DNA of 64,000 bases from Elusimicrobiota bacterium (GCA_016180425.1 JACPBF010000014.1:1-64000); one strand, 5' to 3'; numbered from the stretch's first letter, positions 1 to 64,000 are shown. Program-made: numbers and translations. The notes: a model not told the origin generated them from the sequence alone.

Positions 1-564
1 GTGCAGTACCTGCACCGGCTGAAATTGCAGCAGGAGCAATGAATCTAAACCAAAGATAATACTTTCCATTTACTGCTACGTCGTTACCGGTTCCATTCGT
101 GCCAAAGCCAAATAACGCATTAGTTAGGTTTTTATTGTTGCCCACGCCATCCAGCAATCCAGTGTCCAAACTTCCACCTTCGAAATGACTGTATGCTGGG
201 GCTCCAGCGCTTCCAGTAGTACTGATTAAAACCCTTAGATTGAAATTATTGGTACCAGTATTAGTACTGGAATGAGGGTTCCAGCTTGCAGAACTGCTTC
301 CTCTAATTTGCCAGTCTTCTGTAAGGGAAGCGGAGTTGTTGGTTACTGGGATTCCTCCTGTAGAGATGTAGGTTTCATTAAGTGCTTTTGTTCCCAGTCC
401 ATAGGTAGCGGAACCTACTGACACAGAAAGACTGCCAGCAATGGTAACTTTTTTGTGCCTCCTTTGTTTTTGTCCGCGTTCAAACGCGAATAATCATATT
501 CTTTCCTATTAAAAGATAAACTGTTTTTTGACAGTTCACCCTTTATTTTATTGTTACTACTCAT
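1..564 (-). CDS. Secreted surface protein, partial, with apparent -1 frameshift
   Basis: Two overlapping reading frames together look like one gene running off the left edge. An ATG at 564 follows a strong ribosome site (AGGAGG, 8 nt upstream), and this frame reads 49 codons to a TAG at 417-415. From about 448 the -1 frame is open all the way to position 1. It encodes a Ser/Thr/Asn/Gly-rich beta-type sequence (VTIAGSLSVSVGSATYGLGT and onward). That stretch resembles the C-terminal domain of the protein at 1676-5242: both have a Tyr-Gly-x-Gly-Thr motif near the start and a late strand of the FWIRL / LWFRF type. The frames meet at an A AAA AAG run (454-448) just after a second AAAGGAGG (465-458). 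A missing A in the homopolymer, programmed slippage or a mutation would each explain it. No function can be assigned. It lies 33 nt below the gene at 598-1578 and is probably co-transcribed. Confidence 0.55.
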
Positions 565-597
565 ACTTAGTTCCTCCTTGTTTGTTTTAATGCTGCT

Positions 598-1578
598 CTA
601 TTCCTTAGTTGTAATTACAAATCTAGATATTTGAGACAATTCTACAGGCGCTCCAGCTACTGTTGCTCGCACACAAAATGCGAATTTTTTGTTTTTATAC
701 TTTTCTTCATTTGGAATTTTCATACCAAGCTTCACTTTTTTAACAGTGTTTCCTGGAACTTTAACATCTTTTTCTTTTAGGATGATCAGTTCTCTTGGAA
801 GCTCTTCAAAGCCGCCTGGCAGCAACATGTCAACATCTCTAAATGTGACTAAATCCAAGTAATAAAGGAATTCAACATCATTGGGATTAGAAATTTTTAA
901 AGAAACTTTAAAATCTTTTTCAATATCAATTTCTTTGCCTAAAGGAACATTTTCAATCACCTGTTTCTTTGGCAGAAGCTCAAAATCGAAAGTTCCAAAT
1001 TCCTCTACTTTTTTTCTTAGGTCTGCTTCCTCTTTTGTCTGTCTTCTATAAGCAACTGAAAAACGCAGATTCGCTAGTAATCCTATTCCTATAAAACCTC
1101 TATTGACTTGTGTAAGGCTTATATCTACCTGGTACCTTTTCCCCAGATATTTATTGTCATCAGGAATAGTAATTAAAATATCTGTTCCTTCACTCGCTCC
1201 CGGAGCAATTTCTAATTCATCTTTAGAGAATTTCACCCAATTTGGATCAGGAATGACTTCACAACCTGCTTTGATCAATCCAGGAGAGTCTGGTTTAGGC
1301 GGAACTGTTTCTATTTTGACTACCAGTTTTCCATCTCCGGTGTTTTTGACAATGAGAGGCATATTCACTAGCTCCCGTGTGTTATAGGTAATGCCTGGCT
1401 GAAGATTTTCAATGGTGACTGATCCAAATTTTGTCTGCATTCCTGCTGCAGCAAAAGAGAGCGGAACAGTTATGGTTTGCTGGGTTAAAAAGAAATTTAG
1501 AGCAAGAATGATCCTTTTTAGACCCACTTTCCTTATTAAGTGTTTTTGCTTTAGAACTTTATCTGCTATCTTTTTCAT
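598..1578 (-). CDS. Secreted Ig-like domain protein, function unknown
   Basis: 326 residues. A basic N-terminus and a hydrophobic stretch at about residues 24-45, ending in an SFAAAG-type cleavage site, indicate a signal peptide and export. The mature part is beta-rich, with two apparent Ig-like modules. The first (about 50-180) has the pattern of a bacterial surface Ig or chaperone-like fold (MPLIVKNTGDGKLVVKIE). The second (about 205-325) has similar strand spacing (VSLKISNPNDVEFLYYLDLV). There are no catalytic motifs. The start is supported by GGGAGG 11 nt upstream. It sits between the giant repeat protein (97 bp upstream) and the partial secreted protein (33 bp downstream), so it may be an accessory or chaperone-like partner of those two. 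That role is inferred from position alone. Confidence 0.7.
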   Translation of the reverse strand: MKKIADKVLKQKHLIRKVGLKRIILALNFFLTQQTITVPLSFAAAGMQTKFGSVTIENLQPGITYNTRELVNMPLIVKNTGDGKLVVKIETVPPKPDSPGLIKAGCEVIPDPNWVKFSKDELEIAPGASEGTDILITIPDDNKYLGKRYQVDISLTQVNRGFIGIGLLANLRFSVAYRRQTKEEADLRKKVEEFGTFDFELLPKKQVIENVPLGKEIDIEKDFKVSLKISNPNDVEFLYYLDLVTFRDVDMLLPGGFEELPRELIILKEKDVKVPGNTVKKVKLGMKIPNEEKYKNKKFAFCVRATVAGAPVELSQISRFVITTKE

Positions 1579-1675
1579 TTTTCTTTCTTCCTCCCTATTA
1601 ATTTTTATAATGTCGTTCTACTTATGAAAATGTTGTGTCAAAATTCGAGTTTCTTAGTATTCATTTTTTTGCACC

Positions 1676-4600
1676 TTAAGGGCTTTGCTCTGCTGTAATA
1701 ATAATCTGGATTTGTTGTTGAGTTGTGATAGTAGTTGAAAGCGGCATGCCTAATCTAATCCAGAAATTTCTATCTGCATTCACAGGCACAGCAGTTCCAG
1801 TTTGGTCCCCTGCAAAAGCTCCTCCAGAATTTCCTGAAGCTGTATTTGAAACTGTGAGAGTGCTGGAAACTGATTCAAAATCTACATCATTGGGACGAGC
1901 CGCATTAAATAAACCATTGACCACTACCACATTATTCCCTCGAGCATTGCCTAATGACCAAGGGCTATTGGCTGTGCTGGTTGTTGCTTTAATTTGATAT
2001 CTTTGAGTTACGGTTCCTGAGTTTGTTACTTTCATAGCGGTTGCTGATATACTGCTTTGAGGAATATTAAACGTGCCAAAACCATAACTATTATTGTCAA
2101 AAGTGATAGAAAGAATGGTTCCTTGGGCTGTTGCGGTGGCTGCATTGGAAATAGCAGACCAGTTGGTTTGATCATCAGCAGTAAAGGCTCTAACATAGTA
2201 AGTGACATCTTGGACCAGATCGTTCAACGTCCTATTTCTAGTAGTGTAAGGCGATACTCCTGATGTTGATATATCCAGCCGATTTAAAGTTTGTGTAGCA
2301 CTAGCAGTCGCGCTCAACCCATTCATGTCAGAACTAATAGAGGAATAAAATAAACGGAAGGTTGAAGAATTTAGATCTCCTGTTAAGTCATCATCCCCAG
2401 GAGAAATCCAGGAGAGTGTGATGGTTCCGCTTGAATTTCCTATAAGAGCTGATAGGCTTGTAATAGCAGCTGGAGCTGTGTCATCAGCTGCAGCAGTAGT
2501 GGTAGAAGCAGTGACAGTAATAGATTGAGTGCTAGCTCCAGCAGTGCTATCTCTAGCGCCAGCCTGCACAGCATAATTAGTGTTTCCGGTAAGTCCAGTA
2601 ATAATAAGAGTGGTGTTAGCTGCTGCCACTACACCAACAGAGGATTTAGAGACACTGAAATTTCCAGCATTGCCTGTAGAGACCATTAAAGCTGTATTAA
2701 TAGGGTTTCCATTTTGTCCTAAAATTACAGAAATGGAGGTAGTAAAAACTTGAAAGCCTACTACTGTTGGCACTGCTGCTAACGTGCTTGTAGAAGCAGT
2801 GATAGTAATAGTTTGGGTGGAAGCATTGGCGTAAGTGCCTCTGGTTCCTGCCTGAAAGCTATAGACTGTAGCGGTGGACAAATTGCTGATGAGCAGAGTA
2901 GTTGGGCCATCAGAGAAAAAACCAATGGAGGAATTGGACACATTAAAATTCCCATCTGTTCCTGTGGAAATCATCAAGGGCGTGCTGCTTGCATTTCCAT
3001 TTAAGGTTAAGATTATTGAAATGGATGTTGTGAAAATTTGGAAACTTGAAAGAGCAGGGGCAGCAGAAAGGGTATAAGTAGAGTTGATGATAGTAGTAGT
3101 TTGAGTGCTAGCTCCAGCAGTGTTATCTCTAGCGCCAGCCTGGACAGCATAATTAGTGTTTGCTATAAGCCCGGTAATAACAAGAGTGGTGTTATTTCCA
3201 CTCACTACACCAACCGATGAAGTTGCCATTCCAAAATTGCCATCAGTTCCTGTGGAAATCATCAAAGGTGTATTAATAGGATTTCCATTTTGTCCCAAAG
3301 TCACAGATATTGAGGTGGCAAAAATTTGGAATCCTACCAGAGTAGGTATTGCAGCTAAGGTACGGCTGGTGATCTCAATACCTGCTATGCTTTGAGTGGA
3401 AGCGTTTTGTGTAGAATCAAAAGCGCCAATATGTAGGTCATAACCGGTATTGGGAGTTAGGTTGCTTATCGTCAATGTGGTAATTCCAATAGCAGCTCCT
3501 ATACTTGAACTTGCCACGCCAAAATTATTGGTTGAGATAGATAGCATGGTTCCATTTGGGTTTGTATTTGGATTGATGCGCACAGCAATGGAGGTGGCAA
3601 AGACTTGGAAACTATTTAACGAAGGCGCAACAGCTAGAGTGCTGGTAGAGGCAGTAATGGTAATAGTTTGAGTAGAAGCGTTTGCGCTGCTGTCAACAGT
3701 TCCAGCCTGGAATCCATATACAGTAGCTGTGGATAGATTAGAGATGACTAAAGTTGTGTTAGTATCTCCAGCTTCACTTAAACCCACAGAAGAGTTAGAG
3801 ACATTGAAGTGGCCTGATGTGCCAGTAGAGATCATAATGCGAGTATTTGCAGGGTTTCCGTTTCTTCCCAAAGTAACGGTTATAGATGTAGTAAATACTT
3901 GGTATCCAACAAGAGTAGGGGTAGCAGCTAAAGTTGTAGTAGAGATTGCAGTACCAGCTACGCTTTGCGTAGAAGCGTTTGCTCTAGAGTCAAATGCTCC
4001 AATGTCCAATGTAAAACTGTAAGCTGTATTTGGTATCAATCCTGATAAAGACAATGGCGTGGGATTCCCTCCAACTACCCCAATAGAAGAACTTGATACT
4101 GTAAAGGAATTTGTAGATATGGATAGACCTGTCCCGTTGGGGTTGGTATTCGGATTTACGTTAACTGTTATTGAAGTAGCAAATATTTTGTAGCCGCTTA
4201 ATAGGGGAGGAGCAGCAAATGTGTATGTAGAAGCGCTTACAGTAATAGTTTGGGTAGAAGCACTGGCATAAGTGCCTCGGGTGCCTGCTTGAAAACTATA
4301 GACTGTGGCAGTTGACAAATTGCTGATGACAAGCGTGGTGGGCCCGTTAGCAAAAATTCCAATAGAGGAATTCGATACATTAAAATTTCCATCTGTTCCT
4401 GTGGAAATCATTAAGGGTGTGCTGCTTGCATTTCCATTCAATGTCAATTCGACAGAAATGGATGTTGTGAAAATTTGGAAACTACTTAGAGTGGGAGGAG
4501 CTGAAGTTGTATTTGTAGAAGAAGTTACAGTGGTGGCTGTGCTGCGCAAACCATAATAATTTTTTGCGCTGGCCTGAAAAGAATAATTAGTGTTAAGAGA

Positions 4601-5242
4601 TAATCCTGTAATGACAAAGGTGCTGATTGCAGAGCTCACAAAACCTACAGAGGTTCGTAAGACAGAAAAATTCCCATTGTTTCCTGTAGAAACTGCTAGA
4701 GTTAATGGAGTTGAAGTGGCGTTGCCAAGGTTGTTTAAACCCGCATCCAAAATAATAGAGGCGCTATCAGCGTATATATTAAAGCCAACAATTCCTGGTG
4801 AGACTGCCCAAGTATATGTGGAAATTGCTACATAATCCGAATCAGTATCATTTCCATTTTTAACTAGCACTGTATGGGATGTATTAGGCTGAAGATTGAG
4901 ATAGGATGTTGAGTTTGGTCCCATGGAGGGTACGGTGCCTGAAGTAATATTAGGAGTTAGTCCTGTGATAGTGGTTAATCCCACATAATAATAGTTTGTA
5001 TCTGGAACATGAGCATCCCATGAGAGACTTAAACTGGTTGAGCTGACACTAGTGAATTTTACATTGCTCAAAGCATGGGCGAAAAGAAATTGACCCTTAA
5101 AAATAATGTTAAGTAGAACAAACGCAAAAAGAAGCTTTATCTTAATTATTTTTAGGCTGGTAAAGAAATTTAAAATAGAATTAATGTAAATTCTTTTTAA
5201 GGTGGGACCATCGCCAAAAATGTTATTCTTTGAGATAGCCAT
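1676..5242 (-). CDS. Giant secreted protein with tandem fibronectin III-like repeats
   Basis: 1188 residues. A long basic N-terminus and a hydrophobic core at about 36-52 form a probable signal peptide. An FN3-like module follows (about 57-145). Then come eight tandem repeats of about 93-95 residues (roughly 148-930), each opening with a pattern like FQIFTTSISV and containing STGTDGNF and SSIG motifs. A more typical FN3 domain (about 930-1040, ITLSWISPGDDDLTG) and a distinct C-terminal domain (about 1042-1188) complete the protein. The repeats fall into three alternating types (LNGNASST, NPNTNPNG, GQNGNPINT), so they were probably duplicated in blocks. Its C-terminal domain resembles the partial protein at 1-564. 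It looks like a surface adhesin, stalk or coat component; no enzyme motif is seen. A sigma-54 promoter lies 21 bp above the ATG and an AGGAA ribosome site precedes it. Confidence 0.85.
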   Translation of the reverse strand: MAISKNNIFGDGPTLKRIYINSILNFFTSLKIIKIKLLFAFVLLNIIFKGQFLFAHALSNVKFTSVSSTSLSLSWDAHVPDTNYYYVGLTTITGLTPNITSGTVPSMGPNSTSYLNLQPNTSHTVLVKNGNDTDSDYVAISTYTWAVSPGIVGFNIYADSASIILDAGLNNLGNATSTPLTLAVSTGNNGNFSVLRTSVGFVSSAISTFVITGLSLNTNYSFQASAKNYYGLRSTATTVTSSTNTTSAPPTLSSFQIFTTSISVELTLNGNASSTPLMISTGTDGNFNVSNSSIGIFANGPTTLVISNLSTATVYSFQAGTRGTYASASTQTITVSASTYTFAAPPLLSGYKIFATSITVNVNPNTNPNGTGLSISTNSFTVSSSSIGVVGGNPTPLSLSGLIPNTAYSFTLDIGAFDSRANASTQSVAGTAISTTTLAATPTLVGYQVFTTSITVTLGRNGNPANTRIMISTGTSGHFNVSNSSVGLSEAGDTNTTLVISNLSTATVYGFQAGTVDSSANASTQTITITASTSTLAVAPSLNSFQVFATSIAVRINPNTNPNGTMLSISTNNFGVASSSIGAAIGITTLTISNLTPNTGYDLHIGAFDSTQNASTQSIAGIEITSRTLAAIPTLVGFQIFATSISVTLGQNGNPINTPLMISTGTDGNFGMATSSVGVVSGNNTTLVITGLIANTNYAVQAGARDNTAGASTQTTTIINSTYTLSAAPALSSFQIFTTSISIILTLNGNASSTPLMISTGTDGNFNVSNSSIGFFSDGPTTLLISNLSTATVYSFQAGTRGTYANASTQTITITASTSTLAAVPTVVGFQVFTTSISVILGQNGNPINTALMVSTGNAGNFSVSKSSVGVVAAANTTLIITGLTGNTNYAVQAGARDSTAGASTQSITVTASTTTAAADDTAPAAITSLSALIGNSSGTITLSWISPGDDDLTGDLNSSTFRLFYSSISSDMNGLSATASATQTLNRLDISTSGVSPYTTRNRTLNDLVQDVTYYVRAFTADDQTNWSAISNAATATAQGTILSITFDNNSYGFGTFNIPQSSISATAMKVTNSGTVTQRYQIKATTSTANSPWSLGNARGNNVVVVNGLFNAARPNDVDFESVSSTLTVSNTASGNSGGAFAGDQTGTAVPVNADRNFWIRLGMPLSTTITTQQQIQIIITAEQSP

Positions 5243-5262
5243 AATATTCCTAATTAATAATT

Positions 5263-5279
5263 AGCAAGTTTTATGCCAA
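5263..5279 (-). promoter_or_regulatory. Sigma-54 (-24/-12) promoter of the FN3 surface protein
   Basis: On the minus strand this reads TTGGCATAAAACTTGCT. It matches the sigma-54 consensus: GG (5277-5276) and GC (5265-5264) are separated by exactly 10 nt, inside TTGGCA and TTGC boxes. The predicted start is about 12 nt below the GC, near 5252. That leaves a leader of about 10 nt carrying AGGAA before the ATG at 5242. Sigma-54, a kinase and an NtrC-type activator are encoded immediately upstream. Confidence 0.8.
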
Positions 5280-5478
5280 TTAAAGCTAAGAAGCTCTTAA
5301 ATTAAGCAGTTATTTTATGGAGATGAAGAAATATCTGGATTTAAATCAACTTATTTTAGGATTTAAGAGGTGCTATATATTTTTATATTGATATTTCAAT
5401 ATGAAAATAAAATAATATATTAAGTCTATTTAAAATAAACTTAAAGTTAATTATTAAGATTTTAAATGGAAGAAAATA

Positions 5479-5518
5479 AGTGTGGATTTTATTCTACAAG
5501 TGTGGATTTTATTCTACA
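5479..5518. promoter_or_regulatory. Tandem palindromic sites, candidate enhancer for the NtrC-type activator
   Basis: A 20-bp unit, AGTGTGGATTTTATTCTACA, is repeated twice without a mismatch. Each copy contains an imperfect 18-bp palindrome (TGTGGA-N6-TCTACA) at 5481-5498 and 5501-5518, a form typical of a dimeric Fis-type helix-turn-helix site. The sites lie about 205-240 bp upstream of the -24 box, within the usual range for sigma-54 enhancers, and directly after the stop codon of the activator gene. Assignment to that activator is inference. Confidence 0.6.
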
Positions 5519-5521
5519 GTC

Positions 5522-6910
5522 CTAATCGGAGATGATTTTATATTTTTTGAGTTTGTTATACAGGGCTTTTCTATCTATTTTAAGTTGTTTTGCAGCCATA
5601 GTTTTATTGTAATTGCATTTTTTTAAGGTTTGCTCAATTATCTGTTTTTCTAGGATAGAAGAAGCCTGTTTAGAAGCTTTTTTAAGTGAGAATTTTTTAC
5701 CAGATTCTAGGTCTAGAAAGCTTTTTTCAATGATCCTATCTTTACTTAAGGATATTTGCAGGTGTTCTGGCTTAATTTCAGTTTCCGCTAAAAGCGCAGC
5801 TCGATAAACCGCGTTTTTAAGTTCTCGGATGTTTCCTGGCCAAGCATAGCATTGCATGAGATGGATCGCATCATTGGAAAAAGAGCTTACTTTTTTATTC
5901 ATTTCTTGATTTGCCAAAGCTAAAAAATTGGTTGCCAGTTCTGGAATATCTTCAATTCGTTTTCTTAAAGGCGGGATGACGAGTCTAAATTCATTTAAGC
6001 GGTGAAAGAGATCTTCTCTAAATTTTCCCTCTTGAACCATTCCCTCTAGGCTCCTGTTGCAAGCCACAATAACTCGAATATCAATTTCAATGTCCCGATT
6101 TCCCCCAAGATGCTGGATCTTTCTCTCCTGTAAAACTCTTAAGAGTTTTGCCTGAACTGTTAAGCTGAGATTGCTAATTTCATCTAAAAAGATGCTTCCA
6201 TTGGAAGCGATTTCAAAAAGCCCTAGTTTTCTTTTTTCTGCTCCGGTAAAAGCTCCTTTTTCATAGCCAAAAAGTTCAGATTCCACTAAAGTTTCCTGTA
6301 AAGTGCCGCAGTCCAAAGAAACATAGGGTCCATCTTTTCTTAAACTTTTAGAGTGAATAAGAGCTGCAAAAAGCTCTTTGCCAGAACCAGATTCCCCTTC
6401 CAGCAGCACAGTAAGCTCTGTGGGAGCGATTTTATTGGCAAGTTCTATCGCTTCCGAAATAGCAGCGCTTTTGCCTATCACATTTGGAATTTTATGCAGA
6501 GCTGTTCTTTCTTTAAGAAGTTCTACAGCTCTGGATTTCTCCCTTTCTTCCACCGCTTTTTTAACTAAAACGATTAATTCTTCATTTTCAAAAGGTTTGG
6601 TAAGGTAATGAAAAGCTCCAGACTTGATCGCTGCTACAGCAGCTTTAATGGAAGAATCCCCAGTTAAGACAATAATAGGCAGATGAGGGTCTAGTTTTTT
6701 AATTTTTTCTATCAATTCCATACCGCTCATTTGTCCTTCCCCTAAGTTAAGATCCAGAAGCACGGCATGAGCTGTTTCTTTTTCCAGGAATTGAATAAAG
6801 GGGGGCGCAGTCTGAAAATCTAAACAGCGATAGCCTTCAAATGACAAAGGAAGTTTTATCGCCTGACAAAGATCTTTTTGGTCATCAATGATCAGAATGG
6901 TTTTAGCCAT
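5522..6910 (-). CDS. NtrC-family sigma-54-dependent response regulator
   Basis: 462 residues in the standard three-part layout. The receiver domain (1-120) has the acidic pair D9/D10, phospho-acceptor D53, T83 and K105. The AAA+ sigma-54 activation domain (about 143-380) has Walker A GESGSGKE at 172-179, the GAFTGA sigma-54 contact loop at 219-224 and Walker B SIFLDE near 239-244. A Fis-type helix-turn-helix (about 431-455) ends the protein. All key residues are present, so it should be a functional ATP-driven activator that opens sigma-54 promoters when phosphorylated. The gene is the last of the rpoN-kinase-regulator operon, 35 bp below the kinase. The nearest sigma-54 promoter is at 5263-5279, with paired palindromic sites between it and this gene. 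That makes the FN3 protein its most likely target. Confidence 0.95.
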   Translation of the reverse strand: MAKTILIIDDQKDLCQAIKLPLSFEGYRCLDFQTAPPFIQFLEKETAHAVLLDLNLGEGQMSGMELIEKIKKLDPHLPIIVLTGDSSIKAAVAAIKSGAFHYLTKPFENEELIVLVKKAVEEREKSRAVELLKERTALHKIPNVIGKSAAISEAIELANKIAPTELTVLLEGESGSGKELFAALIHSKSLRKDGPYVSLDCGTLQETLVESELFGYEKGAFTGAEKRKLGLFEIASNGSIFLDEISNLSLTVQAKLLRVLQERKIQHLGGNRDIEIDIRVIVACNRSLEGMVQEGKFREDLFHRLNEFRLVIPPLRKRIEDIPELATNFLALANQEMNKKVSSFSNDAIHLMQCYAWPGNIRELKNAVYRAALLAETEIKPEHLQISLSKDRIIEKSFLDLESGKKFSLKKASKQASSILEKQIIEQTLKKCNYNKTMAAKQLKIDRKALYNKLKKYKIISD

Positions 6911-6945
6911 AAATGATTCAATTTAATAAAATATTTGGATTTAAT

Positions 6946-7749
6946 TTAAGAAGGACCTACGCTAAACTCAAGGATCATTTTTGAGCCTTCTCCCAGCTTG
7001 GATTTGCAAGTGATCTTACCGTCATTGTTTTCTACAGCTGCTTTTGCAGAGTAAAGGCCCATGCCTGTTCCGGTTTTTTTAGTTGTAAAGAAGGGGCTAA
7101 AAATTCTTTCTAAATTTTCAGGAGAAATTCCAGGGCCTGTATCTTCAATCTCTAGAAATAGATTTTCTCCTTTTTCATCTGAATAAGTCCTAAATTTAAC
7201 GGCGCCTTGGTTTTCTAAGGATTCTAAGGCATTGATCGCAATATTTAGCACTGAAGACTCTATGGCAGGCATGTCTAAATTGAGCAGGGGCAGGTTTTTA
7301 GCTAAATTTTTTTCTATTGAGGTATTTTGTTTTTTAGCTTGGATTTCAATAAAATGAGCCACGCTATTTACAATCTCATTGATGGAACATTTTTGTTTTG
7401 TATTTTCAACCTCCCTAGCTAATTGTAAATAGCTTTTTAAGAGGTTTTTGATATTTTCCACGTTTCTTTGCACTAGTTCCCATGCCTGTCTTTCTTTTTC
7501 ATCAGGTTTTAAAATGCTTAAGACAAACTGAGAGGTGCTGGAGATGACTCCCAGAGAGTTTCTAATATCATGCACTACGGAAGGAGCCACATGCGCAAGG
7601 GTTTTAGTTTTTTCAAACCTGGCTAAATCTTTTTTGGCTAGTTCCAGATGCGTTTTTAAGATTTGGATCTCCTCCATCATTTTAAGATCAGCAGCCCGTC
7701 TTAAGAAATTTTTTTCAGGGACTTGAGTTTTTTCGTTTTGTTCATCCAT
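6946..7749 (-). CDS. Soluble sensor histidine kinase
   Basis: 267 residues. There is a coiled-coil N-terminus (about 20-50), then a HisKA dimerisation domain with H60 in HDIRNSLG, then a HATPase_c domain. The latter has the N box (NIAINALES, N173), G1 (DTGPGIS, about 203-209), F box (PFFTTK) and G2 (GTGMGL, about 227-232). No membrane segment and no PAS, GAF or other sensory domain is visible. It therefore probably reads a cytoplasmic signal or a partner protein, like NtrB-type kinases. Its ATG overlaps the end of rpoN by 8 bp, and the regulator gene follows, so it should be the cognate kinase of that regulator. Confidence 0.93.
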   Translation of the reverse strand: MDEQNEKTQVPEKNFLRRAADLKMMEEIQILKTHLELAKKDLARFEKTKTLAHVAPSVVHDIRNSLGVISSTSQFVLSILKPDEKERQAWELVQRNVENIKNLLKSYLQLAREVENTKQKCSINEIVNSVAHFIEIQAKKQNTSIEKNLAKNLPLLNLDMPAIESSVLNIAINALESLENQGAVKFRTYSDEKGENLFLEIEDTGPGISPENLERIFSPFFTTKKTGTGMGLYSAKAAVENNDGKITCKSKLGEGSKMILEFSVGPS

Positions 7750-8812
7750 GGGTTAGTTCCTTACGATATTGATTGATTGTTCTTCGGGATAAATGGATCG
7801 CATAATTTTTTTTAATTATATCCCCTATTTCGCTGTCCGTCAAGCGAATCTCATCCTGTAAAATATTTTTTAGCCTTTTTTTTACCCAATCTTTTCTAGA
7901 GTTAAAGAAAAATGAAATAGGGGTTTCTTTGCCAGAAGGCGAGTCCAGACTGCGGCAAGAAATTAAGCGCGAGAGCGTGCTTTGGGAAATTCCAATTTCT
8001 TTAGCCAGCTCTTTTTGAGCAAGGATATTTAGGTTTTCCGGGTTTTCATTTAAAAAATAGCTTTTTTGGCGTTCTATGATTTTAAGCAGTAAAAGATAAA
8101 GGCTATTTTTCATTAAGTTGACCAGGCTGATTTTAGAAAGCAGGGAATGCAGCTCTTTTTTCTCTTCCCGGTTCAGCAGATGGTTCTCTTTTAGCTCTTT
8201 TAGTTTTTCATGATTCACTTGGTACATGCCTTGCGCCATGCGCGGTGAATAAAAAGCGATAAAGAAATTTTGGTTCTCTTCAGGAATAATTTGAGCCACC
8301 TTTGTGAAATATTTTTCAGGCGCAAAAGAATTGGATCCAGCAAGGGTTTCCTCCTCCACAAAGACTTGATTGACCAGATCATTAATTTTTTCTATTTCTT
8401 TTGAAGATATGCCGCACTCTCTTTCAATCTCATCTTCTTTAGCCTCACCGTTGGAATAGAGAAAATATTTTTCAAAATTTTTCTCTCCGATTTTTTTGAT
8501 TAGTTCGATTAGATTTTTTTTAGAGTCCAGAATTTTTTCCACAGAGACTTGGGTCTTAGATGCGGGCAAGTTTTCATTCAGTTCATAAAATTGGGTAGAA
8601 AGTTTAGCATGGCTAAAATTTCTTCTTTGAATGACTTTGAATCTAGAGGATGAGGGAGTAGAGAAGAGTTTTTTGAATATGGAAGAATCTTCTATTTCTT
8701 TTATAAGTTTTGCAAAATCCCTTGGGCTCGTTGTAAGGATTGTCGCCAGTTGTACTTTTCCTTTAAGAACATGTTTATTTAAAGGTTGAAGGTTATTTGA
8801 AATTTCTGCCAT
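7742..8812 (-). CDS. rpoN: RNA polymerase sigma-54 factor, short and divergent
   Basis: 356 residues against roughly 430-500 for most RpoN proteins. The C-terminal half is clear: a helix-turn-helix at about 265-284 (LAKEIGISQSTLSRLI), which recognises the -12 region, and an RpoN box at about 342-353 (SRRTINQYRKEL; family pattern ARRTVxKYRexL) that contacts the -24 element. The core-binding middle (about 105-245) is divergent. The N-terminal activator-interacting region, usually Gln- and Leu-rich, is reduced to about 40 residues with little Gln. The acidic region II is essentially missing. It is the first gene of an operon with a kinase and an NtrC-type activator, so this is a dedicated sigma-54 circuit rather than rpoN in its usual lptB/hpf neighbourhood. 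Confidence 0.88.
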   Translation of the reverse strand: MAEISNNLQPLNKHVLKGKVQLATILTTSPRDFAKLIKEIEDSSIFKKLFSTPSSSRFKVIQRRNFSHAKLSTQFYELNENLPASKTQVSVEKILDSKKNLIELIKKIGEKNFEKYFLYSNGEAKEDEIERECGISSKEIEKINDLVNQVFVEEETLAGSNSFAPEKYFTKVAQIIPEENQNFFIAFYSPRMAQGMYQVNHEKLKELKENHLLNREEKKELHSLLSKISLVNLMKNSLYLLLLKIIERQKSYFLNENPENLNILAQKELAKEIGISQSTLSRLISCRSLDSPSGKETPISFFFNSRKDWVKKRLKNILQDEIRLTDSEIGDIIKKNYAIHLSRRTINQYRKELTHG

Positions 8813-8910
8813 GATCGTTTTTATTGTTTTTCATGTCTTTAAGCGTTTAAAAACTTTTAGGTCAGTGAAATAGTTTTTAAGCTAATGGCAGCTATGGATT
8901 TTGAAGAGTT

Positions 8911-8991
8911 TGCCGAGGGCGGGAGTCGAACCCGCACGGGAAACCCATACGCCCCTCAAACGTACGCGTCTGCCAATTCCGCCACCTCGGC
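8911..8991 (-). tRNA. tRNA-Leu (anticodon GAG)
   Basis: Class II tRNA. The acceptor stem GCCGAGG pairs with CCTCGGC. The D arm is GGCGGAATTGGCAGACGC. The anticodon stem TACGT/GCGTA encloses the loop TTGAGGG with anticodon GAG (plus-strand 8955-8957). The variable arm pairs GGG with CCC, and the T arm is GCGGG-TTCGACT-CCCGC. Discriminator A is at 8911. The 3' CCA is not encoded. It lies between rpoN and secG. Confidence 0.97.
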
Positions 8992-8997
8992 TTTTAA

Positions 8998-9015
8998 GCT
9001 CTTTTATTAAAGAGC
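8998..9015 (-). terminator. Small hairpin between secG and tRNA-Leu
   Basis: GCTCTTT and AAAGAGC pair around a TATT loop just above the tRNA 5' end, followed on the minus strand by TTAAAA. It could terminate the glycolysis-secG transcript or mark a processing point before the tRNA. A proper U-tract is lacking, so this is weak. Confidence 0.3.
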
Positions 9016-9075
9016 AATGCTAGCTTTTGCTAGATCGCTAACTTTATTATTTTGCACTCTAGAGCCTTCAAAGGA

Positions 9076-9354
9076 TTATCTTTGAGATTGAGGCATGCCA
9101 ACTCTTTGCAATACGCTTCGAGAACTTTTTCTGCTTTCAAGGATCGTTAGGATGAGCGTGGTGCAAAGAAACGCGATAGAAAAACCCACTGTTACTTTTT
9201 TGATAAATGAGGTTCCGGACGGGGCGGAAAAAAGAGCGTCATTCCCTCCCCCAAAAATGCCCCCCATTCCTCCAGCTTTACCAGACTGAATGAGGATCAC
9301 AACTATTAAGACTAAAGAGACAAGGATATGTAAAGTCAAAATTAATCCATACAT
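9076..9354 (-). CDS. secG: Protein translocase subunit SecG
   Basis: 92 residues, the usual SecG size. Two membrane helices (about 3-21 and 50-72) flank a Gly-rich cytoplasmic loop (GKAGGMGGIFGGGND), the hallmark of SecG, an auxiliary subunit of the SecYEG inner-membrane channel. It starts 3 bp below apgM, so it is the last gene of the gap-pgk-apgM operon. A glycolytic operon ending in secG is a common bacterial order, although here apgM stands where tpiA is usually found. Confidence 0.95.
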   Translation of the reverse strand: MYGLILTLHILVSLVLIVVILIQSGKAGGMGGIFGGGNDALFSAPSGTSFIKKVTVGFSIAFLCTTLILTILESRKSSRSVLQRVGMPQSQR

Positions 9355-9357
9355 GGG

Positions 9358-10572
9358 TTAAGCTCCATATTTTAAAAGTTTTCCAGCATTAGCCATACTT
9401 AAAGTCATGATCTCTTGTGAAGAGATTTTTCCTAAGATGCCTTCCTTAAGGCAACTATATTCTGTAAATCTTTCAGGGCCTCTGGCAAGCGCTCTTTTAG
9501 AATAGATCAGGGTTGGAACCGGGTGCCAGGAATGGGCGCTGAATGCCGTGGGGGTTGAATGATCTCCAGAGATGACAATCACATCCGGGTCCAGTTCTTG
9601 CAAGACAGAAATATTTTTATCCATTTCTTCAATCGCCGCCTTTTTTTTATCAAAATTTCCATCCTCCCCCGCAGAATCCGTTGCTTTAAAATGAAGAAAA
9701 AAGAAGTCAAAATTGTTCCAATTTTCTTTTAAAGTTTTAAATTCACCCTCTAAATTATTTTCCTTTACTTTTAAAACATTCATCCCAACCAGTTGCGCTA
9801 GTCCTCTATACATGGGATAGATGGCGATAGCAGCGCTTTTAAGTTTATAGATTTCTTGAAAAGAGGGAAGGTTCACCATTTTTGAAAATCCTCTTAAGAG
9901 GAGACAATTCGCTTTTTTTTCTTGTTTGAGGCGCTCTCGGCTTTCTTCTAAAAATTGATTTACAATTTTGGCTGTGGCTTCAGCTTTTTGTTCCATTGCT
10001 TGGGTCAGGATAGGAGCTACTCCTTCTTTTTGAGGATCCGCGTCTGTAAGAGAGTCGGAAAGGTTTTCCCCCCTAAATATCACTGAAACTCGATGTTCTT
10101 TTACTGGATGAACATAGATTTCTGTTCCATTGATCTTAATTCCACTCAATTTTTTACAGAGCTGTTCATTTTCTTCTGTAGGAATCCTTCCTGCTCTTCT
10201 ATCTGTAAGAATCCCTTTACCTAAATCCAGAGTAGAAAAATTTCCACGCGCAGTCAGGTCTTTAGGAGTTAGAGGCACTTCAATGCCTACTGTATCTAGG
10301 AGACCTCTGCCAATGAGATACTTTACCGGATCATAGCCAAATAGACCTAAATGTCCTGGTCCGCTGCCAGGAGTGATCCCAGGCCCAACAGGATCCTGAA
10401 CTCCACAAGCAGAAATTTTTGCAAGTTTATCTATATTAGGATGATGGCTCGCTTCCAGTTCAGTAAGGTTTTTTTCTGGATGAATGGTGCCGCCTAACCC
10501 ATCCATCACGATCATGACAATTTTACTATCTGTTTTTACTGAAAGAGATTTGATCAAATCTTGCTGGTTCAT
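9358..10572 (-). CDS. apgM: Cofactor-independent phosphoglycerate mutase, archaeal (ApgM) type
   Basis: 404 residues of the alkaline-phosphatase superfamily. It interconverts 3- and 2-phosphoglycerate using bound metal ions and a phosphoserine intermediate. The N-terminal metal site reads VMIVMDGLGG, followed by PGITPGSGPGHLGLFGYDP, a signature of the ApgM branch rather than the longer GpmI branch. The second metal cluster near the C-terminus is GDHSTPTAFSAHSWHPVP. It is separated from pgk by 3 bp and from secG by 3 bp. Pgk and this enzyme catalyse consecutive steps of lower glycolysis. Confidence 0.94.
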   Translation of the reverse strand: MNQQDLIKSLSVKTDSKIVMIVMDGLGGTIHPEKNLTELEASHHPNIDKLAKISACGVQDPVGPGITPGSGPGHLGLFGYDPVKYLIGRGLLDTVGIEVPLTPKDLTARGNFSTLDLGKGILTDRRAGRIPTEENEQLCKKLSGIKINGTEIYVHPVKEHRVSVIFRGENLSDSLTDADPQKEGVAPILTQAMEQKAEATAKIVNQFLEESRERLKQEKKANCLLLRGFSKMVNLPSFQEIYKLKSAAIAIYPMYRGLAQLVGMNVLKVKENNLEGEFKTLKENWNNFDFFFLHFKATDSAGEDGNFDKKKAAIEEMDKNISVLQELDPDVIVISGDHSTPTAFSAHSWHPVPTLIYSKRALARGPERFTEYSCLKEGILGKISSQEIMTLSMANAGKLLKYGA

Positions 10573-10575
10573 GGC

Positions 10576-11754
10576 CTATTCATTTTCCAGCGCTTCTATG
10601 CCTGGAAGTAGTTTTCCTTCTAGAAATTCTAAACTTGCGCCTCCTCCTGTAGAAATATGAGAAATATCTTTTGCGCAGCCGCTAAAATTTAGAGCGGCAA
10701 TAGAGTCTCCCCCGCCGACCACGCTAAAGGCTCCTTTTTTAGTAGCTTGGGCAATCATTTTCGCGCAAGCACCTGTTCCAGAACTAAATTCTGGAATTTC
10801 AAACACGCCTAAAGGACCGTTCCAAAAAATGGTTTTAGCTTGGGAAACTAATTTTTCTATTTGCAGGATTGTCCTAGGGCCTATATCCACTCCAATCCAT
10901 CCTTGTTCTATATTTTGATCTTCCGTAATGTTAGTTTTAGCTCCAGAATCAATTTTTTCTGTAATCAGGTGGTCTAAGGGTAAAGCAATTTTAGATTTAG
11001 AGCCATTTAAAGATTTAACAAAATTTATTTTTTCTTCTTCTAGGAGAGAGTTGCCGATTTGAAACCCTTGGGCTTTTAAAAAAGTATAAGACATTCCACC
11101 GCCAATCACAATGCTTTCAGATTTTGGCAGGAGGTTTTGAATCACATTAATTTTATCTGATACTTTTGCCCCTCCCAAAATTGTAAGGAATGGATGTTCC
11201 GGGTTTTGCAAAAGTTTTTGCAGAGCAAGGATTTCTTTTTGCAATAAAAAGCCTGAGCCGCTTGGCAAGAATTTTGTAACTCCAACCGTGGAGGCATGCG
11301 CCCTGTGAACCGCTCCAAATGCGTCTTGCACAAAAAATTGGGCTAGAGAGCCAAGCTCCTTGGCAAAGGATTCATTATTTTTTTCTTCTTCCGGGTGAAA
11401 CCTTAAATTTTCAAGCAGCAGGATCTCTGAACACTGTAATTCATTCACAGCTTTTTTTACAGACTCCCCAATACAATCTTTCACAAACCGCACCGGCTTT
11501 TTTAAAAGAAACTCCAGTTTTTTTGCAACTGGCTCTAAAGAATATTTCTGGACGATTGTTCCTTTTGGCCTTCCTAAATGAGCGCAAAGAATAATTTTTG
11601 ATTTTTGCTCTAAGAGATAGCGAATGGTTGGAAAAGAACTTACGATTCTGGTGTCGTCTGTAACCTGACCTTCTTTAATTGGAACATTAAAGTCCACCCG
11701 CACAAGAACACTTTTTTCCTGAAGATTAAAAGATTGGAATTTTTTTTTGCTCAT
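10576..11754 (-). CDS. pgk: Phosphoglycerate kinase
   Basis: 392 residues, normal length. Family motifs are visible in order: VRVDFNVPI near the N-terminus, the substrate loop AHLGRPKG, GGAKVSDKI in the hinge region, and the nucleotide loop GGGDSIAAL. It makes ATP from 1,3-bisphosphoglycerate in the cytoplasm. It lies 35 bp below gap and 3 bp above apgM, in reaction order. Confidence 0.97.
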   Translation of the reverse strand: MSKKKFQSFNLQEKSVLVRVDFNVPIKEGQVTDDTRIVSSFPTIRYLLEQKSKIILCAHLGRPKGTIVQKYSLEPVAKKLEFLLKKPVRFVKDCIGESVKKAVNELQCSEILLLENLRFHPEEEKNNESFAKELGSLAQFFVQDAFGAVHRAHASTVGVTKFLPSGSGFLLQKEILALQKLLQNPEHPFLTILGGAKVSDKINVIQNLLPKSESIVIGGGMSYTFLKAQGFQIGNSLLEEEKINFVKSLNGSKSKIALPLDHLITEKIDSGAKTNITEDQNIEQGWIGVDIGPRTILQIEKLVSQAKTIFWNGPLGVFEIPEFSSGTGACAKMIAQATKKGAFSVVGGGDSIAALNFSGCAKDISHISTGGGASLEFLEGKLLPGIEALENE

Positions 11755-11789
11755 AGGAACTATGATGAAACCTAAAAGAGTTTGGACAC

Positions 11790-12794
11790 CTAGTTTTTAG
11801 AAGCAATATAGTCAACCAAGTCAACAACTCGATTAGAATATCCCCATTCATTGTCATACCAGCCAAAAACTTTTACAAAATTTCCATCAATCACATCCGT
11901 GGAAAGAGAATCAAAAATACAGGAATGAGGGTTTCCATTGAAATCTTTGGAGACTAAAGGTGAATCACAATATTCCAAATATTTGGATAAAGAGCTGGAA
12001 GATGCTTTTTTAAAAGCAGTATTAATATCCTCTTTAGAAGCTCCTTTCTCTAGTTCAGCGGATAAATCTACAAGTGAGACATTAGGTGTTGGAACTCGGA
12101 TCGCTATGCCGTTTAACTTACCTTTAAGTTCAGGGATCACTAAGCCAATAGCTTTGGCAGCTCCTGTGGTGGTAGGAATCATGGATTGACCAGCTGCCCT
12201 GGCTCTTCTTAAATCTTTATGAGGAAAATCCAAGATGACCTGATCATTCGTATAAGAATGAATGGTAGTCATTAATCCTCTTTTAATTTTATAGTTTTCA
12301 TGCAAAATTTTAATAATAGGAGCTAAACAGTTGGTGGTGCAGGAGGCATTAGAAATAACATGATGTTTTTGAGGATCATATTTTTCATGGTTTATGCCCA
12401 TACAGATCGTGATATCCTCATTTTTTGCAGGGGCGCTGATCACCACTTTTTTTGCTCCAGCTGTGATATGGGCTTTGGCTTTCTCAGCTTCAGTGAAACG
12501 TCCTGTGGACTCAATCACAAAATCCACTCCTAAATCTTTCCAAGGCAGTTTTGCCGGATCTCTTTCCGCAATGACTTTAATTTCTTTACCATCAATGACA
12601 ATGGAAGAGTCTTTACCCTCTACTGTTCCTGGATAAATCCCAAAAGTAGAATCATATTTAAAAAGATAGGCTGAGGTTTTTGCGTCTGTTAAGTCATTGA
12701 CAGCGACAAATTGAATATTTTTATTATTTAGCCCTGCTTTTAACACTAATCTTCCAATCCTTCCAAATCCGTTAATGCCTACTCTTACAGCCAT
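11790..12794 (-). CDS. gap: Glyceraldehyde-3-phosphate dehydrogenase, type I
   Basis: 334 residues. The Rossmann motif is [10 protein letters not shown] (6-15). Asp34 in VNDL favours NAD. The catalytic cysteine is C152 in SNASCTTNC, and the C-terminal [11 protein letters not shown] is complete. An AAGGAG ribosome site stands about 8 nt before the ATG. The upstream 203-bp gap is mostly occupied by a long palindromic element (12818-12985), so the promoter or leader of gap is shaped by that element. Gap heads the gap-pgk-apgM-secG run. Confidence 0.97.
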
Positions 12795-12817
12795 GTTTCG
12801 TCTCCTTGTGCGTAATA

Positions 12818-12985
12818 ATTGATTATTTATTTAATGTTGGACATTTATTAAAAATTGTTTTTCGAGGGACCTGAAAAAATTTTTACTTTCTTTCTGTTAA
12901 AAATTTTTGGTAGAGCGAGCCTCTGGGCGAGCGTTCCCGAGGAAAATAATTTTTAATAAATGTCCAACATTAAGAAACAATCAAT
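12818..12985. repeat. Palindromic element A: conserved core between locus-specific arms
   Basis: Perfect 26-bp inverted arms (12831-12856 and 12948-12973) are extended by imperfect pairing on both sides. They enclose a core at about 12866-12937. The core is nearly the same as that of element B at 21817-21888 (shared blocks TGAAAAAATTTTTACT and GTTAAAAATTTTTGGTAGAG), but the outer arm sequences differ between the two. The perfect-arm span is 143 bp. It fills most of the gap between comF and gap and carries no reading frame. Confidence 0.85.
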
Positions 12986-12997
12986 ATACAAAATTTT

Positions 12998-13741
12998 TTA
13001 GTCTCTGGCTACTGTCAGAGCAAAAACATTTTTAGCCCCTTTTTCCATTAAAATTTTCGCGCAAGCATTGAGCGTGGCTCCTGTAGTAGTTACATCATCT
13101 ATAAGCAGGATATTTTTGGAAAGAATTGGAATGGAATCTTGGACTTGAAAGGCATTCTCCATGTTTTTAAATCTTTCCTGGCGGGAAAGAAGGGTTTGAG
13201 AGGGGGTAAGTTGTGCGCGAATTAAAACATGATCTTCAATCAAAGCAAGCTCTTTTTTTTCATTTTTTAAGAGAGTCAAAAAATTTTGCGCCAGAAGTTT
13301 TGCTTGATTATAGCCTCTGGTTTTAAGGGTTTTTGTGTGTAAAGGAACAGGAAGAATCGCTTCAATTTGATTGAAAATAGGAAAATTTTTGTAGGACTGA
13401 ACCAACATCTGGGCAAAATCATGGGCAAGTCTCTCTTTTCCTCTATATTTAAAGTCATGGATTAAATTTTTAACAGGGTGAGTGAAGTGAGTTGAGGAAC
13501 GATTTAGCTGAAAACATGGTTTTTTTTCTAAACAGTTAAAGCAAACATCTTTTTTTTCTGAAAGTTGAAAATGACAGAGTCCACAATAGGGTTCTTGGAT
13601 TTTTTTAAAAGTGTTTATACAGTTTTGACAGAGCGCGTTATCTTCATCAAACATTAGTTTGGTCTTGCACAAGAGGCACTGCTTTGGGTAAAAACAATTT
13701 AAAAGCGCTTTGATATAGGGTTTTAATTTTAAAGAGAGCAT
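12998..13741 (-). CDS. comF: ComF family phosphoribosyltransferase-like protein
   Basis: 247 residues. The N-terminal zinc region has four CxxC pairs (C22/C25, C38/C41, C53/C56, C67/C70). The C-terminal type I phosphoribosyltransferase fold has the PRPP loop ILLIDDVTTTGATL. ComF proteins are linked to DNA uptake and single-strand DNA handling in naturally competent bacteria; the exact reaction is not settled. It is transcribed after the SprA-like gene (135 bp gap) and before gap, with palindromic element A in between. Confidence 0.9.
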   Translation of the reverse strand: MLSLKLKPYIKALLNCFYPKQCLLCKTKLMFDEDNALCQNCINTFKKIQEPYCGLCHFQLSEKKDVCFNCLEKKPCFQLNRSSTHFTHPVKNLIHDFKYRGKERLAHDFAQMLVQSYKNFPIFNQIEAILPVPLHTKTLKTRGYNQAKLLAQNFLTLLKNEKKELALIEDHVLIRAQLTPSQTLLSRQERFKNMENAFQVQDSIPILSKNILLIDDVTTTGATLNACAKILMEKGAKNVFALTVARD

Positions 13742-13876
13742 ACTTTTAAATCTTAAGTTTGAAATTATTAAAACATAATATTTAGATTAAATCTTAAAAC
13801 CTACATTGATTGTGAGAAGCAAGAGGTGCAAGCCTATATTTTATCGAATTATTTAAATTTAATGGATGTCCCTGAA

Positions 13877-16800
13877 TTAAAATTGAATCGTGATTCTAGT
13901 GCTAAAACCAAAAGTTGAAAAATTTTCCTCTTTTTTAGTTTTAAAAAAAGTACGGGCATAATTCCCGCCAAATCCTACCCGGATGTTAGGTGTAATTTCT
14001 AAATCTCCATTTAGATTAGAATCTAAGTTATCTTTGCTTTGGGTTTCATCTACTCCATTGCGGATCATGCCATAGCGGATGGATGAGGTCACAATCAAAC
14101 GGTTGCTTAGAGTTAGTTGTTTTCCCAGAGGTAGTTTAAAAAATCTTGGCACATTGATATCTCCAAAAATCTGGAGGGAGCCATTGCGCGTAATTAAATC
14201 TGTTGTTTTTTTTCCTTTTCCATCCTCAGCTTCGCTTTGGGACTGGTCATATCTGGGTGTAAATCTCCAATTTCCCCATTTTAAAGTTGTAATCACTTGT
14301 CCATTGATTCCTTTAGATTTTGACCGTCCAGTCACTTGGTTAGTAACCAGATTTTTATCTTCAGAAACGCTGTTTGTATATCCTACTGAGAACTGCAAGA
14401 GTTTAAATAGAGTGAATGTTAAATCAGTTCCAAAATTAAAACCAATGGATCTGGTTTGATCCCTCACCTCATTTAGCCGTTCTTGATAGTTAGCATTTAG
14501 ACGCGCATCCCGCATCCAGCGGCGAATGAGAAAAAGAGGTCTTTCAACTTCATACGTGGAAAGAATCATATCCGGCCAAACTCGGCTATAAGTAAAAGAT
14601 TCTGTGCCAGTGGTATCCCTTCTTGTTTTAGATTCAGTAAAAGTTCCAGAAGTATTGATGTTTTTTATTGGAGCCCATAAGCGACTTTTTAAAAAAGTAA
14701 ATCCTTCAAAAGGGGTCCATCTGCCAGAGATACGGCTACTGTCTGTGGCAGTCAAATTAGTTCTGCGGGCATTTGGATTTTGACCGGATAAATCTAAAAG
14801 ACGTCCGCGGATCAGAAGTTTATCTCTGGCAAAAAATCCCGCATTCACATTGTCATAGGTGTCCGCGTCAGAAATGGAATAGCCTCCTGAAAAATTTAAA
14901 CTATTAATCATGGGATTTATTGCCCGAACATAGCGGATATATTCAAAGATGTTCTTTGGAGCAACAGATGCGGAAATATCCGCATTAGAAGTTCTGCTGA
15001 TATTTTTTAGCTCCCCTCTTTTAAAGGTAGTTGTGCCAAATTGAACATTGTTCACATTATAAGTTTCAGCGGTATTGATGGAATAGTTAAAACCCGGGGT
15101 TAACCAGGAGATGATTTGTAAAGAACCAGAAAGGCTTGCAGACTGATTTTGAGTTTTATTGTATTTCCCTAAAGATTCTTTGATTTTATCTGTAAGGGTT
15201 TTATTTGGGTCTAGAGCTTTTCTTTCCTCAAAAGTTTGGCTGTAATTGTAGGTCGGGGTGAGATTAAGTTGCGGGAAAAATTGGAAAGAGGTTCCTAATC
15301 CATAATTTTCTCCAACACTTCTGGTGTCTGTATTTTCTAGGGTAATCCTTTGAAAAGAGTTGGTTTGGCTAAAATTGTAGGATAAATTACTGGGTAATGG
15401 TTTAAAAGTAAGAAAGCGGGTCGGTAAAAGATCAGGCTGCCAAGGAAGCGAATAACTTGTGCCATAACGATAATTAAAGGTTTCATCTTCCCTGTCTCCA
15501 GCGCTGCGGAACCCAAGAGAATGATCCGCTGAAAAACCTACATTAAAGAGGTTATTTTTAATCATGTTTGGAATCCAAGGAAGTTGTGTCATTAGAAAAT
15601 TACCGCTTAAATTTTGATTGGTATTAATTGTTTTTCCTTCATCAATGACTGACACTAAAATATTTGGGTCATTTAGGGAGCTAATTTGGGGCGTGACAGT
15701 TTCCGCATAAGTCATGTTGGAGGACAAAGGCATGAATTTTAACCGGGTAAGATTTAAGTATGCGCTACCGCTTTTGCTGTCCTGTCCAGATCCAGCAGAA
15801 GTAAGGGTTTGAAAGTTGCGGTCCACAAATCTCCAATTTGCGCCCCAGCTTCCCCATCCTTTCCAGGCAAAATCAGTATTAGCCCGATAGGCCACGCCTT
15901 TAATTTTTACAGAGCCGGTAAGATGCATTTCATTGATGTAAATTTTATTTGCGGAAGGGTCTGGCCCGCCTGCGGGTATGATCACGCCCATGGTAATTTC
16001 CGTAATATTTCTTAAAGAAGGGGTTCCCACTCTTCTTTGCCATTTGCCAAAAGATTTTTCCGCGTTGTTGTCTAGTTGGCCGTCACGATTTTTATCCAGG
16101 ATATCTAGTTCAATCAAACGCCAGCCAGTAAATGTGAGAGGTGTTTTATATTCAAGAAAATTGCCTGGGGTTCCTATGCGAAAGAAAAATTCTGATCCAG
16201 AACTGTCTCCATAAAGAAAGAATTTAAGTGTTTCATGTTCGCTAAAATCTAAAGAGCGGGTAAAGGTCTCTTTTGTAGTGACTGTGGAAACAAAAGCGGT
16301 ATTTGCGGTTCTTTGATATTGAATGGCTAAAGCCTGTTCTCGTCTCTTAGGATCATCTTCCTTGATTTCATAAAGATCTCTAAAGTTAGAATTTGATAAG
16401 AGAGAAGGGTATCCGGGATTATCCTCATTATTTTCAGCAAAAGCTGTGGCGCTCACAGGGGCTGTGGAAGGTTCAATGCTGGCCTCTGTGAATCGCGTGC
16501 CTACCATTGCGATTCTTCCTAATTTGAAATTTCCGGATTTAGCCGCATTCACAGGATTTACAACCGCAACTCTTATATTTTTTATAGAAGACCATTCCAG
16601 TTGACCTGTTGTAGGAATATTCAAAGGAAGCTGGAAGATTTTCCAACCTGTAAAATCAAGATTTACAGAAGCTTCATTCAAATAGTTACCGTAAGTGTCA
16701 TCTGAATCTAACCTGCCATTGCCATCTAAATCTTGTGTGTCTAACCTCCCATTTCCATTGCCAATCGTGGTTGTAGAGCCATCTGGATTTAAGAAATCCC

Positions 16801-19429
16801 ACCCCGTATCTTCTCCTGTGCTGAGAGTGCTGTTTTTATCTTTATCTTCTGTTTTTAAAATTCCTGAAGGATCGCTATCTGAAAGTTCTGCGATGCCTCC
16901 TAGTCTAAAAAGAAGTTTAGCGTTACTTCCATCGCCATGCACCCAAAGTTCTAAGAATTGTCTTTTGTTAGTGAAAAAATCCAATCCTGATTTACTTAAG
17001 ACTTGCGCGATCGCCATTGCTTCAGAAGGACCATTGGATTTAAAATTGTAATCCACATTGAGAGCTTGGATTTTATCGGAAGTTTCTACAGGAGCTCCGG
17101 AATTAATATCTCTAATTTTTACATCTTCGTTGGATAGGGTTAAGACATCTGCGCGTCCATTTGAGTAAGCGCCTCCAGAAGGAGTTGTGCTTGGGTTACC
17201 TTTTTGCGGGTTGGCTGCTAAGACCCAAGAATCTTTATTGAGGATAGCGATATCTTCCAGTTTAATCCCTTCAAAAGATTCTAACATGGCTCGATCCGCG
17301 GTGTTCGGGTTTTTTATGCTTTGCGCTATTTCTCCTGAAATTCTCGTAATTTCAATTGGAAAGTTGCCAAATTTGATATTTTTCCAATTCATGTCTGCTT
17401 CTAAGACCGTAATGCTCCTAGAAACAGAGCGCAGATCAGGAATTCCTCTTGGCTGCGGCGCGAAGTTGTAGAGAACCGATCCCCCAAAGAAAAAATTGTC
17501 AGTCATATAAAATTCATTTCTCATGCCAACCACAGTTTCTTCTCCCTGGCCGCCAAATGGAGAAAAATCAAAGGTAATTTCTACCACAGAATCTTCTCGA
17601 ATTTGTTCTGGTCTGAAGAAAGTTACGATTCCAGCATCATAATCTATAAAATAGTCAACGTCTCTGGTCATTTTTTTTCCATCCACAAATACCTGTTCTG
17701 AAAGGGAAACGATATTGGAGCGCTCCAGATTAAAATTTCCTTTGCGAAAACGATATTCCGCAAAGATGCGATAGCGATTTTTAAAATTGGGAACCGCGTC
17801 TCTAAAAACATAGATGTCATCTGTAAAGGGCTTGAAGTTTGGACTATGAAAAGTATCTGAGGAAACAAAACTAAAAATTCCATTTTCAAAATCAACTTCA
17901 ATATCCTCAGGATATTTTGGCACATTTTTTGTTTGAGTGTTGGTGCTAATGTCCAGACCAATAATCTGATCAGGATCTTTTCGATCTAAATCCTGAATTT
18001 TAAGAATAAAGTTTCCTCTGCCATCATCTCTCATAATGCGAGTATCTCCCAAATTATAGTAATTCTTTAATTCACGAGTGGCAAAGAATTGAGTTTCATC
18101 TGGTTTAAGGAGTATGGGTTCAAACCCCAGCAGCTGTTCATCCTCATTGGAATTGTTAATCAGAGGATCTCTTCCCCCAAGTGTCTGGCTAATTGGAGCC
18201 GTGGAAGCAGCCGGACTATAATCCACTACAATAATGTCTTTTAACTGAATTTCCCTTCGGAAACGGATCACCCCTTTAATGTAGTCCACAGTATAGTCAA
18301 CTGTAGGAACTAGCTGTTTGAAAACACCAGTATTAATCCCTTGCGGACCATTAAATGTTGCAGTGCTAAGTGAGATGCCTCCCAGAGCGGTCAGAGAGGA
18401 TTCAAAAACTTTAAAGGTTCTGGTAGATTCATGGATGTTGTTGTTATTGGGGTTCTGGTCATCTATGAAAATTTTTTCTGAACCTACTTTGATCGGGCGA
18501 TGTTCGGTTAAAGGAGTTGGTCCTGTAGAAAAAGCGAGCAGATAGAATTGTCTTCTTTGATAACCAATGTCATTTAATTCTTTTCTTTGCAGGATAGATT
18601 GGCCAGTAAACCTTTTTGTTTGCGAGATTCCTTTGGTTCGAGATCCAATAAGATAGGTGCGAATTTGTTTAGGCATCACACTCCTATGCCAGAGTTGTGA
18701 GGGAAACAATTGAGCAAATCGAGAGCGGGGTCTAAACATGAGTTCTGCTCTGGCTCCAAACACGGATTTAGAATAACCTACAAAATCAGTGGAAGGGAGC
18801 GAAATCGTAATGTCTCCGAAAGCAGCTTCTTGCAAGACCTCATCCGGGTCTCCCTTATAAAGCACAGAGATAGTTCTATCCAGGCTGGTATCATCATAAT
18901 CCACATTGACCGTGACTTTGCGCCCCACAGTTCCCTTGACGCGCACCTGTAATTGCTGGTCTAACTGAAAATCCACTTTATTGATGCGCCCTTTTCCAGA
19001 ATCTGTTTTTTCATAAATGGTTGAACTGATCTTAAAGTCAATCACTTTTCTACCTGAGATAGAGAGTCCTGATTCATAAGGCAGCACAACATTAATGCCA
19101 GGTCCTACTGGCGGCGGCGCTTGTGTGGTTTTCTTTTTTGATGGCTCTTCTAATGCTCTTCTAGCTTCTGGGGTAAGAGGCTCTCCAGTTTCTAATCTTT
19201 CACGCATCTGGTTCCATCGTTCTTGGGAGTAGCGGATAAAACGAGCTTTTTCAATCTCTTTTTCCATTGAGGGAGGCTGATCCGGAGTTTCTTTTTGCTC
19301 TTCAAAAACGCTTTTATCTTTTGGCAGAAGTTCTTGAGAATAGAGAAGAGGTGAAGAACAAGGAATGGTAAAATTGCCAATCAGAAGTCCGATTAAAAAG
19401 AAGCGTAAGACCAGTTTTAATTGTGGCAA
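13877..19429 (-). CDS. SprA/Sov-like giant outer-membrane translocon protein
   Basis: 1850 residues. The signal peptide has a hydrophobic segment at about 5-25. A charged linker (about 40-100) and a Pro-rich stretch (APPPVGPG) lead into long beta-rich sequence with features I recognise from the SprA/Sov family (LPYESGLSISGRKVIDF, FELDQ/FQLDQ-type strands, repeated RVKGTVGRKVTV segments). The chain ends in alternating strands and an aromatic last residue (TRITIQF), as expected of an outer-membrane barrel. SprA forms the type IX secretion pore in Bacteroidota, where it is around 2,400 residues; this one is shorter. Acidic calcium-type loops are inserted near residues 855-910 and 1107-1121. The start is TTG. 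A good promoter is at 19479-19507. A PorV-like protein and two sorting-domain proteases lie 2-7 kb away. SprA-like ancestry is likely; secretion function is inferred. Confidence 0.82.
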   Translation of the reverse strand: MPQLKLVLRFFLIGLLIGNFTIPCSSPLLYSQELLPKDKSVFEEQKETPDQPPSMEKEIEKARFIRYSQERWNQMRERLETGEPLTPEARRALEEPSKKKTTQAPPPVGPGINVVLPYESGLSISGRKVIDFKISSTIYEKTDSGKGRINKVDFQLDQQLQVRVKGTVGRKVTVNVDYDDTSLDRTISVLYKGDPDEVLQEAAFGDITISLPSTDFVGYSKSVFGARAELMFRPRSRFAQLFPSQLWHRSVMPKQIRTYLIGSRTKGISQTKRFTGQSILQRKELNDIGYQRRQFYLLAFSTGPTPLTEHRPIKVGSEKIFIDDQNPNNNNIHESTRTFKVFESSLTALGGISLSTATFNGPQGINTGVFKQLVPTVDYTVDYIKGVIRFRREIQLKDIIVVDYSPAASTAPISQTLGGRDPLINNSNEDEQLLGFEPILLKPDETQFFATRELKNYYNLGDTRIMRDDGRGNFILKIQDLDRKDPDQIIGLDISTNTQTKNVPKYPEDIEVDFENGIFSFVSSDTFHSPNFKPFTDDIYVFRDAVPNFKNRYRIFAEYRFRKGNFNLERSNIVSLSEQVFVDGKKMTRDVDYFIDYDAGIVTFFRPEQIREDSVVEITFDFSPFGGQGEETVVGMRNEFYMTDNFFFGGSVLYNFAPQPRGIPDLRSVSRSITVLEADMNWKNIKFGNFPIEITRISGEIAQSIKNPNTADRAMLESFEGIKLEDIAILNKDSWVLAANPQKGNPSTTPSGGAYSNGRADVLTLSNEDVKIRDINSGAPVETSDKIQALNVDYNFKSNGPSEAMAIAQVLSKSGLDFFTNKRQFLELWVHGDGSNAKLLFRLGGIAELSDSDPSGILKTEDKDKNSTLSTGEDTGWDFLNPDGSTTTIGNGNGRLDTQDLDGNGRLDSDDTYGNYLNEASVNLDFTGWKIFQLPLNIPTTGQLEWSSIKNIRVAVVNPVNAAKSGNFKLGRIAMVGTRFTEASIEPSTAPVSATAFAENNEDNPGYPSLLSNSNFRDLYEIKEDDPKRREQALAIQYQRTANTAFVSTVTTKETFTRSLDFSEHETLKFFLYGDSSGSEFFFRIGTPGNFLEYKTPLTFTGWRLIELDILDKNRDGQLDNNAEKSFGKWQRRVGTPSLRNITEITMGVIIPAGGPDPSANKIYINEMHLTGSVKIKGVAYRANTDFAWKGWGSWGANWRFVDRNFQTLTSAGSGQDSKSGSAYLNLTRLKFMPLSSNMTYAETVTPQISSLNDPNILVSVIDEGKTINTNQNLSGNFLMTQLPWIPNMIKNNLFNVGFSADHSLGFRSAGDREDETFNYRYGTSYSLPWQPDLLPTRFLTFKPLPSNLSYNFSQTNSFQRITLENTDTRSVGENYGLGTSFQFFPQLNLTPTYNYSQTFEERKALDPNKTLTDKIKESLGKYNKTQNQSASLSGSLQIISWLTPGFNYSINTAETYNVNNVQFGTTTFKRGELKNISRTSNADISASVAPKNIFEYIRYVRAINPMINSLNFSGGYSISDADTYDNVNAGFFARDKLLIRGRLLDLSGQNPNARRTNLTATDSSRISGRWTPFEGFTFLKSRLWAPIKNINTSGTFTESKTRRDTTGTESFTYSRVWPDMILSTYEVERPLFLIRRWMRDARLNANYQERLNEVRDQTRSIGFNFGTDLTFTLFKLLQFSVGYTNSVSEDKNLVTNQVTGRSKSKGINGQVITTLKWGNWRFTPRYDQSQSEAEDGKGKKTTDLITRNGSLQIFGDINVPRFFKLPLGKQLTLSNRLIVTSSIRYGMIRNGVDETQSKDNLDSNLNGDLEITPNIRVGFGGNYARTFFKTKKEENFSTFGFSTRITIQF

Positions 19430-19478
19430 TTTAAAAAAACTAGAACCTTTAAAAATAAAGACATATTTTTCATTCGGA

Positions 19479-19507
19479 ATTATACTTCATTTCCATAGTC
19501 CTCTCAA
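19479..19507 (-). promoter_or_regulatory. Sigma-70-type promoter of the SprA-like gene
   Basis: On the minus strand: TTGAGA (19507-19502), a 17-bp spacer, then TATAAT (19484-19479). Predicted start is near 19472, giving a leader of about 43 nt before the TTG start at 19429. It is divergent from the lptF promoter in the same 152-bp gap. Confidence 0.75.
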
Positions 19508-19541
19508 GTTTGCTTTGGCTTGACATTAAAGGGCAGAACGC

Positions 19542-19571
19542 TTGTCAAAGGGATAGAACTTCAATTATAAT
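19542..19571 (+). promoter_or_regulatory. Sigma-70-type promoter of lptF, probably leaderless
   Basis: TTGTCA (19542-19547), an 18-bp spacer, then TATAAT (19566-19571). Only 10 nt separate the -10 box from the ATG at 19582, so the transcript should start within a few bases of the start codon. No ribosome site is visible before the ATG. Confidence 0.7.
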
Positions 19572-19581
19572 AGCTTAAAAA

Positions 19582-20670
19582 ATGCGCTCACTTATTTTAC
19601 ACCGATACATGATTCGGCAATTTCTTTCACCATTTTGTATAGCTCTTGTGACCTTTACTTTTATTTTGGTTTTGCATTATCTATTTTTAATGATGGATAT
19701 GTTTCTTAATCGCGGGGTTGACCTTTGGATTATTATGAGGATGTCTAGTTTAGTTCTTACTATGCTCTTGCCGCTTTCTATCCCCATGGCAACTTTATTG
19801 GCAGCGCTTTTAACGTATGGCCGGCTTTCAGAAGATGGAGAGTTGATCGCATTAAGATCTTCAGGCTGCGCTCTTTTTCAATATAGCTCACCCAATTTCA
19901 TTTTAGCCCTTTGTTTTAGTCTGATTTTGGTATATTTTAATTTGATTTTAGTGCCGCAAGCTACGCGAGGGTTTAAGGAGCTTCACCTTCGTGTGGTTCA
20001 AAAAAATCCTTTGGCTCTTTTTGCTCCAAAGGTCATGAACCATTTTGGGGAGTATAAGGTTTTTGTGGAACAGATGGATCGCAGAAAAAAAAAGTTAAAA
20101 GGGATTAGCATTTATAAGATGAATTTAGAAGGAGGTCCCACAAGAATTTTAGCGCCGGAAGGGATGATTGATTCTCAAGATGGAATCACCTTACAGCTCG
20201 TCAACGGAGCACTTCATCAGCCCAGCCCTGAAAAAGAAAACGAATATTCTATTACCAAATTTAATAAACTTGCCTTGAGGATGCCGACTCAAGAAGAAGA
20301 TAGTTTAAGAGTCTTTAGCCCCAGAGAAATGACCTTGAGAGAACTAAAGAATAAAATGAAGGAAGAGGTTGGAAAAAAATTCAATATCGCTCCTTTGCAA
20401 ACTGAAAAACATTTAAGGATTTCAGTGGCTTTTGCCCCTTTTGTTTTTATTATTTTGGGAACAGCTTTAGGCGTACCTTTAAAAAAAGGAGGCAAATCAG
20501 TTAGTATCGGAATCAGTATTATTATCATTGTTATTTATTATGGTCTCTTGGTTTTATCTACCTCTCTTGCTTCTCAAGGGTTTTTATTTCCAATTTTTTG
20601 GGTCTGGATACCTAATCTTACGGCCTTAGCTCTGGGGCTGCCATTGCTTTTTCGTTTAGCCAAACAATGA
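19582..20670 (+). CDS. lptF: LPS export ABC transporter permease LptF
   Basis: 362 residues of the YjgP/YjgQ family. It has hydrophobic segments at about 15-35, 55-75 and 100-120, a beta-jellyroll periplasmic domain (about 130-265), then three C-terminal membrane segments (about 275-360). With LptG and the LptB ATPase (not in this window) it lifts lipopolysaccharide out of the inner membrane to the periplasmic bridge. The start overlaps no neighbour; the -10 box is 10 nt away. It overlaps lptG by 4 bp, so the two are translationally coupled. LptF and LptG are the only plus-strand genes here. Confidence 0.93.
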   Translation: MRSLILHRYMIRQFLSPFCIALVTFTFILVLHYLFLMMDMFLNRGVDLWIIMRMSSLVLTMLLPLSIPMATLLAALLTYGRLSEDGELIALRSSGCALFQYSSPNFILALCFSLILVYFNLILVPQATRGFKELHLRVVQKNPLALFAPKVMNHFGEYKVFVEQMDRRKKKLKGISIYKMNLEGGPTRILAPEGMIDSQDGITLQLVNGALHQPSPEKENEYSITKFNKLALRMPTQEEDSLRVFSPREMTLRELKNKMKEEVGKKFNIAPLQTEKHLRISVAFAPFVFIILGTALGVPLKKGGKSVSIGISIIIIVIYYGLLVLSTSLASQGFLFPIFWVWIPNLTALALGLPLLFRLAKQ

Positions 20671-21776
20671 ACCTGCTGCATTCTTATCTTGCAAAGGAAT
20701 TTGTAAAACCTTTTTTATTTTCTTCCTTTCTTTTTGCTTTTGTCATTCAACTTGGCCATCTTTTTGACCGTCTAGAGGTTTTTACAAGAAATGAAGTCCC
20801 CATCCATATTATTTTAATTTACCTTTTTTCAATGGTCCCTTTATGGCTGATTCAAGCGCTCCCCATCTGTACTTTAATCGCAGGAGTGATTGCGGTTGGA
20901 AACATGTCTGCGAGCGGTGAAATATTCTGCCTGCGTTCCAGCGGGATTTCTACTAGAACCATTCTTAAACCTCTTTTTTTAATCTCTCTTTTTTTAACAG
21001 CGCTTACATTTATTTTAGGTGATTTTCTCATGCCAAAATCCACTTATCATGCTCGAAGTTTATATAGGACTTATGTGGATAAAGTGGGTGTTCAAAAAAT
21101 GAGTTGGGAAGATGTGATTGTGCTTTTGCCCAATAAAAGAAGGATGTGCGCAAAACATTTGGATCTGGTAAAAAATGAATTGGATATTGTGACTGTGGAG
21201 GAGTTTGGGGAAAATTTAAATTTAAGGCAGACTTTGACTGCCAAAAAAGCGGAGTGGAATCCCATTAAAGGCTGGATTTTTTATGACGGCGTGATCCGTC
21301 TTTTTTCCAAAGAAGGAGATGAGATCGTTGAAGAAGAGTCCTTTATCTCTGCTCAAATTAATTTAAGAGAGCAGCCTAAAGATCTAGTTCCATACCAAAT
21401 CCTGCCTGAGGAACTTTCTACTTCCGCTTTGAAACAATATATTTTTAAAATTTCTAATTTGGGCATTTCTCCTTTAAAAGAGGAGGTTCAATACTATTTA
21501 AAATTTGCTTTTCCTTTTACTCATATTCTTGTTTTAGCTATTGGTTTGCCAATTGCTTTAAGGGCAACTCAAACCGGAGGCGGGCGAGGCAAGAAGAGTT
21601 TTGGAAAAATGAGGTCTCTTGCCTTGTCGCTTTTAGTTGGATTTTTTTATTATACCCTGATTACGATTGGCCAGGCATTGGGGGAGTCTAGGAAGCTGCC
21701 GGCATTTATAAGCGTATGGATCGCGAATATTCTTTTTCTAATTTTAGGGATTTATTTTTTAAGAAAACTGGATTAG
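20667..21776 (+). CDS. lptG: LPS export ABC transporter permease LptG
   Basis: 369 residues, same YjgP/YjgQ layout as LptF: N-terminal membrane helices, a central periplasmic beta-jellyroll (about 130-265) and C-terminal helices ending SVWIANILFLILGIYF. It partners LptF as the heterodimeric membrane part of the LptBFG transporter. Which of the pair is LptF and which LptG rests on gene order, as the two are similar. The gene ends 5 bp before palindromic element B, which separates it from the convergent protease gene. Confidence 0.92.
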   Translation: MNLLHSYLAKEFVKPFLFSSFLFAFVIQLGHLFDRLEVFTRNEVPIHIILIYLFSMVPLWLIQALPICTLIAGVIAVGNMSASGEIFCLRSSGISTRTILKPLFLISLFLTALTFILGDFLMPKSTYHARSLYRTYVDKVGVQKMSWEDVIVLLPNKRRMCAKHLDLVKNELDIVTVEEFGENLNLRQTLTAKKAEWNPIKGWIFYDGVIRLFSKEGDEIVEEESFISAQINLREQPKDLVPYQILPEELSTSALKQYIFKISNLGISPLKEEVQYYLKFAFPFTHILVLAIGLPIALRATQTGGGRGKKSFGKMRSLALSLLVGFFYYTLITIGQALGESRKLPAFISVWIANILFLILGIYFLRKLD

Positions 21777-21781
21777 ATAGT

Positions 21782-21923
21782 ATTCGTTAAGCTCTTGTTA
21801 AGAAATTTCTTTCCTTGGGGACTGAAAAAATTTTTACTCTCTTTTTGTTAAAAATTTTTGGTAGAGTGAGCACAAGCCGAACGTCCCCAAGGAAAGAAAT
21901 TTCTTAACAAGAGCTTAACGAAT
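21782..21923. repeat. Palindromic element B: 41-bp perfect arms around the conserved core
   Basis: Perfect 41-bp inverted arms (21782-21822 and 21883-21923) surround a 60-bp loop; the total is 142 bp. The core is closely related to that of element A at 12866-12937, but the outer arms are unrelated in sequence. The right arm runs into the protease gene and contains its last two sense codons and its stop. As it lies between convergent genes it may also act as a two-way terminator, though no U-tract is present. Confidence 0.9.
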
Positions 21924-23726
21924 CAGAACTAATTTTCCAGTTTTAACAATAGAGTCATCTATTTTAAACCGGTAGAGATACACGCCGGAGGTTACTGTTT
22001 CACCTTCTCCATTTGTGCCGTCCCAATCATATTCATAGACAAATTTATTGGTTTGTGTGGCGGAACCATTTGCTTTAATTGAGCTTTGAGGAATTTCTTT
22101 AATTAAAATCCCAGTAATATCATAAAGAGCCAGCTCTAATTTTTTTGCGGATCGGGTTAAGTTCAATACAATGGTGGTTACTGTTTGGGCAGGAGCCCCG
22201 GATTTTTGCAGATAGTTTGGTCCTCCTGGGTTTGGAAAATTAATTGTTTTTGTCACTTCCACGTCAGTGGTTGCAAAGGCTTTTTTTGCTGTTAGTTGGG
22301 AAGAGCTAAATCCGGTCACTACAATTCCAGACTGCTGCCCGTTAAAAGCATTGGAATGAGGAGTTGCAAATAAGGTATTTCCCTCACTTCCTGGGAATGG
22401 ATCACTCTCTTTGCCAGTGGTCAAAGCAATATTGCCGCCACCTGCTGCCTCCACAATATCTACCCCTAAATTCGGAGAGCCATTGTTAATATTATTTGCT
22501 TCCAAGCGGTTAGAATCAGAAGCAATAGAATCATCAATATGCCAAATTAAATATCCTTCTTTTTGAATTCCAAAAGGGAGGCTATCATCATATGTTTTCT
22601 TTGTTAAGGAGGAAAGAGCTCTGCGTTCAATTAGAAAATATTCTTTAGAGCTATCTACACCGGAAACACCGGAAATGGGTATTTTTACAAAAGCGTTTGC
22701 AGAGGAAAGAGCAAAATCTAGGGGAAAGGTTGTAGGGGATTCAGTTGGAGTAATTGTGTTTGGATTTGAGAAAAAACCTAAGAATTGTTTAGACCAGGCA
22801 TCTAAGTGCGCTGGATTAGAACCTTTGGGAGAACCTATATAAACCCCGCTATCCATTAAACTCCATTGACCCACCACAGCTTTGGCAGAGGTCTGATAAA
22901 GGTCTGGCAGTCCTAATTGATGGCCATATTCATGGCAAATGACTCCCAGAGGCTCAATATTTTGCGCCTCATTTTCCGGCACAACCGTTGCTCCATTAAA
23001 GGAGATTCCATCTGCTGCAAAGGGTACTCGTATGCCTTCAGTCACAGCAGCAGTTACTGGAACTGTAGGAGCAAAAACAGACCAGATATTGTCTGTTTGG
23101 CAGCCGGAATCATTGGCAGTTTCCGCTCCAATGCCAGCATGATAAATCATCACATGGCTAAAGGATTGATTTCCAGCTAGGTCTGTTCTTGCATCAGCAA
23201 AATTAAGATCAGTGTCTGCGGCTGAAAGAGCATCTTTGGCTAGATCGCTGTAATTTGAGCAAATCCCTTGGGCATAGCTTGCAAGGGAACTTGGCAGCCT
23301 ATAGGAGCCTTGGGCTCCAGCGCTGCCGCCTGAAATTCTATTGGTAACTGTAGCGCTCACAGTTAAGATGCCATAAGAGTTTTCTAAATAAAAATTTTTA
23401 AGACTCTCAAAAAATTGTTCTGTTTCAGCTTTTGATTTAGTCATGCTTTTGTCAGAAAAATCCACACGGATAACAGCGATATAAGAGGTGGTGGGACTAA
23501 GAGGCACCGGGAAAAAAGGAGCTGCTTTAATTCTTTGGAAGTTTTTTTTAATTGCAATCGGATTTACCTTGCAAGGTTTTTGAATAGGCTGTTCAAAATT
23601 TGGAGGCGGGGGCACGGCTAGGAGTAAAGAAAGGTTAAAAGGGAAAAGAAAAATAAACCCTGAAAAGAAAAAAGTAGGAATTAAAAAATTTAAAAGAATA
23701 TTTTTTTTTAAAATTTTAATTTTCAT
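21915..23726 (-). CDS. M6-family secreted metalloprotease with C-terminal sorting-type domain
   Basis: 603 residues. A signal peptide (hydrophobic about 10-37) is followed by an immune-inhibitor-A-like M6 catalytic domain. The zinc site is HEYGHQLGLPD (H265, E266, H269), with SLMDSG downstream serving the met-turn role. The C-terminal region (about 495-603) resembles the FlgD-like or type IX sorting domain: NFPNPGG near its start, LYDITG in the middle, then TVTSGVYLYRFK and KTGKLVLIR at the very end. It belongs to the block protease-PorV-protease, 50 bp below the PorV-like gene. Its last codons lie inside palindromic element B. Catalysis is well supported; export by a SprA/PorV route is inference. 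Confidence 0.88.
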   Translation of the reverse strand: MKIKILKKNILLNFLIPTFFFSGFIFLFPFNLSLLLAVPPPPNFEQPIQKPCKVNPIAIKKNFQRIKAAPFFPVPLSPTTSYIAVIRVDFSDKSMTKSKAETEQFFESLKNFYLENSYGILTVSATVTNRISGGSAGAQGSYRLPSSLASYAQGICSNYSDLAKDALSAADTDLNFADARTDLAGNQSFSHVMIYHAGIGAETANDSGCQTDNIWSVFAPTVPVTAAVTEGIRVPFAADGISFNGATVVPENEAQNIEPLGVICHEYGHQLGLPDLYQTSAKAVVGQWSLMDSGVYIGSPKGSNPAHLDAWSKQFLGFFSNPNTITPTESPTTFPLDFALSSANAFVKIPISGVSGVDSSKEYFLIERRALSSLTKKTYDDSLPFGIQKEGYLIWHIDDSIASDSNRLEANNINNGSPNLGVDIVEAAGGGNIALTTGKESDPFPGSEGNTLFATPHSNAFNGQQSGIVVTGFSSSQLTAKKAFATTDVEVTKTINFPNPGGPNYLQKSGAPAQTVTTIVLNLTRSAKKLELALYDITGILIKEIPQSSIKANGSATQTNKFVYEYDWDGTNGEGETVTSGVYLYRFKIDDSIVKTGKLVLIR

Positions 23727-23740
23727 GAGAATAAACCCTA

Positions 23741-23767
23741 GAACCCCCGTGCCTTGGCGCGGGGTTC
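23741..23767. terminator. GC-rich hairpin between PorV-like and protease genes
   Basis: GAACCCC pairs with GGGGTTC around an inner GCC-TT-GGC stem, markedly GC-rich for this region. On the minus strand it follows the PorV-like stop and precedes the protease ATG by 14 bp. It may terminate or attenuate, adjusting the ratio of protease to PorV-like protein. No U-tract follows on the minus strand. Confidence 0.5.
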
Positions 23768-23776
23768 TTTACTATT

Positions 23777-24811
23777 TTAGTCACCTGGTTTCCTAGATTG
23801 AGGAGTCAGAGATTTTATCTCAAACAAATAAGTTAATGAAGCAGAATGACTTTTTCCTAAATTTTCAGAATCAGTTAAGGCATAATCTATGACAAAATTT
23901 CCAATAAGAAAACCAATCCCAAAATTATATTTCCCGCGGTCTTGCCCAATTTTAGTTCCTGCGCGCAAAGCTAAAGTATCGTTCCAAAGATATTCAAAGC
24001 CTATTAAACTTTTTAAATTTTGTTCAGTTTCCTTTACAAGGTCGAAACTTAAAATTGAGCTTCCCCAATTTTTAAACCCAAAATTTTTAAAAGAAACATG
24101 ATAGGAAACTCCCCCACGGATCGTTAGGGGCAGAGATTCGCTGGTATTGATGTAGGTGAGTTTACTGCCGATATTTTGAGCGGCAAAACCTAAAGCGCAT
24201 TGTTTATTAAAGAATTTTACTAATCCGCCAAAATCTATGGCAATGGCATTGGTACTAAATGTCTCAACTAATTTTGCATGGATTATTTTTAAGGAAATTC
24301 CTGTTCCATATTTTTCAAGAATTGTTTCAGAATAATTAAAACTGGCAACCAGATCTTCTTGGGCAGTAACGGTTTTAGATTGGCCAAGGGTATCAATCAA
24401 TTCAACATCTCCAAGATTGTAGTAAAGAATACTAGTAGAATAGGTTCCCCAGATGGTTGGGACGCCTAGGAAGAAGGCGCCAAAATTATCTTCCGCTAAA
24501 CCTTTTTGTCCCATAAAACTCGTTTCACAGCGGTTTAAAAATGCCGGGGCGCTTGGATTATAATGCAGAGCAGAGATTCCGCCAAGGTCTGAACTAATAG
24601 AGCTAAAAGATTCTGCCATGCTTAGAGGTTTTGCATGCGGGCTTTTTAACAAGACTCCTGCGGCAGTTGTTCCAGCAGCTTGCGAGATTTGCGAAAAATT
24701 AAAAACTAATAAACTAATAAAAAAAAGGAGTTTTTTGTCCCAGAACCGAGATTGGATTGTGGAAGATAATGAAAAAAGTCTTTTTGTTGGTTCTGGGGTT
24801 TTATCTAGCAA
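23777..24811 (-). CDS. PorV/PorQ-like outer-membrane protein (UPF0164 family)
   Basis: About 344 residues from the chosen start. A signal peptide (LLFFISLLVFNFSQISQAAG) precedes the PorV/UPF0164 pattern: AGVLLKSPHAKPLSMAESFS, then SSDLGGISALHYNPSAPAF, then repeated amphipathic strands of a long-chain fatty-acid-transporter-like barrel. In Bacteroidota, PorV binds the SprA/Sov pore and passes cargo to the cell surface. The frame is open back to an ATG at 24904, but that would overlap the upstream protease by 104 bp. I prefer a TTG at 24811 preceded by AGAAGG at 6 nt, overlapping the protease stop by 11 bp; ATG 24853 is also possible. It sits between two proteases with sorting-type domains. Confidence 0.8.
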   Translation of the reverse strand: MLDKTPEPTKRLFSLSSTIQSRFWDKKLLFFISLLVFNFSQISQAAGTTAAGVLLKSPHAKPLSMAESFSSISSDLGGISALHYNPSAPAFLNRCETSFMGQKGLAEDNFGAFFLGVPTIWGTYSTSILYYNLGDVELIDTLGQSKTVTAQEDLVASFNYSETILEKYGTGISLKIIHAKLVETFSTNAIAIDFGGLVKFFNKQCALGFAAQNIGSKLTYINTSESLPLTIRGGVSYHVSFKNFGFKNWGSSILSFDLVKETEQNLKSLIGFEYLWNDTLALRAGTKIGQDRGKYNFGIGFLIGNFVIDYALTDSENLGKSHSASLTYLFEIKSLTPQSRKPGD

Positions 24812-26438
24812 TGGCAACCTTCTTTTTAGAGTTAATCCCTCCTCCAGAAACATGAAGGAGATAGATTCCAGAAGATACTGTTGTTCCATCTGAATTTTTT
24901 CCATCCCAGTTCAAATCTTTTTTCTGATCTTGAATGCCATCCACCTTGGTTTCCCAGACAATGTCCCCATTTAAAGAAAATACTTTAATTTCAATTGGCT
25001 CTGATTTTGAAGGTTTAAAACTGATCAAGGCTTTTTCTCCAAGCTCAGGATTTGTATATCCTTTTTCTCCCCCTCTTACAGAAACGCTATTTTGAGCAAC
25101 TGTAGGATTGCTAAAAGGCATCTTGATTTTGAATGAGATGGATGAAAAACCCGGGGTGGTTATATTTGAAACTTGGATTCCAGAATCCGTTGCATTATAG
25201 GCATTGGCTTTGGGAGATTTAAAAACAGTGTCACTTGAGGTGTCGCTCCAAGGGTCTCCACTATCCCCATTATTGGTAGAAGGATCTGAGGAGTCTGCTT
25301 CCACTAAGTCCACTCCTTTATGAGAGGGATCTACATTTACGGTATTATTACTTAATTTGGCAGAGTCTGAGGCTATGGAATCATCTATATGCCAAATCAA
25401 AAGTCCTTGAGCTGGCAGGCCTGTATCATAAGTGGCGCCGCCAGTTCTACGATATTCCAGAAGAAAATATTCATTGCTTCCTCCTGTAGCGCTCACCTCA
25501 ATTGGAAGCCTGACAAAACCAGCGCGGCTGGTTTGGGCTTGGGAAATAGTTTTGGAAGTTTCCTCAGTATAACTTATAGTTTGTGGATTTGAAAACCCTA
25601 AAAATAGTTTAGACCAGGCATCTAAATGAGCTGGTTTAGCGCCTTGAGGAGTTCCTAAATAGGATCCTCCATCCATTAAACTCCATTTTCCAACAGAATT
25701 GCCGCCCGTGCTTGTATTATAGAGGTCTGGCAATCCCAGCTGATGACCGTATTCATGACAGACGACCCCTAAAGGGTCCACGCTTCCAACTTCTTTTTCA
25801 GGAACTACTGTAATTCCTGGAAAAGTTTTTCCACTCGCTTTTGGTCCGTCGCCAATAGATGAAAAATAAACAGACCAGATCAAGCTGTTGGGCAAGGAAG
25901 ATGTTTCTGATCCTTCCCCGGCATGATAAAGCATGACATGATCATAAGAAGAAAAATTAAAACCATTGGCGGTCGCTGTAGCAATGGCATCTAAAACAAG
26001 TTCCTCATATTTACTGTCTATTCCTTTAGCATAGTAAGAATGATTTTTTAACAATCTAAAAGCGCCTTCACTTCCAGTCCCTCCCCCAGTTACAGTTACA
26101 TCCACAGATAATAGATTAAATGAATTTTCCAGATAGAAATCTCTAAAACTGCTAAATGCGCTTTCTGTCCAGGCTTTTGTTCTAGACATAGATTTATCAG
26201 GGAAATCAACTCGGATAACTGCAAGTTTGTAGGTTGTGGCAGAGATGGGAGGGGCAAGATTTGGAGCAAATCTTTTTTGAAAGTTAATCCTTTCCATTTG
26301 AGCTTTTGTATTGGTATGACAGGTTGGCTGTTTTGACTTTGGCAGCCAGTCAGGCGGTGGAACTGCTAGGGAGAAATGGCTTAAAAAAAGAGATGAGCTT
26401 AAAACAAGATTAAAGAAAACAAAATATTTGATTCTCAA
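24801..26438 (-). CDS. M6-family secreted metalloprotease with C-terminal sorting-type domain
   Basis: 545 residues, paralogous to the protease at 21915-23726. Signal peptide about 1-25; M6 catalytic domain with HEYGHQLGLPD (H228, E229, H232) and SLMDGG downstream. The C-terminal part (about 445-545) has the FlgD-like or sorting-domain pattern: IKVFSLNGDIV, then TTVSSGIYLLHV and KKKVAIAR at the end. It is the first gene of the run protease-PorV-protease, and its 3' end overlaps the chosen PorV-like start. The run begins about 80 bp below ahcY, with a small hairpin between. Confidence 0.88.
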   Translation of the reverse strand: MRIKYFVFFNLVLSSSLFLSHFSLAVPPPDWLPKSKQPTCHTNTKAQMERINFQKRFAPNLAPPISATTYKLAVIRVDFPDKSMSRTKAWTESAFSSFRDFYLENSFNLLSVDVTVTGGGTGSEGAFRLLKNHSYYAKGIDSKYEELVLDAIATATANGFNFSSYDHVMLYHAGEGSETSSLPNSLIWSVYFSSIGDGPKASGKTFPGITVVPEKEVGSVDPLGVVCHEYGHQLGLPDLYNTSTGGNSVGKWSLMDGGSYLGTPQGAKPAHLDAWSKLFLGFSNPQTISYTEETSKTISQAQTSRAGFVRLPIEVSATGGSNEYFLLEYRRTGGATYDTGLPAQGLLIWHIDDSIASDSAKLSNNTVNVDPSHKGVDLVEADSSDPSTNNGDSGDPWSDTSSDTVFKSPKANAYNATDSGIQVSNITTPGFSSISFKIKMPFSNPTVAQNSVSVRGGEKGYTNPELGEKALISFKPSKSEPIEIKVFSLNGDIVWETKVDGIQDQKKDLNWDGKNSDGTTVSSGIYLLHVSGGGINSKKKVAIAR

Positions 26439-26493
26439 TAAATTGAATATTGGTTTTGAATTTAAGAAAAAAATTTTCCTGTTTTTTAACCTT

Positions 26494-26515
26494 CAAGAAC
26501 CAATGTCGGCTCTTG
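26494..26515 (-). terminator. Hairpin just after ahcY
   Basis: On the minus strand CAAGAGCC and GGTTCTTG pair around a 6-nt loop, starting 5 nt after the ahcY stop. It probably ends the long upstream transcript before the protease operon. No U-run follows, so factor-independent termination is uncertain. Confidence 0.4.
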
Positions 26516-26519
26516 GACT

Positions 26520-27812
<1,293 letters not shown>

Positions 27813-27834
27813 TCAAATTATTTTAAATCCAAAT

Positions 27835-27863
27835 ATTCCATTTTCTAATTCAGTATTCGGGTT
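27835..27863 (-). repeat. 29-nt motif in the ahcY leader, shared with the folC leader
   Basis: On the minus strand this runs from AACCCGAATACTG to TTAGAAAATGGAAT. It matches the plus strand at 61708-61736 at 27 of 29 positions. It lies 44 bp upstream of the ahcY start. The surrounding gap (27792-27964) holds an AT-rich stretch but no riboswitch fold or confident promoter that I can see. Confidence 0.5.
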
Positions 27864-27964
27864 GAATCAGATGATCCAATTTTAATGGTATGCTCGGTTT
27901 AAACTCACGCGCTTTTAGTTAAATTTTATTTTTTAATTTTTTAAAACTAACCAAATATTTTGAT

Positions 27965-29140
27965 TTAAGCTATTCTGCCTGCTTCTCTTTTTAACTGGTC
28001 CGCTTTATCTGTTTTTTCCCAGGTAAATTCCGGTTCAGTTCTGCCAAAATGGCCATAACTCGCGGTTAATTTATAGATAGGTCTTCTTAATCTTAAATAT
28101 TCAATAATTCCTCTAGGAGTCAATGGAAATACCTCTTTTACAATCTTGGTTAGTATTTCAGAATTAATTTTTCCTGTTCCATGGGTATCAATCATTACAC
28201 TCACTGGATCAGTTACGCCAATCGCATAAGCTAATTGCACAGTGCATTGAGTTGCTAGTTTTGAAGCCACAATATTTTTTGCAATGTAACGCGCCATATA
28301 GCAGGCGGAACGATCTACTTTTGTCGGATCTTTTCCAGAGAAGGCTCCTCCGCCGTGCGCTGCCCACCCGCCATAAGTATCCACAATTAGTTTCCTGCCT
28401 GTCATGCCTGTGTCAGATTGAGGCCCGCCCACAACAAATTTGCCTGTTGGATTTACAAAATATTTTGTTTTGTTATCAATCAATGCTTTTGGAATAACAG
28501 GCTTAACCACTTCTTTTATGATTTCCTCTCTTGCTTTTTCCGTGATCTTTTTTCCAGAACGGTCTAGAATTTCATCCGTATGTTGAGAACTGACCACAAT
28601 GGTATCTACTCTCATGGCTTTATGGTCATCATACTCAACCGTTACCTGGGATTTTCCATCCGGCCCTAAAAAAGGAAGTATTTTTTTCTTGCGAACAAAA
28701 GCCAAACGTCTGGTTAAGCGATGAGCTAAAGTAATTGCTAAAGGCATGAGTTCTTCAGTTTCATCGCAAGCATAACCGATCATTAATCCTTGATCTCCGG
28801 CTCCTCCGGTATCCACCCCTTGCGAAATGTCAGGAGATTGTCTGCCAATTGCGTTTAACACAGCGCAAGTCTCATAGTTAAAACCATATTTAGCATGGTT
28901 GTATCCTATATCTTTAATGGTTTGCCGCACTAATTCCCCAATCTCCACATATCCCTTGGTTGTAATTTCCCCGCCTACAATCACTAAACCTACTGTAATA
29001 AAGGATTCACAAGCCACTCTTCCAACAGGATCTTGTTTTAAAACCTCATCTAATACCGCATCGGAAAGCTGATCACATACCTTGTCTGGATGTCCTTCAG
29101 TTACAGATTCCGAAGTAAAAAAATATTTTCCTTTGCTCAT
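27965..29140 (-). CDS. metK: S-adenosylmethionine synthetase
   Basis: 391 residues, usual length. It makes SAM from methionine and ATP. Motifs: [20 protein letters not shown] at the N-terminus, the [12 protein letters not shown] hexapeptide region, and the Gly-rich [17 protein letters not shown] loop that binds triphosphate. It begins 24 bp below the sugar nucleotidyltransferase at 29165-30214, so it may be read from the glycan-cluster transcript as well as from its own promoter. Confidence 0.97.
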
Positions 29141-29164
29141 ACTTAAAATTTGCCTCCTTAAAAA

Positions 29165-30214
29165 TTAACTTTCTTTCCTTTTTGGAAAAATGATCGCTTC
29201 ATAGAGATTGAGACTTTCTGGCACGCGAATTTTTGACCCAACAATACAATTTTTTAATTGAACTTTTTTTTCTATTTTTACATTCTTCCATAAAATAGAA
29301 CCCTGGATGTTTGTATCAGAATCAACAATTGTCCCGTTCCCCAGAATCGCGTGATCGCCTATTGTAGCATTTTTTTTTATTAAACAATCAGTTCCAATAA
29401 AGCAAGGGGCGATTATTTTCACTCCTTTTTCTATCGTGGTTCTTTCGCCGACCCAGATTTTGGGTTTAATTTCCCTACCAGAAATTTTTATTTTAAGTTG
29501 GTTATTTAAAGCAGCGGATTGAGCCCTTCTGTATTCTTTAATATTGCCTATGTCTGTCCAGAACGCATTCATCTTATATCCGAAAATTGGTTTTTTTAAT
29601 TTAAGAAGACGAGGAAATAGTTGTTTGCCAAAATCATAAGGCTGTTTTTCAGGTATGGTTTCAAAGATTTTTTTGCTAAACACATAGATTCCTGTATTCA
29701 CTTGTTTTCCAAAGATGTCCCCCCAGCTTGGTTTTTCAATGAATTTTTGAATGCGCCCAGAAGAGTCGCATATGGGTATTCCATATTCAAATCTGCTCTC
29801 CACATCTTTTAATGCAATCGTGATTAAAGCTTTTTTCTTTTTATGAAAAGCGATTGCTTCAGTAAAATTAATATCGGAAAAATTATCTCCGCTTGCAACT
29901 AGAAAATCTGGATCCGCATCTTTTTGGATGATGCTTTCCACTTTTTTAACCCCGCCAGCTGTTCCTAAAAGATTTTTTTCTTTGGAATAATGAATTTTTA
30001 TATTTAAACTAGAGCCATTGCCAAAATAATCTTGAATGGCTAATGATTGGGATCCAAGATTAATAATGATTTCCCTAATATGATGCTTGGCTAAATTTTC
30101 AAGGGTATATTCCAAAACCGGTTTATTTAAAACAGGCACCATTGGTTTTGGGGTATAGTAGGTAAGCGGTCTTAACCGCTCGCCAATTCCAGCGGATATC
30201 ACCATGGCGATCAT
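29165..30214 (-). CDS. NDP-sugar nucleotidyltransferase (ManC/GlmU-like)
   Basis: 349 residues. The N-terminal nucleotidyltransferase fold (about 1-230) has the nucleotide motif VISAGIGERLRPLTYYTPKP and the metal site GDNFSD. The C-terminal left-handed beta-helix (about 245-345) consists of hexapeptide-like repeats (IGTDCLIKKNATIGDHAILG). Likely substrates are mannose-1-phosphate or glucose-1-phosphate. It overlaps the phosphohexomutase gene by 4 bp, which suggests successive steps to GDP-mannose or a related nucleotide sugar. Exact specificity cannot be read from sequence alone. Confidence 0.85.
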   Translation of the reverse strand: MIAMVISAGIGERLRPLTYYTPKPMVPVLNKPVLEYTLENLAKHHIREIIINLGSQSLAIQDYFGNGSSLNIKIHYSKEKNLLGTAGGVKKVESIIQKDADPDFLVASGDNFSDINFTEAIAFHKKKKALITIALKDVESRFEYGIPICDSSGRIQKFIEKPSWGDIFGKQVNTGIYVFSKKIFETIPEKQPYDFGKQLFPRLLKLKKPIFGYKMNAFWTDIGNIKEYRRAQSAALNNQLKIKISGREIKPKIWVGERTTIEKGVKIIAPCFIGTDCLIKKNATIGDHAILGNGTIVDSDTNIQGSILWKNVKIEKKVQLKNCIVGSKIRVPESLNLYEAIIFPKRKES

Positions 30215-31722
30215 TGGATTAAGGGGGTTACAAGACTAAAGATTTTTTTTAAAGATTCATCTGTGAGATTCTTATTTTCGAATTCAGCATAGGTGCGTAA
30301 GATCGGTTCTGTGCCAGACGGCCTTACAAGAATCCATGAGTCATTTTCAAAAGTTATTTTTAATCCATCCAAAGTTTTTATTTCTCTCGCTTTTAATCCA
30401 AACCATTTTTTAGGAAAATTATTTTGTAATTTTTTTATGAATCCTTCTCGGTCTTCTATCGGATTGGCGAGGTGAACATCTTTTCTATTATAATTTGAGA
30501 ACCCATACTTTTCTTGAAGAATTCTTAAAATTTGGCTTACAGGCTTATTCATTTTTAAAGTCATTTCTAAAAAAAGAAGCGCAGAGAATAATCCATCCCG
30601 TTCCGGCAGGAGTGTTCCTTTGCCTGCCCCTTTTTTAGTTTGAGAAAAAGCATAGCCGCCAGACTCTTCTCCTGCTGCCAGGACATCTCCTTTTAATAAT
30701 TTTTCCGTAAGATATTTAAAACCAACAGGAACTTCCTCAAAAACACAATTAAAATCCCGGGCAATCCTGGAAGTCAGATACCCTAAAGAGACGGATTGAA
30801 CCACCGTACCCCTTAATTTTTTTTCACTTAGGAGATAGTGGGTTAGAAGGGCAAAGACTTGGCAGGGAGTAAGGTAGTTGCCTTTCTCATCTATGACACC
30901 CAAACGATCCCCATCCCCATCCAAAGCAAAACCAAGGAGAGACCCTGTTTTTTTAGTCTCCATTTTTAAATTGTCCAGGTATTTTTCAATGGGTTCTGGG
31001 TTTAAGCCCCCAAAAAGAGGGTCAATCTTATTATGAATAAAATGGGTTTTAATCTTACTTTGCTTCATTAAACTATTGAAAAATTTTTCGGCAATTTTAC
31101 AGGCTGAGCCATAGAGAGGATCTATGGTAAGAGTTTTTTTAGATTTTTTTAAGAGTCCAATTTCCAGGTTATTTTTAAGATAATTTATATAAGATTCTAT
31201 AAAGTCTTTTGATTCTTTTATTTCAAGAATCATTTTTTCTATTTTAGGAAGTTTTGGCTGAAAATCATTTTCCGTTTGAAGAGAATGCAGGTTTTTTTCT
31301 ACTAGATCAATAGTCTCCTGACCCATGGATCCGCCAAAAGATCCTTTTATTTTAAACCCCAAATATTTTGGAGGATTATGACTTGCGGTTAAAATAATTC
31401 CAAAAGGGGATTTGTTCAGCCACGTCACATAGGATAGATAAGGAGAGGAAACTGGAAAGGGGAGCAGTTCTGCTCTATAGCCGTGCGAGATCAGTATCTT
31501 GATAACTTCTTTAGCAAAATTTCTTGCAATGAAACGATGATCATATCCCACAAATATTTTTTTTGTGTCTTTTTTTTTGGATTGAAAGGTTTTGGCAACC
31601 GCATGGGTGACCTGATGCACATTTTGAAAAGTGAAATTTTCCGCAATAATTCCTCTCCAACCGTCCGTGCCGAATTTGATGGAGCGATTTTGATTTGGTT
31701 TATTTGACTCTTGCATAATCAT
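30211..31722 (-). CDS. Phosphomannomutase/phosphoglucomutase
   Basis: 503 residues of the alpha-D-phosphohexomutase family. All four active-site loops are present: the phosphoserine loop TASHNP (S114), metal loop DGDGDR, sugar loop GEESGG and phosphate loop RPSGTEP. It interconverts hexose 6- and 1-phosphates. It sits between a cupin mannose-6-phosphate isomerase-like gene (17-23 bp overlap) and a nucleotidyltransferase (4 bp overlap). That is the expected order for making GDP-mannose from fructose-6-phosphate, the donor for the Gmd encoded at 49352-50323. Confidence 0.93.
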   Translation of the reverse strand: MIMQESNKPNQNRSIKFGTDGWRGIIAENFTFQNVHQVTHAVAKTFQSKKKDTKKIFVGYDHRFIARNFAKEVIKILISHGYRAELLPFPVSSPYLSYVTWLNKSPFGIILTASHNPPKYLGFKIKGSFGGSMGQETIDLVEKNLHSLQTENDFQPKLPKIEKMILEIKESKDFIESYINYLKNNLEIGLLKKSKKTLTIDPLYGSACKIAEKFFNSLMKQSKIKTHFIHNKIDPLFGGLNPEPIEKYLDNLKMETKKTGSLLGFALDGDGDRLGVIDEKGNYLTPCQVFALLTHYLLSEKKLRGTVVQSVSLGYLTSRIARDFNCVFEEVPVGFKYLTEKLLKGDVLAAGEESGGYAFSQTKKGAGKGTLLPERDGLFSALLFLEMTLKMNKPVSQILRILQEKYGFSNYNRKDVHLANPIEDREGFIKKLQNNFPKKWFGLKAREIKTLDGLKITFENDSWILVRPSGTEPILRTYAEFENKNLTDESLKKIFSLVTPLIQ

Positions 31723-32050
31723 CCTCTAATCTTACTACATCCTCATTCTCCGGAGTGGAAACTTCAATTAGGATTGAATTTACGTATTTTGCGTGCATCC
31801 TATGCAGAGTGTTTGCAGGCACGTGAAAATTGGAGCCAGTTTTAACTTTTTTTTCCGATTTCCCAATTTGTAAAAAAATAGGGCCTTTTAAAACATAGAG
31901 TGATTCGTCTTTTTTTTTGTGATATTGAAGACTCAATCTGTGCCCTTTTTTTATAAAAAGAAGTTTACCCAAATATTTTTTAGTATAGGCAAACCAAAGC
32001 TCCTTCCCCCATGGTTTTGGAACTATTTTTAAAGGCATCTTATTTTTCAT
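31700..32050 (-). CDS. Cupin-type mannose-6-phosphate isomerase-like protein
   Basis: 116 residues from the ATG at 32050. It is a single cupin barrel with PWGKELWFAYTKKYLGKLL, the metal motif SLQYHKKKDESLYVLKG (two His and Glu), and VPANTLHRMHA as the second cupin motif. This is the type II mannose-6-phosphate isomerase/mannose-1-P guanylyltransferase C-domain fold. The frame is open upstream to 32164, but that would overlap the preceding gene by 103 bp, and the extra residues do not resemble the family; the ATG at 32050 stands 11 bp after that gene's stop. It probably supplies mannose-6-phosphate to the adjacent mutase. Confidence 0.85.
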   Translation of the reverse strand: MKNKMPLKIVPKPWGKELWFAYTKKYLGKLLFIKKGHRLSLQYHKKKDESLYVLKGPIFLQIGKSEKKVKTGSNFHVPANTLHRMHAKYVNSILIEVSTPENEDVVRLEDDYARVK

Positions 32051-32061
32051 TTGAATGCGAT

Positions 32062-33051
32062 TTAACAGAGGGAGTAGGGGGTAATTTGAGAATAATTGCC
32101 AATGATTTGAGAGCGTCGAATAGAAGAATGATGCCCAATTTTTACATGGCTCCCAAGTATGCAATTTTCCAGCACGCAGTTGTTTTCAATCTCAACATGA
32201 TCTAAAAGAACGCAGCTTTTAAGTATTGTGTCTTTGCCAATTTTACAGTTTTTTCCAATGACCGCGTCACTATATTTTTTTTCCATAGGAATTCGGTTTG
32301 ATTTCTTAATCTTATTTTTAGAAGAAAAAGATAAAAATTTTTTTTGAAAATCAATATTGGCTTGAATATATTTTTGCGGAGTCCCAATATCCAGCCAGTA
32401 GGTTGAAGAAGGGCAAGGGAATCCGAATAGAGGCATTGAATTTTTTAACGCGTTGGGGAAAAATTCTTTCTCTATTGAATAAGATTGTTTATTTGGAATT
32501 TGGGATAAAATTTCTTTTTCAAAGAGATAGATGCCGGCATTAATGAAAGTTTTTTTATTCTTATTGGTTTTAGCTGGTTTTTCTATGAATTTTTTGACCT
32601 TAAAGGATGAGTCCATTCGCACAAGGCCATAGGAAGAAGGATCTTTAACTTTAATCAGAGCAATGGTCGCTAACGCTTTTTTTTTGCGATGGAATTCAAA
32701 CATTTTTGTAAGGTCAATATCAGTTAAAACATCGCCGTTTATAACAAAAAAAGGAGAATCATGAATAAATTTTTGCGCATTTTTAATTCCTCCAGCAGTG
32801 CCTAACATACGGGTCTCCTTGGAAATCCGCACTTTAGTTCCATTTTTCATCTCCTGTCTGTTAAGATTTTGGTAAGGATTTAGAGAATTAGAGGCGCATA
32901 AAATCCCTTCAAAAATTTTATGTTTTCTTAAAATTGCAAAGAGACAGGATAAATACGGGATATTCTGTATGGGCAGGAGCCCTTTTGGGGTATAAAGAGT
33001 TAAGGGGCGGAGCCTAGTTCCAAGTCCTCCAGTTAATATCAGAGCTTGCAT
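32062..33051 (-). CDS. NDP-sugar nucleotidyltransferase
   Basis: 329 residues from the ATG at 33051. The nucleotide motif is LILTGGLGTRLRPLTLYTPKG, and the metal Asp lies in NGDVLTDID. A short hexapeptide tail follows (about 270-329). A TTG at 33078 is in frame, but it overlaps the sugar transferase gene and adds residues before the conserved start. AAAGGAG lies about 15 nt before the chosen ATG. It is the second of three such enzymes in the cluster, with 29165-30214 and 56187-57248, so at least three different NDP-sugars may be made. Substrate unknown. Confidence 0.85.
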   Translation of the reverse strand: MQALILTGGLGTRLRPLTLYTPKGLLPIQNIPYLSCLFAILRKHKIFEGILCASNSLNPYQNLNRQEMKNGTKVRISKETRMLGTAGGIKNAQKFIHDSPFFVINGDVLTDIDLTKMFEFHRKKKALATIALIKVKDPSSYGLVRMDSSFKVKKFIEKPAKTNKNKKTFINAGIYLFEKEILSQIPNKQSYSIEKEFFPNALKNSMPLFGFPCPSSTYWLDIGTPQKYIQANIDFQKKFLSFSSKNKIKKSNRIPMEKKYSDAVIGKNCKIGKDTILKSCVLLDHVEIENNCVLENCILGSHVKIGHHSSIRRSQIIGNYSQITPYSLC

Positions 33052-33058
33052 TTTAAAG

Positions 33059-34438
33059 TTAATAAGCTCCTTTGCCAAAAAGAACCACAGGAATCGTTTT
33101 TAAAAGAATTTTTAAATCCAGACCCGGAGTCCAATTTTCCACGTAGTAAATATCTAAGCGCATCATTTCTTCATAGGAGAGATCTGCTCGTCCGCTCACC
33201 TGCCATAAACCTGTGATGCCGGGAAGAATCCTAAATCTTTTTTTAGCCCATTCCGGATTTCCATCTGCTTCTTTAATGACTTGTGGTCTAGGTCCGATCA
33301 AACTCATTTCTGATTTAAGGACATTCCAAATTTGGGGGAGTTCATCCAGGCTAAATCTCCTTAAACCTATTCCAATTTTTGTGATCCTTGGATCCCCCCT
33401 CATTTTAAAAGCAGGCCCGCCGCGAAAACTAGCAAGATCCCATTCTTTTAAAAGGGATTCCGCATTTTGAAACATGGTTCTAAATTTAAGACAGTTAAAT
33501 TTTTTTTCCTTAAAACCAACTCTTTCCTGCAAAAAAAAGGCCCCCCCTTTAGAATTGATAGTAATTAAAAACGAGATCAAAAGCAGGGGAAGAAAAAGCG
33601 CGGTTATCACTAAAATAGAAATTGAAACATCAAAGGAGCGTTTTATAAAGTACCTAAATCCATGTAAGCTCAATGGTTTTAAATGCAGAATTGGCAGCCC
33701 TAGTGAATCATCCACAGAAATTTCACCCAAACGCATTTCCAAGAGATCAGGCAGGATCTTTATTTCAGCCCCGTTTTCTTCACAGAGGTCAAGAAAATTT
33801 TGAATTAACTCTAAATTTAAGAGTTCATTGCTGACAAAAATTTCTTTTAGATTGGGGGTGAGTTTATCTTTGATGGGTTGCTTCAGTTCAGAGCTAGAGA
33901 GCACAATCACATTTTTATGGGGTTCTTTTTTTAATAGATTCACTACCATTCCAATGCTTTTTCCTTCTCCTAAAACCAGGATTGTCTCTTGAGGAAGCCA
34001 TTTTTCAAAAAAAGCGGTGAAAATAATTTTTAAAATTTCTCTAAAAGTAAAAATAATAAAAATAGAAGCAAGAAAGCAGATTCCCATGACCAGACGTGAA
34101 TATTCATATTGGCGATAAAGGAAGGTTGCTGTAAACATGCACAAAGTCGCAAGGACCGCGCTTTTGGCAATAGCTAGGAATTCATCCGCAGCGTCTAATA
34201 TTCTTTTTTGATAAAGTTTTCCCCAGATAGCAAAAACTAAAATCCAAAGCGGTATCACAATCCTTAAGGCTTCCTCATAGAGCAACCAATTGGGAAGTCC
34301 CTTAGTAACTGGAAATAATTTTAAGAGGGGTTTAAAATAAAATCTCGCTTGATAGGATAGCCAGAAGGATAAATAGATGGAAAAAATATCACTGAGTAGG
34401 AATAATCCCCGAAAGATCCATCTTCTGATTAAAAACAT
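33059..34438 (-). CDS. Undecaprenyl-phosphate sugar phosphotransferase (WbaP/WcaJ type)
   Basis: 459 residues. There are about four N-terminal membrane helices (10-135), a soluble middle part (ETILVLGEGKS), another helix (about 275-295) and the bacterial sugar transferase domain to the end. Its motifs are KFRTM, RFSLDELPQIWNVL, MSLIGPRP and LPGITGLWQVSGR. It loads the first sugar phosphate onto undecaprenyl phosphate at the inner membrane, starting the repeat unit built by the neighbouring glycosyltransferases. A TTGATT-17-TAAAAT promoter lies 8 bp upstream of the ATG, so this gene and those below it can be transcribed separately. Confidence 0.93.
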   Translation of the reverse strand: MFLIRRWIFRGLFLLSDIFSIYLSFWLSYQARFYFKPLLKLFPVTKGLPNWLLYEEALRIVIPLWILVFAIWGKLYQKRILDAADEFLAIAKSAVLATLCMFTATFLYRQYEYSRLVMGICFLASIFIIFTFREILKIIFTAFFEKWLPQETILVLGEGKSIGMVVNLLKKEPHKNVIVLSSSELKQPIKDKLTPNLKEIFVSNELLNLELIQNFLDLCEENGAEIKILPDLLEMRLGEISVDDSLGLPILHLKPLSLHGFRYFIKRSFDVSISILVITALFLPLLLISFLITINSKGGAFFLQERVGFKEKKFNCLKFRTMFQNAESLLKEWDLASFRGGPAFKMRGDPRITKIGIGLRRFSLDELPQIWNVLKSEMSLIGPRPQVIKEADGNPEWAKKRFRILPGITGLWQVSGRADLSYEEMMRLDIYYVENWTPGLDLKILLKTIPVVLFGKGAY

Positions 34439-34446
34439 TTTGTCTG

Positions 34447-34475
34447 ATTTTACGAAAAAGTTGAAGACAAATCAA
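34447..34475 (-). promoter_or_regulatory. Sigma-70-type promoter of the sugar transferase gene, probably leaderless
   Basis: On the minus strand: TTGATT (34475-34470), 17-bp spacer, TAAAAT (34452-34447). Only 8 nt separate the -10 box from the ATG at 34438, and no ribosome site is seen. A stretch resembling the ahcY-leader motif (AATTAGAAAAT) lies just above the -35 box. Confidence 0.55.
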
Positions 34476-34518
34476 TAAAATGGAATTTTCTAATTGAAAG
34501 ATTTGGGCTAAAAGATTT

Positions 34519-35625
34519 TTATTTTTGACATTTCAGAATAAAATTCTTTAAGTTTTCTTTAGTAGTTTCTGTATTAAATAACAGGGCATTTTCCCGTAAA
34601 CTATTTTTTTCCCAAAAACAGTGATTAAATTTTTCTATTGCCTGCAATAAAGATTCCGGAGTTTTTTCTTTAAAAAAAATGCCAGTTTTATTTTCTTGGA
34701 TCGTTTCTAAAGCCCCGCCTTTAGCATAGGCAATCACTGGCGTCCCGCAGGCCATCGCTTCTAAAGGCACAATCCCAAAATCTTCTGTCCCAGGAAAAAT
34801 CAGAGCTTTACAATGTTGGTAATACCATCTTAATTCCTCATTAGATTTCCAGCCAAGAAATTCAATATTTTTATGCGCCATTTTTTTTAGTTTTTTTTCA
34901 GATGGACCGCTCCCAATAATTTTTAAATTCTGCTTAAGAATATTAAAAACTTGAATGGCAAGATCAACTTTTTTATAAGGCGCTAGAGCTGAAACAATTA
35001 AGTAAAAAGAGGAAGGTTCGGGACTGTTAGATTCAGGCATAAAAAATTGAGTATCTACCGGCGGATGGATTATATGAGCCTCTTTAAAATAATATTTTTT
35101 AATCCGATCTTTTACAAAATTTGAATTTGCGATAAAATAGTTTACATTTTGTGATGAATTTTGATCCCACTTTTGCAAATAGGGACGCAATATTTTCATG
35201 CATGCTCTGACAATGAAATGAGCTTGTTTTGAACTAAAATATTCATCATATTGATCCCAGATATAGCGCATGGGCGTGTGGCAGTAGGAGATATGGAGAG
35301 CATTTTTTTTTACTTTTACCCCTTTAGCCACACAATGGCTTGAGGATAGCACAAGATCATAGTTGGACATATCAAAAGATTCAATGGCTAAAGGCATGAG
35401 AGGTAAATAAGAGCGATATTTTTTTTTAGCGCAAGGCAATTTTTGGATAAAAGATGTGATAATTTTATGGGATTCAATTTTTTTAGAGACTTTTCCTTTA
35501 ATATGGAGCAGAGTGTAAATAGGCGCATCAGGAAAAAGATCGCAAAAAATCTCAAGCACTTTTTCTCCCCCGCGCATGCCTGTAAGCCAGTCATGCACTA
35601 AAGCGATTTTTGGATTTTTATTCAT
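34519..35625 (-). CDS. Glycosyltransferase family 4
   Basis: 368 residues, GT-B fold. The N-terminal acceptor half has WLTGMRGGEKVLEIFCDLFP. The C-terminal donor half has the GT4 signature GTEDFGIVPLEAMACGTPVI with the EX7E pair (E in TEDFG and E in PLEAM). It adds a sugar from an NDP-sugar to the lipid-linked glycan on the cytoplasmic face. It overlaps the next GT4 gene by 4 bp. Confidence 0.93.
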   Translation of the reverse strand: MNKNPKIALVHDWLTGMRGGEKVLEIFCDLFPDAPIYTLLHIKGKVSKKIESHKIITSFIQKLPCAKKKYRSYLPLMPLAIESFDMSNYDLVLSSSHCVAKGVKVKKNALHISYCHTPMRYIWDQYDEYFSSKQAHFIVRACMKILRPYLQKWDQNSSQNVNYFIANSNFVKDRIKKYYFKEAHIIHPPVDTQFFMPESNSPEPSSFYLIVSALAPYKKVDLAIQVFNILKQNLKIIGSGPSEKKLKKMAHKNIEFLGWKSNEELRWYYQHCKALIFPGTEDFGIVPLEAMACGTPVIAYAKGGALETIQENKTGIFFKEKTPESLLQAIEKFNHCFWEKNSLRENALLFNTETTKENLKNFILKCQK

Positions 35626-36698
35626 CTTAAAGATAATTCAGAATAAACTTTTGCGGTTTCAGCCGCGCATTTTTCCCAGGAAAACCTTTTTAAATTTTCA
35701 GACCCTTTGATACTTAAATTTTTTCGAACCTCTTCCTTATTCCAACATTCACAAATACGATCCGCAAGCTCTCTTGGATCTTCCGGATTAAAAAATAGAG
35801 CCGCGTCCCCAAGTATTTCAGGAAGGGAACTGGAACAAGATGAGATCACTGGAATTCCAAATTGCATTGCCTCTAGGGGTGGAAAACCAAAACCCTCATA
35901 GCTGGATGGAAACACAAAGAGCCTTGCATTTTTGTACAGATCTCGCAGTTGAGCGAGGGAGATTTCTCCTAGGATAGAAATTTGAGGGCAGAGGGAAGAG
36001 TTTAAAAGATGCGGCATAAAATTTTTGCCAGCCAGGATCAAGTTTAAATCTTTGATTTTTTTTTGGGCAATGCTAAATCCTTGAATTAAGGTACTTATGT
36101 TCTTGCTGGGCTTTAGGTTGCCTACATAAAGAACATATTCTTTGGAGCGTCCTAGGTTTGAATAATCTCTTGAGCTTTCTTGTTTAGATGTTTGAACCCA
36201 CACATTTCCCGCTCCTGAATAGATCACCCTTATTTTTTTATCAGGGATCTTAAACCACTTTAAAATGTCTTTTTTGGTATTTTCAGAAACTGTAATAATC
36301 AAATTTGCTTTTCTACAAGCTGCTTCTAGCATGGTTCTAGCATATAGATAGGCTAATCTAGAGGGTGGAAAGTAAAGGTGAATCAAGTCATGAATGGTCA
36401 CTACGAAATTATCACCATAAGTAATAGGAATATTATAGTGTGGAAAATGGATAAGATCACAATGGGCTTTTTCTTTAGATATAATTTTTGGAAAAAATAT
36501 TTGCTCTTTTAAAGAATAAATTGGAAAATCAGCTAGAACTTTTCTAGCTTGATATTGGCTGATTTTTTCTAGATTTCCAAAAAGCGTGAATTCAAGATCA
36601 GGAAAGGAGGCGAGGTGATTTAAAGTATTTCTTATATAGGTTCCAATACCAGAGTGCGTAATCATCCTTGCATCATAACCAATTTTTAGCTGTGCCAT
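35622..36698 (-). CDS. Glycosyltransferase family 4
   Basis: About 358 residues from the ATG at 36698. The N-terminal motif KIGYDARMITHSGIGTYIRN is typical of GT4 mannosyl/rhamnosyl transferases. The donor half has YEGFGFPPLEAMQFGIPVI. The frame is open to 36791, but the extra N-terminus is the back-translation of a perfect hairpin (36700-36740) and the end of the preceding gene; the family start fits ATG 36698, one base below that gene's stop. It overlaps the following GT4 gene by 4 bp. Confidence 0.92.
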   Translation of the reverse strand: MAQLKIGYDARMITHSGIGTYIRNTLNHLASFPDLEFTLFGNLEKISQYQARKVLADFPIYSLKEQIFFPKIISKEKAHCDLIHFPHYNIPITYGDNFVVTIHDLIHLYFPPSRLAYLYARTMLEAACRKANLIITVSENTKKDILKWFKIPDKKIRVIYSGAGNVWVQTSKQESSRDYSNLGRSKEYVLYVGNLKPSKNISTLIQGFSIAQKKIKDLNLILAGKNFMPHLLNSSLCPQISILGEISLAQLRDLYKNARLFVFPSSYEGFGFPPLEAMQFGIPVISSCSSSLPEILGDAALFFNPEDPRELADRICECWNKEEVRKNLSIKGSENLKRFSWEKCAAETAKVYSELSLR

Positions 36699-36699
36699 A

Positions 36700-36740
36700 T
36701 TAACCCGAAACATTCCCTGGTTGTGAATGTTTCGGGTTAA
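36700..36740. repeat. Perfect 16-bp hairpin at a gene junction
   Basis: Arms 36700-36715 and 36725-36740 (TTAACCCGAAACATTC and its complement) flank a 9-nt loop. The hairpin encodes the last 12 residues and stop of the membrane protein gene, and ends 2 bp before the next ATG. It could slow or end transcription or shield the GT4 start. No U-tract follows. Confidence 0.8.
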
Positions 36741-37905
36741 GAGAAGCGGTGAGGTTGAACTCTGGATTGAAATTTTTCGCCCCAAGTTCAAAGAACCAGA
36801 GTATTGAAAAAATTGTTAAAAGGATAATAACTCTGGCGGAACTGGCATGATAATTCCAAACATCCCCTTTAACTATAGTGCAAAATAAGCTTTGTATTGT
36901 ACAAAGGGTTCCCCAAAACGTGGGATATTTAAAAAATAAATAAAATGTAAATGGTATAAGTAAAATTGTGAGGAAAAGAATGCTCAATGTCCTGGTATAT
37001 TCTGTTAAAGAGGTTTTTTGAGAAATGCCAATCCATCCTTCTTTTATGATGCCCCCAAATGGAACCGTGATGCGATTAAGTTCCCAATTAGTAAATTCTG
37101 ATAATCTTGCGGAGACATAAGTATGCCATATTATTACAACAACCATTGGAATAAGGCTTAACATTATATTGTTTCTAAGTTTTTGATTTGTAAGGAGGTA
37201 TTGTAAATTATTTTTTTTGAAGGTAGATTCTTTTCCATCCTCAGAATTTTCTTTATTAATATTTTTATTGAAACAAAATTCATAGATAAGGATACTCAAT
37301 GGAACTAAAATTGCCACTTCTCTTACCAAAGAAGCTATTGAAAAGAGAAAAATTGAAAACTTCTTGAATTTTTTTTTCCAAAAATAGAGACCCCAGAAAA
37401 TAAAAGCGGTCATGAGTGTTTCAGAAAGCGTGCGAAACGCGGCATAGGTAAGCCCTGTTGTAAAAAGGCCTGCTAAAGAGCACCAGAAAGGGTTTAGTTT
37501 TTCAAGGCGGGCTAATTTCCAAAGCGCAAAACCTATGGAAAACCATCCTAATATATTTAATATGAAAAGAGAAAAAGGATAATAGGTTGGTTTACCTAAA
37601 GCTACTAGATGTGCTAGAAAAGGATATCCCATCCGACGATAACGATAGAGAGGAGAATCTAAATATTGCACAACGGATTTTGAGATCAAGAGAGGGTCAA
37701 AAGTAAGTGCGTAAAAGAATTGTCCATCATAGGATTTCCAAGGTTTGATGCGGGGATCTGTTTTATGCGCAAGTTCTAAGGTATGTGATCCAATCGTTAG
37801 GGCATCAAAAATAGAGTGATTCCATATCCCACGCATAGAGCTGTGCCAAACATTAAAGAAAATAAATATTAATGCCAGCCAATAGAATTTATTTTTTTTA
37901 AGCAT
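36700..37905 (-). CDS. Multi-spanning membrane protein, AZOBR_p60025-like glycopolymer family
   Basis: 401 residues, mostly hydrophobic with about eight to ten membrane segments. Early motifs YDGQFFYALTFDP and RYRRMGYPFLAHLVALG match my recollection of membrane proteins linked to cell-surface glycopolymer formation, with a GT-C-like layout (acidic residues in the first loop). It may transfer sugar from a lipid-linked donor on the outer face of the inner membrane. Its last 12 residues (NPKHSQPGNVSG) are encoded by a perfect inverted repeat, so the tail may be recent. It starts 3 bp below the GT2 gene at 37909. Confidence 0.7.
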   Translation of the reverse strand: MLKKNKFYWLALIFIFFNVWHSSMRGIWNHSIFDALTIGSHTLELAHKTDPRIKPWKSYDGQFFYALTFDPLLISKSVVQYLDSPLYRYRRMGYPFLAHLVALGKPTYYPFSLFILNILGWFSIGFALWKLARLEKLNPFWCSLAGLFTTGLTYAAFRTLSETLMTAFIFWGLYFWKKKFKKFSIFLFSIASLVREVAILVPLSILIYEFCFNKNINKENSEDGKESTFKKNNLQYLLTNQKLRNNIMLSLIPMVVVIIWHTYVSARLSEFTNWELNRITVPFGGIIKEGWIGISQKTSLTEYTRTLSILFLTILLIPFTFYLFFKYPTFWGTLCTIQSLFCTIVKGDVWNYHASSARVIILLTIFSILWFFELGAKNFNPEFNLTASLNPKHSQPGNVSG

Positions 37906-37908
37906 GGG

Positions 37909-38607
37909 TTAATCGCAAAAACGATATTTAATTAAACACCAAAAATAAACAAAGGCATCTCTCCATGTTATTTTTTTGCCTTCTTCATAAGTTCTGCCGC
38001 TGTAAGAGATAGGGGTTTCAAATACCCTTAATTTATTTTTAAAAATTTTGGCTGTTATTTCTGGCTCAAAACCGAATCTGTTACTTTGTAGTTTAATTTG
38101 TTTTATAACAGAAGATCGAAAAACTTTATAGCAGGTTCCCATATCTGAAAGATTGGTGTTATAAAGAACATTGGTTAATAAAGTAAAAACTAAATTTCCA
38201 AAATAGTGCCAAAAAAGCAATACCCGATGAGGTCCTCCTAAGAATCTGGAACCATAGACCACGTCTGCTTGATTATCTAAAATGGGTTGTAGGAGTTTCG
38301 CATAATCAGAAGGGTTATATTCTAAATCCGCATCCTGTATTAGAATCACGTCTCCTTGTGCTTGGGAGAGCCCAGTTCTAATGGCTGCACCCTTTCCTTT
38401 ATTTACTTCATGGAAAAGCATTTTAATATTTGGATCATCTAGCTTAATTAATAGATCTTTAGTGCCATCATTAGAATTATCATCAATTACAATAATTTCC
38501 TTTGGGATGTCCACTGCTTTAACTCTTTCTAAGATTTCAAGAATTGTATTTTTTTCATTATAAACCGGGATAAGAACGGAAAGAATAAAATGTTTATTAT
38601 TCAACAT
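37909..38607 (-). CDS. Glycosyltransferase family 2 (polyprenyl-phosphate sugar synthase-like)
   Basis: 232 residues, GT-A fold. Motifs: VLIPVYNEKNTILEIL, IVIDDNSNDGT, the metal motif QDADLEYNP, and GSRFLGG. This is the dolichol-phosphate mannose synthase-like group, which makes undecaprenyl-phosphate-linked sugars used by GT-C enzymes on the outer face. There is no C-terminal membrane anchor. The adjacent GT-C-like gene at 36700-37905 and those at 43986-47842 are plausible users of its product. Confidence 0.92.
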   Translation of the reverse strand: MLNNKHFILSVLIPVYNEKNTILEILERVKAVDIPKEIIVIDDNSNDGTKDLLIKLDDPNIKMLFHEVNKGKGAAIRTGLSQAQGDVILIQDADLEYNPSDYAKLLQPILDNQADVVYGSRFLGGPHRVLLFWHYFGNLVFTLLTNVLYNTNLSDMGTCYKVFRSSVIKQIKLQSNRFGFEPEITAKIFKNKLRVFETPISYSGRTYEEGKKITWRDAFVYFWCLIKYRFCD

Positions 38608-40668
38608 TTATTTTACCCACTCCTTCATTAGTAAAATTACATCACCTGCATTTTTTTGAATTGAAATGATCTTAGTGTGATCTCCAAACGGCATCCATTG
38701 CTCCGGAGACCTGTTTTGATTAAATAAAATAATAGTTTCTTGATTTATACAGCTTGAAAGGTGCGCAATAAAAGTATCAATGCAAACAACCCCCTTAGCT
38801 TTTTTTATCAGCCCAGCCAGAAGCGGGATGGTTGTCCTGCCGGCTAGATTGATACAGGAAGAACTTTCAGTCAGCTCACGAGTAAAAGGTAAATCGTCAA
38901 TACTGCCAGTCATGATTGGTTGAATATTAGCATTTTCAAGATATGAAATTATTTTTTTCCATTCGCTGATTTTCCAATGTTTTGATTGTTGATTTTTTAG
39001 GTTTGCTCCGGAAAATGGATGAAGTAGAATAAAATTTTTTGTTTTGCCAAAGTCGTATTTGTCCAAAAATGGTTTTAATTCGTTTTCGGAGATTAAATAG
39101 TCAACTGAAATAGGTTCTCTTTTAGGATTGGGGATCATTTCTTTTATAAGATCAAAAAAATGTTCGGTTTCATGAATCCCTTCACGCCAATCTATTTTTA
39201 TATTGAGAAGGCTGCTAAATCCGCCAGTTGGGAATCCAATCCTAACCTTATTTCCAGCCAAAAATAAGAATGGAATAAAATTTGGAAAATAGGCCCTAAG
39301 GTCTAAAGACAGGTCATATTTTTCATCTCTCATTTTTTTTAGAATGAAGAAAGTATCCAAAATCATTTTATAAATGCTTTGAAATAAGCACCCTTGTCTA
39401 TTTAGTAAAAAATGGTTAAAAGTGTAAACCTGATGAATAAAGGGATTTTCCTTTAGGATTGGAACGGCCCAAGATCCTGCAATATAATGAATTTCAGCAT
39501 TAGGAAAAGAATTTTTTATCGCTGGCAAGATTTGTAGAGACATTAACACATCTCCCAAATGATCTATTTTTACTATTAAGATTTTTTTAGGACTTGGCAT
39601 TGAAAAGATTTTTTTAGGGTGAACTACTTGACTAAGGAAAAAATCAAGAATTTTTATGAAGAAGATGAGGAGAGGATTTTTTGCCAGCAGACCAAAATTC
39701 AGGCGATCCCCATTTTGATTAAAGTTAGGTGAAAGAGGTTGTATCTTTTTTTTTAAAAATAAGAAGAAAATAGATTGGATGAGGCCAAGCCAGCAAAATA
39801 AAATGGAATTAATTTTTTTTAGCCTTAAGTAACGAAGCATGTCCCTCATTATGATTAAAGGAAAAAGAAATAATAAGAATAGAATTCTATTTTGAAGTTT
39901 AGAATTTTTGTAAATAACCAGCAGGCGATTTCTCCATCGGTAGAAAGATTGATAAGGCTCAAATTCTCCTCCTGAGCTTTTTGATCCAAGATGCACAACT
40001 TCAGCTTTTGGAACGTAAAGCAGTTTCCATCCCAACTTTTGGGCCCTTAAACAATAATCTAGATCTTCAGAATAGGTAAAGAAGACCTCATCAAACTCCC
40101 CAACATTTTCAATAGTTTCTCTTTTAATCATTAAAGCACATGCTGAAAGGAAATTGCATTTTTCTTTTCTTTCATACTGTCCAATATCTAGTTTATTCAA
40201 CCCTCTATTTTTTGCCAGGGATCTCCAAACAATAAATTCCCCGCCAGCGGCCCAAAGTATTTTTTTCTCAAAATTTGAGAATATTTTTGGAGCCGAGAGT
40301 CCTATAGAACTATCTTCTTTCATAGGGTTCACCAGCTCTAATAGACAACCCTGTTTAATTTCCGCATCATTATTCAAAATAAAGTAAAATTCCGGTTTCC
40401 ATAGTCTGGTTGCTTGAGCGATTCCAAAATTGATTCCTCCTGCAAAGCCAAGATTTTTTTTTAAGGATAAAAAAGTAACAGATGTAAATTCATTTTTAAG
40501 TGTTTGTGTATTTTTTTGTAAACCATTTTCTATCACTAAAATTTTATTAATTGGATAAGAATCGTTCAAAACAGACTGGATACAGTTTCTAGTAAGTTGT
40601 TCATTACCAAAATGTAGGATAATTGTGGATATCGCTAAGGAGTCTTTTTTTTCAGAATACATGTGCAT
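38608..40668 (-). CDS. Fused glycosyltransferase: GT2 plus GT9 (heptosyltransferase-like)
   Basis: 686 residues in two enzymes. Residues about 12-260 are a GT2 domain of the rhamnosyl-transferase-like kind (STIILHFGNEQLTRNCIQSV, KKNLGFAGGINFGI, NNDAEI as the metal motif). A hydrophobic linker (about 270-300) follows. Residues about 360-685 are a GT9 domain (ILIVKIDHLGDVLMSLQILPAI at its start, INLAGRTTIPLLAGLIKKA near its end). GT9 enzymes usually add heptose to the LPS core, so the fusion may couple two successive transfers. The ATG at 40668 is followed by a second in-frame ATG two codons on. The gene below starts at once (38607). Confidence 0.88.
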   Translation of the reverse strand: MHMYSEKKDSLAISTIILHFGNEQLTRNCIQSVLNDSYPINKILVIENGLQKNTQTLKNEFTSVTFLSLKKNLGFAGGINFGIAQATRLWKPEFYFILNNDAEIKQGCLLELVNPMKEDSSIGLSAPKIFSNFEKKILWAAGGEFIVWRSLAKNRGLNKLDIGQYERKEKCNFLSACALMIKRETIENVGEFDEVFFTYSEDLDYCLRAQKLGWKLLYVPKAEVVHLGSKSSGGEFEPYQSFYRWRNRLLVIYKNSKLQNRILFLLFLFPLIIMRDMLRYLRLKKINSILFCWLGLIQSIFFLFLKKKIQPLSPNFNQNGDRLNFGLLAKNPLLIFFIKILDFFLSQVVHPKKIFSMPSPKKILIVKIDHLGDVLMSLQILPAIKNSFPNAEIHYIAGSWAVPILKENPFIHQVYTFNHFLLNRQGCLFQSIYKMILDTFFILKKMRDEKYDLSLDLRAYFPNFIPFLFLAGNKVRIGFPTGGFSSLLNIKIDWREGIHETEHFFDLIKEMIPNPKREPISVDYLISENELKPFLDKYDFGKTKNFILLHPFSGANLKNQQSKHWKISEWKKIISYLENANIQPIMTGSIDDLPFTRELTESSSCINLAGRTTIPLLAGLIKKAKGVVCIDTFIAHLSSCINQETIILFNQNRSPEQWMPFGDHTKIISIQKNAGDVILLMKEWVK

Positions 40669-40748
40669 TAATATTGGATAAAGATTGCTTTATTAGAATG
40701 TTTCTCTAAATTTCTAAAAATTTTAAAATCAACAAGTAAAGGTTTGAA

Positions 40749-42593
40749 TTAGTCAATCCTGGGAGAAAAGTCATAGTATCTAAGCGTTAAATTAATATTA
40801 TAGAATGGGTCTGGTCTAGATAGGAACTCATCCCATTTTAGCTGAAACGATTTTTTTTCTTCAAGAGGATAATGGTTTAATTCAGGGCTGGCTTGATGGG
40901 ACATTAAAGTGCTAAACGGCGTCCATACAATCCAAAGGCTAGATTTCCTTACCTTAAAACAATAATCAATATCATAGAGTTTAGGATGTTCATTTTCATT
41001 AAATCCATCAAGCGAATTGAAAATTTTAGCATCGGTCAAAAGACATGCCCCGCTTACCGCGCTGCAGTTTCTAATAATTTGATGGGGTTGATTATAAATA
41101 AGGGCTTTATCAGGAACACCTTTAAAGGCTTCATCCATAAATTCATTCAATCCCAGGATTATACCGCCATGGAGTATCTTATTGTTGAGGGAGAGAATTT
41201 TTGGTCCTACGATTCCAACATCTTTTCTTTGGATTGGTTCTAATAGAGATTCCAGCCAATCTTCTTGCATAATTTCTAATTTTTCATCCATAAATAGCAG
41301 ATATTTCCCAGATGCATGTTGCCTTGCAATATTCAGTATTTTAGACTTATTTAAACCTTGTAGATTATCGGCAAAAATAAATGAGTATTCTTTAAATGAG
41401 TTTTTGAATTTGAGAGAGAGTAAATTTTCTGAACAACATATGAATTCAACGTTTTTATAACTACTTTTTTTTAAGATACTTTTAAGGCAACGTTGACTAT
41501 AGAATTCAGATGAGACATGGATGATAAGGCTGATCGTTGGCTTTCCAAGAATGGAGAAATGGGAACGATAGATACCCCTTTCAGAAGGTTCATCAACTTT
41601 TACCTCATTTCCAATGCTTTTATAATAGCTTTCTAATGCTTTTTTTCCAGCATGGTAAGCGTAGTTTTTAGCAATAGGCGTTGAAGCGGTTGAACCGGGA
41701 CTTTTTCTCCAACTATAAAGAACATACGGGATATGGGCTATTCGATCAGTCTTATGGATGGCTCTAAGAAGAAGATCATAATCTTGCGCGCCATCAAAGC
41801 CAGGCAGGAATCCTCCAATATCATCAAAAATTTTCTTCCTAATGAAAACTAAATGACCGATATAATTGTGGCAGAGCAGTTCATCTGGAGAATAATCAGG
41901 TTTAAAATAAACCTCTTTTTGCACATCTTTAAGATCAATTTTATCATTATCAGAATAAATAATATCTAGTTGTGGCGATTGGTTTAATTTTTCAACCGCC
42001 CGGTACAAAGCATCTTTTGTCATCAGGTCATCCTGATCAATAAATGTAATGAATTCACCGTTTGCTAAAGAGGAGGCTTTACTTGAGGCGGCAACGATTC
42101 CTAAGTTTGCTTGGTTAAAAGCCAGGAGAATTCTCACTTCTCGCTCCGCAGCGCTTTTTAAAGTATCAATTAGTTCAGGTTGATTGGAACCATCATCACA
42201 AATACAAAGTTCCCAAAAAGGATAAGATTGTGAAAGAATACTATCTAATGTTTTATTAAAATAATAGATATCGCTTTTATAGGTTGGAATAACAATGCTA
42301 ATCACAGGACGGTAAGAGAATTGGTATGAAAGACGATTTAGCTCTTTAAATTTTTCAGCGCTTATTCTATTTTTTTTCATCCAAATTTGATAAATTTCAT
42401 TTGGTTCCAAAAAATTGCTTTCAAGATATTTCTCATTGATCCATATTTTTTTATTTTTTAAGCGGTAAAAGATTTTTTGAAAAGTGGTTTCTAACCCGTC
42501 TGATCTAAGGGAGTCAATAATACGATAGATTGTGTAGTAGAGTTTTCTAGCCACATTTTTATTTTTTAAGATAGATTGTAGTTGGTTTGGCAT
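40749..42593 (-). CDS. Two-domain glycosyltransferase family 2
   Basis: 614 residues. After an N-terminal stretch of about 95 residues, a GT2 domain (about 97-345) has SIVIPTYKSDIYYFNKTLDS, CICDDGSN and the DQDD metal motif. A second GT2-like domain (about 350-600) has SLIIHVSSEFYSQRCLKSI but a weaker metal site, with MDEKLE at the expected place. This layout is common in polysaccharide clusters for enzymes adding two residues, or for pairs with one inactive domain. It stands alone with 80-85 bp gaps on both sides. Confidence 0.88.
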   Translation of the reverse strand: MPNQLQSILKNKNVARKLYYTIYRIIDSLRSDGLETTFQKIFYRLKNKKIWINEKYLESNFLEPNEIYQIWMKKNRISAEKFKELNRLSYQFSYRPVISIVIPTYKSDIYYFNKTLDSILSQSYPFWELCICDDGSNQPELIDTLKSAAEREVRILLAFNQANLGIVAASSKASSLANGEFITFIDQDDLMTKDALYRAVEKLNQSPQLDIIYSDNDKIDLKDVQKEVYFKPDYSPDELLCHNYIGHLVFIRKKIFDDIGGFLPGFDGAQDYDLLLRAIHKTDRIAHIPYVLYSWRKSPGSTASTPIAKNYAYHAGKKALESYYKSIGNEVKVDEPSERGIYRSHFSILGKPTISLIIHVSSEFYSQRCLKSILKKSSYKNVEFICCSENLLSLKFKNSFKEYSFIFADNLQGLNKSKILNIARQHASGKYLLFMDEKLEIMQEDWLESLLEPIQRKDVGIVGPKILSLNNKILHGGIILGLNEFMDEAFKGVPDKALIYNQPHQIIRNCSAVSGACLLTDAKIFNSLDGFNENEHPKLYDIDYCFKVRKSSLWIVWTPFSTLMSHQASPELNHYPLEEKKSFQLKWDEFLSRPDPFYNINLTLRYYDFSPRID

Positions 42594-42678
42594 AAATTTT
42601 AATTAATCATGAATTCTTGCATTAAGCTACAACGATTATTCCGCACACTAGTGATTCTTAAAGATCATAACTAAAAAT

Positions 42679-43989
42679 TCAAGTTAACCGTTCATTCTCT
42701 GGAGTGAGAGAGCCTAAAGCATATAGAACTAGAAACCAGAAAGTAAGATTCATGCGAAAACTTTCATGCACCCTAACTGCTAAAAGATTCTCAGTGCTTG
42801 AAAGAATAAAGAATGAAAGAAATAATGAAATAAGTATGGAATTTTTTAGTTTATTTACCGTATGAAAGGTATAGATTCGTATGTATAAAAAAATAGTATA
42901 GCAAATATAAATCCAGGAAAAAAAACCGAACAGGCCAGTCTCTGTTAAGGTGTGTAACATAAAATTGTGCGCATGCCATCCATTCTTAAAAAACGTATTC
43001 TTAATCCCTGCAAACTGATCCAATTGGGTTAAGTATTGCGTATAAGCAATGTGGTCATAAGTTCCAAATCCAATGCCAGTAATGGGGTGATCCATAAACA
43101 TTTGAAAAGATTCTTTCCAAATATTGATCCTATTTTTCATCCCATTATCTTTATAAAAATTTATTAGGGATGAAAATAATTGGGTCTTCATGAATGAGTT
43201 GTTTAATAAAAAAAATAGGAAGGCCGAAGCAAATAAAGAGATTGATAGAATTAATTTTTTAAACTGTCCTAGGTTCAATACAAAAATTAAGGTTGTTGTT
43301 AGTGTTAGCGTTAAGAAACCTGTTCTTGAATAGAGCATAGTAATGGCCAAAGCTGATACCGACCAAACCAAGCCATTCATAATTTTAAAAATTTTATCTT
43401 TATTGTTTAAGGTATTTGCAAGGAAGAATGGAGCAAAAAAATTAAGAACCCAGGTTATTTGTAATTTACCTAACCATGAATTATTTTTTATATGATATGC
43501 GCCTAGAGACATGCCTTCATTCAGCCTCCAGGAAATAACTTTTAGCGCTAAAAATAAAATAGAGAGAGTGATGATATTCCATGCAATTGATGAAATATTT
43601 TTATCATCTAACAATACGGCGAAAAATACTAAAAATAATAAAACTATTGTTGAAAGAATAAATGCATAGAGGCTTAAGAGCAGGTTGCTTGAAAATAGGG
43701 ATGAGAGTAAAAAAGAAGCGAATAAAAAGTATAGCGGGGTCAATAAAAATTTAAATTTTTTAATTTTATTAATATCAAGCCCGTTTAAAAAAATGTAGGA
43801 TAAAAATGAAAGCGAAAAAAAGACGATGTAAAGCTTAGGCCAGGACAATACAAGAAATAAGATTTTCCTTTCCTCTATTCCAAAGGGGAATCTTGGAAAA
43901 TCCCCAGTTACCATGAAACCCAGGCCTAAGTAAAATAACCAGCAATAGGATTTTTTTAAAACACATTTTATAAAGTTGACTGTTTTCAT
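42679..43989 (-). CDS. O-antigen ligase/polymerase (WaaL/Wzy_C family)
   Basis: 436 residues with about eleven to twelve membrane helices. The periplasmic loop has the Wzy_C/WaaL signature: HPITGIGFGTYDH, then WHAHNFMLHTLTETGLFGFF (the His-x-His-Asn and late Glu). Such proteins either polymerise lipid-linked repeats or ligate the finished glycan to lipid A-core. An ABC exporter is also encoded here, so a ligase role fits better than a Wzy role, but sequence does not decide. It overlaps the preceding gene by 4 bp. Confidence 0.85.
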   Translation of the reverse strand: MKTVNFIKCVLKKSYCWLFYLGLGFMVTGDFPRFPFGIEERKILFLVLSWPKLYIVFFSLSFLSYIFLNGLDINKIKKFKFLLTPLYFLFASFLLSSLFSSNLLLSLYAFILSTIVLLFLVFFAVLLDDKNISSIAWNIITLSILFLALKVISWRLNEGMSLGAYHIKNNSWLGKLQITWVLNFFAPFFLANTLNNKDKIFKIMNGLVWSVSALAITMLYSRTGFLTLTLTTTLIFVLNLGQFKKLILSISLFASAFLFFLLNNSFMKTQLFSSLINFYKDNGMKNRINIWKESFQMFMDHPITGIGFGTYDHIAYTQYLTQLDQFAGIKNTFFKNGWHAHNFMLHTLTETGLFGFFSWIYICYTIFLYIRIYTFHTVNKLKNSILISLFLSFFILSSTENLLAVRVHESFRMNLTFWFLVLYALGSLTPENERLT

Positions 43990-45590
43990 GAAGTTGGTTC
44001 TATATTGTTAAATATGATTTTCCTTTTCATTTGTGTCCATAAAAAAAATAAGATTGTATTAAACAATAAAATTTCCATAACAATAAAAAAAAGAATACCG
44101 TGATTGGATATCCCATTTAAGCTGGATATCCTTTGCAGCGCGGTTAAAAAAGGATATTTATTTATTAAGTGATGAGAAAGAACTTCTTTTTCAAAGTAGC
44201 CGGAATAATAAGGCAATAGAAAATTAAATTGCCCCCATAATGTAAGGAGATAAGTTAATACTACCGTACTAAATAGAAAGAGTTGAAAATATTTTTTAGT
44301 TATAAATTTTAAAGAGATCATGTAAATTAAAATATGATTGGGTAAAAGAATACTCCAATACCAACCCCCCATGGAATCCATAGTTCCAGCCGTTCTTATT
44401 TGTAATTGATGGTGCATTAAACCAAAAAGAAAAGAAATTGAAAATAAAACTAATAGAAAATCATTTTTATTTTTATCCAACGGGCAGTGAATTAATTTAA
44501 AAGAAAAAATTAAGCTGATGGCCAATAGTAGGCAGCTAAAACATTTATAAATAAAACTTGGAAAGGACACAAAAGACCAGTTCCCAGCCCAAAGCAAACC
44601 AATCTTATTAGAGATAAAAAAATTTTTCCAGTTTACCTTTGTCAGAAAATTAAATTTATCTAAAAAATTTATATCTTTTATAATCGTAGCATGGAACGTG
44701 GAATTCCATGTCCCATAAGTATGCCAATTATGATAAAACCATGGCATGGAGAGTGAGCATGCAATAATAATTAAGATCAAGAAGTTTATTAAAATAAGTT
44801 TTCTTTCATGTTTGTAAGAGATAAAAGATACCAGATAAATAAAAGTTATGGGGATCGTGGCTGTTAAAAAATAAAGTTTTGTTATAATTCCCAATCCTAA
44901 AGAACAGCCGATTAAGATTGAATGAATCCTTGAAATGCCATTTTTTAATTGAAGAAAGCAAAGTAGAATGAGTGAGGAAAATAGTGGGAAAGCTAATGCA
45001 TCATTGGTTAGATGTCCAAAGAGTATAAAAGTAGAAGGATAGATTGTAAAAAATAGAAGGCCAAGAGTGGATTCAAGGGGCGAGAAGAATATTCTAAATA
45101 GATAATAAAGCGGCAGAAATCCCAGGCTGACAAGGATAATAGAAATCCATCTTAAGATTATAACAGTATGAACGAGGTTAGAGTTGTTGTAAATTTTATA
45201 GATTGGTGAAAATAAGCGGTAGTATAATGGCGGATGTTGTGATTGCCAATTAGAGATTGTAAGTGGGGAGCGGTCATCATTTTTTAATGAAGCGATAGCG
45301 TGCAATTTATCTGTTAGCAGTTTTTCGGGCAACTCCCAAAATGTTTTATATTCCATGTGATTATTTTCAAGAGATCCGGGTATTATTTTTAAAGATTCAA
45401 ATATTTCCTCTGGCACTGAAGGGGAGGTCTGATCTGGGATTTTACCTGTCCTTGATAGATAAGCAATGTAACTATAATGTAACCACTCATCAAAGCCTTC
45501 CCATAGAGGTAAAAGAGATAAGAAAATCGTTCCATGCAGAATGAAAAACATCCAAACTAAAATATTTAAGAAAATTTTTTTTGATCTCAT
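43986..45590 (-). CDS. GT-C-like multi-spanning membrane protein
   Basis: 534 residues with about eleven hydrophobic segments. The first periplasmic loop has an acidic motif, PLWEGFDEWLHYSYIAYL, like the catalytic Asp/Glu loop of GT39/ArnT- or DUF2142-type proteins. Then a long loop ends SQHPPLYYRLFSPIY, a recurrent QHPPLYY pattern of this group. It probably decorates the glycan using a polyprenyl-phosphate sugar. Family assignment is by pattern only. It overlaps the ligase gene by 4 bp and the spacing to the gene above is 50 bp. Confidence 0.72.
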   Translation of the reverse strand: MRSKKIFLNILVWMFFILHGTIFLSLLPLWEGFDEWLHYSYIAYLSRTGKIPDQTSPSVPEEIFESLKIIPGSLENNHMEYKTFWELPEKLLTDKLHAIASLKNDDRSPLTISNWQSQHPPLYYRLFSPIYKIYNNSNLVHTVIILRWISIILVSLGFLPLYYLFRIFFSPLESTLGLLFFTIYPSTFILFGHLTNDALAFPLFSSLILLCFLQLKNGISRIHSILIGCSLGLGIITKLYFLTATIPITFIYLVSFISYKHERKLILINFLILIIIACSLSMPWFYHNWHTYGTWNSTFHATIIKDINFLDKFNFLTKVNWKNFFISNKIGLLWAGNWSFVSFPSFIYKCFSCLLLAISLIFSFKLIHCPLDKNKNDFLLVLFSISFLFGLMHHQLQIRTAGTMDSMGGWYWSILLPNHILIYMISLKFITKKYFQLFLFSTVVLTYLLTLWGQFNFLLPYYSGYFEKEVLSHHLINKYPFLTALQRISSLNGISNHGILFFIVMEILLFNTILFFLWTQMKRKIIFNNIEPTS

Positions 45591-45640
45591 GATCTAAAAA
45601 TAGCGGTAAGTTTTATAAATTAGCAACTAAAAATAAATTC

Positions 45641-47842
45641 TTAAATCCCATTTATTTTAGAATGTGCGTCCGCTAGATTAAATGTATTTAATTTTAAAAG
45701 GATTTTTTTAATTTCTTCCGGAGCCGTGCTAAGACCATCTTTATACTCTACTAATTCATAGATAGAAGTTGAATTATTTTGATATTTGAGAGAGAGATGT
45801 TTTTCCCAAAAATTGATGAGGCTGTTAACTTGTTCAGAATTTAAGTAAAACATTGGGTAATTTTTCAGGCGCAAAAATTCATTGCTGTTGAAGAGTATAT
45901 GAGTAATTCTTAAGTCATTTAGTTTCTTATATAATTCATCCCCAGTTTCAGTGTTTTGCAGTAAGATTGAAATTAAATGCTCATTATGAGCTGAAGGAGC
46001 GATGCAGGGTACCTTAAAAAGGTGACTTTTGGTTTCCCCAATAAAAAGAAGTTTTTTTTCTTGTGAAAGGTTTGAATTAACCCACTCAACGCTTGCAAAA
46101 TAACCCTCTGGATAGAGTTGTGATTTTTTTTCCTTATTTAACCCAAAAAAAGCTCTTCTTCCAAAAGAAACTTGTTCCAGAAATGGCAAGCAACCAATAC
46201 TTTGAATCAGTATGCCAAATAAGAGTAGGGTTGTTAAAGTTTTTTTTAAGAAAATATTTTCTATAGAAAATAGTGTATGGATGAGGACAAAACTTAAAAG
46301 CGCAAGAATAGGCAGAAAAAAATAACGAGCTAGGGTGGTTTGAGTTGAACCAATAATGACCGTGAATAATATAAAAATTAGAAATGGTTTTAATTTGCTG
46401 ATTTTATAACTGAAAAATATAAGCAATGGTAAAAAAGCGAACCAGAGTGGACCAATAAAATTCATGCTGGGATATTCAAATCCAAAAAATGTATTTCTCC
46501 AGAGGAATTTAGGAATTGAAGTTAAGTTTAAGAAAGAATTATAAAATTGATGGTTTTCATTTACAAAAACGGTCCAATTTTCAGGTCTCATCATTTGATA
46601 TCCAAAGATATTTTGAAAAAAAGGGTAAAAAGGATTTTTTAAAAAAAGTACGTTCTTCATCAGCCAAGGCAGAAATGGAATTAGGGAGACGCTAAAAAAA
46701 ATAATTAGTAATTTTATTTTTTTAGAAATTTCTAATCCCTTCATTTTTAAATATAAAATAATGGACAAAAATCCTAGGAAAAAGATTCCTGTATATTTTG
46801 TTCCTAAAGCAAACCCAGCAAAAATTCCTGATAAAATTAAATTTTTATAATTAATATCTTGAATTTTCCAATTTATAATTAGAAAGAATGCTAAAGTGAT
46901 ATAAAGCGATAAAAATAGATCAGTCTTAGTGAACCTTAAATTTTCTATCACTAGAGGAGTAGTTAACCAGAGAAGAGCAGCCAAAAAACTGCCTTGGTTT
47001 GACTCATTAATGAGGGTTATTAGAATTAAAATCCCACATGCAAGTTGAAATAAAAGAGGTATGGTATCGTCACCCCCTAAAAGTAAACCAAGAGTAAATA
47101 GCATTTCAGTATTTTGCGGCATGCCAAAATGACAATTATATGGGATTTTAAAAATTTTATGGTGATTGATATAGGATTGCGGCAATGCCATGTGATATTG
47201 TAAGGAATCATAAAATTGATCTGGAATAAAGGAGCGGAGCAGCATGGCCAGAATGATTCCCGCGATCGGCAAAAAAAGATAAAGTTGGGCCCCTTTTCTT
47301 GGAAATTTTGCAAAGATAGATTTTAACTCAATTTTTAAAGTTCTTAAGTTTTTAAAAAACATTAGAGAGCTAATTATTAAAATAAAAAATAGGACATTTT
47401 TTAGCAGCATTCCTGTTAAACCAAGAGCCAGTAAAGAATAAGAATAGAATCCTAAGCCTAAGGCAATTGAAATTACAAAATGGTTTTTTACATCGTTCAA
47501 TTTGAATCTATCCAGCGCTTCTTTTCCCACTAAATAAGAATTAATCATGATCCAAAACCATATTCCTAATTGAAAAGCATGGAACAAAGGTTCATTTTTT
47601 TTTTCAGTTGGTGCGTATTGTTCTATCTTTTTCTCTAGGGGAGCAGGTGTGGTATTGGTTGTTTTTTTCGGGCTATTTGCTGGAGAGAAGTCCTTTGATT
47701 TTTGAAGATTTTTATCATTGGAAAATTGTTTTATGATTTTATGAATTTGACTTTTGTAGAGATTAAAAAAATGAGGGAACGTATTAACCGTGAAAAAGAT
47801 ATAGACAAAACAAATCCAAGAAAAGATAAAAAACCATTTCAT
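45641..47842 (-). CDS. Large GT-C-like multi-spanning membrane protein
   Basis: 733 residues. One N-terminal helix (3-20), a polar Lys/Pro/Thr-rich segment (about 45-85), then about twelve membrane helices and a C-terminal soluble region of about 160 residues. The loop RSFIPDQFYDSLQYHMALPQSYINH has the Asp/Tyr/His pattern seen in the first loop of glycosyltransferase 39-like proteins, and NTEMLFTLGLLLGGD follows. Function is probably transfer of sugars from lipid-linked donors in the periplasm; I cannot name the substrate. It lies 10 bp below the Wzt-like gene. Confidence 0.7.
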   Translation of the reverse strand: MKWFFIFSWICFVYIFFTVNTFPHFFNLYKSQIHKIIKQFSNDKNLQKSKDFSPANSPKKTTNTTPAPLEKKIEQYAPTEKKNEPLFHAFQLGIWFWIMINSYLVGKEALDRFKLNDVKNHFVISIALGLGFYSYSLLALGLTGMLLKNVLFFILIISSLMFFKNLRTLKIELKSIFAKFPRKGAQLYLFLPIAGIILAMLLRSFIPDQFYDSLQYHMALPQSYINHHKIFKIPYNCHFGMPQNTEMLFTLGLLLGGDDTIPLLFQLACGILILITLINESNQGSFLAALLWLTTPLVIENLRFTKTDLFLSLYITLAFFLIINWKIQDINYKNLILSGIFAGFALGTKYTGIFFLGFLSIILYLKMKGLEISKKIKLLIIFFSVSLIPFLPWLMKNVLFLKNPFYPFFQNIFGYQMMRPENWTVFVNENHQFYNSFLNLTSIPKFLWRNTFFGFEYPSMNFIGPLWFAFLPLLIFFSYKISKLKPFLIFILFTVIIGSTQTTLARYFFLPILALLSFVLIHTLFSIENIFLKKTLTTLLLFGILIQSIGCLPFLEQVSFGRRAFFGLNKEKKSQLYPEGYFASVEWVNSNLSQEKKLLFIGETKSHLFKVPCIAPSAHNEHLISILLQNTETGDELYKKLNDLRITHILFNSNEFLRLKNYPMFYLNSEQVNSLINFWEKHLSLKYQNNSTSIYELVEYKDGLSTAPEEIKKILLKLNTFNLADAHSKINGI

Positions 47843-47852
47843 TTAATGCTAT

Positions 47853-48593
47853 TTAAGGGTTAATTTTATGAAGATATTGAGAGATCACTTGAGGCGCTGC
47901 CCCTTCAGCCATTATGTTTCCATGGTCTAGCCAAAGGACTCGATTACATATTTTTTTTACCTCTTCTAAATTATGCGACACAAATACTGTAGTAACACCG
48001 CTTTTAATTAATGGGATTAATGCCCCTTGAGATTTTTTCTGAAAAGATTCATCCCCAACAGCCAGGATTTCATCAATCAATAGAATTTCAGGGTCTGTGC
48101 AGATTGCCACAGAGAAAGCGAGCCGCATGTACATGCCTGCTGAATAGGTTCGTACCGGCATATCAATAAATTCAGTTATTTCAGAAAATTGAATGATTTC
48201 CTCTTGTCGCGCTAGCACCTCCTCTTTGGTTAATCCTAAGAGGACTCCATTTAATACAATGTTTTCTCTGCCGGTAAGGTCTGGATGAAACCCAGCTCCT
48301 AATTCTAAAAGAGGGGTTCTTTTTCCATAAATCTTTAATTCTCCTTCAGTCGGATAGCTGGTTCCTAGCAGAAGAGAGAGTAGAGTGCTTTTGCCAGCTC
48401 CATTCTTTCCAATGATTCCCAAACATTCCCCTTTCTCTACGCTGAAGCTTATGGAATTTAGAGCGATAAAATGTTCATTATTTTTTTTTGAGGAAAAGCG
48501 GTGCAGATTAACCACGATTTCTTTGAATGCTCTTTGATTTTTTATCATTGGAAATTTTTTAATGAGATGTTGGACTTCAATAATCTTTGACAT
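47853..48593 (-). CDS. Polysaccharide ABC transporter ATP-binding protein (Wzt-like)
   Basis: 246 residues. Walker A GKNGAGKST (62-70), signature YSAGMYMRLAFSVA, Walker B ILLIDEILAVGDESFQ and switch His in FVSHNL are all present. The length is that of the nucleotide-binding domain alone: the C-terminal glycan-binding domain that lets some Wzt proteins recognise a capped chain is missing. It overlaps the permease by one base. Together they should export a lipid-linked polysaccharide across the inner membrane. Confidence 0.94.
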   Translation of the reverse strand: MSKIIEVQHLIKKFPMIKNQRAFKEIVVNLHRFSSKKNNEHFIALNSISFSVEKGECLGIIGKNGAGKSTLLSLLLGTSYPTEGELKIYGKRTPLLELGAGFHPDLTGRENIVLNGVLLGLTKEEVLARQEEIIQFSEITEFIDMPVRTYSAGMYMRLAFSVAICTDPEILLIDEILAVGDESFQKKSQGALIPLIKSGVTTVFVSHNLEEVKKICNRVLWLDHGNIMAEGAAPQVISQYLHKINP

Positions 48594-49348
48594 TAAAGCA
48601 CCTCATCCAACCGTTTTTCCATTTTTCTAAAAATCATTGCAATTCCTAAAGCAATGAATAGATAATTCCACAAGATTTTATTTTCAAATAATAGTCCGCG
48701 CCAGACAGACATAATACTTGTCAGTGGATTCAAAAGAAACAGGGAACGATATTTTTCAGGGATTGAGCTCATTGGATATGTAATGGGAGTCATCCAAAAG
48801 GCAAGGTTAATGATCACTGCTATTAAGTACTCTATATCTCTATAAAATGTATTAGAAATGGAAATAATTAATGATACTCCAAATGTAAAAATGAATTGAA
48901 TCAAAATAATGATTGGAATTCCAATTCCCCAGGTAAGGAGCGAGATGCCATGATTGCTATAAAGTGAGAAAACAAAAAGGATAGGCATGGAAAAAAAAAG
49001 ATGAACTAATTGGGCAAGGATTACTGAGATGATCAGATATTGTCTTGGGAAAATAACTTTTTTTATTAAGGTGACGTTGTCAACCAATGATCTGGCTGAA
49101 ATAGTAATAGAGGAAAGAAACCAATTCCAGGGGAAAAGCGCTGACAATAAAAAAAAAGTATAATTTTCAATTTTAAAACGCATGAAAATTTTAAAGGCAA
49201 CCATAAAAACCAGGGCTGAAAAAATTGGATTGAGCAAAGACCAAAAAATTCCAAGAACAGTCCTTTTATATTTTAAAGTGATTTCTTTGTAGGTGAGCAG
49301 GTAGAGAAGGTCAAATTTTCTTTGCAGGGAGCGATTAAGTTTGAACAT
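48593..49348 (-). CDS. Polysaccharide ABC transporter permease (Wzm-like, ABC-2 family)
   Basis: 251 residues with six hydrophobic segments. It carries the ABC-2 polysaccharide-export patterns YKEITLKYKRTVLGIFWSLL near the N-terminus and PITYPMSSIPEKYRSLFLLN before the last loop, followed by NPLTSIMSVWR. It forms the channel for export of undecaprenyl-linked glycan. It is 3 bp below gmd and overlaps the ATPase by one base. Confidence 0.93.
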   Translation of the reverse strand: MFKLNRSLQRKFDLLYLLTYKEITLKYKRTVLGIFWSLLNPIFSALVFMVAFKIFMRFKIENYTFFLLSALFPWNWFLSSITISARSLVDNVTLIKKVIFPRQYLIISVILAQLVHLFFSMPILFVFSLYSNHGISLLTWGIGIPIIILIQFIFTFGVSLIISISNTFYRDIEYLIAVIINLAFWMTPITYPMSSIPEKYRSLFLLNPLTSIMSVWRGLLFENKILWNYLFIALGIAMIFRKMEKRLDEVL

Positions 49349-49351
49349 AGT

Positions 49352-50323
49352 TTAATGGCATAGGGAACTTAAGTCATTCTCAACCATTTCTTTAACAAGA
49401 TCCTTAAAAAGAATATTATTCTTCCAACCAAGTATTTTCCTTGCTTTCTTAGAGTCTCCGATCAGAATGTCCACTTCTGCAGGTCTTAAGAGTTTTGGGT
49501 CAATTTTTACGTATTTTTTGTAATCTAAATCTGCGGTTTGAAAAGCAAGTTCAAGGAATTCTAGTACTGAATGGGTTTCTCCTGTAGCGATTACAAAATC
49601 ATCCCCCTTTTCTTGTTGAAGCATCATCCACATAGCTCTTACATATTCCTTGGCATGACCCCAGTCTCTTTTTGCGTCTAGATTGCCCAGGTTCAATTCT
49701 TTTTCTAAGCCTGTTTTTATTTTTGCTACATGGGAGGTAATCTTCCGAGTTACGAATTCATATCCTCTGCGAGGAGATTCATGATTGTAAAGAATGCCGT
49801 TGGAAGCATGAAGACCATAAGCTTCTCGATAATTCCGGGTTAATTCATATCCTGTAACTTTTGAGATGCCGTAAGCTGAACGCGGGTGAAATTTAGTCTT
49901 TTCTGTTTGAGGAACTTCCTCAACCTTCCCAAACATTTCACTGGATGCCGCAAAATAGAATTTACAATCAGGCTTTAAATCTTTAATTGCAGCTAAGCAA
50001 TAGTGTGTTCCATTAATATTAGTATTAAGTGTGGAGAATGCATCATCAAAAGAATAACTCACAAAGCTTTGCGCGGCTAAATGATAACATTCATCTGGTT
50101 TAACGCGTTTTACCACATTATAAATGCTAGGGAAACTTTCCAGAGAGGCTGCCTCTAGATTAATTTTGTCTAAAAGATGTTTAATGCGCCATAAGCGGTG
50201 TTCTTTGTCTTCAATCGCAACACGACGCACAATGCCATGAACCTCATATCCTTTTTCCAGCAAAAATTCCGCTAAATAGGATCCATCTTGACCTGTAATT
50301 CCAGTAATAAGAGCTTTTTTCAT
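49352..50323 (-). CDS. gmd: GDP-mannose 4,6-dehydratase
   Basis: 323 residues of the extended SDR family. The NADP motif is TGITGQDGSYLAEFLLEKGY, which is diagnostic for Gmd. Also present: HGIVRR, the SSEMFG segment, catalytic YGISK, and NHESPRRGYEFVTRKIT. It turns GDP-mannose into GDP-4-keto-6-deoxymannose, precursor of fucose, D-rhamnose, perosamine or colitose. No Fcl, Per or Rmd partner is obvious next to it; the nearest reductase is the rmlD-like gene at 53329-54213. The preceding gene is a transaldolase-like protein. Confidence 0.95.
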   Translation of the reverse strand: MKKALITGITGQDGSYLAEFLLEKGYEVHGIVRRVAIEDKEHRLWRIKHLLDKINLEAASLESFPSIYNVVKRVKPDECYHLAAQSFVSYSFDDAFSTLNTNINGTHYCLAAIKDLKPDCKFYFAASSEMFGKVEEVPQTEKTKFHPRSAYGISKVTGYELTRNYREAYGLHASNGILYNHESPRRGYEFVTRKITSHVAKIKTGLEKELNLGNLDAKRDWGHAKEYVRAMWMMLQQEKGDDFVIATGETHSVLEFLELAFQTADLDYKKYVKIDPKLLRPAEVDILIGDSKKARKILGWKNNILFKDLVKEMVENDLSSLCH

Positions 50324-50338
50324 GGGGTTATTTAAATT

Positions 50339-51091
50339 TTAGATGGAATAGTTTGATTTAAGACCATCTTGATAGAATGTGTTCACAGCATCTAGAGAGA
50401 GTTCTTTAGCCTCTTTCCCCAGTAAATTCATTTTTTTTAATAAATCATTGGGAATAGTAATTATTTTACAGCCGCAACTCTCTGCCTGAACAATGTTTAA
50501 AATTTCTCTGGTGCTTGCCCAGAGAAGATGCGCTGATGCATTTTTTTTCAAAATTGAAGAGCTCTCTTGCATTAAAGGGATAGGGTCAATGCCAGCGTCC
50601 GCAAGCCTTCCAGCAAAAACAGAAATAATAGAAAATATCCCAGGCTCAAGGACTTTTGCAACATCTTTCACTTGTTCTAAGGTAAAAATAGCAGTAATAT
50701 TTAAAGGAATTCCATCTTTTGTTAATTTTTTTATCAGGGGACAAGAAGAACTTCCATTGGTGTCAGTAATTGGAATTTTAACATTGACATTTTTGCCCCA
50801 GCCATGTATCTTTCTTGCCTGCTCTTCCATTTGCTCAAAATCATCTGAAAAAACTTCAAAAGAAATTGGTAAATCCTGAATTTTAGAGAGCGCTTCTTTT
50901 GCAAAAGATTCATAATTTGTAACACCTGCTTTTCTCATTAGACTTGGATTAGTAGTGAAACCATCTACGATTCCATTTTCCTTGGCCCAAATCATTTCAG
51001 GTAAGTTAGCCCCATCAGCGTAAATTTGAATTTTTAAATTTTTTTTCCACTCCAAAGTTTTTTTTGGTTCACAAGTTAATGATTCTTTCAT
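50339..51091 (-). CDS. Transaldolase-family protein
   Basis: About 250 residues from the ATG at 51091, which has AAGGAG 6 nt upstream; a further upstream ATG at 51145 would run into the uxs gene. Motifs: DGFTTNPSLMRKAG near the N-terminus, NVKIPITD with the Schiff-base Lys in strand beta-6, SVFAGRLADAGIDP, and WASTREILNI. The size matches small transaldolase/fructose-6-phosphate aldolase-like enzymes. It acts on sugar phosphates in the cytoplasm. Its presence between gmd and uxs, rather than in a pentose-phosphate operon, suggests a role in supplying an unusual sugar precursor. Confidence 0.88.
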   Translation of the reverse strand: MKESLTCEPKKTLEWKKNLKIQIYADGANLPEMIWAKENGIVDGFTTNPSLMRKAGVTNYESFAKEALSKIQDLPISFEVFSDDFEQMEEQARKIHGWGKNVNVKIPITDTNGSSSCPLIKKLTKDGIPLNITAIFTLEQVKDVAKVLEPGIFSIISVFAGRLADAGIDPIPLMQESSSILKKNASAHLLWASTREILNIVQAESCGCKIITIPNDLLKKMNLLGKEAKELSLDAVNTFYQDGLKSNYSI

Positions 51092-51101
51092 TTTTTTCTC
51101 C

Positions 51102-52031
51102 TTAAAGTTCTTTTTTAAAATAAGAGATCGTATGAGAAAGCCCATTTTTTAAATCTGTTTTTGGATGCCATTTTAAATACTTTTTAGCAACTTTAATATC
51201 CGGACAACGCACCTTAGGGTCATCTATTGGCAAAGATTCATAGACAATTTTACTTTTGCTTATTGTCAAATTTTTAATTATTTTTGCAAGCTCAATCAGT
51301 TTTATCTCTTGAGGGTTTCCAATATTTACAGGATGATTTATGTTAGAAAGTAATAGTTTGTAGATACCTAGGATAAGGTCTGATACATAACAGAGACTTC
51401 TGGTTTGTGTTCCTTTTCCATAAACTGTTATTGGATTTCCTTTTAATGCTTGGGTTACAAAATTTGGGACCGCTCTGCCGTCATTCCTGCGCATGCGAGG
51501 GCCATAAGTATTAAAAATCCTTACTATTCTTATTGGGACCTTGTGATACCTATGATAAGCCATAGTCATGGCTTCAGCAAATCTTTTTGCTTCATCATAG
51601 ACTCCCCTGGGGCCAATGGGATTGACATTTCCCCAATAGTCTTCTTTTTGAGGGTTGATCAGCGGATCCCCATAAACTTCAGAAGTAGAAGCAAGCATGA
51701 AAGTAGCTTTTTTTTCTTTTGCAAGACCTAAGGCTTTATGCGTTCCCAGGGAGCCTACTTTTAATGTGGGAATTGGAAATTTCAAATAATCCTGAGGGCT
51801 TGCAGGACTTGCGAAATGGAGAACAGCGTCTAAATGACCATCCACATGAATGTAGTTCGTTACATCCTGTTTAAGAAAAGTAAATTTATCTTTTTTAAAA
51901 AGAGGTTCAATATTTTCAATTTTGCTAGTCACAAGATTATCCATGCAGATGACCTTATGGCCATGGGCTAGTAAGAATTCACAAAGGTGACTTCCCAGAA
52001 ATCCTGCTCCTCCAGTTACAAGAATGCGCAT
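51102..52031 (-). CDS. uxs: UDP-glucuronate decarboxylase (UDP-xylose synthase)
   Basis: 309 residues, extended SDR. Motifs: [27 protein letters not shown], catalytic YDEAK in [14 protein letters not shown], and [16 protein letters not shown], which is typical of the UXS group. It converts UDP-glucuronate to UDP-xylose. The gene directly upstream, UDP-glucose dehydrogenase, makes its substrate, so the two form a complete two-step path. Spacing to that gene is 2 bp. Confidence 0.93.
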
Positions 52032-52033
52032 GG

Positions 52034-53332
52034 TTAGCTATTCTTTCTTCCAATGGAATAGTAGTGAAAATTTAGATCCTTCATTTCCATTGGTTTAAAG
52101 AGGTTTCGTCCATCAACTATTGTGGGGTGATTCATTAATTTCTTAATTCGCTTAAGATCCATTTTTTTAAATTCATCCCATTCTGTGATGATTACCAGAC
52201 AATCAGATTTATGAGCAACTTCGTAAACTGATTTTTTAAACAACACATTTTTTAAGATTTTTTTTGCATTAGGCATGGCAATAGGGTCATAAGCAGAAAT
52301 TTTTGCGCCTCTTTCTTCTAGCATATGGATAATATCAACGGATGGAGCAAATCGCATGTCATCTGTATTAGGTTTAAAAGCTAGACCAAGGATTCCGATA
52401 TTTTTACCCTGAAGGATCCAAAGCGCTTCTTCAATTTTATGAATTAAATGGAGTTTTTGTTCTTCATTTATCTTTTTTACACTCTCAAGGAGTTGAAAGT
52501 CAACTCCAATTTTTTTAGAAATCCATAAAAATGCTTCCAGATCTTTAGGAAAACAAAATCCGCCAAAACCACAGCCAGCGTTTAAAAAAGAGCGGCTGAT
52601 CCTTTTATCAAAGCCCATGCCTTCTGCCACTTCCTCCACATTAGCTCCAACTTTTTCACAGACTTTTGCAACAGCATTAATATAGGAAATCTTCATTGCT
52701 AAAAATGAGTTAGAGGCATGTTTGATCAGCTCAGAGCTTTTTGGATCTGTAAAAAGGATGGGACATTTTAAAGGAGCATAGAGATTTTCCATCACATTTC
52801 TAGCTTTTTGGGATTCTACACCAACTACAATCCTATCTGGTTTTAAAAAATCATTTACAGCAGATCCTTCTCTTAAAAATTCAGGATTGGAAACTACATC
52901 AAAAGGAATATTTTTTTTACGGTATCTTTGAATGGTCTTTTTGATCCATTCGCAGGTTTCAACCGGAACAGTGGATTTTTCTACGATGACCAGGTATTTT
53001 TTAAGATGTAAAGCAATATTTCGTGCCACGTTTTCTACATAGGATAGATCAGCGGAACCATCTGATCTAGGAGGCGTACCCACAGCAATAAAGGCAATGT
53101 CAGCATTTTCAATGCTCTCAGCAATAGAGTTTGTGAAGAAGAGCCTTTTTTCTTTTACATTTTTATGCAATAAATTTTCTAGACCCGGTTCAAAAATTGG
53201 AAGTTTTCCACTTTGAAGAGATTTAATTTTTTTAAGATCATTGTCCACGCAAACGACCTTATGTCCGATTTCGGCAAAACAGGTGCCGCTTACAAGACCC
53301 ACATATCCCGATCCAATAATCGCTAGTTTCAT
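52034..53332 (-). CDS. ugd: UDP-glucose 6-dehydrogenase
   Basis: About 432 residues from ATG 53332, whose first bases overlap the stop of the gene above (ATGA). An in-frame start at 53380 adds 16 residues that do not match the family. Motifs: the NAD motif [32 protein letters not shown], the catalytic Cys in [12 protein letters not shown], and the C-terminal [14 protein letters not shown]. It oxidises UDP-glucose to UDP-glucuronate, used directly or by the downstream UDP-xylose synthase. Confidence 0.95.
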
Positions 53333-54213
53333 GAAAGAGTTCCTTTCTCCTTTAAAAATCTTATTAATGCATCTTCCCATGGAGCTATTTTAGGGAATTC
53401 ACTTAGATTCCAAAAAAAATTCTCTAATGGGGTAAATCCCGGTCTAGGAGCTTTTAATTTTAATTTATTTTTATTTCCTTTTTTAATGAAATCGGATTTT
53501 TTTTTTAGAATTGAAGCAATCGTTTTAGAAAGCGCATAGCGGCTTGTAAATCCTTCATTAGCAATATGGTAAATTCCGTAAAGGTGTTTATTTATTAAAA
53601 AGCTTATGGCGTCTGCTAAGTCTTTTGAATAGGTTGGGGAATTAACAATATCCGTTGCCGCAATTAAAGGTTCTTGCTTTAGGGCAGAGGCGACCACCTG
53701 ATCTATAAAAGTTGGTCTTAAAGTTCCAAAAACTAAGGATGTGCGCACGATATAAAATCTAGGGATTAGAGTCTGAACCATCTGTTCCCCCCATAGTTTA
53801 GAACATCCGTACTTGTTGATCGGGTTGGGAGAGTCGGTTTCCCGATAAGATGTTTTTTTATTTCCGTCAAAAATTTGATCGCTGGAGATATAGAGGAGTT
53901 CAGTGTCAAACTTTTGACAAGCTAAAGCGATATTTCTGGTGCCTAAGGCATTGGTTTTATAGCCTAGCTCTGGATTAGTTTCACATTGATCTGGGTTAGA
54001 AAGAGCAGCAGAATGGATCACACAGTCTGGATTAATCTGATGGATTGTTTTTATTGTAAGCTCTGGGTCAATAATATCCAAAGATTTCCATCGAGATGGC
54101 GGAATAGTGTCTGGTTTTTTCCTGCCCACTGCCCAGAGTTCAGAGTGCGATTCAAGTTTTGACCACAAATCTTTCCCTACCAAACCTCCAGCTCCAGTTA
54201 GCACAATGCGCAT
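53329..54213 (-). CDS. dTDP-4-dehydrorhamnose reductase-like SDR (RmlD family)
   Basis: 294 residues. RmlD-type patterns: VLTGAGGLVGKDLW, DCVIHSAALSNPDQCE, SSDQIFDGNK, catalytic YGCSK, and RTSLVFG. RmlD reduces the 4-keto sugar to dTDP-L-rhamnose after RmlB and the RmlC epimerase. No RmlC is visible in this window, so the enzyme may instead work on dTDP-6-deoxy-4-keto-glucose directly, or on the GDP-4-keto-6-deoxymannose made by Gmd (as Rmd does). It starts one base below rmlB's last codon and overlaps ugd by 4 bp. Confidence 0.87.
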   Translation of the reverse strand: MRIVLTGAGGLVGKDLWSKLESHSELWAVGRKKPDTIPPSRWKSLDIIDPELTIKTIHQINPDCVIHSAALSNPDQCETNPELGYKTNALGTRNIALACQKFDTELLYISSDQIFDGNKKTSYRETDSPNPINKYGCSKLWGEQMVQTLIPRFYIVRTSLVFGTLRPTFIDQVVASALKQEPLIAATDIVNSPTYSKDLADAISFLINKHLYGIYHIANEGFTSRYALSKTIASILKKKSDFIKKGNKNKLKLKAPRPGFTPLENFFWNLSEFPKIAPWEDALIRFLKEKGTLS

Positions 54214-55230
54214 TTAGTGAATTCCCTTTGAATTTGAATGATAGTTATTCTTATAATAATTTTTGAACTTATTACTGTTTTTTATTTCTTTCCACCAGGA
54301 TGAATTTTTTTTATACCAATGAACAGTTTTTTCCAATGCCTGCTTAAAATTATATTCTGGTTTCCAGCCCAATTTTCTTAATTTAGATGAATCCATGGAA
54401 TATCTAAAATCATGACCTAAGCGATCTTGTACAAAATCAAGCATTTGAATTTTTTTATTAAAAAATTGAAGAAGGGTTTTAGCTAGTTCAATATTAGAAA
54501 TTTCAAAATTTGTTCCAATGTTATAGGTTTCACCTATCTTCCCTTTTTTAGATACTAGATCAATTGCCTTGCAATGGTCCAAAACATAAATCCATTCCCT
54601 TACATTTTTACCGTTCCCATAAATGGGTATTTTTTTCCCTTCGATCAGATTGGTGATAAAAAGTGGAATCACTTTTTCTGGGAATTGATAAGGGCCAAAG
54701 TTATTGCAGCAGCGGGTAACTAAAATAGGCAAAGCAAAAGTTTTCCAATAGGCCCTGCAAAGTAGATCCGCAGAAGCTTTAGAAGCTGCGTAAGGGCTAT
54801 TAGGTTGTAAATGAGAACCCTCCCTAAAACGACCTTCTTTAATTGAACCATAGACTTCATCCGTAGAAATAAAAACAAATTTTTTTAGCTTGTTTAATTT
54901 AGCGCTCTCTAATAGAACCTGAGTTCCTAAAATATTAGTTTGAAGAAAAATTTGACTGTTAGCAATGGAACGATCTACATGTGTTTCAGCTGCAAAATGA
55001 AAAAGAAGTTCTTTATTTTTTAAAAGAGAATTGACCAGATTTTTATTACAAATATCCCCTTTGATAAAAGAAACCCTTGATTTTTTTTTTAATTCATCTA
55101 AATTTTTTTCTTGTCCCGCATAACTTAAAGAATCCAGTATCGTTATAAAATCATTTGGATAATGAGTCTGCCAATATCTAATGAAGTTAGAGCCAATAAA
55201 ACCCGCGCCGCCAGTAACTAAAATTTTCAT
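54214..55230 (-). CDS. rmlB: dTDP-glucose 4,6-dehydratase
   Basis: 338 residues, extended SDR. Motifs: VTGGAGFIGSNFIRYW, the RmlB hallmark FAAETHVDRSI, STDEVYG, catalytic YAASKASAD, and RCCNNFGPYQFPEK. It makes dTDP-4-keto-6-deoxyglucose from dTDP-glucose, which the long-form nucleotidyltransferase at 56187-57248 can supply. It overlaps the epimerase gene by 4 bp. Confidence 0.95.
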   Translation of the reverse strand: MKILVTGGAGFIGSNFIRYWQTHYPNDFITILDSLSYAGQEKNLDELKKKSRVSFIKGDICNKNLVNSLLKNKELLFHFAAETHVDRSIANSQIFLQTNILGTQVLLESAKLNKLKKFVFISTDEVYGSIKEGRFREGSHLQPNSPYAASKASADLLCRAYWKTFALPILVTRCCNNFGPYQFPEKVIPLFITNLIEGKKIPIYGNGKNVREWIYVLDHCKAIDLVSKKGKIGETYNIGTNFEISNIELAKTLLQFFNKKIQMLDFVQDRLGHDFRYSMDSSKLRKLGWKPEYNFKQALEKTVHWYKKNSSWWKEIKNSNKFKNYYKNNYHSNSKGIH

Positions 55231-56180
55231 TCATAATCCTTCCATCGGTCATTTTTAGAAAAATATTCCAAAGTTTGTGTCAAGCCAATTTTAAAATTAA
55301 ACTGAGGTTTGAAGTTTAAATCTTTTTTAATGGAACTGATATCCGCGAAAGTTTTTCTTACATCTCCTGCTCTTTTGGGAAAGAATTCTTTGCAGAGTTT
55401 TTTACCCAATAGTTTTTCTAAAAGGGTAATAATTTCTAGTAAAGATGTGGTGTGACCGCAAGCTACATTATAAACGCCAAAGGAACTTGTTTTGGAAAGA
55501 GCAGCTTTAATATTTGCTTGTGCCACATCCAGGACATATGAAAAATCTCTGGATTGTTTGCCGTCCCAGTGAACTTCTATTTTTTCCCCCTTAAGTCCAG
55601 AAATAATAAATTTAGGAATAACAGCTGCATATTTAGATTTTGGATCCTGTCTAGGGCCATACACATTAAAATAGCGTAAAGCAATTGTGGGAAGACCGTA
55701 AGTTTTTGCAAAGACTTTTGCGTAATATTCCCCGCATAATTTTGAAACTGCGTAGGGAGAAATAGGTTGAGGTAAATTTTTTTCTCTCTGAGGAAAAATC
55801 AATGAATCGCCATAAATGCTAGAGGAAGAAGCGAAAACAAATTTTTTAACCCCTGCCTTTTTAGCTGCCATAAGACAATCCAAAGTGCCTGAGATATTAA
55901 TTGAATTGCATGTTTCAGGGTATTCTACGGATTGAGGAACGGAACGCATAGCTGCCTGATGAAGAACATAGTCGCACTCTTGAACCGCTTTTTTAACTAT
56001 TTTTTGATCTCGAATATCTCCAATAAAAAGTTCAATTTTGTTGAGTACATTATTTAGATTTTCTTTTTTACCTGAGGATAGATTATCTAAGACCCTTACA
56101 TTTTCACCCTTAAGGACTAAGGTTTCCGCAATGCTGGAACCAATAAAACCCGCGCCGCCTGTAATCAACCAGTTAGCCAT
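55227..56180 (-). CDS. UDP-sugar 4-epimerase-like SDR (WbpP/GalE-like)
   Basis: 317 residues. Motifs: LITGGAGFIGSSIAETLV, HQAAMRSVPQSVEYP, ASSSSIYGD, catalytic YAVSK, RYFNVYGPRQDP. The QAA-x-x-SVPxSxxxP pattern is typical of UDP-N-acetylhexosamine 4-epimerases of the WbpP type, so UDP-GlcNAc/UDP-GalNAc interconversion is the best guess; UDP-glucose/galactose is also possible. It lies between rmlA-like and rmlB, with 6 bp and a 4-bp overlap. Confidence 0.87.
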   Translation of the reverse strand: MANWLITGGAGFIGSSIAETLVLKGENVRVLDNLSSGKKENLNNVLNKIELFIGDIRDQKIVKKAVQECDYVLHQAAMRSVPQSVEYPETCNSINISGTLDCLMAAKKAGVKKFVFASSSSIYGDSLIFPQREKNLPQPISPYAVSKLCGEYYAKVFAKTYGLPTIALRYFNVYGPRQDPKSKYAAVIPKFIISGLKGEKIEVHWDGKQSRDFSYVLDVAQANIKAALSKTSSFGVYNVACGHTTSLLEIITLLEKLLGKKLCKEFFPKRAGDVRKTFADISSIKKDLNFKPQFNFKIGLTQTLEYFSKNDRWKDYE

Positions 56181-56186
56181 GAGTGT

Positions 56187-57248
56187 TTAAGGGATTTCAA
56201 TCCGGGAAGAGTCGCCAATCATAATACGGTAAGCGATTGGTTTAGTAGGAGATTGAATCACGGTCGCATTCTGCCCAATGAGTGAATCCGTGATCCGTTT
56301 TATATTTTGCACCATTGAATATTCTAACACGATTGAATGTTCAATTTCAGAATTGTCTAAATTTGAGTGGTGATAGATAGAAGTAAATGGTCCAATATAA
56401 GAATTTTTAATGCTTGAATTCTGGCCAATAATGGCTGGCCCGCGAATAATACAATTAATAATTTTTGCACCCTCTTCTATAATAACCTTGCCTTCTATTT
56501 TACTCACTTTATCTATGGTCCCCAGAATATTTTGTTCGCAAGAATCTAGAACAAGGCGATTTGCCTCTAGCAGATCTTCTAACTTTCCTGTATCTTTCCA
56601 CCAACCATTCACTATATGGGGAATGACAGTATATTTTTGATCAATCAGATATTGGATCGCATCCGTTATTTCTAATTCTTTTCTATGGGATGGTTTAATA
56701 TGTTGGATCGCTTTAAAAATTTTAGAGTTAAACATGTAAACCCCTACTAAGGCTAAATTGCTTTTTGCTTTTTTAGGCTTCTCTTCCAGTTGAACCACTT
56801 TACCTTTAGAAAGTTCTGCCACTCCAAATTGTTCAGGATTTGAGACTTTAGCTAAAAGAATTTGTGCGTCTGCCTGTTTTTTTTTAAATTCTTGCACAAA
56901 TTGACTGATTCCATCTCTCAAGAGATTGTCTCCCAAATACATGACAAACTCATCATTTTTTAAAAAGTTTTCAGAAATTTTAACAGCATGCGCAAGTCCT
57001 AAAGGGGATTCTTGGGCGATATATGTAATTTTTAATCCCCATTTTTGGCCATTCCCAACCGCGTTTTTTATTTCTGAAGCAGTTTCTCCCACCACAATGC
57101 CCACTTCTTTAATGCCAGATTCTGCAATTGTCTCTAAACCATAAAATAGAATAGGCTTATTTGCAATTGGAACCAATTGTTTTGCGGAAGTATGGGTAAT
57201 AGGGCGCAGCCGCGTGCCTTTGCCCCCTGAGAGTACTAATGCTTTCAT
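56187..57248 (-). CDS. rmlA: Glucose-1-phosphate thymidylyltransferase, long form
   Basis: 353 residues. The nucleotidyltransferase domain (about 1-240) has LVLSGGKGTRLRPITHTSAK, the metal site LGDNLLRDG, and EKPKKAKSNLALVGVYMF. A left-handed beta-helix tail (about 250-353) distinguishes the long StrD/archaeal form from short RmlA. It is the first gene of the 28-kb one-way glycan cluster and has its own promoter (extended -10 at 57263-57271) 14 bp away, with no ribosome site visible. It supplies dTDP-glucose to RmlB two genes on. Confidence 0.92.
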   Translation of the reverse strand: MKALVLSGGKGTRLRPITHTSAKQLVPIANKPILFYGLETIAESGIKEVGIVVGETASEIKNAVGNGQKWGLKITYIAQESPLGLAHAVKISENFLKNDEFVMYLGDNLLRDGISQFVQEFKKKQADAQILLAKVSNPEQFGVAELSKGKVVQLEEKPKKAKSNLALVGVYMFNSKIFKAIQHIKPSHRKELEITDAIQYLIDQKYTVIPHIVNGWWKDTGKLEDLLEANRLVLDSCEQNILGTIDKVSKIEGKVIIEEGAKIINCIIRGPAIIGQNSSIKNSYIGPFTSIYHHSNLDNSEIEHSIVLEYSMVQNIKRITDSLIGQNATVIQSPTKPIAYRIMIGDSSRIEIP

Positions 57249-57262
57249 AAAATTAATTAATG

Positions 57263-57271
57263 ATTATATCA
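57263..57271 (-). promoter_or_regulatory. Extended -10 promoter of the glycan cluster
   Basis: On the minus strand TGATATAAT matches an extended -10 (TGnTATAAT). No good -35 box is at 16-18 bp, as expected for this class. The box ends 14 nt before the rmlA ATG and no ribosome site follows, so the mRNA leader should be at most about 8 nt. Confidence 0.6.
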
Positions 57272-57308
57272 AAAAAAAAATGTAAAAAATCTTTAATTTA
57301 AGCCTAGT

Positions 57309-59432
57309 TTATTGCAAGGAGCGCCAAGGATACCATTCTCCTCCGTTTTGATTGACTGGGATTTTTTCTCTTTCCGCGCGTTCTAACTGTAACTCCAAGT
57401 TAAACAAAAATTCATAAACTCCTTTTCTTTCCCTAAATATAAAAGAAAAGTTCCAGCATCTCCATTCCGTCTTTACCATGGCTTCTTTTTCTAGAAATTC
57501 GCCTTTTTGAATATAGAACATATTTTGATTTCTATATTGGAAGAGGTTTCTTAAAGAGCCTTCTATTTGCCACTTTTTTTTAGGAGTAATCCTGGCAGAA
57601 GATTTTAGTTCAAAACTATGATCTCGGGAAGAAAGATAGTTAGTGCCTAGAGAAAAATAGTCTCCTCCCAAAGCGCGCTGACCCCAAGAGATTTCACTCA
57701 TGCTGCTTAAGGGGTGCTCAGATCCTGTATTTAAGTCAGAAAGCGTATATTCTTCTCTAAAAAAAATTTCAAGATATTCTTTAGGAAAAATAGAAATTTC
57801 TCCTTTAATAGGACGAACCTTTGATTTATTCAAAAATGAGAGAGACTCCCCCTTTTGACGCGGCAATTCAAAGGCTGTTTCTAAACGAATGGAAAGAGTT
57901 TCTTTTGGCCTAAACCAGGATAAGAAAGACAAAAGATGTTCCTCACGCCCTTGATCAGCCCCAAGATTATTTTGCAATCTCTGAACGATTTTATGGGTCA
58001 GATCAATATCCAGGGAAGAAAGACCCTGGCGTAAAGTTGTTTCCCCAGTGATGCGTTGAACTGATTTTTCATTCAATTCATTGCCTTGGGGCCGGTCTAT
58101 CCAATCATTTTGAATTGTAATTTTAGGAGTTAAGTTTGTATTAGATAAAAGGCGGAAGTGGTCTAGAAGAGAAAATTGAGCGTTAAACTCTTTTCGATAG
58201 GAGCGGGTCAATGCTCCTCCGAATGCGCTTTGGCCGGCAAAACGGTTAGTAAAGCTTAAAGAATAGATTTTTTCCAGGCTGAATAAACCAAGCCTGCTTT
58301 GCGTCTTCTGAAATTCTATTTTTGGGGCAAGGATCTCATTGGCAAAGAATTCTTTTGTTTTTGAGTCAAAAGCATCTTCTCTTTGGCTTACGATTCGAAA
58401 AATATTTGTTTTTTTCTGATAGGTGAGGCTTAAAGAGGATTTGAGCTCCCTCACCACTCGGTTAAAATCCTCTCTAAAAAAATCATTGGAAAATGAATCG
58501 TCGGACATTTGATTGCCATTGATTTGCAAAAGCCAATGATTTAAAAATTCCTGGCGATGAAAAACTCGAGCATTCCATCGTTCTCTCTCATTTAGTTTGT
58601 CCCTAATTCTAAATCCATAAATGCTTCCTTTGGCATTAGCTGAATAATAGTTAATCTCCCCGCCAGTTCCAAATCCTCTTTTGGTGAGCAACTCTAGATA
58701 GAGCTTTAAATAAATTTCATCCGTGGGAGGGTATCCCCAGATGGTTCTGACAAAGCCGCCTTCAGAATTATTCTGTCCTGGGAAAATTTGAAAAGACAGA
58801 TGTCTTTCTCCTAAAGAATAATAATAGTAGGGGAGATAGAGCACAGGGATTGGCCCTACTCTAAAAAGCGCGTGTTGCACAGTTAATCTTTTTTTTGGCA
58901 TGACTTTGATACGATAACCATAGAGGTGATATTTAGAGATATCTGTTTCGCAGGTTGAAAGACGCGCTCGCTCCAATACTAGGTTTCCAAAGGAATCACG
59001 GGAAACCTTTTTGGTGGAAAAAAGCCAAGGACCAAAAGCTCCGTCTGCCTCTAAAAGTTGAGCGGAACCATCACCCGAATCATATTTTAAAGATTGAGAA
59101 CGAATCTCATTTTTTTGTAAATCTTTAAAACGCACATGTCCCCAGGCCTCCATCTTTTTATTGGGGATATCAATTCGCGCTTGGTCAGAATGAAAAGTGT
59201 AGGAACTTTGAATCACAATTACATTGCCTGAGGCAAGAATAACCTGATCTTTTTCCTGGTACCGCAGCTGTTCAGATTGGAAGTGGATAGGCGTTTGGGG
59301 AGCTTCTAATGCTTTTCCATGGGCCTGAAATAAAAAGATCATGAAAATAAAAAATAGAAAAAAAGTCGAGGAGCGACATCCGTGAAGATAGGGAGAGAGG
59401 CTCTTGCAACCAAGCAAATATTTTAAATTCAT
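57309..59432 (-). CDS. lptD: LPS-assembly outer-membrane protein LptD
   Basis: 707 residues. Signal peptide (hydrophobic about 23-40), then an OstA/LptA-like beta-jellyroll (about 45-170; FQSEQLRYQEKDQVILASGNV), then the LptD hallmark VGPIPVLYLPYYYY leading into a large barrel. It forms the outer-membrane gate that inserts LPS into the outer leaflet, fed by LptF/LptG (encoded at 19582-21776). The disulphide cysteine pattern of E. coli LptD is not evident. It follows the ROK kinase gene by about 50 bp, with a hairpin in between. Confidence 0.92.
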   Translation of the reverse strand: MNLKYLLGCKSLSPYLHGCRSSTFFLFFIFMIFLFQAHGKALEAPQTPIHFQSEQLRYQEKDQVILASGNVIVIQSSYTFHSDQARIDIPNKKMEAWGHVRFKDLQKNEIRSQSLKYDSGDGSAQLLEADGAFGPWLFSTKKVSRDSFGNLVLERARLSTCETDISKYHLYGYRIKVMPKKRLTVQHALFRVGPIPVLYLPYYYYSLGERHLSFQIFPGQNNSEGGFVRTIWGYPPTDEIYLKLYLELLTKRGFGTGGEINYYSANAKGSIYGFRIRDKLNERERWNARVFHRQEFLNHWLLQINGNQMSDDSFSNDFFREDFNRVVRELKSSLSLTYQKKTNIFRIVSQREDAFDSKTKEFFANEILAPKIEFQKTQSRLGLFSLEKIYSLSFTNRFAGQSAFGGALTRSYRKEFNAQFSLLDHFRLLSNTNLTPKITIQNDWIDRPQGNELNEKSVQRITGETTLRQGLSSLDIDLTHKIVQRLQNNLGADQGREEHLLSFLSWFRPKETLSIRLETAFELPRQKGESLSFLNKSKVRPIKGEISIFPKEYLEIFFREEYTLSDLNTGSEHPLSSMSEISWGQRALGGDYFSLGTNYLSSRDHSFELKSSARITPKKKWQIEGSLRNLFQYRNQNMFYIQKGEFLEKEAMVKTEWRCWNFSFIFRERKGVYEFLFNLELQLERAEREKIPVNQNGGEWYPWRSLQ

Positions 59433-59452
59433 TAGTGTTTTCCTTTGTCGGA

Positions 59453-59483
59453 AACCTCATCGCCCTTCGCGGGTAGAGAGGTT
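59453..59483. terminator. Hairpin between ROK kinase and lptD
   Basis: AACCTC/GAGGTT and an inner CCC/GGG stem enclose a GCGAA loop with small internal bulges. It starts at the ROK stop codon and ends 20 bp before the lptD ATG. It may attenuate transcription into lptD. There is no U-tract. Confidence 0.4.
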
Positions 59484-60445
59484 CATTTTTCAAGGAAAAG
59501 CAGAGCAGCTCCGACAACTCCTAGATTTTCATCGTATTGAGAAACAGTTACTTTTACTTTTTTTGCCGGGATAGCAAAAGCTCTACGGCCTAAGGTATGG
59601 AGCGCGGGTTCTAGAAGTAGAGAACCTGCTTTTGAGACCCCGCCGCAAAGCACAATTCTTTCTGGATTAAAGATATTGACGCAGTTAGATAAGATTGAAC
59701 CCAAGCGCTCTCCGGTATCTTGCCATAATTGCCGGCAGAATGGGTCACCAGCTTTAGCTGCTTCAGCTATGGATTTAGGTTCAATTTTTTTTTGTGGAGG
59801 TCCTTTTAAAATTTTTTTTAAAATTGGCGCAAGCTCTCTTTTTAAACCAGATTCCGCCTCTCGAATAAGTCCCCATGCGCCAACGAAACTTTCTGCGCAG
59901 CCAAAGTTGCCGCACCTACAGGGTTGGCCGTCATAACGGATGGTCATGTGACCAATTTCACCCGCAGAACCTGTTGCTCCACGGTACAATTTGGAATTTA
60001 AGATGATCCCGCCTCCAATTCCTGTTCCAAGGGTTAGACAAATTAAATTTTTACAGTCTTTTTTTGCGTCTAACCACCAGGCTCCCCAGGCAGCGCAATT
60101 CGCGTCATTTTCAATTAAAAGCGGATAAGGGATCTCCTTTGAAAGCAGGTTGCTTAAATTTACATTATTCCAGCCTAAATTGGGAGAAAAACGCACCAAG
60201 CCTTTTTTTTGATCCACATCTCCTGCAATGCCAATCCCGATGCCTTTTATTTTTTTAAAAGCAGATTGTTTAATAAAATTTTTAAAAACCAAGGATATTT
60301 TTTTAATTACTTTTTCTGCAGGCTCTTTATAATCCACCGCAGTTAGTTTTGAATCTAAAAGTTGCCCTTCAGGCGTGACAATGGCAAATTTAACATTGGT
60401 CCCGCCGCAGTCCATTCCAACCAGAACTTGAGACTTTTTTTTCAT
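59483..60445 (-). CDS. ROK-family sugar kinase (glucokinase-like)
   Basis: 320 residues. The N-terminal phosphate loop is MDCGGTNVKFAIV; the catalytic Asp is D114 in ENDANCA; GTGIGGGI follows; the ROK zinc site is H166 with C176, C178 and C183 (GQPCRCGNFGC). These fit an ATP-dependent glucokinase or N-acetylmannosamine/GlcNAc kinase. No DNA-binding domain is present, so it is an enzyme, not a ROK repressor. It overlaps folC by 4 bp and precedes lptD. Confidence 0.93.
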   Translation of the reverse strand: MKKKSQVLVGMDCGGTNVKFAIVTPEGQLLDSKLTAVDYKEPAEKVIKKISLVFKNFIKQSAFKKIKGIGIGIAGDVDQKKGLVRFSPNLGWNNVNLSNLLSKEIPYPLLIENDANCAAWGAWWLDAKKDCKNLICLTLGTGIGGGIILNSKLYRGATGSAGEIGHMTIRYDGQPCRCGNFGCAESFVGAWGLIREAESGLKRELAPILKKILKGPPQKKIEPKSIAEAAKAGDPFCRQLWQDTGERLGSILSNCVNIFNPERIVLCGGVSKAGSLLLEPALHTLGRRAFAIPAKKVKVTVSQYDENLGVVGAALLFLEK

Positions 60446-61692
60446 CTTACCTCACTCCTTTTTACTTTTGTTAATCCATCAGCGAATAGATAGTGTGATC
60501 CGGTCATTAATATCCAGCTAAATTTAAGTTCATTTTTTTTATTTTTAAGAGTATGCCAAAGAGAATTAAAATTTGTAAAAGTGCGAATCTTAGAGTTGCT
60601 TAAAAATTGGCTGAAGATTTTTTTAACATCAAGAGTTTCAGAACTTCTAAGGGTTTTTAACCTGGGGATTAAAATAGAGGATAGTTTTAAATTTTTTGAT
60701 AAGGTTTTGGCCATGGAGGAGATGTCTTTATCTTTAAGAGCATTAAAGATAAGCAAACATTTTTTTTTAATAAATTTTGTTTTTTTAATGGAGGCAATAA
60801 GTTCCAAGCAGGCTCCTGGATTGTGAGCTGCATCCAGAAGCATGGGGATTTTTTTTTGGCCGATTTTTATATTTCGCCAATCAAACCTGCATGGCCAGTG
60901 AACATTTTGAAGGCCTTGGGTTAGAGCCCTTCCCGGGATAAACCATCCTTGTTTTTTAAGAATCTCAACAGTTTTCAAAACAATTTGAATATTTTTTGTT
61001 TGATAGAAACCTTTAAGATTACAGCTAGGAATGGTTTTAGTATTAACCTCTGTAATTAATTTTGAATTTTTTTTTCTGCAGCTCTTCTTTATTTCCCGCA
61101 GTAATGATCTTTGTTTTAAGCCTGTTATGCAGATTCCGTTTTTTTTGATAATTCCGCATTTTTCTCTTGTGATCTTTAAGGTGGTGGCCCCAAGATAGTC
61201 TGTATGTTCCAGAGATATGTTAGTAATAATGGAAATTTCTGGGTTAGGAATCAGATTGGTCGCATCCCAACGCCCTCCCAACCCCACTTCTAAGACTGCT
61301 ATGTCTATTTTTGCATGAGCAAAATAGGAAAACGCGATTGCAGTCAAAATTTCAAAAAAGGTAAGTTCCTGTTTTAAGGATTCTGCCTTTTTTTGAACAG
61401 TATGAAGCCAACTGGTAAAATCGCTTAAGGTTATTTTTTTTCCTGCAACTTGGATTCGCTCGCGAACATCTACAAGATGAGGCGAGGTGTAAAGAGCTGT
61501 TTTATAGCCGCTGGAACGTAAAATCATCTCTAACATGGCGCAGACTGATCCCTTACCATTGGTTCCAGTAACATGAATCGCTTTAATTTTTTTTTCAGGA
61601 TGATCCAATAATTCAAATAGTTTTCTCATTCTTTCCAAATCAGGGTTTATTCCTTGGTTATCAAGCAAATTAAGATAGTCTTTTGTTGGCAT
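60442..61692 (-). CDS. folC: Folylpolyglutamate/dihydrofolate synthase
   Basis: 416 residues. The P-loop VTGTNGKGSVCAMLEMIL (ATP-binding TGTNGKGS at 42-49), the AVLEVGLGGRWDATN metal/omega region, ISLEHTDYLG and the LDAAHNPGA of the C-terminal domain are all present. It adds glutamate to folates. It is the gene below accD, across the palindromic element at 61718-61861, and overlaps the ROK kinase by 4 bp. The trpB-trpA-accD-folC order occurs in many bacteria. Confidence 0.95.
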   Translation of the reverse strand: MPTKDYLNLLDNQGINPDLERMRKLFELLDHPEKKIKAIHVTGTNGKGSVCAMLEMILRSSGYKTALYTSPHLVDVRERIQVAGKKITLSDFTSWLHTVQKKAESLKQELTFFEILTAIAFSYFAHAKIDIAVLEVGLGGRWDATNLIPNPEISIITNISLEHTDYLGATTLKITREKCGIIKKNGICITGLKQRSLLREIKKSCRKKNSKLITEVNTKTIPSCNLKGFYQTKNIQIVLKTVEILKKQGWFIPGRALTQGLQNVHWPCRFDWRNIKIGQKKIPMLLDAAHNPGACLELIASIKKTKFIKKKCLLIFNALKDKDISSMAKTLSKNLKLSSILIPRLKTLRSSETLDVKKIFSQFLSNSKIRTFTNFNSLWHTLKNKKNELKFSWILMTGSHYLFADGLTKVKRSEVR

Positions 61693-61707
61693 AAGAAATG
61701 GTTGTTT

Positions 61708-61736
61708 AACCCGAATATTGCATTAGAAAATGGAAT
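61708..61736 (+). repeat. 29-nt motif upstream of folC, shared with the ahcY leader
   Basis: Runs from AACCCGAATATTG to TTAGAAAATGGAAT; 27 of 29 positions match the minus strand at 27835-27863. It overlaps the left arm of palindromic element C. Confidence 0.5.
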
Positions 61737-61861
61737 TCGACAGAAAATCTAGTCATTTTTTTTTCACAAAAAAGTTCGCGAATACTTTCAAGTATTCTCT
61801 CACTTTTTTGTTTCGAAAAAATGGCTATCTTTTCCGTCTCGGTTCTCATTTTCTAATGCAA
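61718..61861. repeat. Palindromic element C: long imperfect hairpin between accD and folC
   Basis: Perfect 15-bp outer arms (61718-61732 and 61847-61861). The inner sequence folds back imperfectly almost to the centre, where GAATACTT and AAGTATTC meet around 2 nt. Total 144 bp, the same size as elements A and B, but its inner sequence is not recognisably related to their shared core. The 203-bp gap between accD and folC contains nothing else that I can identify. Confidence 0.75.
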
Positions 61862-61895
61862 GCAAATTCATGACAACTAAGTGCAAGTTTTGGGT

Positions 61896-62783
61896 TTAAG
61901 AAATGTTTAGAGAAGAGAACTGTTTTGTTGAGTTAAAGAAATTTAAAAAGGTAATCAGTTTTGATCTTAAATCTTTTCTTTCAAAAATGCAGTCCATCAT
62001 ACCGTGTTTAAGCAAAAATTCTGATTGTTGAAACCCATCAGGCAGTTTTTGACGAATGGTCTGTTCAATCACTCTTGGGCCGGCAAAAGCGATCAGGGCT
62101 TTTGGCTCTGAGATCAATAGATCTCCTAACATAGAAAAAGAAGCTGTGACTCCTCCAGTGGTGGGATCAGTGAGTAAAGATAAAACCAGAATTTTATTTT
62201 CATCCAGCCTGCTTAAAGCGCAGGATGTTTTTGCCATTTGCATTAAGGAAAGAACCCCCTCCTGCATGCGGGCTCCGCCGGAGGAAGAAACGAGCAGCAA
62301 TGGGATTTTTTTCTCAAGCGACACTTCAATCGCTTTTGTCACTTTTTCCCCTACCACAGACCCCATGCTCCCGCCCATAAATTCAAAGTTAAGAAGCGCA
62401 ATGCTTATCTTGTGGGTTCCTATTTTTCCTTCTCCGCAAATGACCGCTTCTAGGCTGTTAGTTTTTTTTTGTTCAGCAGCTAACTTTAGAAGATAAGACG
62501 ACTTAATTTTAGGGCTTTCTTTAGCATGCTCTTTTGCATCATTTAGCTCTCCAAAATCTAAAGGGTCTTGAGATGCAAGATTCGCCGCGAATTCTTCAAA
62601 AATAGGGGTCCCATCCTCTTTTTTATCTAAAAGAAGGCAGAGCCTTTCTTTTGCATTCATTCGAAGGTAGGAATTACATTTAGGGCAGATTTTAAAATTT
62701 TCATTCAGCTCTTTTTTGTAGATAATTTGAGCGCAGCGAGGACATTCAATCCAGAGACCTTCATTTTTAGTGCTTTCAGCCAT
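61896..62783 (-). CDS. accD: Acetyl-CoA carboxylase carboxyltransferase subunit beta
   Basis: 295 residues. N-terminal zinc ribbon with C14, C17, C33 and C36 (ECPRCAQI and KICPKCNSY). The crotonase-type carboxyltransferase fold follows with GGSMGSVVGEKV, SSSGGARMQEGVLSLMQMAK and LTDPTTGGVTASF. With AccA (not in this window) it transfers the carboxyl group from biotin to acetyl-CoA, the first step of fatty acid synthesis. It starts 17 bp below trpA. Confidence 0.96.
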   Translation of the reverse strand: MAESTKNEGLWIECPRCAQIIYKKELNENFKICPKCNSYLRMNAKERLCLLLDKKEDGTPIFEEFAANLASQDPLDFGELNDAKEHAKESPKIKSSYLLKLAAEQKKTNSLEAVICGEGKIGTHKISIALLNFEFMGGSMGSVVGEKVTKAIEVSLEKKIPLLLVSSSGGARMQEGVLSLMQMAKTSCALSRLDENKILVLSLLTDPTTGGVTASFSMLGDLLISEPKALIAFAGPRVIEQTIRQKLPDGFQQSEFLLKHGMMDCIFERKDLRSKLITFLNFFNSTKQFSSLNIS

Positions 62784-62800
62784 AATTTTACTCCTTGATT

Positions 62801-63598
62801 CTAAACAATGGATCTACTCTTTGCAAAGGAATTGATAAATTTTTTAGCTTCTTCAATAAGCAGGGCATCTTCTTTTTTCTGCAAAAGGATTTCTACAAGC
62901 GCTGAACCAATAATAAAACCATCCGCTTCTTGAAAATTTGAAAGTTGTTCTGGTTTTGAAATCCCAAACCCAAGGAGAACCGGTAAAGAAGAATTTTTTT
63001 TGACCTTTTTCAAGAAATGAGATACTTCTTTTATGGGCAGGTTTTTTCTCGCCCCAGTCACGCCCGTGACTGAAACTGTATAGACAAAGCCAGAACATTC
63101 TTTTGTAATTCTTTTAACTCTAGCTTCTCCAGAGGTAGGCGCTACTAGATAAATTAAAGAAAGACCATTCTTTGTAAACGCATTTTTAGCTTCCTCATTT
63201 TCTTCTGGAATAAGATCAGGAAGAATCACCCCGTCAAAACCAGCTGTCTTTAAATCTCTGGCGCTTTTGTTCCATCCTTTGTGATAAAGCGGGTTAGAAT
63301 AACTCATGAGAATAAGAGGCACATCTGTTTTTTTGCGCAAGTTCTTTCCCAGCTGAATCAAATGTTTCCATCCCACTCCATTTTTTAAAGCTATTTCTGA
63401 AGATTGTTGAATGGTCGGGCCATCAGCAATTGGGTCAGAAAAAGGCAGTCCAATTTCAAAAAGGTCAGCCCCGCTTTCCTCTAAGGCAAGAACTAATTTT
63501 TCTGTCATCTTAAGATTGGGAAATCCAAGAGTAAGAAAAATTGACAATGCTTTTTTTTTGTCTCTTATTTGTTTAAATTTTTTACTGATCCGATCCAT
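62801..63598 (-). CDS. trpA: Tryptophan synthase alpha chain
   Basis: About 265 residues from the ATG at 63598. The frame is open to 63628, but the family N-terminus begins MDRISKKF and the trpB stop is at 63602-63600, one base above. Catalytic Glu and Asp are in the block FEIGLPFSDPIADGPTIQ. Later motifs: GFDGVILPDLIPEE, VAPTSGEARVKRI, GFVYTVSVTGVTGAR, LGFGISKPEQ. It cleaves indole-glycerol phosphate and channels indole to TrpB. Confidence 0.96.
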   Translation of the reverse strand: MDRISKKFKQIRDKKKALSIFLTLGFPNLKMTEKLVLALEESGADLFEIGLPFSDPIADGPTIQQSSEIALKNGVGWKHLIQLGKNLRKKTDVPLILMSYSNPLYHKGWNKSARDLKTAGFDGVILPDLIPEENEEAKNAFTKNGLSLIYLVAPTSGEARVKRITKECSGFVYTVSVTGVTGARKNLPIKEVSHFLKKVKKNSSLPVLLGFGISKPEQLSNFQEADGFIIGSALVEILLQKKEDALLIEEAKKFINSFAKSRSIV

Positions 63599-63599
63599 T

Positions 63600-64000
63600 T
63601 TAAATCCATTTTTGAACTTCTGCCACATCCTTGTCTCCCCGTCCAGAGAGACATACGATCACAACTTCATTTTTAGAAAGCTGGGGCGCTGTCTTTTTTA
63701 AATAACCAATGGCATGGGCTGATTCAAGCGCAGGGATGATCCCTTCCATTTTAGAGAGCAACCAAAGTCCATTTAAAGCCTCTTCATCTTTAATTGAAAC
63801 ATATTTTGCTCGTCCTGAATTTTTGTAAAAGGAATGTTCCGGACCCACACCGGGATAATCTAATCCCGCAGAGATAGAGTGAGTTGGCTGGATCTGTCCT
63901 TCTTGATTCTGAAGCACATAGGATAAGGCTCCATGTAAAATACCGGGACGACCTTTAGATAGGGTTGCTGCGTGAAAAGATGTATGGACCCCTTTACCCG
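63600..64000 (-). CDS. trpB: Tryptophan synthase beta chain, C-terminal part
   Basis: The frame runs off the right edge, so only about 132 C-terminal residues are seen. They match Trp[48 protein letters not shown] and the phosphate-side SGRGDKD near the end. The conserved PLP lysine lies outside the window. It is upstream of and one base from trpA, so the pair is co-transcribed and probably coupled. Confidence 0.95.

Follow-up and report, generated by a model that had tools for sequence, protein, structure and literature searches.

The source genome is that of a member of the Elusimicrobiota (2.6 Mb, 98.5% complete), and the window, i.e., the whole stretch of 64,000 nucleotides that was analyzed, is its contig 25. 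Among the best 80 of 248 relatives, almost every one is labelled Elusimicrobiota; a named one, Elusimicrobia bacterium RIFCSPLOWO2_02_FULL_39_32, encodes a 97% identical SprA-like protein. The four genes that had been predicted (an SprA-like pore, a PorV-like barrel, and two proteases) are all present where they had been placed, and the locus and its neighbors read as follows:

12998-13741, minus strand: ComF-like phosphoribosyltransferase beside sprA (DZR_2 and Pribosyltran matches; synteny)
13877-19429, minus strand: SprA/Sov-like outer-membrane translocon, 1,850 aa, TTG start (TIGR04189, PDB SprA profile match, AF2 fragment)
19582-20670, plus strand: LptF/LptG family LPS-export permease, divergent from sprA, synteny conserved (PF03739, E 2.1e-74)
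20667-21776, plus strand: second LptF/LptG family LPS-export permease gene (PF03739, E 1.8e-69)
21915-23726, minus strand: M6 metalloprotease, 603 aa, with a signal sequence and a C-terminal sorting-like domain (second cargo of the operon)
23777-24811, minus strand: PorV-like carrier, a barrel of about 344 aa whose start is likely the TTG at 24811 (NF033709, AF2 model)
24801-26438, minus strand: M6 metalloprotease, 545 aa, with a signal sequence and a C-terminal sorting-like domain (first cargo of the operon)

The gene order is thus sprA(-), lptF-lptG(+), M6 protease(-), PorV-like(-), and M6 protease(-). Read along the minus strand, the operon begins with the protease at 24801-26438 and ends with that at 21915-23726, with a single PorV-like carrier gene between them. 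The carrier open reading frame had been listed as reaching to 24904, which falls inside the upstream protease gene; the gene itself stands, but a likelier start is the TTG at 24811, which is preceded by AGAAGG and overlaps the protease stop at 24801-24803, so that the two genes look translationally coupled. The lptG-lptF-sprA-comF neighborhood recurs across families of the phylum, often with M6 protease or other genes for C-terminal sorting-like domains (CTDs) and porV genes alongside. The ComF-like phosphoribosyltransferase, a conserved neighbor of sprA, probably lies outside the export function.

By profile and by modelled fold, the 1,850-aa protein is an SprA homologue, as originally predicted, and no other barrel family matches it better. 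The NCBIfam model TIGR04189 matches it in four stretches (E 7e-37, 126 bits), which is under the 200-bit equivalog cut-off, as are the SprA-like scores in all 295 phylum genomes. A phylum profile built from 16 homologues (28 to 69% identical to the window protein) retrieved SprA (6h3j/6h3i) from the PDB, the match consisting of three collinear stretches (E 1.9e-40). An AlphaFold model of residues 101 to 1300 (mean pLDDT, 72) placed SprA entries in the top four PDB positions (E 5.8e-47 to 2.1e-34; fifth, 1.6e-4); global TM scores to these structures were low (0.32 to 0.37), as is to be expected of a model covering part of a large barrel. The Pfam SprA_N domain (PF14349) was matched neither in the source genome nor in control genomes and is hence uninformative. 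The family was found in 254 of the 295 sampled genomes. The window protein also has a CBM11-like stretch at residues 1050 to 1112. EF-hand/dockerin-like DxDxNG repeats at residues of about 862 to 912 are conserved across the phylum.

The barrel encoded between the proteases likewise falls closer to PorV than to FadL, as had been predicted. It scores 111 bits against the PorV/PorQ family model NF033709 (cut-off, 90), while FadL (PF03349) gives only an E value of 0.011. The AF2 model has 14 strands (pLDDT, 81), and a fold search against the PDB returned PorV first (8gl6_F and 6h3i_F; TM, 0.68 to 0.70), followed by FadL at about 0.55. A profile of the 13 carriers of the source genome matched the PorV chain of 6h3i at an E value of 7.2e-36, with FadL relatives at 0.0055 or worse. 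FadL/TodX transporters have the 14-strand architecture in common with the carrier, but PorV is the better match by both sequence and fold, and membership of the FadL/TodX family was rejected.

NF033709 yielded these 13 carriers, and PorV-like matches numbered 4 to 53 per genome across 12 sampled genomes. The PorP/SprF model (TIGR03519), applied to the window carrier and ten others of the 13 own carriers, did not match the window carrier and matched one of the ten (L088:5293-6231 on contig C34; E 4e-9, under the cut-off). The latter carrier matches PorP/SprF along its length in addition to PorV, and its partner is a cargo with a PNGD-type (type B-like) CTD. Two carriers (L084:4305-6311 and L085:5900-7492) have long C-terminal extensions after the barrel, with TPR-like matches in the L084 protein, and carriers of similar length are frequent elsewhere in the phylum's genomes.

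Both proteases match TIGR03296 (E 2.2e-41 for the 603-aa protein and 1.4e-47 for the 545-aa protein), are 41% identical to each other, and have intact HEYGH motifs at residues 265 and 228, respectively. Their predicted C-terminal FlgD-like or type A sorting-like domains were also recovered. That of the 545-aa protease (24804-25103) passes the TIGR04183 cut-off of 23 with 27.9 bits. In the 603-aa protease, the domain forms the last ∼90 aa (21918-22217) and matches TIGR04183 at 16.8 bits, below the cut-off, FlgD_ig at an E value of 3e-6, and the own-genome CTD profile at 2.1e-21, a value to be read with the sequence itself being part of that profile. The domain is not confined to the window: TIGR04183 finds 16 CTDs in the genome, several of them over the cut-off, and the custom profile finds 18, tied to PorV genes, so the prediction does not fall on the ground that other secreted proteins lack the domain. 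The cargoes carry domains of the kind usually seen in secreted proteins (fn3, Kelch, CBM11, BNR, LTD, and M6, including a third M6 protease). Elsewhere in the window, at 598-5242, a secreted-looking 326-aa protein and a 1,188-aa fn3-repeat protein had no CTD-profile match in the own-genome search.

The identity of the CTD is ambiguous by sequence. Against the PDB, the CTD profile matched the PorZ sorting domain best (E 3.9e-9), its further matches including PorU, RgpB, and translocon-bound type A CTDs, and FlgD Ig structures were about as close (E 4.7e-8); an export signal is therefore unproven from the sequence alone. A lysine occupies position −6 in 56 of 71 CTDs and the final residue is basic in 62 of 71. 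A conserved lysine of type A CTDs in Flavobacterium johnsoniae contacts backbone carbonyls of PorV (PMC10994853), and the lysine at −6 may correspond to it. Three CTDs of the source genome carry a P[NH]GD motif (L086:7204, L087:7912, and L088:6231) and accompany carriers that score 68.8, 53.7, and 39.1 bits, all among the four with the lowest scores. The two CTD classes recall the type A/type B split of Bacteroidota, though the numbers are small.

The resemblance to FlgD opens a different reading of all these parts. The CTDs could be ordinary FlgD-type Ig domains and the barrels FadL-like nutrient porins coexpressed with secreted enzymes that leave by another export route, with the SprA homologue otherwise employed, e.g., alongside lptFG in the assembly of LPS or of the outer membrane. 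The synteny of sprA with the LPS-export genes lptF and lptG across the phylum and the architecture that the carrier fold shares with FadL fit this reading, which we nevertheless consider highly improbable and ranked lower. PorV is ahead of FadL by PDB profile (7e-36 versus 0.0055) and by fold (TM, 0.70 versus 0.55), and the domain lies at the extreme C terminus, as the very last domain, with its conserved lysine at −6. Gene pairing and co-loss, described below, also count against it.

The arrangement in the window is repeated throughout the genome. Of the 13 carrier genes, 12 are immediately preceded by a CTD gene in the same orientation; the chance of 12 carriers following one of 18 CTDs is about 1e-32 (binomial P). 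The original description of a compact locus therefore understates the system, the window operon being 1 of 12 carrier-cargo cassettes. In six other phylum genomes, 80 carriers were fetched, of which 78 were evaluable when scored on all open reading frame ends: 54 had a CTD ending just upstream, 3 CTDs were downstream of the carrier, and none was on the opposite strand. Many pairs have a start-stop overlap of 4 bases, and a looser scan added two further pairs (L178 and L250). The pairing holds for CTDs on very different cargoes, which argues against FlgD-type domains beside nutrient porins. About 30% of the sampled carriers in the six genomes had no CTD neighbor. The sole unpaired carrier of the source genome (G000:C18:37078-37959, L082:17066-18064) is likewise without a partner in the sister genome G101; orphan cargoes also exist, and it may be a general carrier. 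The product of the adjacent gene looks SpoIID-like.

Distances in carrier and CTD trees are correlated within genomes (Spearman, 0.52; permutation mean, 0.12), a value reached by none of 2,000 permutations. This co-variation identifies the cassettes as evolutionary units and is by itself no proof of binding, as joint inheritance of each cassette would alone produce it too. As part of the wider export scheme set out below, most cargo is likely to have a dedicated PorV-like carrier of its own, the product of the gene that follows. The window locus is not self-contained; many cassettes dispersed around the genome are presumably served by its sprA gene.

The three components also disappear together. 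In a genus of reduced genomes (g55), carriers and CTDs are retained in all six genomes that have sprA, while none of the 11 genomes lacking intact sprA, one of them with a decaying copy, has carriers or CTDs at an E value of <1e-5 (Fisher P, 8e-5). Weak remnants above that threshold occur in G017, G074, and G076. In the 1.1-Mb genome G017, CTDs are absent, a single weak PorV-like match is left, and sprA is a decaying remnant with several in-frame stops (G017:C1:953509-954112). The stronger phylum SprA profile, applied to the co-loss cases, located sprA fragments in G165 and G048. Joint loss of SprA, carriers, and CTDs again argues against FlgD-type domains beside nutrient porins, but in a genus of reduced genomes much envelope machinery may be lost. 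Outside g55 there are exceptions: G008, G094, and G108 keep carriers without detectable sprA or CTDs, and the fragmented assembly G118 retains carriers and CTDs with sprA undetected. The co-loss test excluded three fragmented assemblies (G224, G278, and G291) in which many PorV-like genes but no SprA were found; these assemblies are probably incomplete.

The original prediction had noted that no PorL, PorM, or PorU was visible, and HMM searches gave the same picture. GldM (TIGR03517) was found in 0 of 20 phylum genomes, and GldL (TIGR03513) was absent from the source genome even at an E value of 0.1; outside it, two weak matches (E 0.002 and 0.03) fell below the cut-off and were rejected as GldL. 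The PorU profile NF033707 has matches in 19 of 20 genomes, but those listed cover only the C-terminal part of the profile (from about position 836), which is its sorting domain, and never the catalytic region, and identity as PorU sortase was rejected. The component search covered GldL, GldM, and PorU; as it had no T9SS-positive control genome, absence here means absence at HMM sensitivity. Neither the motor (PorL/GldL and PorM/GldM) nor the PorU sortase of type IX systems was detected at that sensitivity, and the suggested “minimal” type IX-like system is supported to this extent, for GldL, GldM, and PorU.

These results could instead reflect a complete type IX system, i.e., an ordinary T9SS with many PorV paralogues, whose motor, ring, and sortase have diverged past HMM detection. 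SprA itself scores under its family cut-off in all 295 genomes, and smaller, faster-evolving parts could escape detection in a search that took in GldL, GldM, and PorU and had no positive control. We regard this as unlikely, given the GldM and GldL results and the truncated PorU-profile matches. In addition, none of the 13 own carriers has the CxC tail motif carried by SprF (PMC12635249), and a one-carrier-per-cargo layout is unlike the single PorV of type A secretion.

As in type A secretion by F. johnsoniae and Porphyromonas gingivalis, there are an SprA-family pore, a PorV-family barrel, Sec signal sequences, and a C-terminal β-sandwich sorting-like domain with a lysine near its end. Unlike type A secretion, the host is not a member of the Bacteroidota, there are many PorV-like genes rather than one PorV, and GldL, GldM, and the PorU catalytic domain are undetected. 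In F. johnsoniae, PorV is common to all type A CTDs, and type B CTDs use a cognate SprF encoded next door. The succession of a cargo gene and a carrier gene of its own resembles type B (SprF/PorP), as does the occurrence of some orphans among both cargoes and carriers (PMC12618676), but the Elusimicrobiota carriers belong to the PorV/PorQ family and, in the scan of 11 own carriers, not to PorP/SprF. By this comparison, the Elusimicrobiota layout is best described as type B logic run with PorV-family carriers.

We think it probable that the locus belongs to an SprA-based outer-membrane exporter with one dedicated PorV-like carrier per cargo and without the known Bacteroidota motor or sortase. 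On the best reading, it functions in the manner of a type IX system, from which it departs in two of the defining features that were searched for, the motor and PorU. Support for the exporter comes from homology, gene pairing, co-variation, co-loss, and the failure to detect GldL, GldM, and the PorU catalytic domain. Judging by their signal sequences, cargo proteins would cross the inner membrane by Sec. In the periplasm, following the mechanism in PMC10994853 and PMC12618676, the C-terminal β-sandwich may be recognized inside the SprA-like pore by loops of the PorV-like barrel, which, by analogy, would be docked at a side opening of the pore, and the pore-bound cargo would then leave sideways together with its carrier and reach the cell surface. 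Without PorU, which was not detected, release or anchoring would have to differ: cargo probably stays bound to the carrier, which would anchor it at the surface, or is set free without processing; permanent anchoring would be the simplest arrangement. F. johnsoniae needs its motor to release the carrier with its cargo (PMC10994853), so another energy source is required for a motorless system to work. Export would thus be energized by something other than GldLM; no such source was found here.

The T9SS has been described as exclusive to the Bacteroidota or the FCB group (PMC12618676, PMC4793230, PMC11285876), its genes being absent outside FCB phyla according to a 2024 paper (PMC11285876), and no description of a T9SS in Elusimicrobiota was found in the full text of open-licence papers. 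Given the broad NCBIfam PorV/PorQ annotation, parts of the exporter may already carry database labels. If true, a near-universal SprA-PorV-CTD system in Elusimicrobiota would shift the origin of the translocon core and make pore and carrier separable from motor and sortase. What energizes carrier-cargo release would become testable, the many cognate carrier-CTD pairs would form a natural set for reading recognition rules, and gene order alone would predict the secretome of a mostly uncultured phylum. More tentatively, and with greater doubt than hope, we suggest that pore, carrier, and CTD could constitute a self-sufficient export core that works, or first worked, without rotary motor and sortase. 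Elusimicrobiota would operate it on a different energy source, with a dedicated carrier-anchor per cargo; addition of the motor and reduction of type A traffic to one shared PorV would have come later, in Bacteroidota.

Near the export locus, the window also contains a long glycan cluster (29165-59432) with genes for sugar nucleotidyltransferases, phosphomannomutase, many glycosyltransferases, a Wzy-type ligase, and GDP-mannose dehydratases, within which lies a gene for an LptD-like protein (57309-59432; E 9.4e-17).
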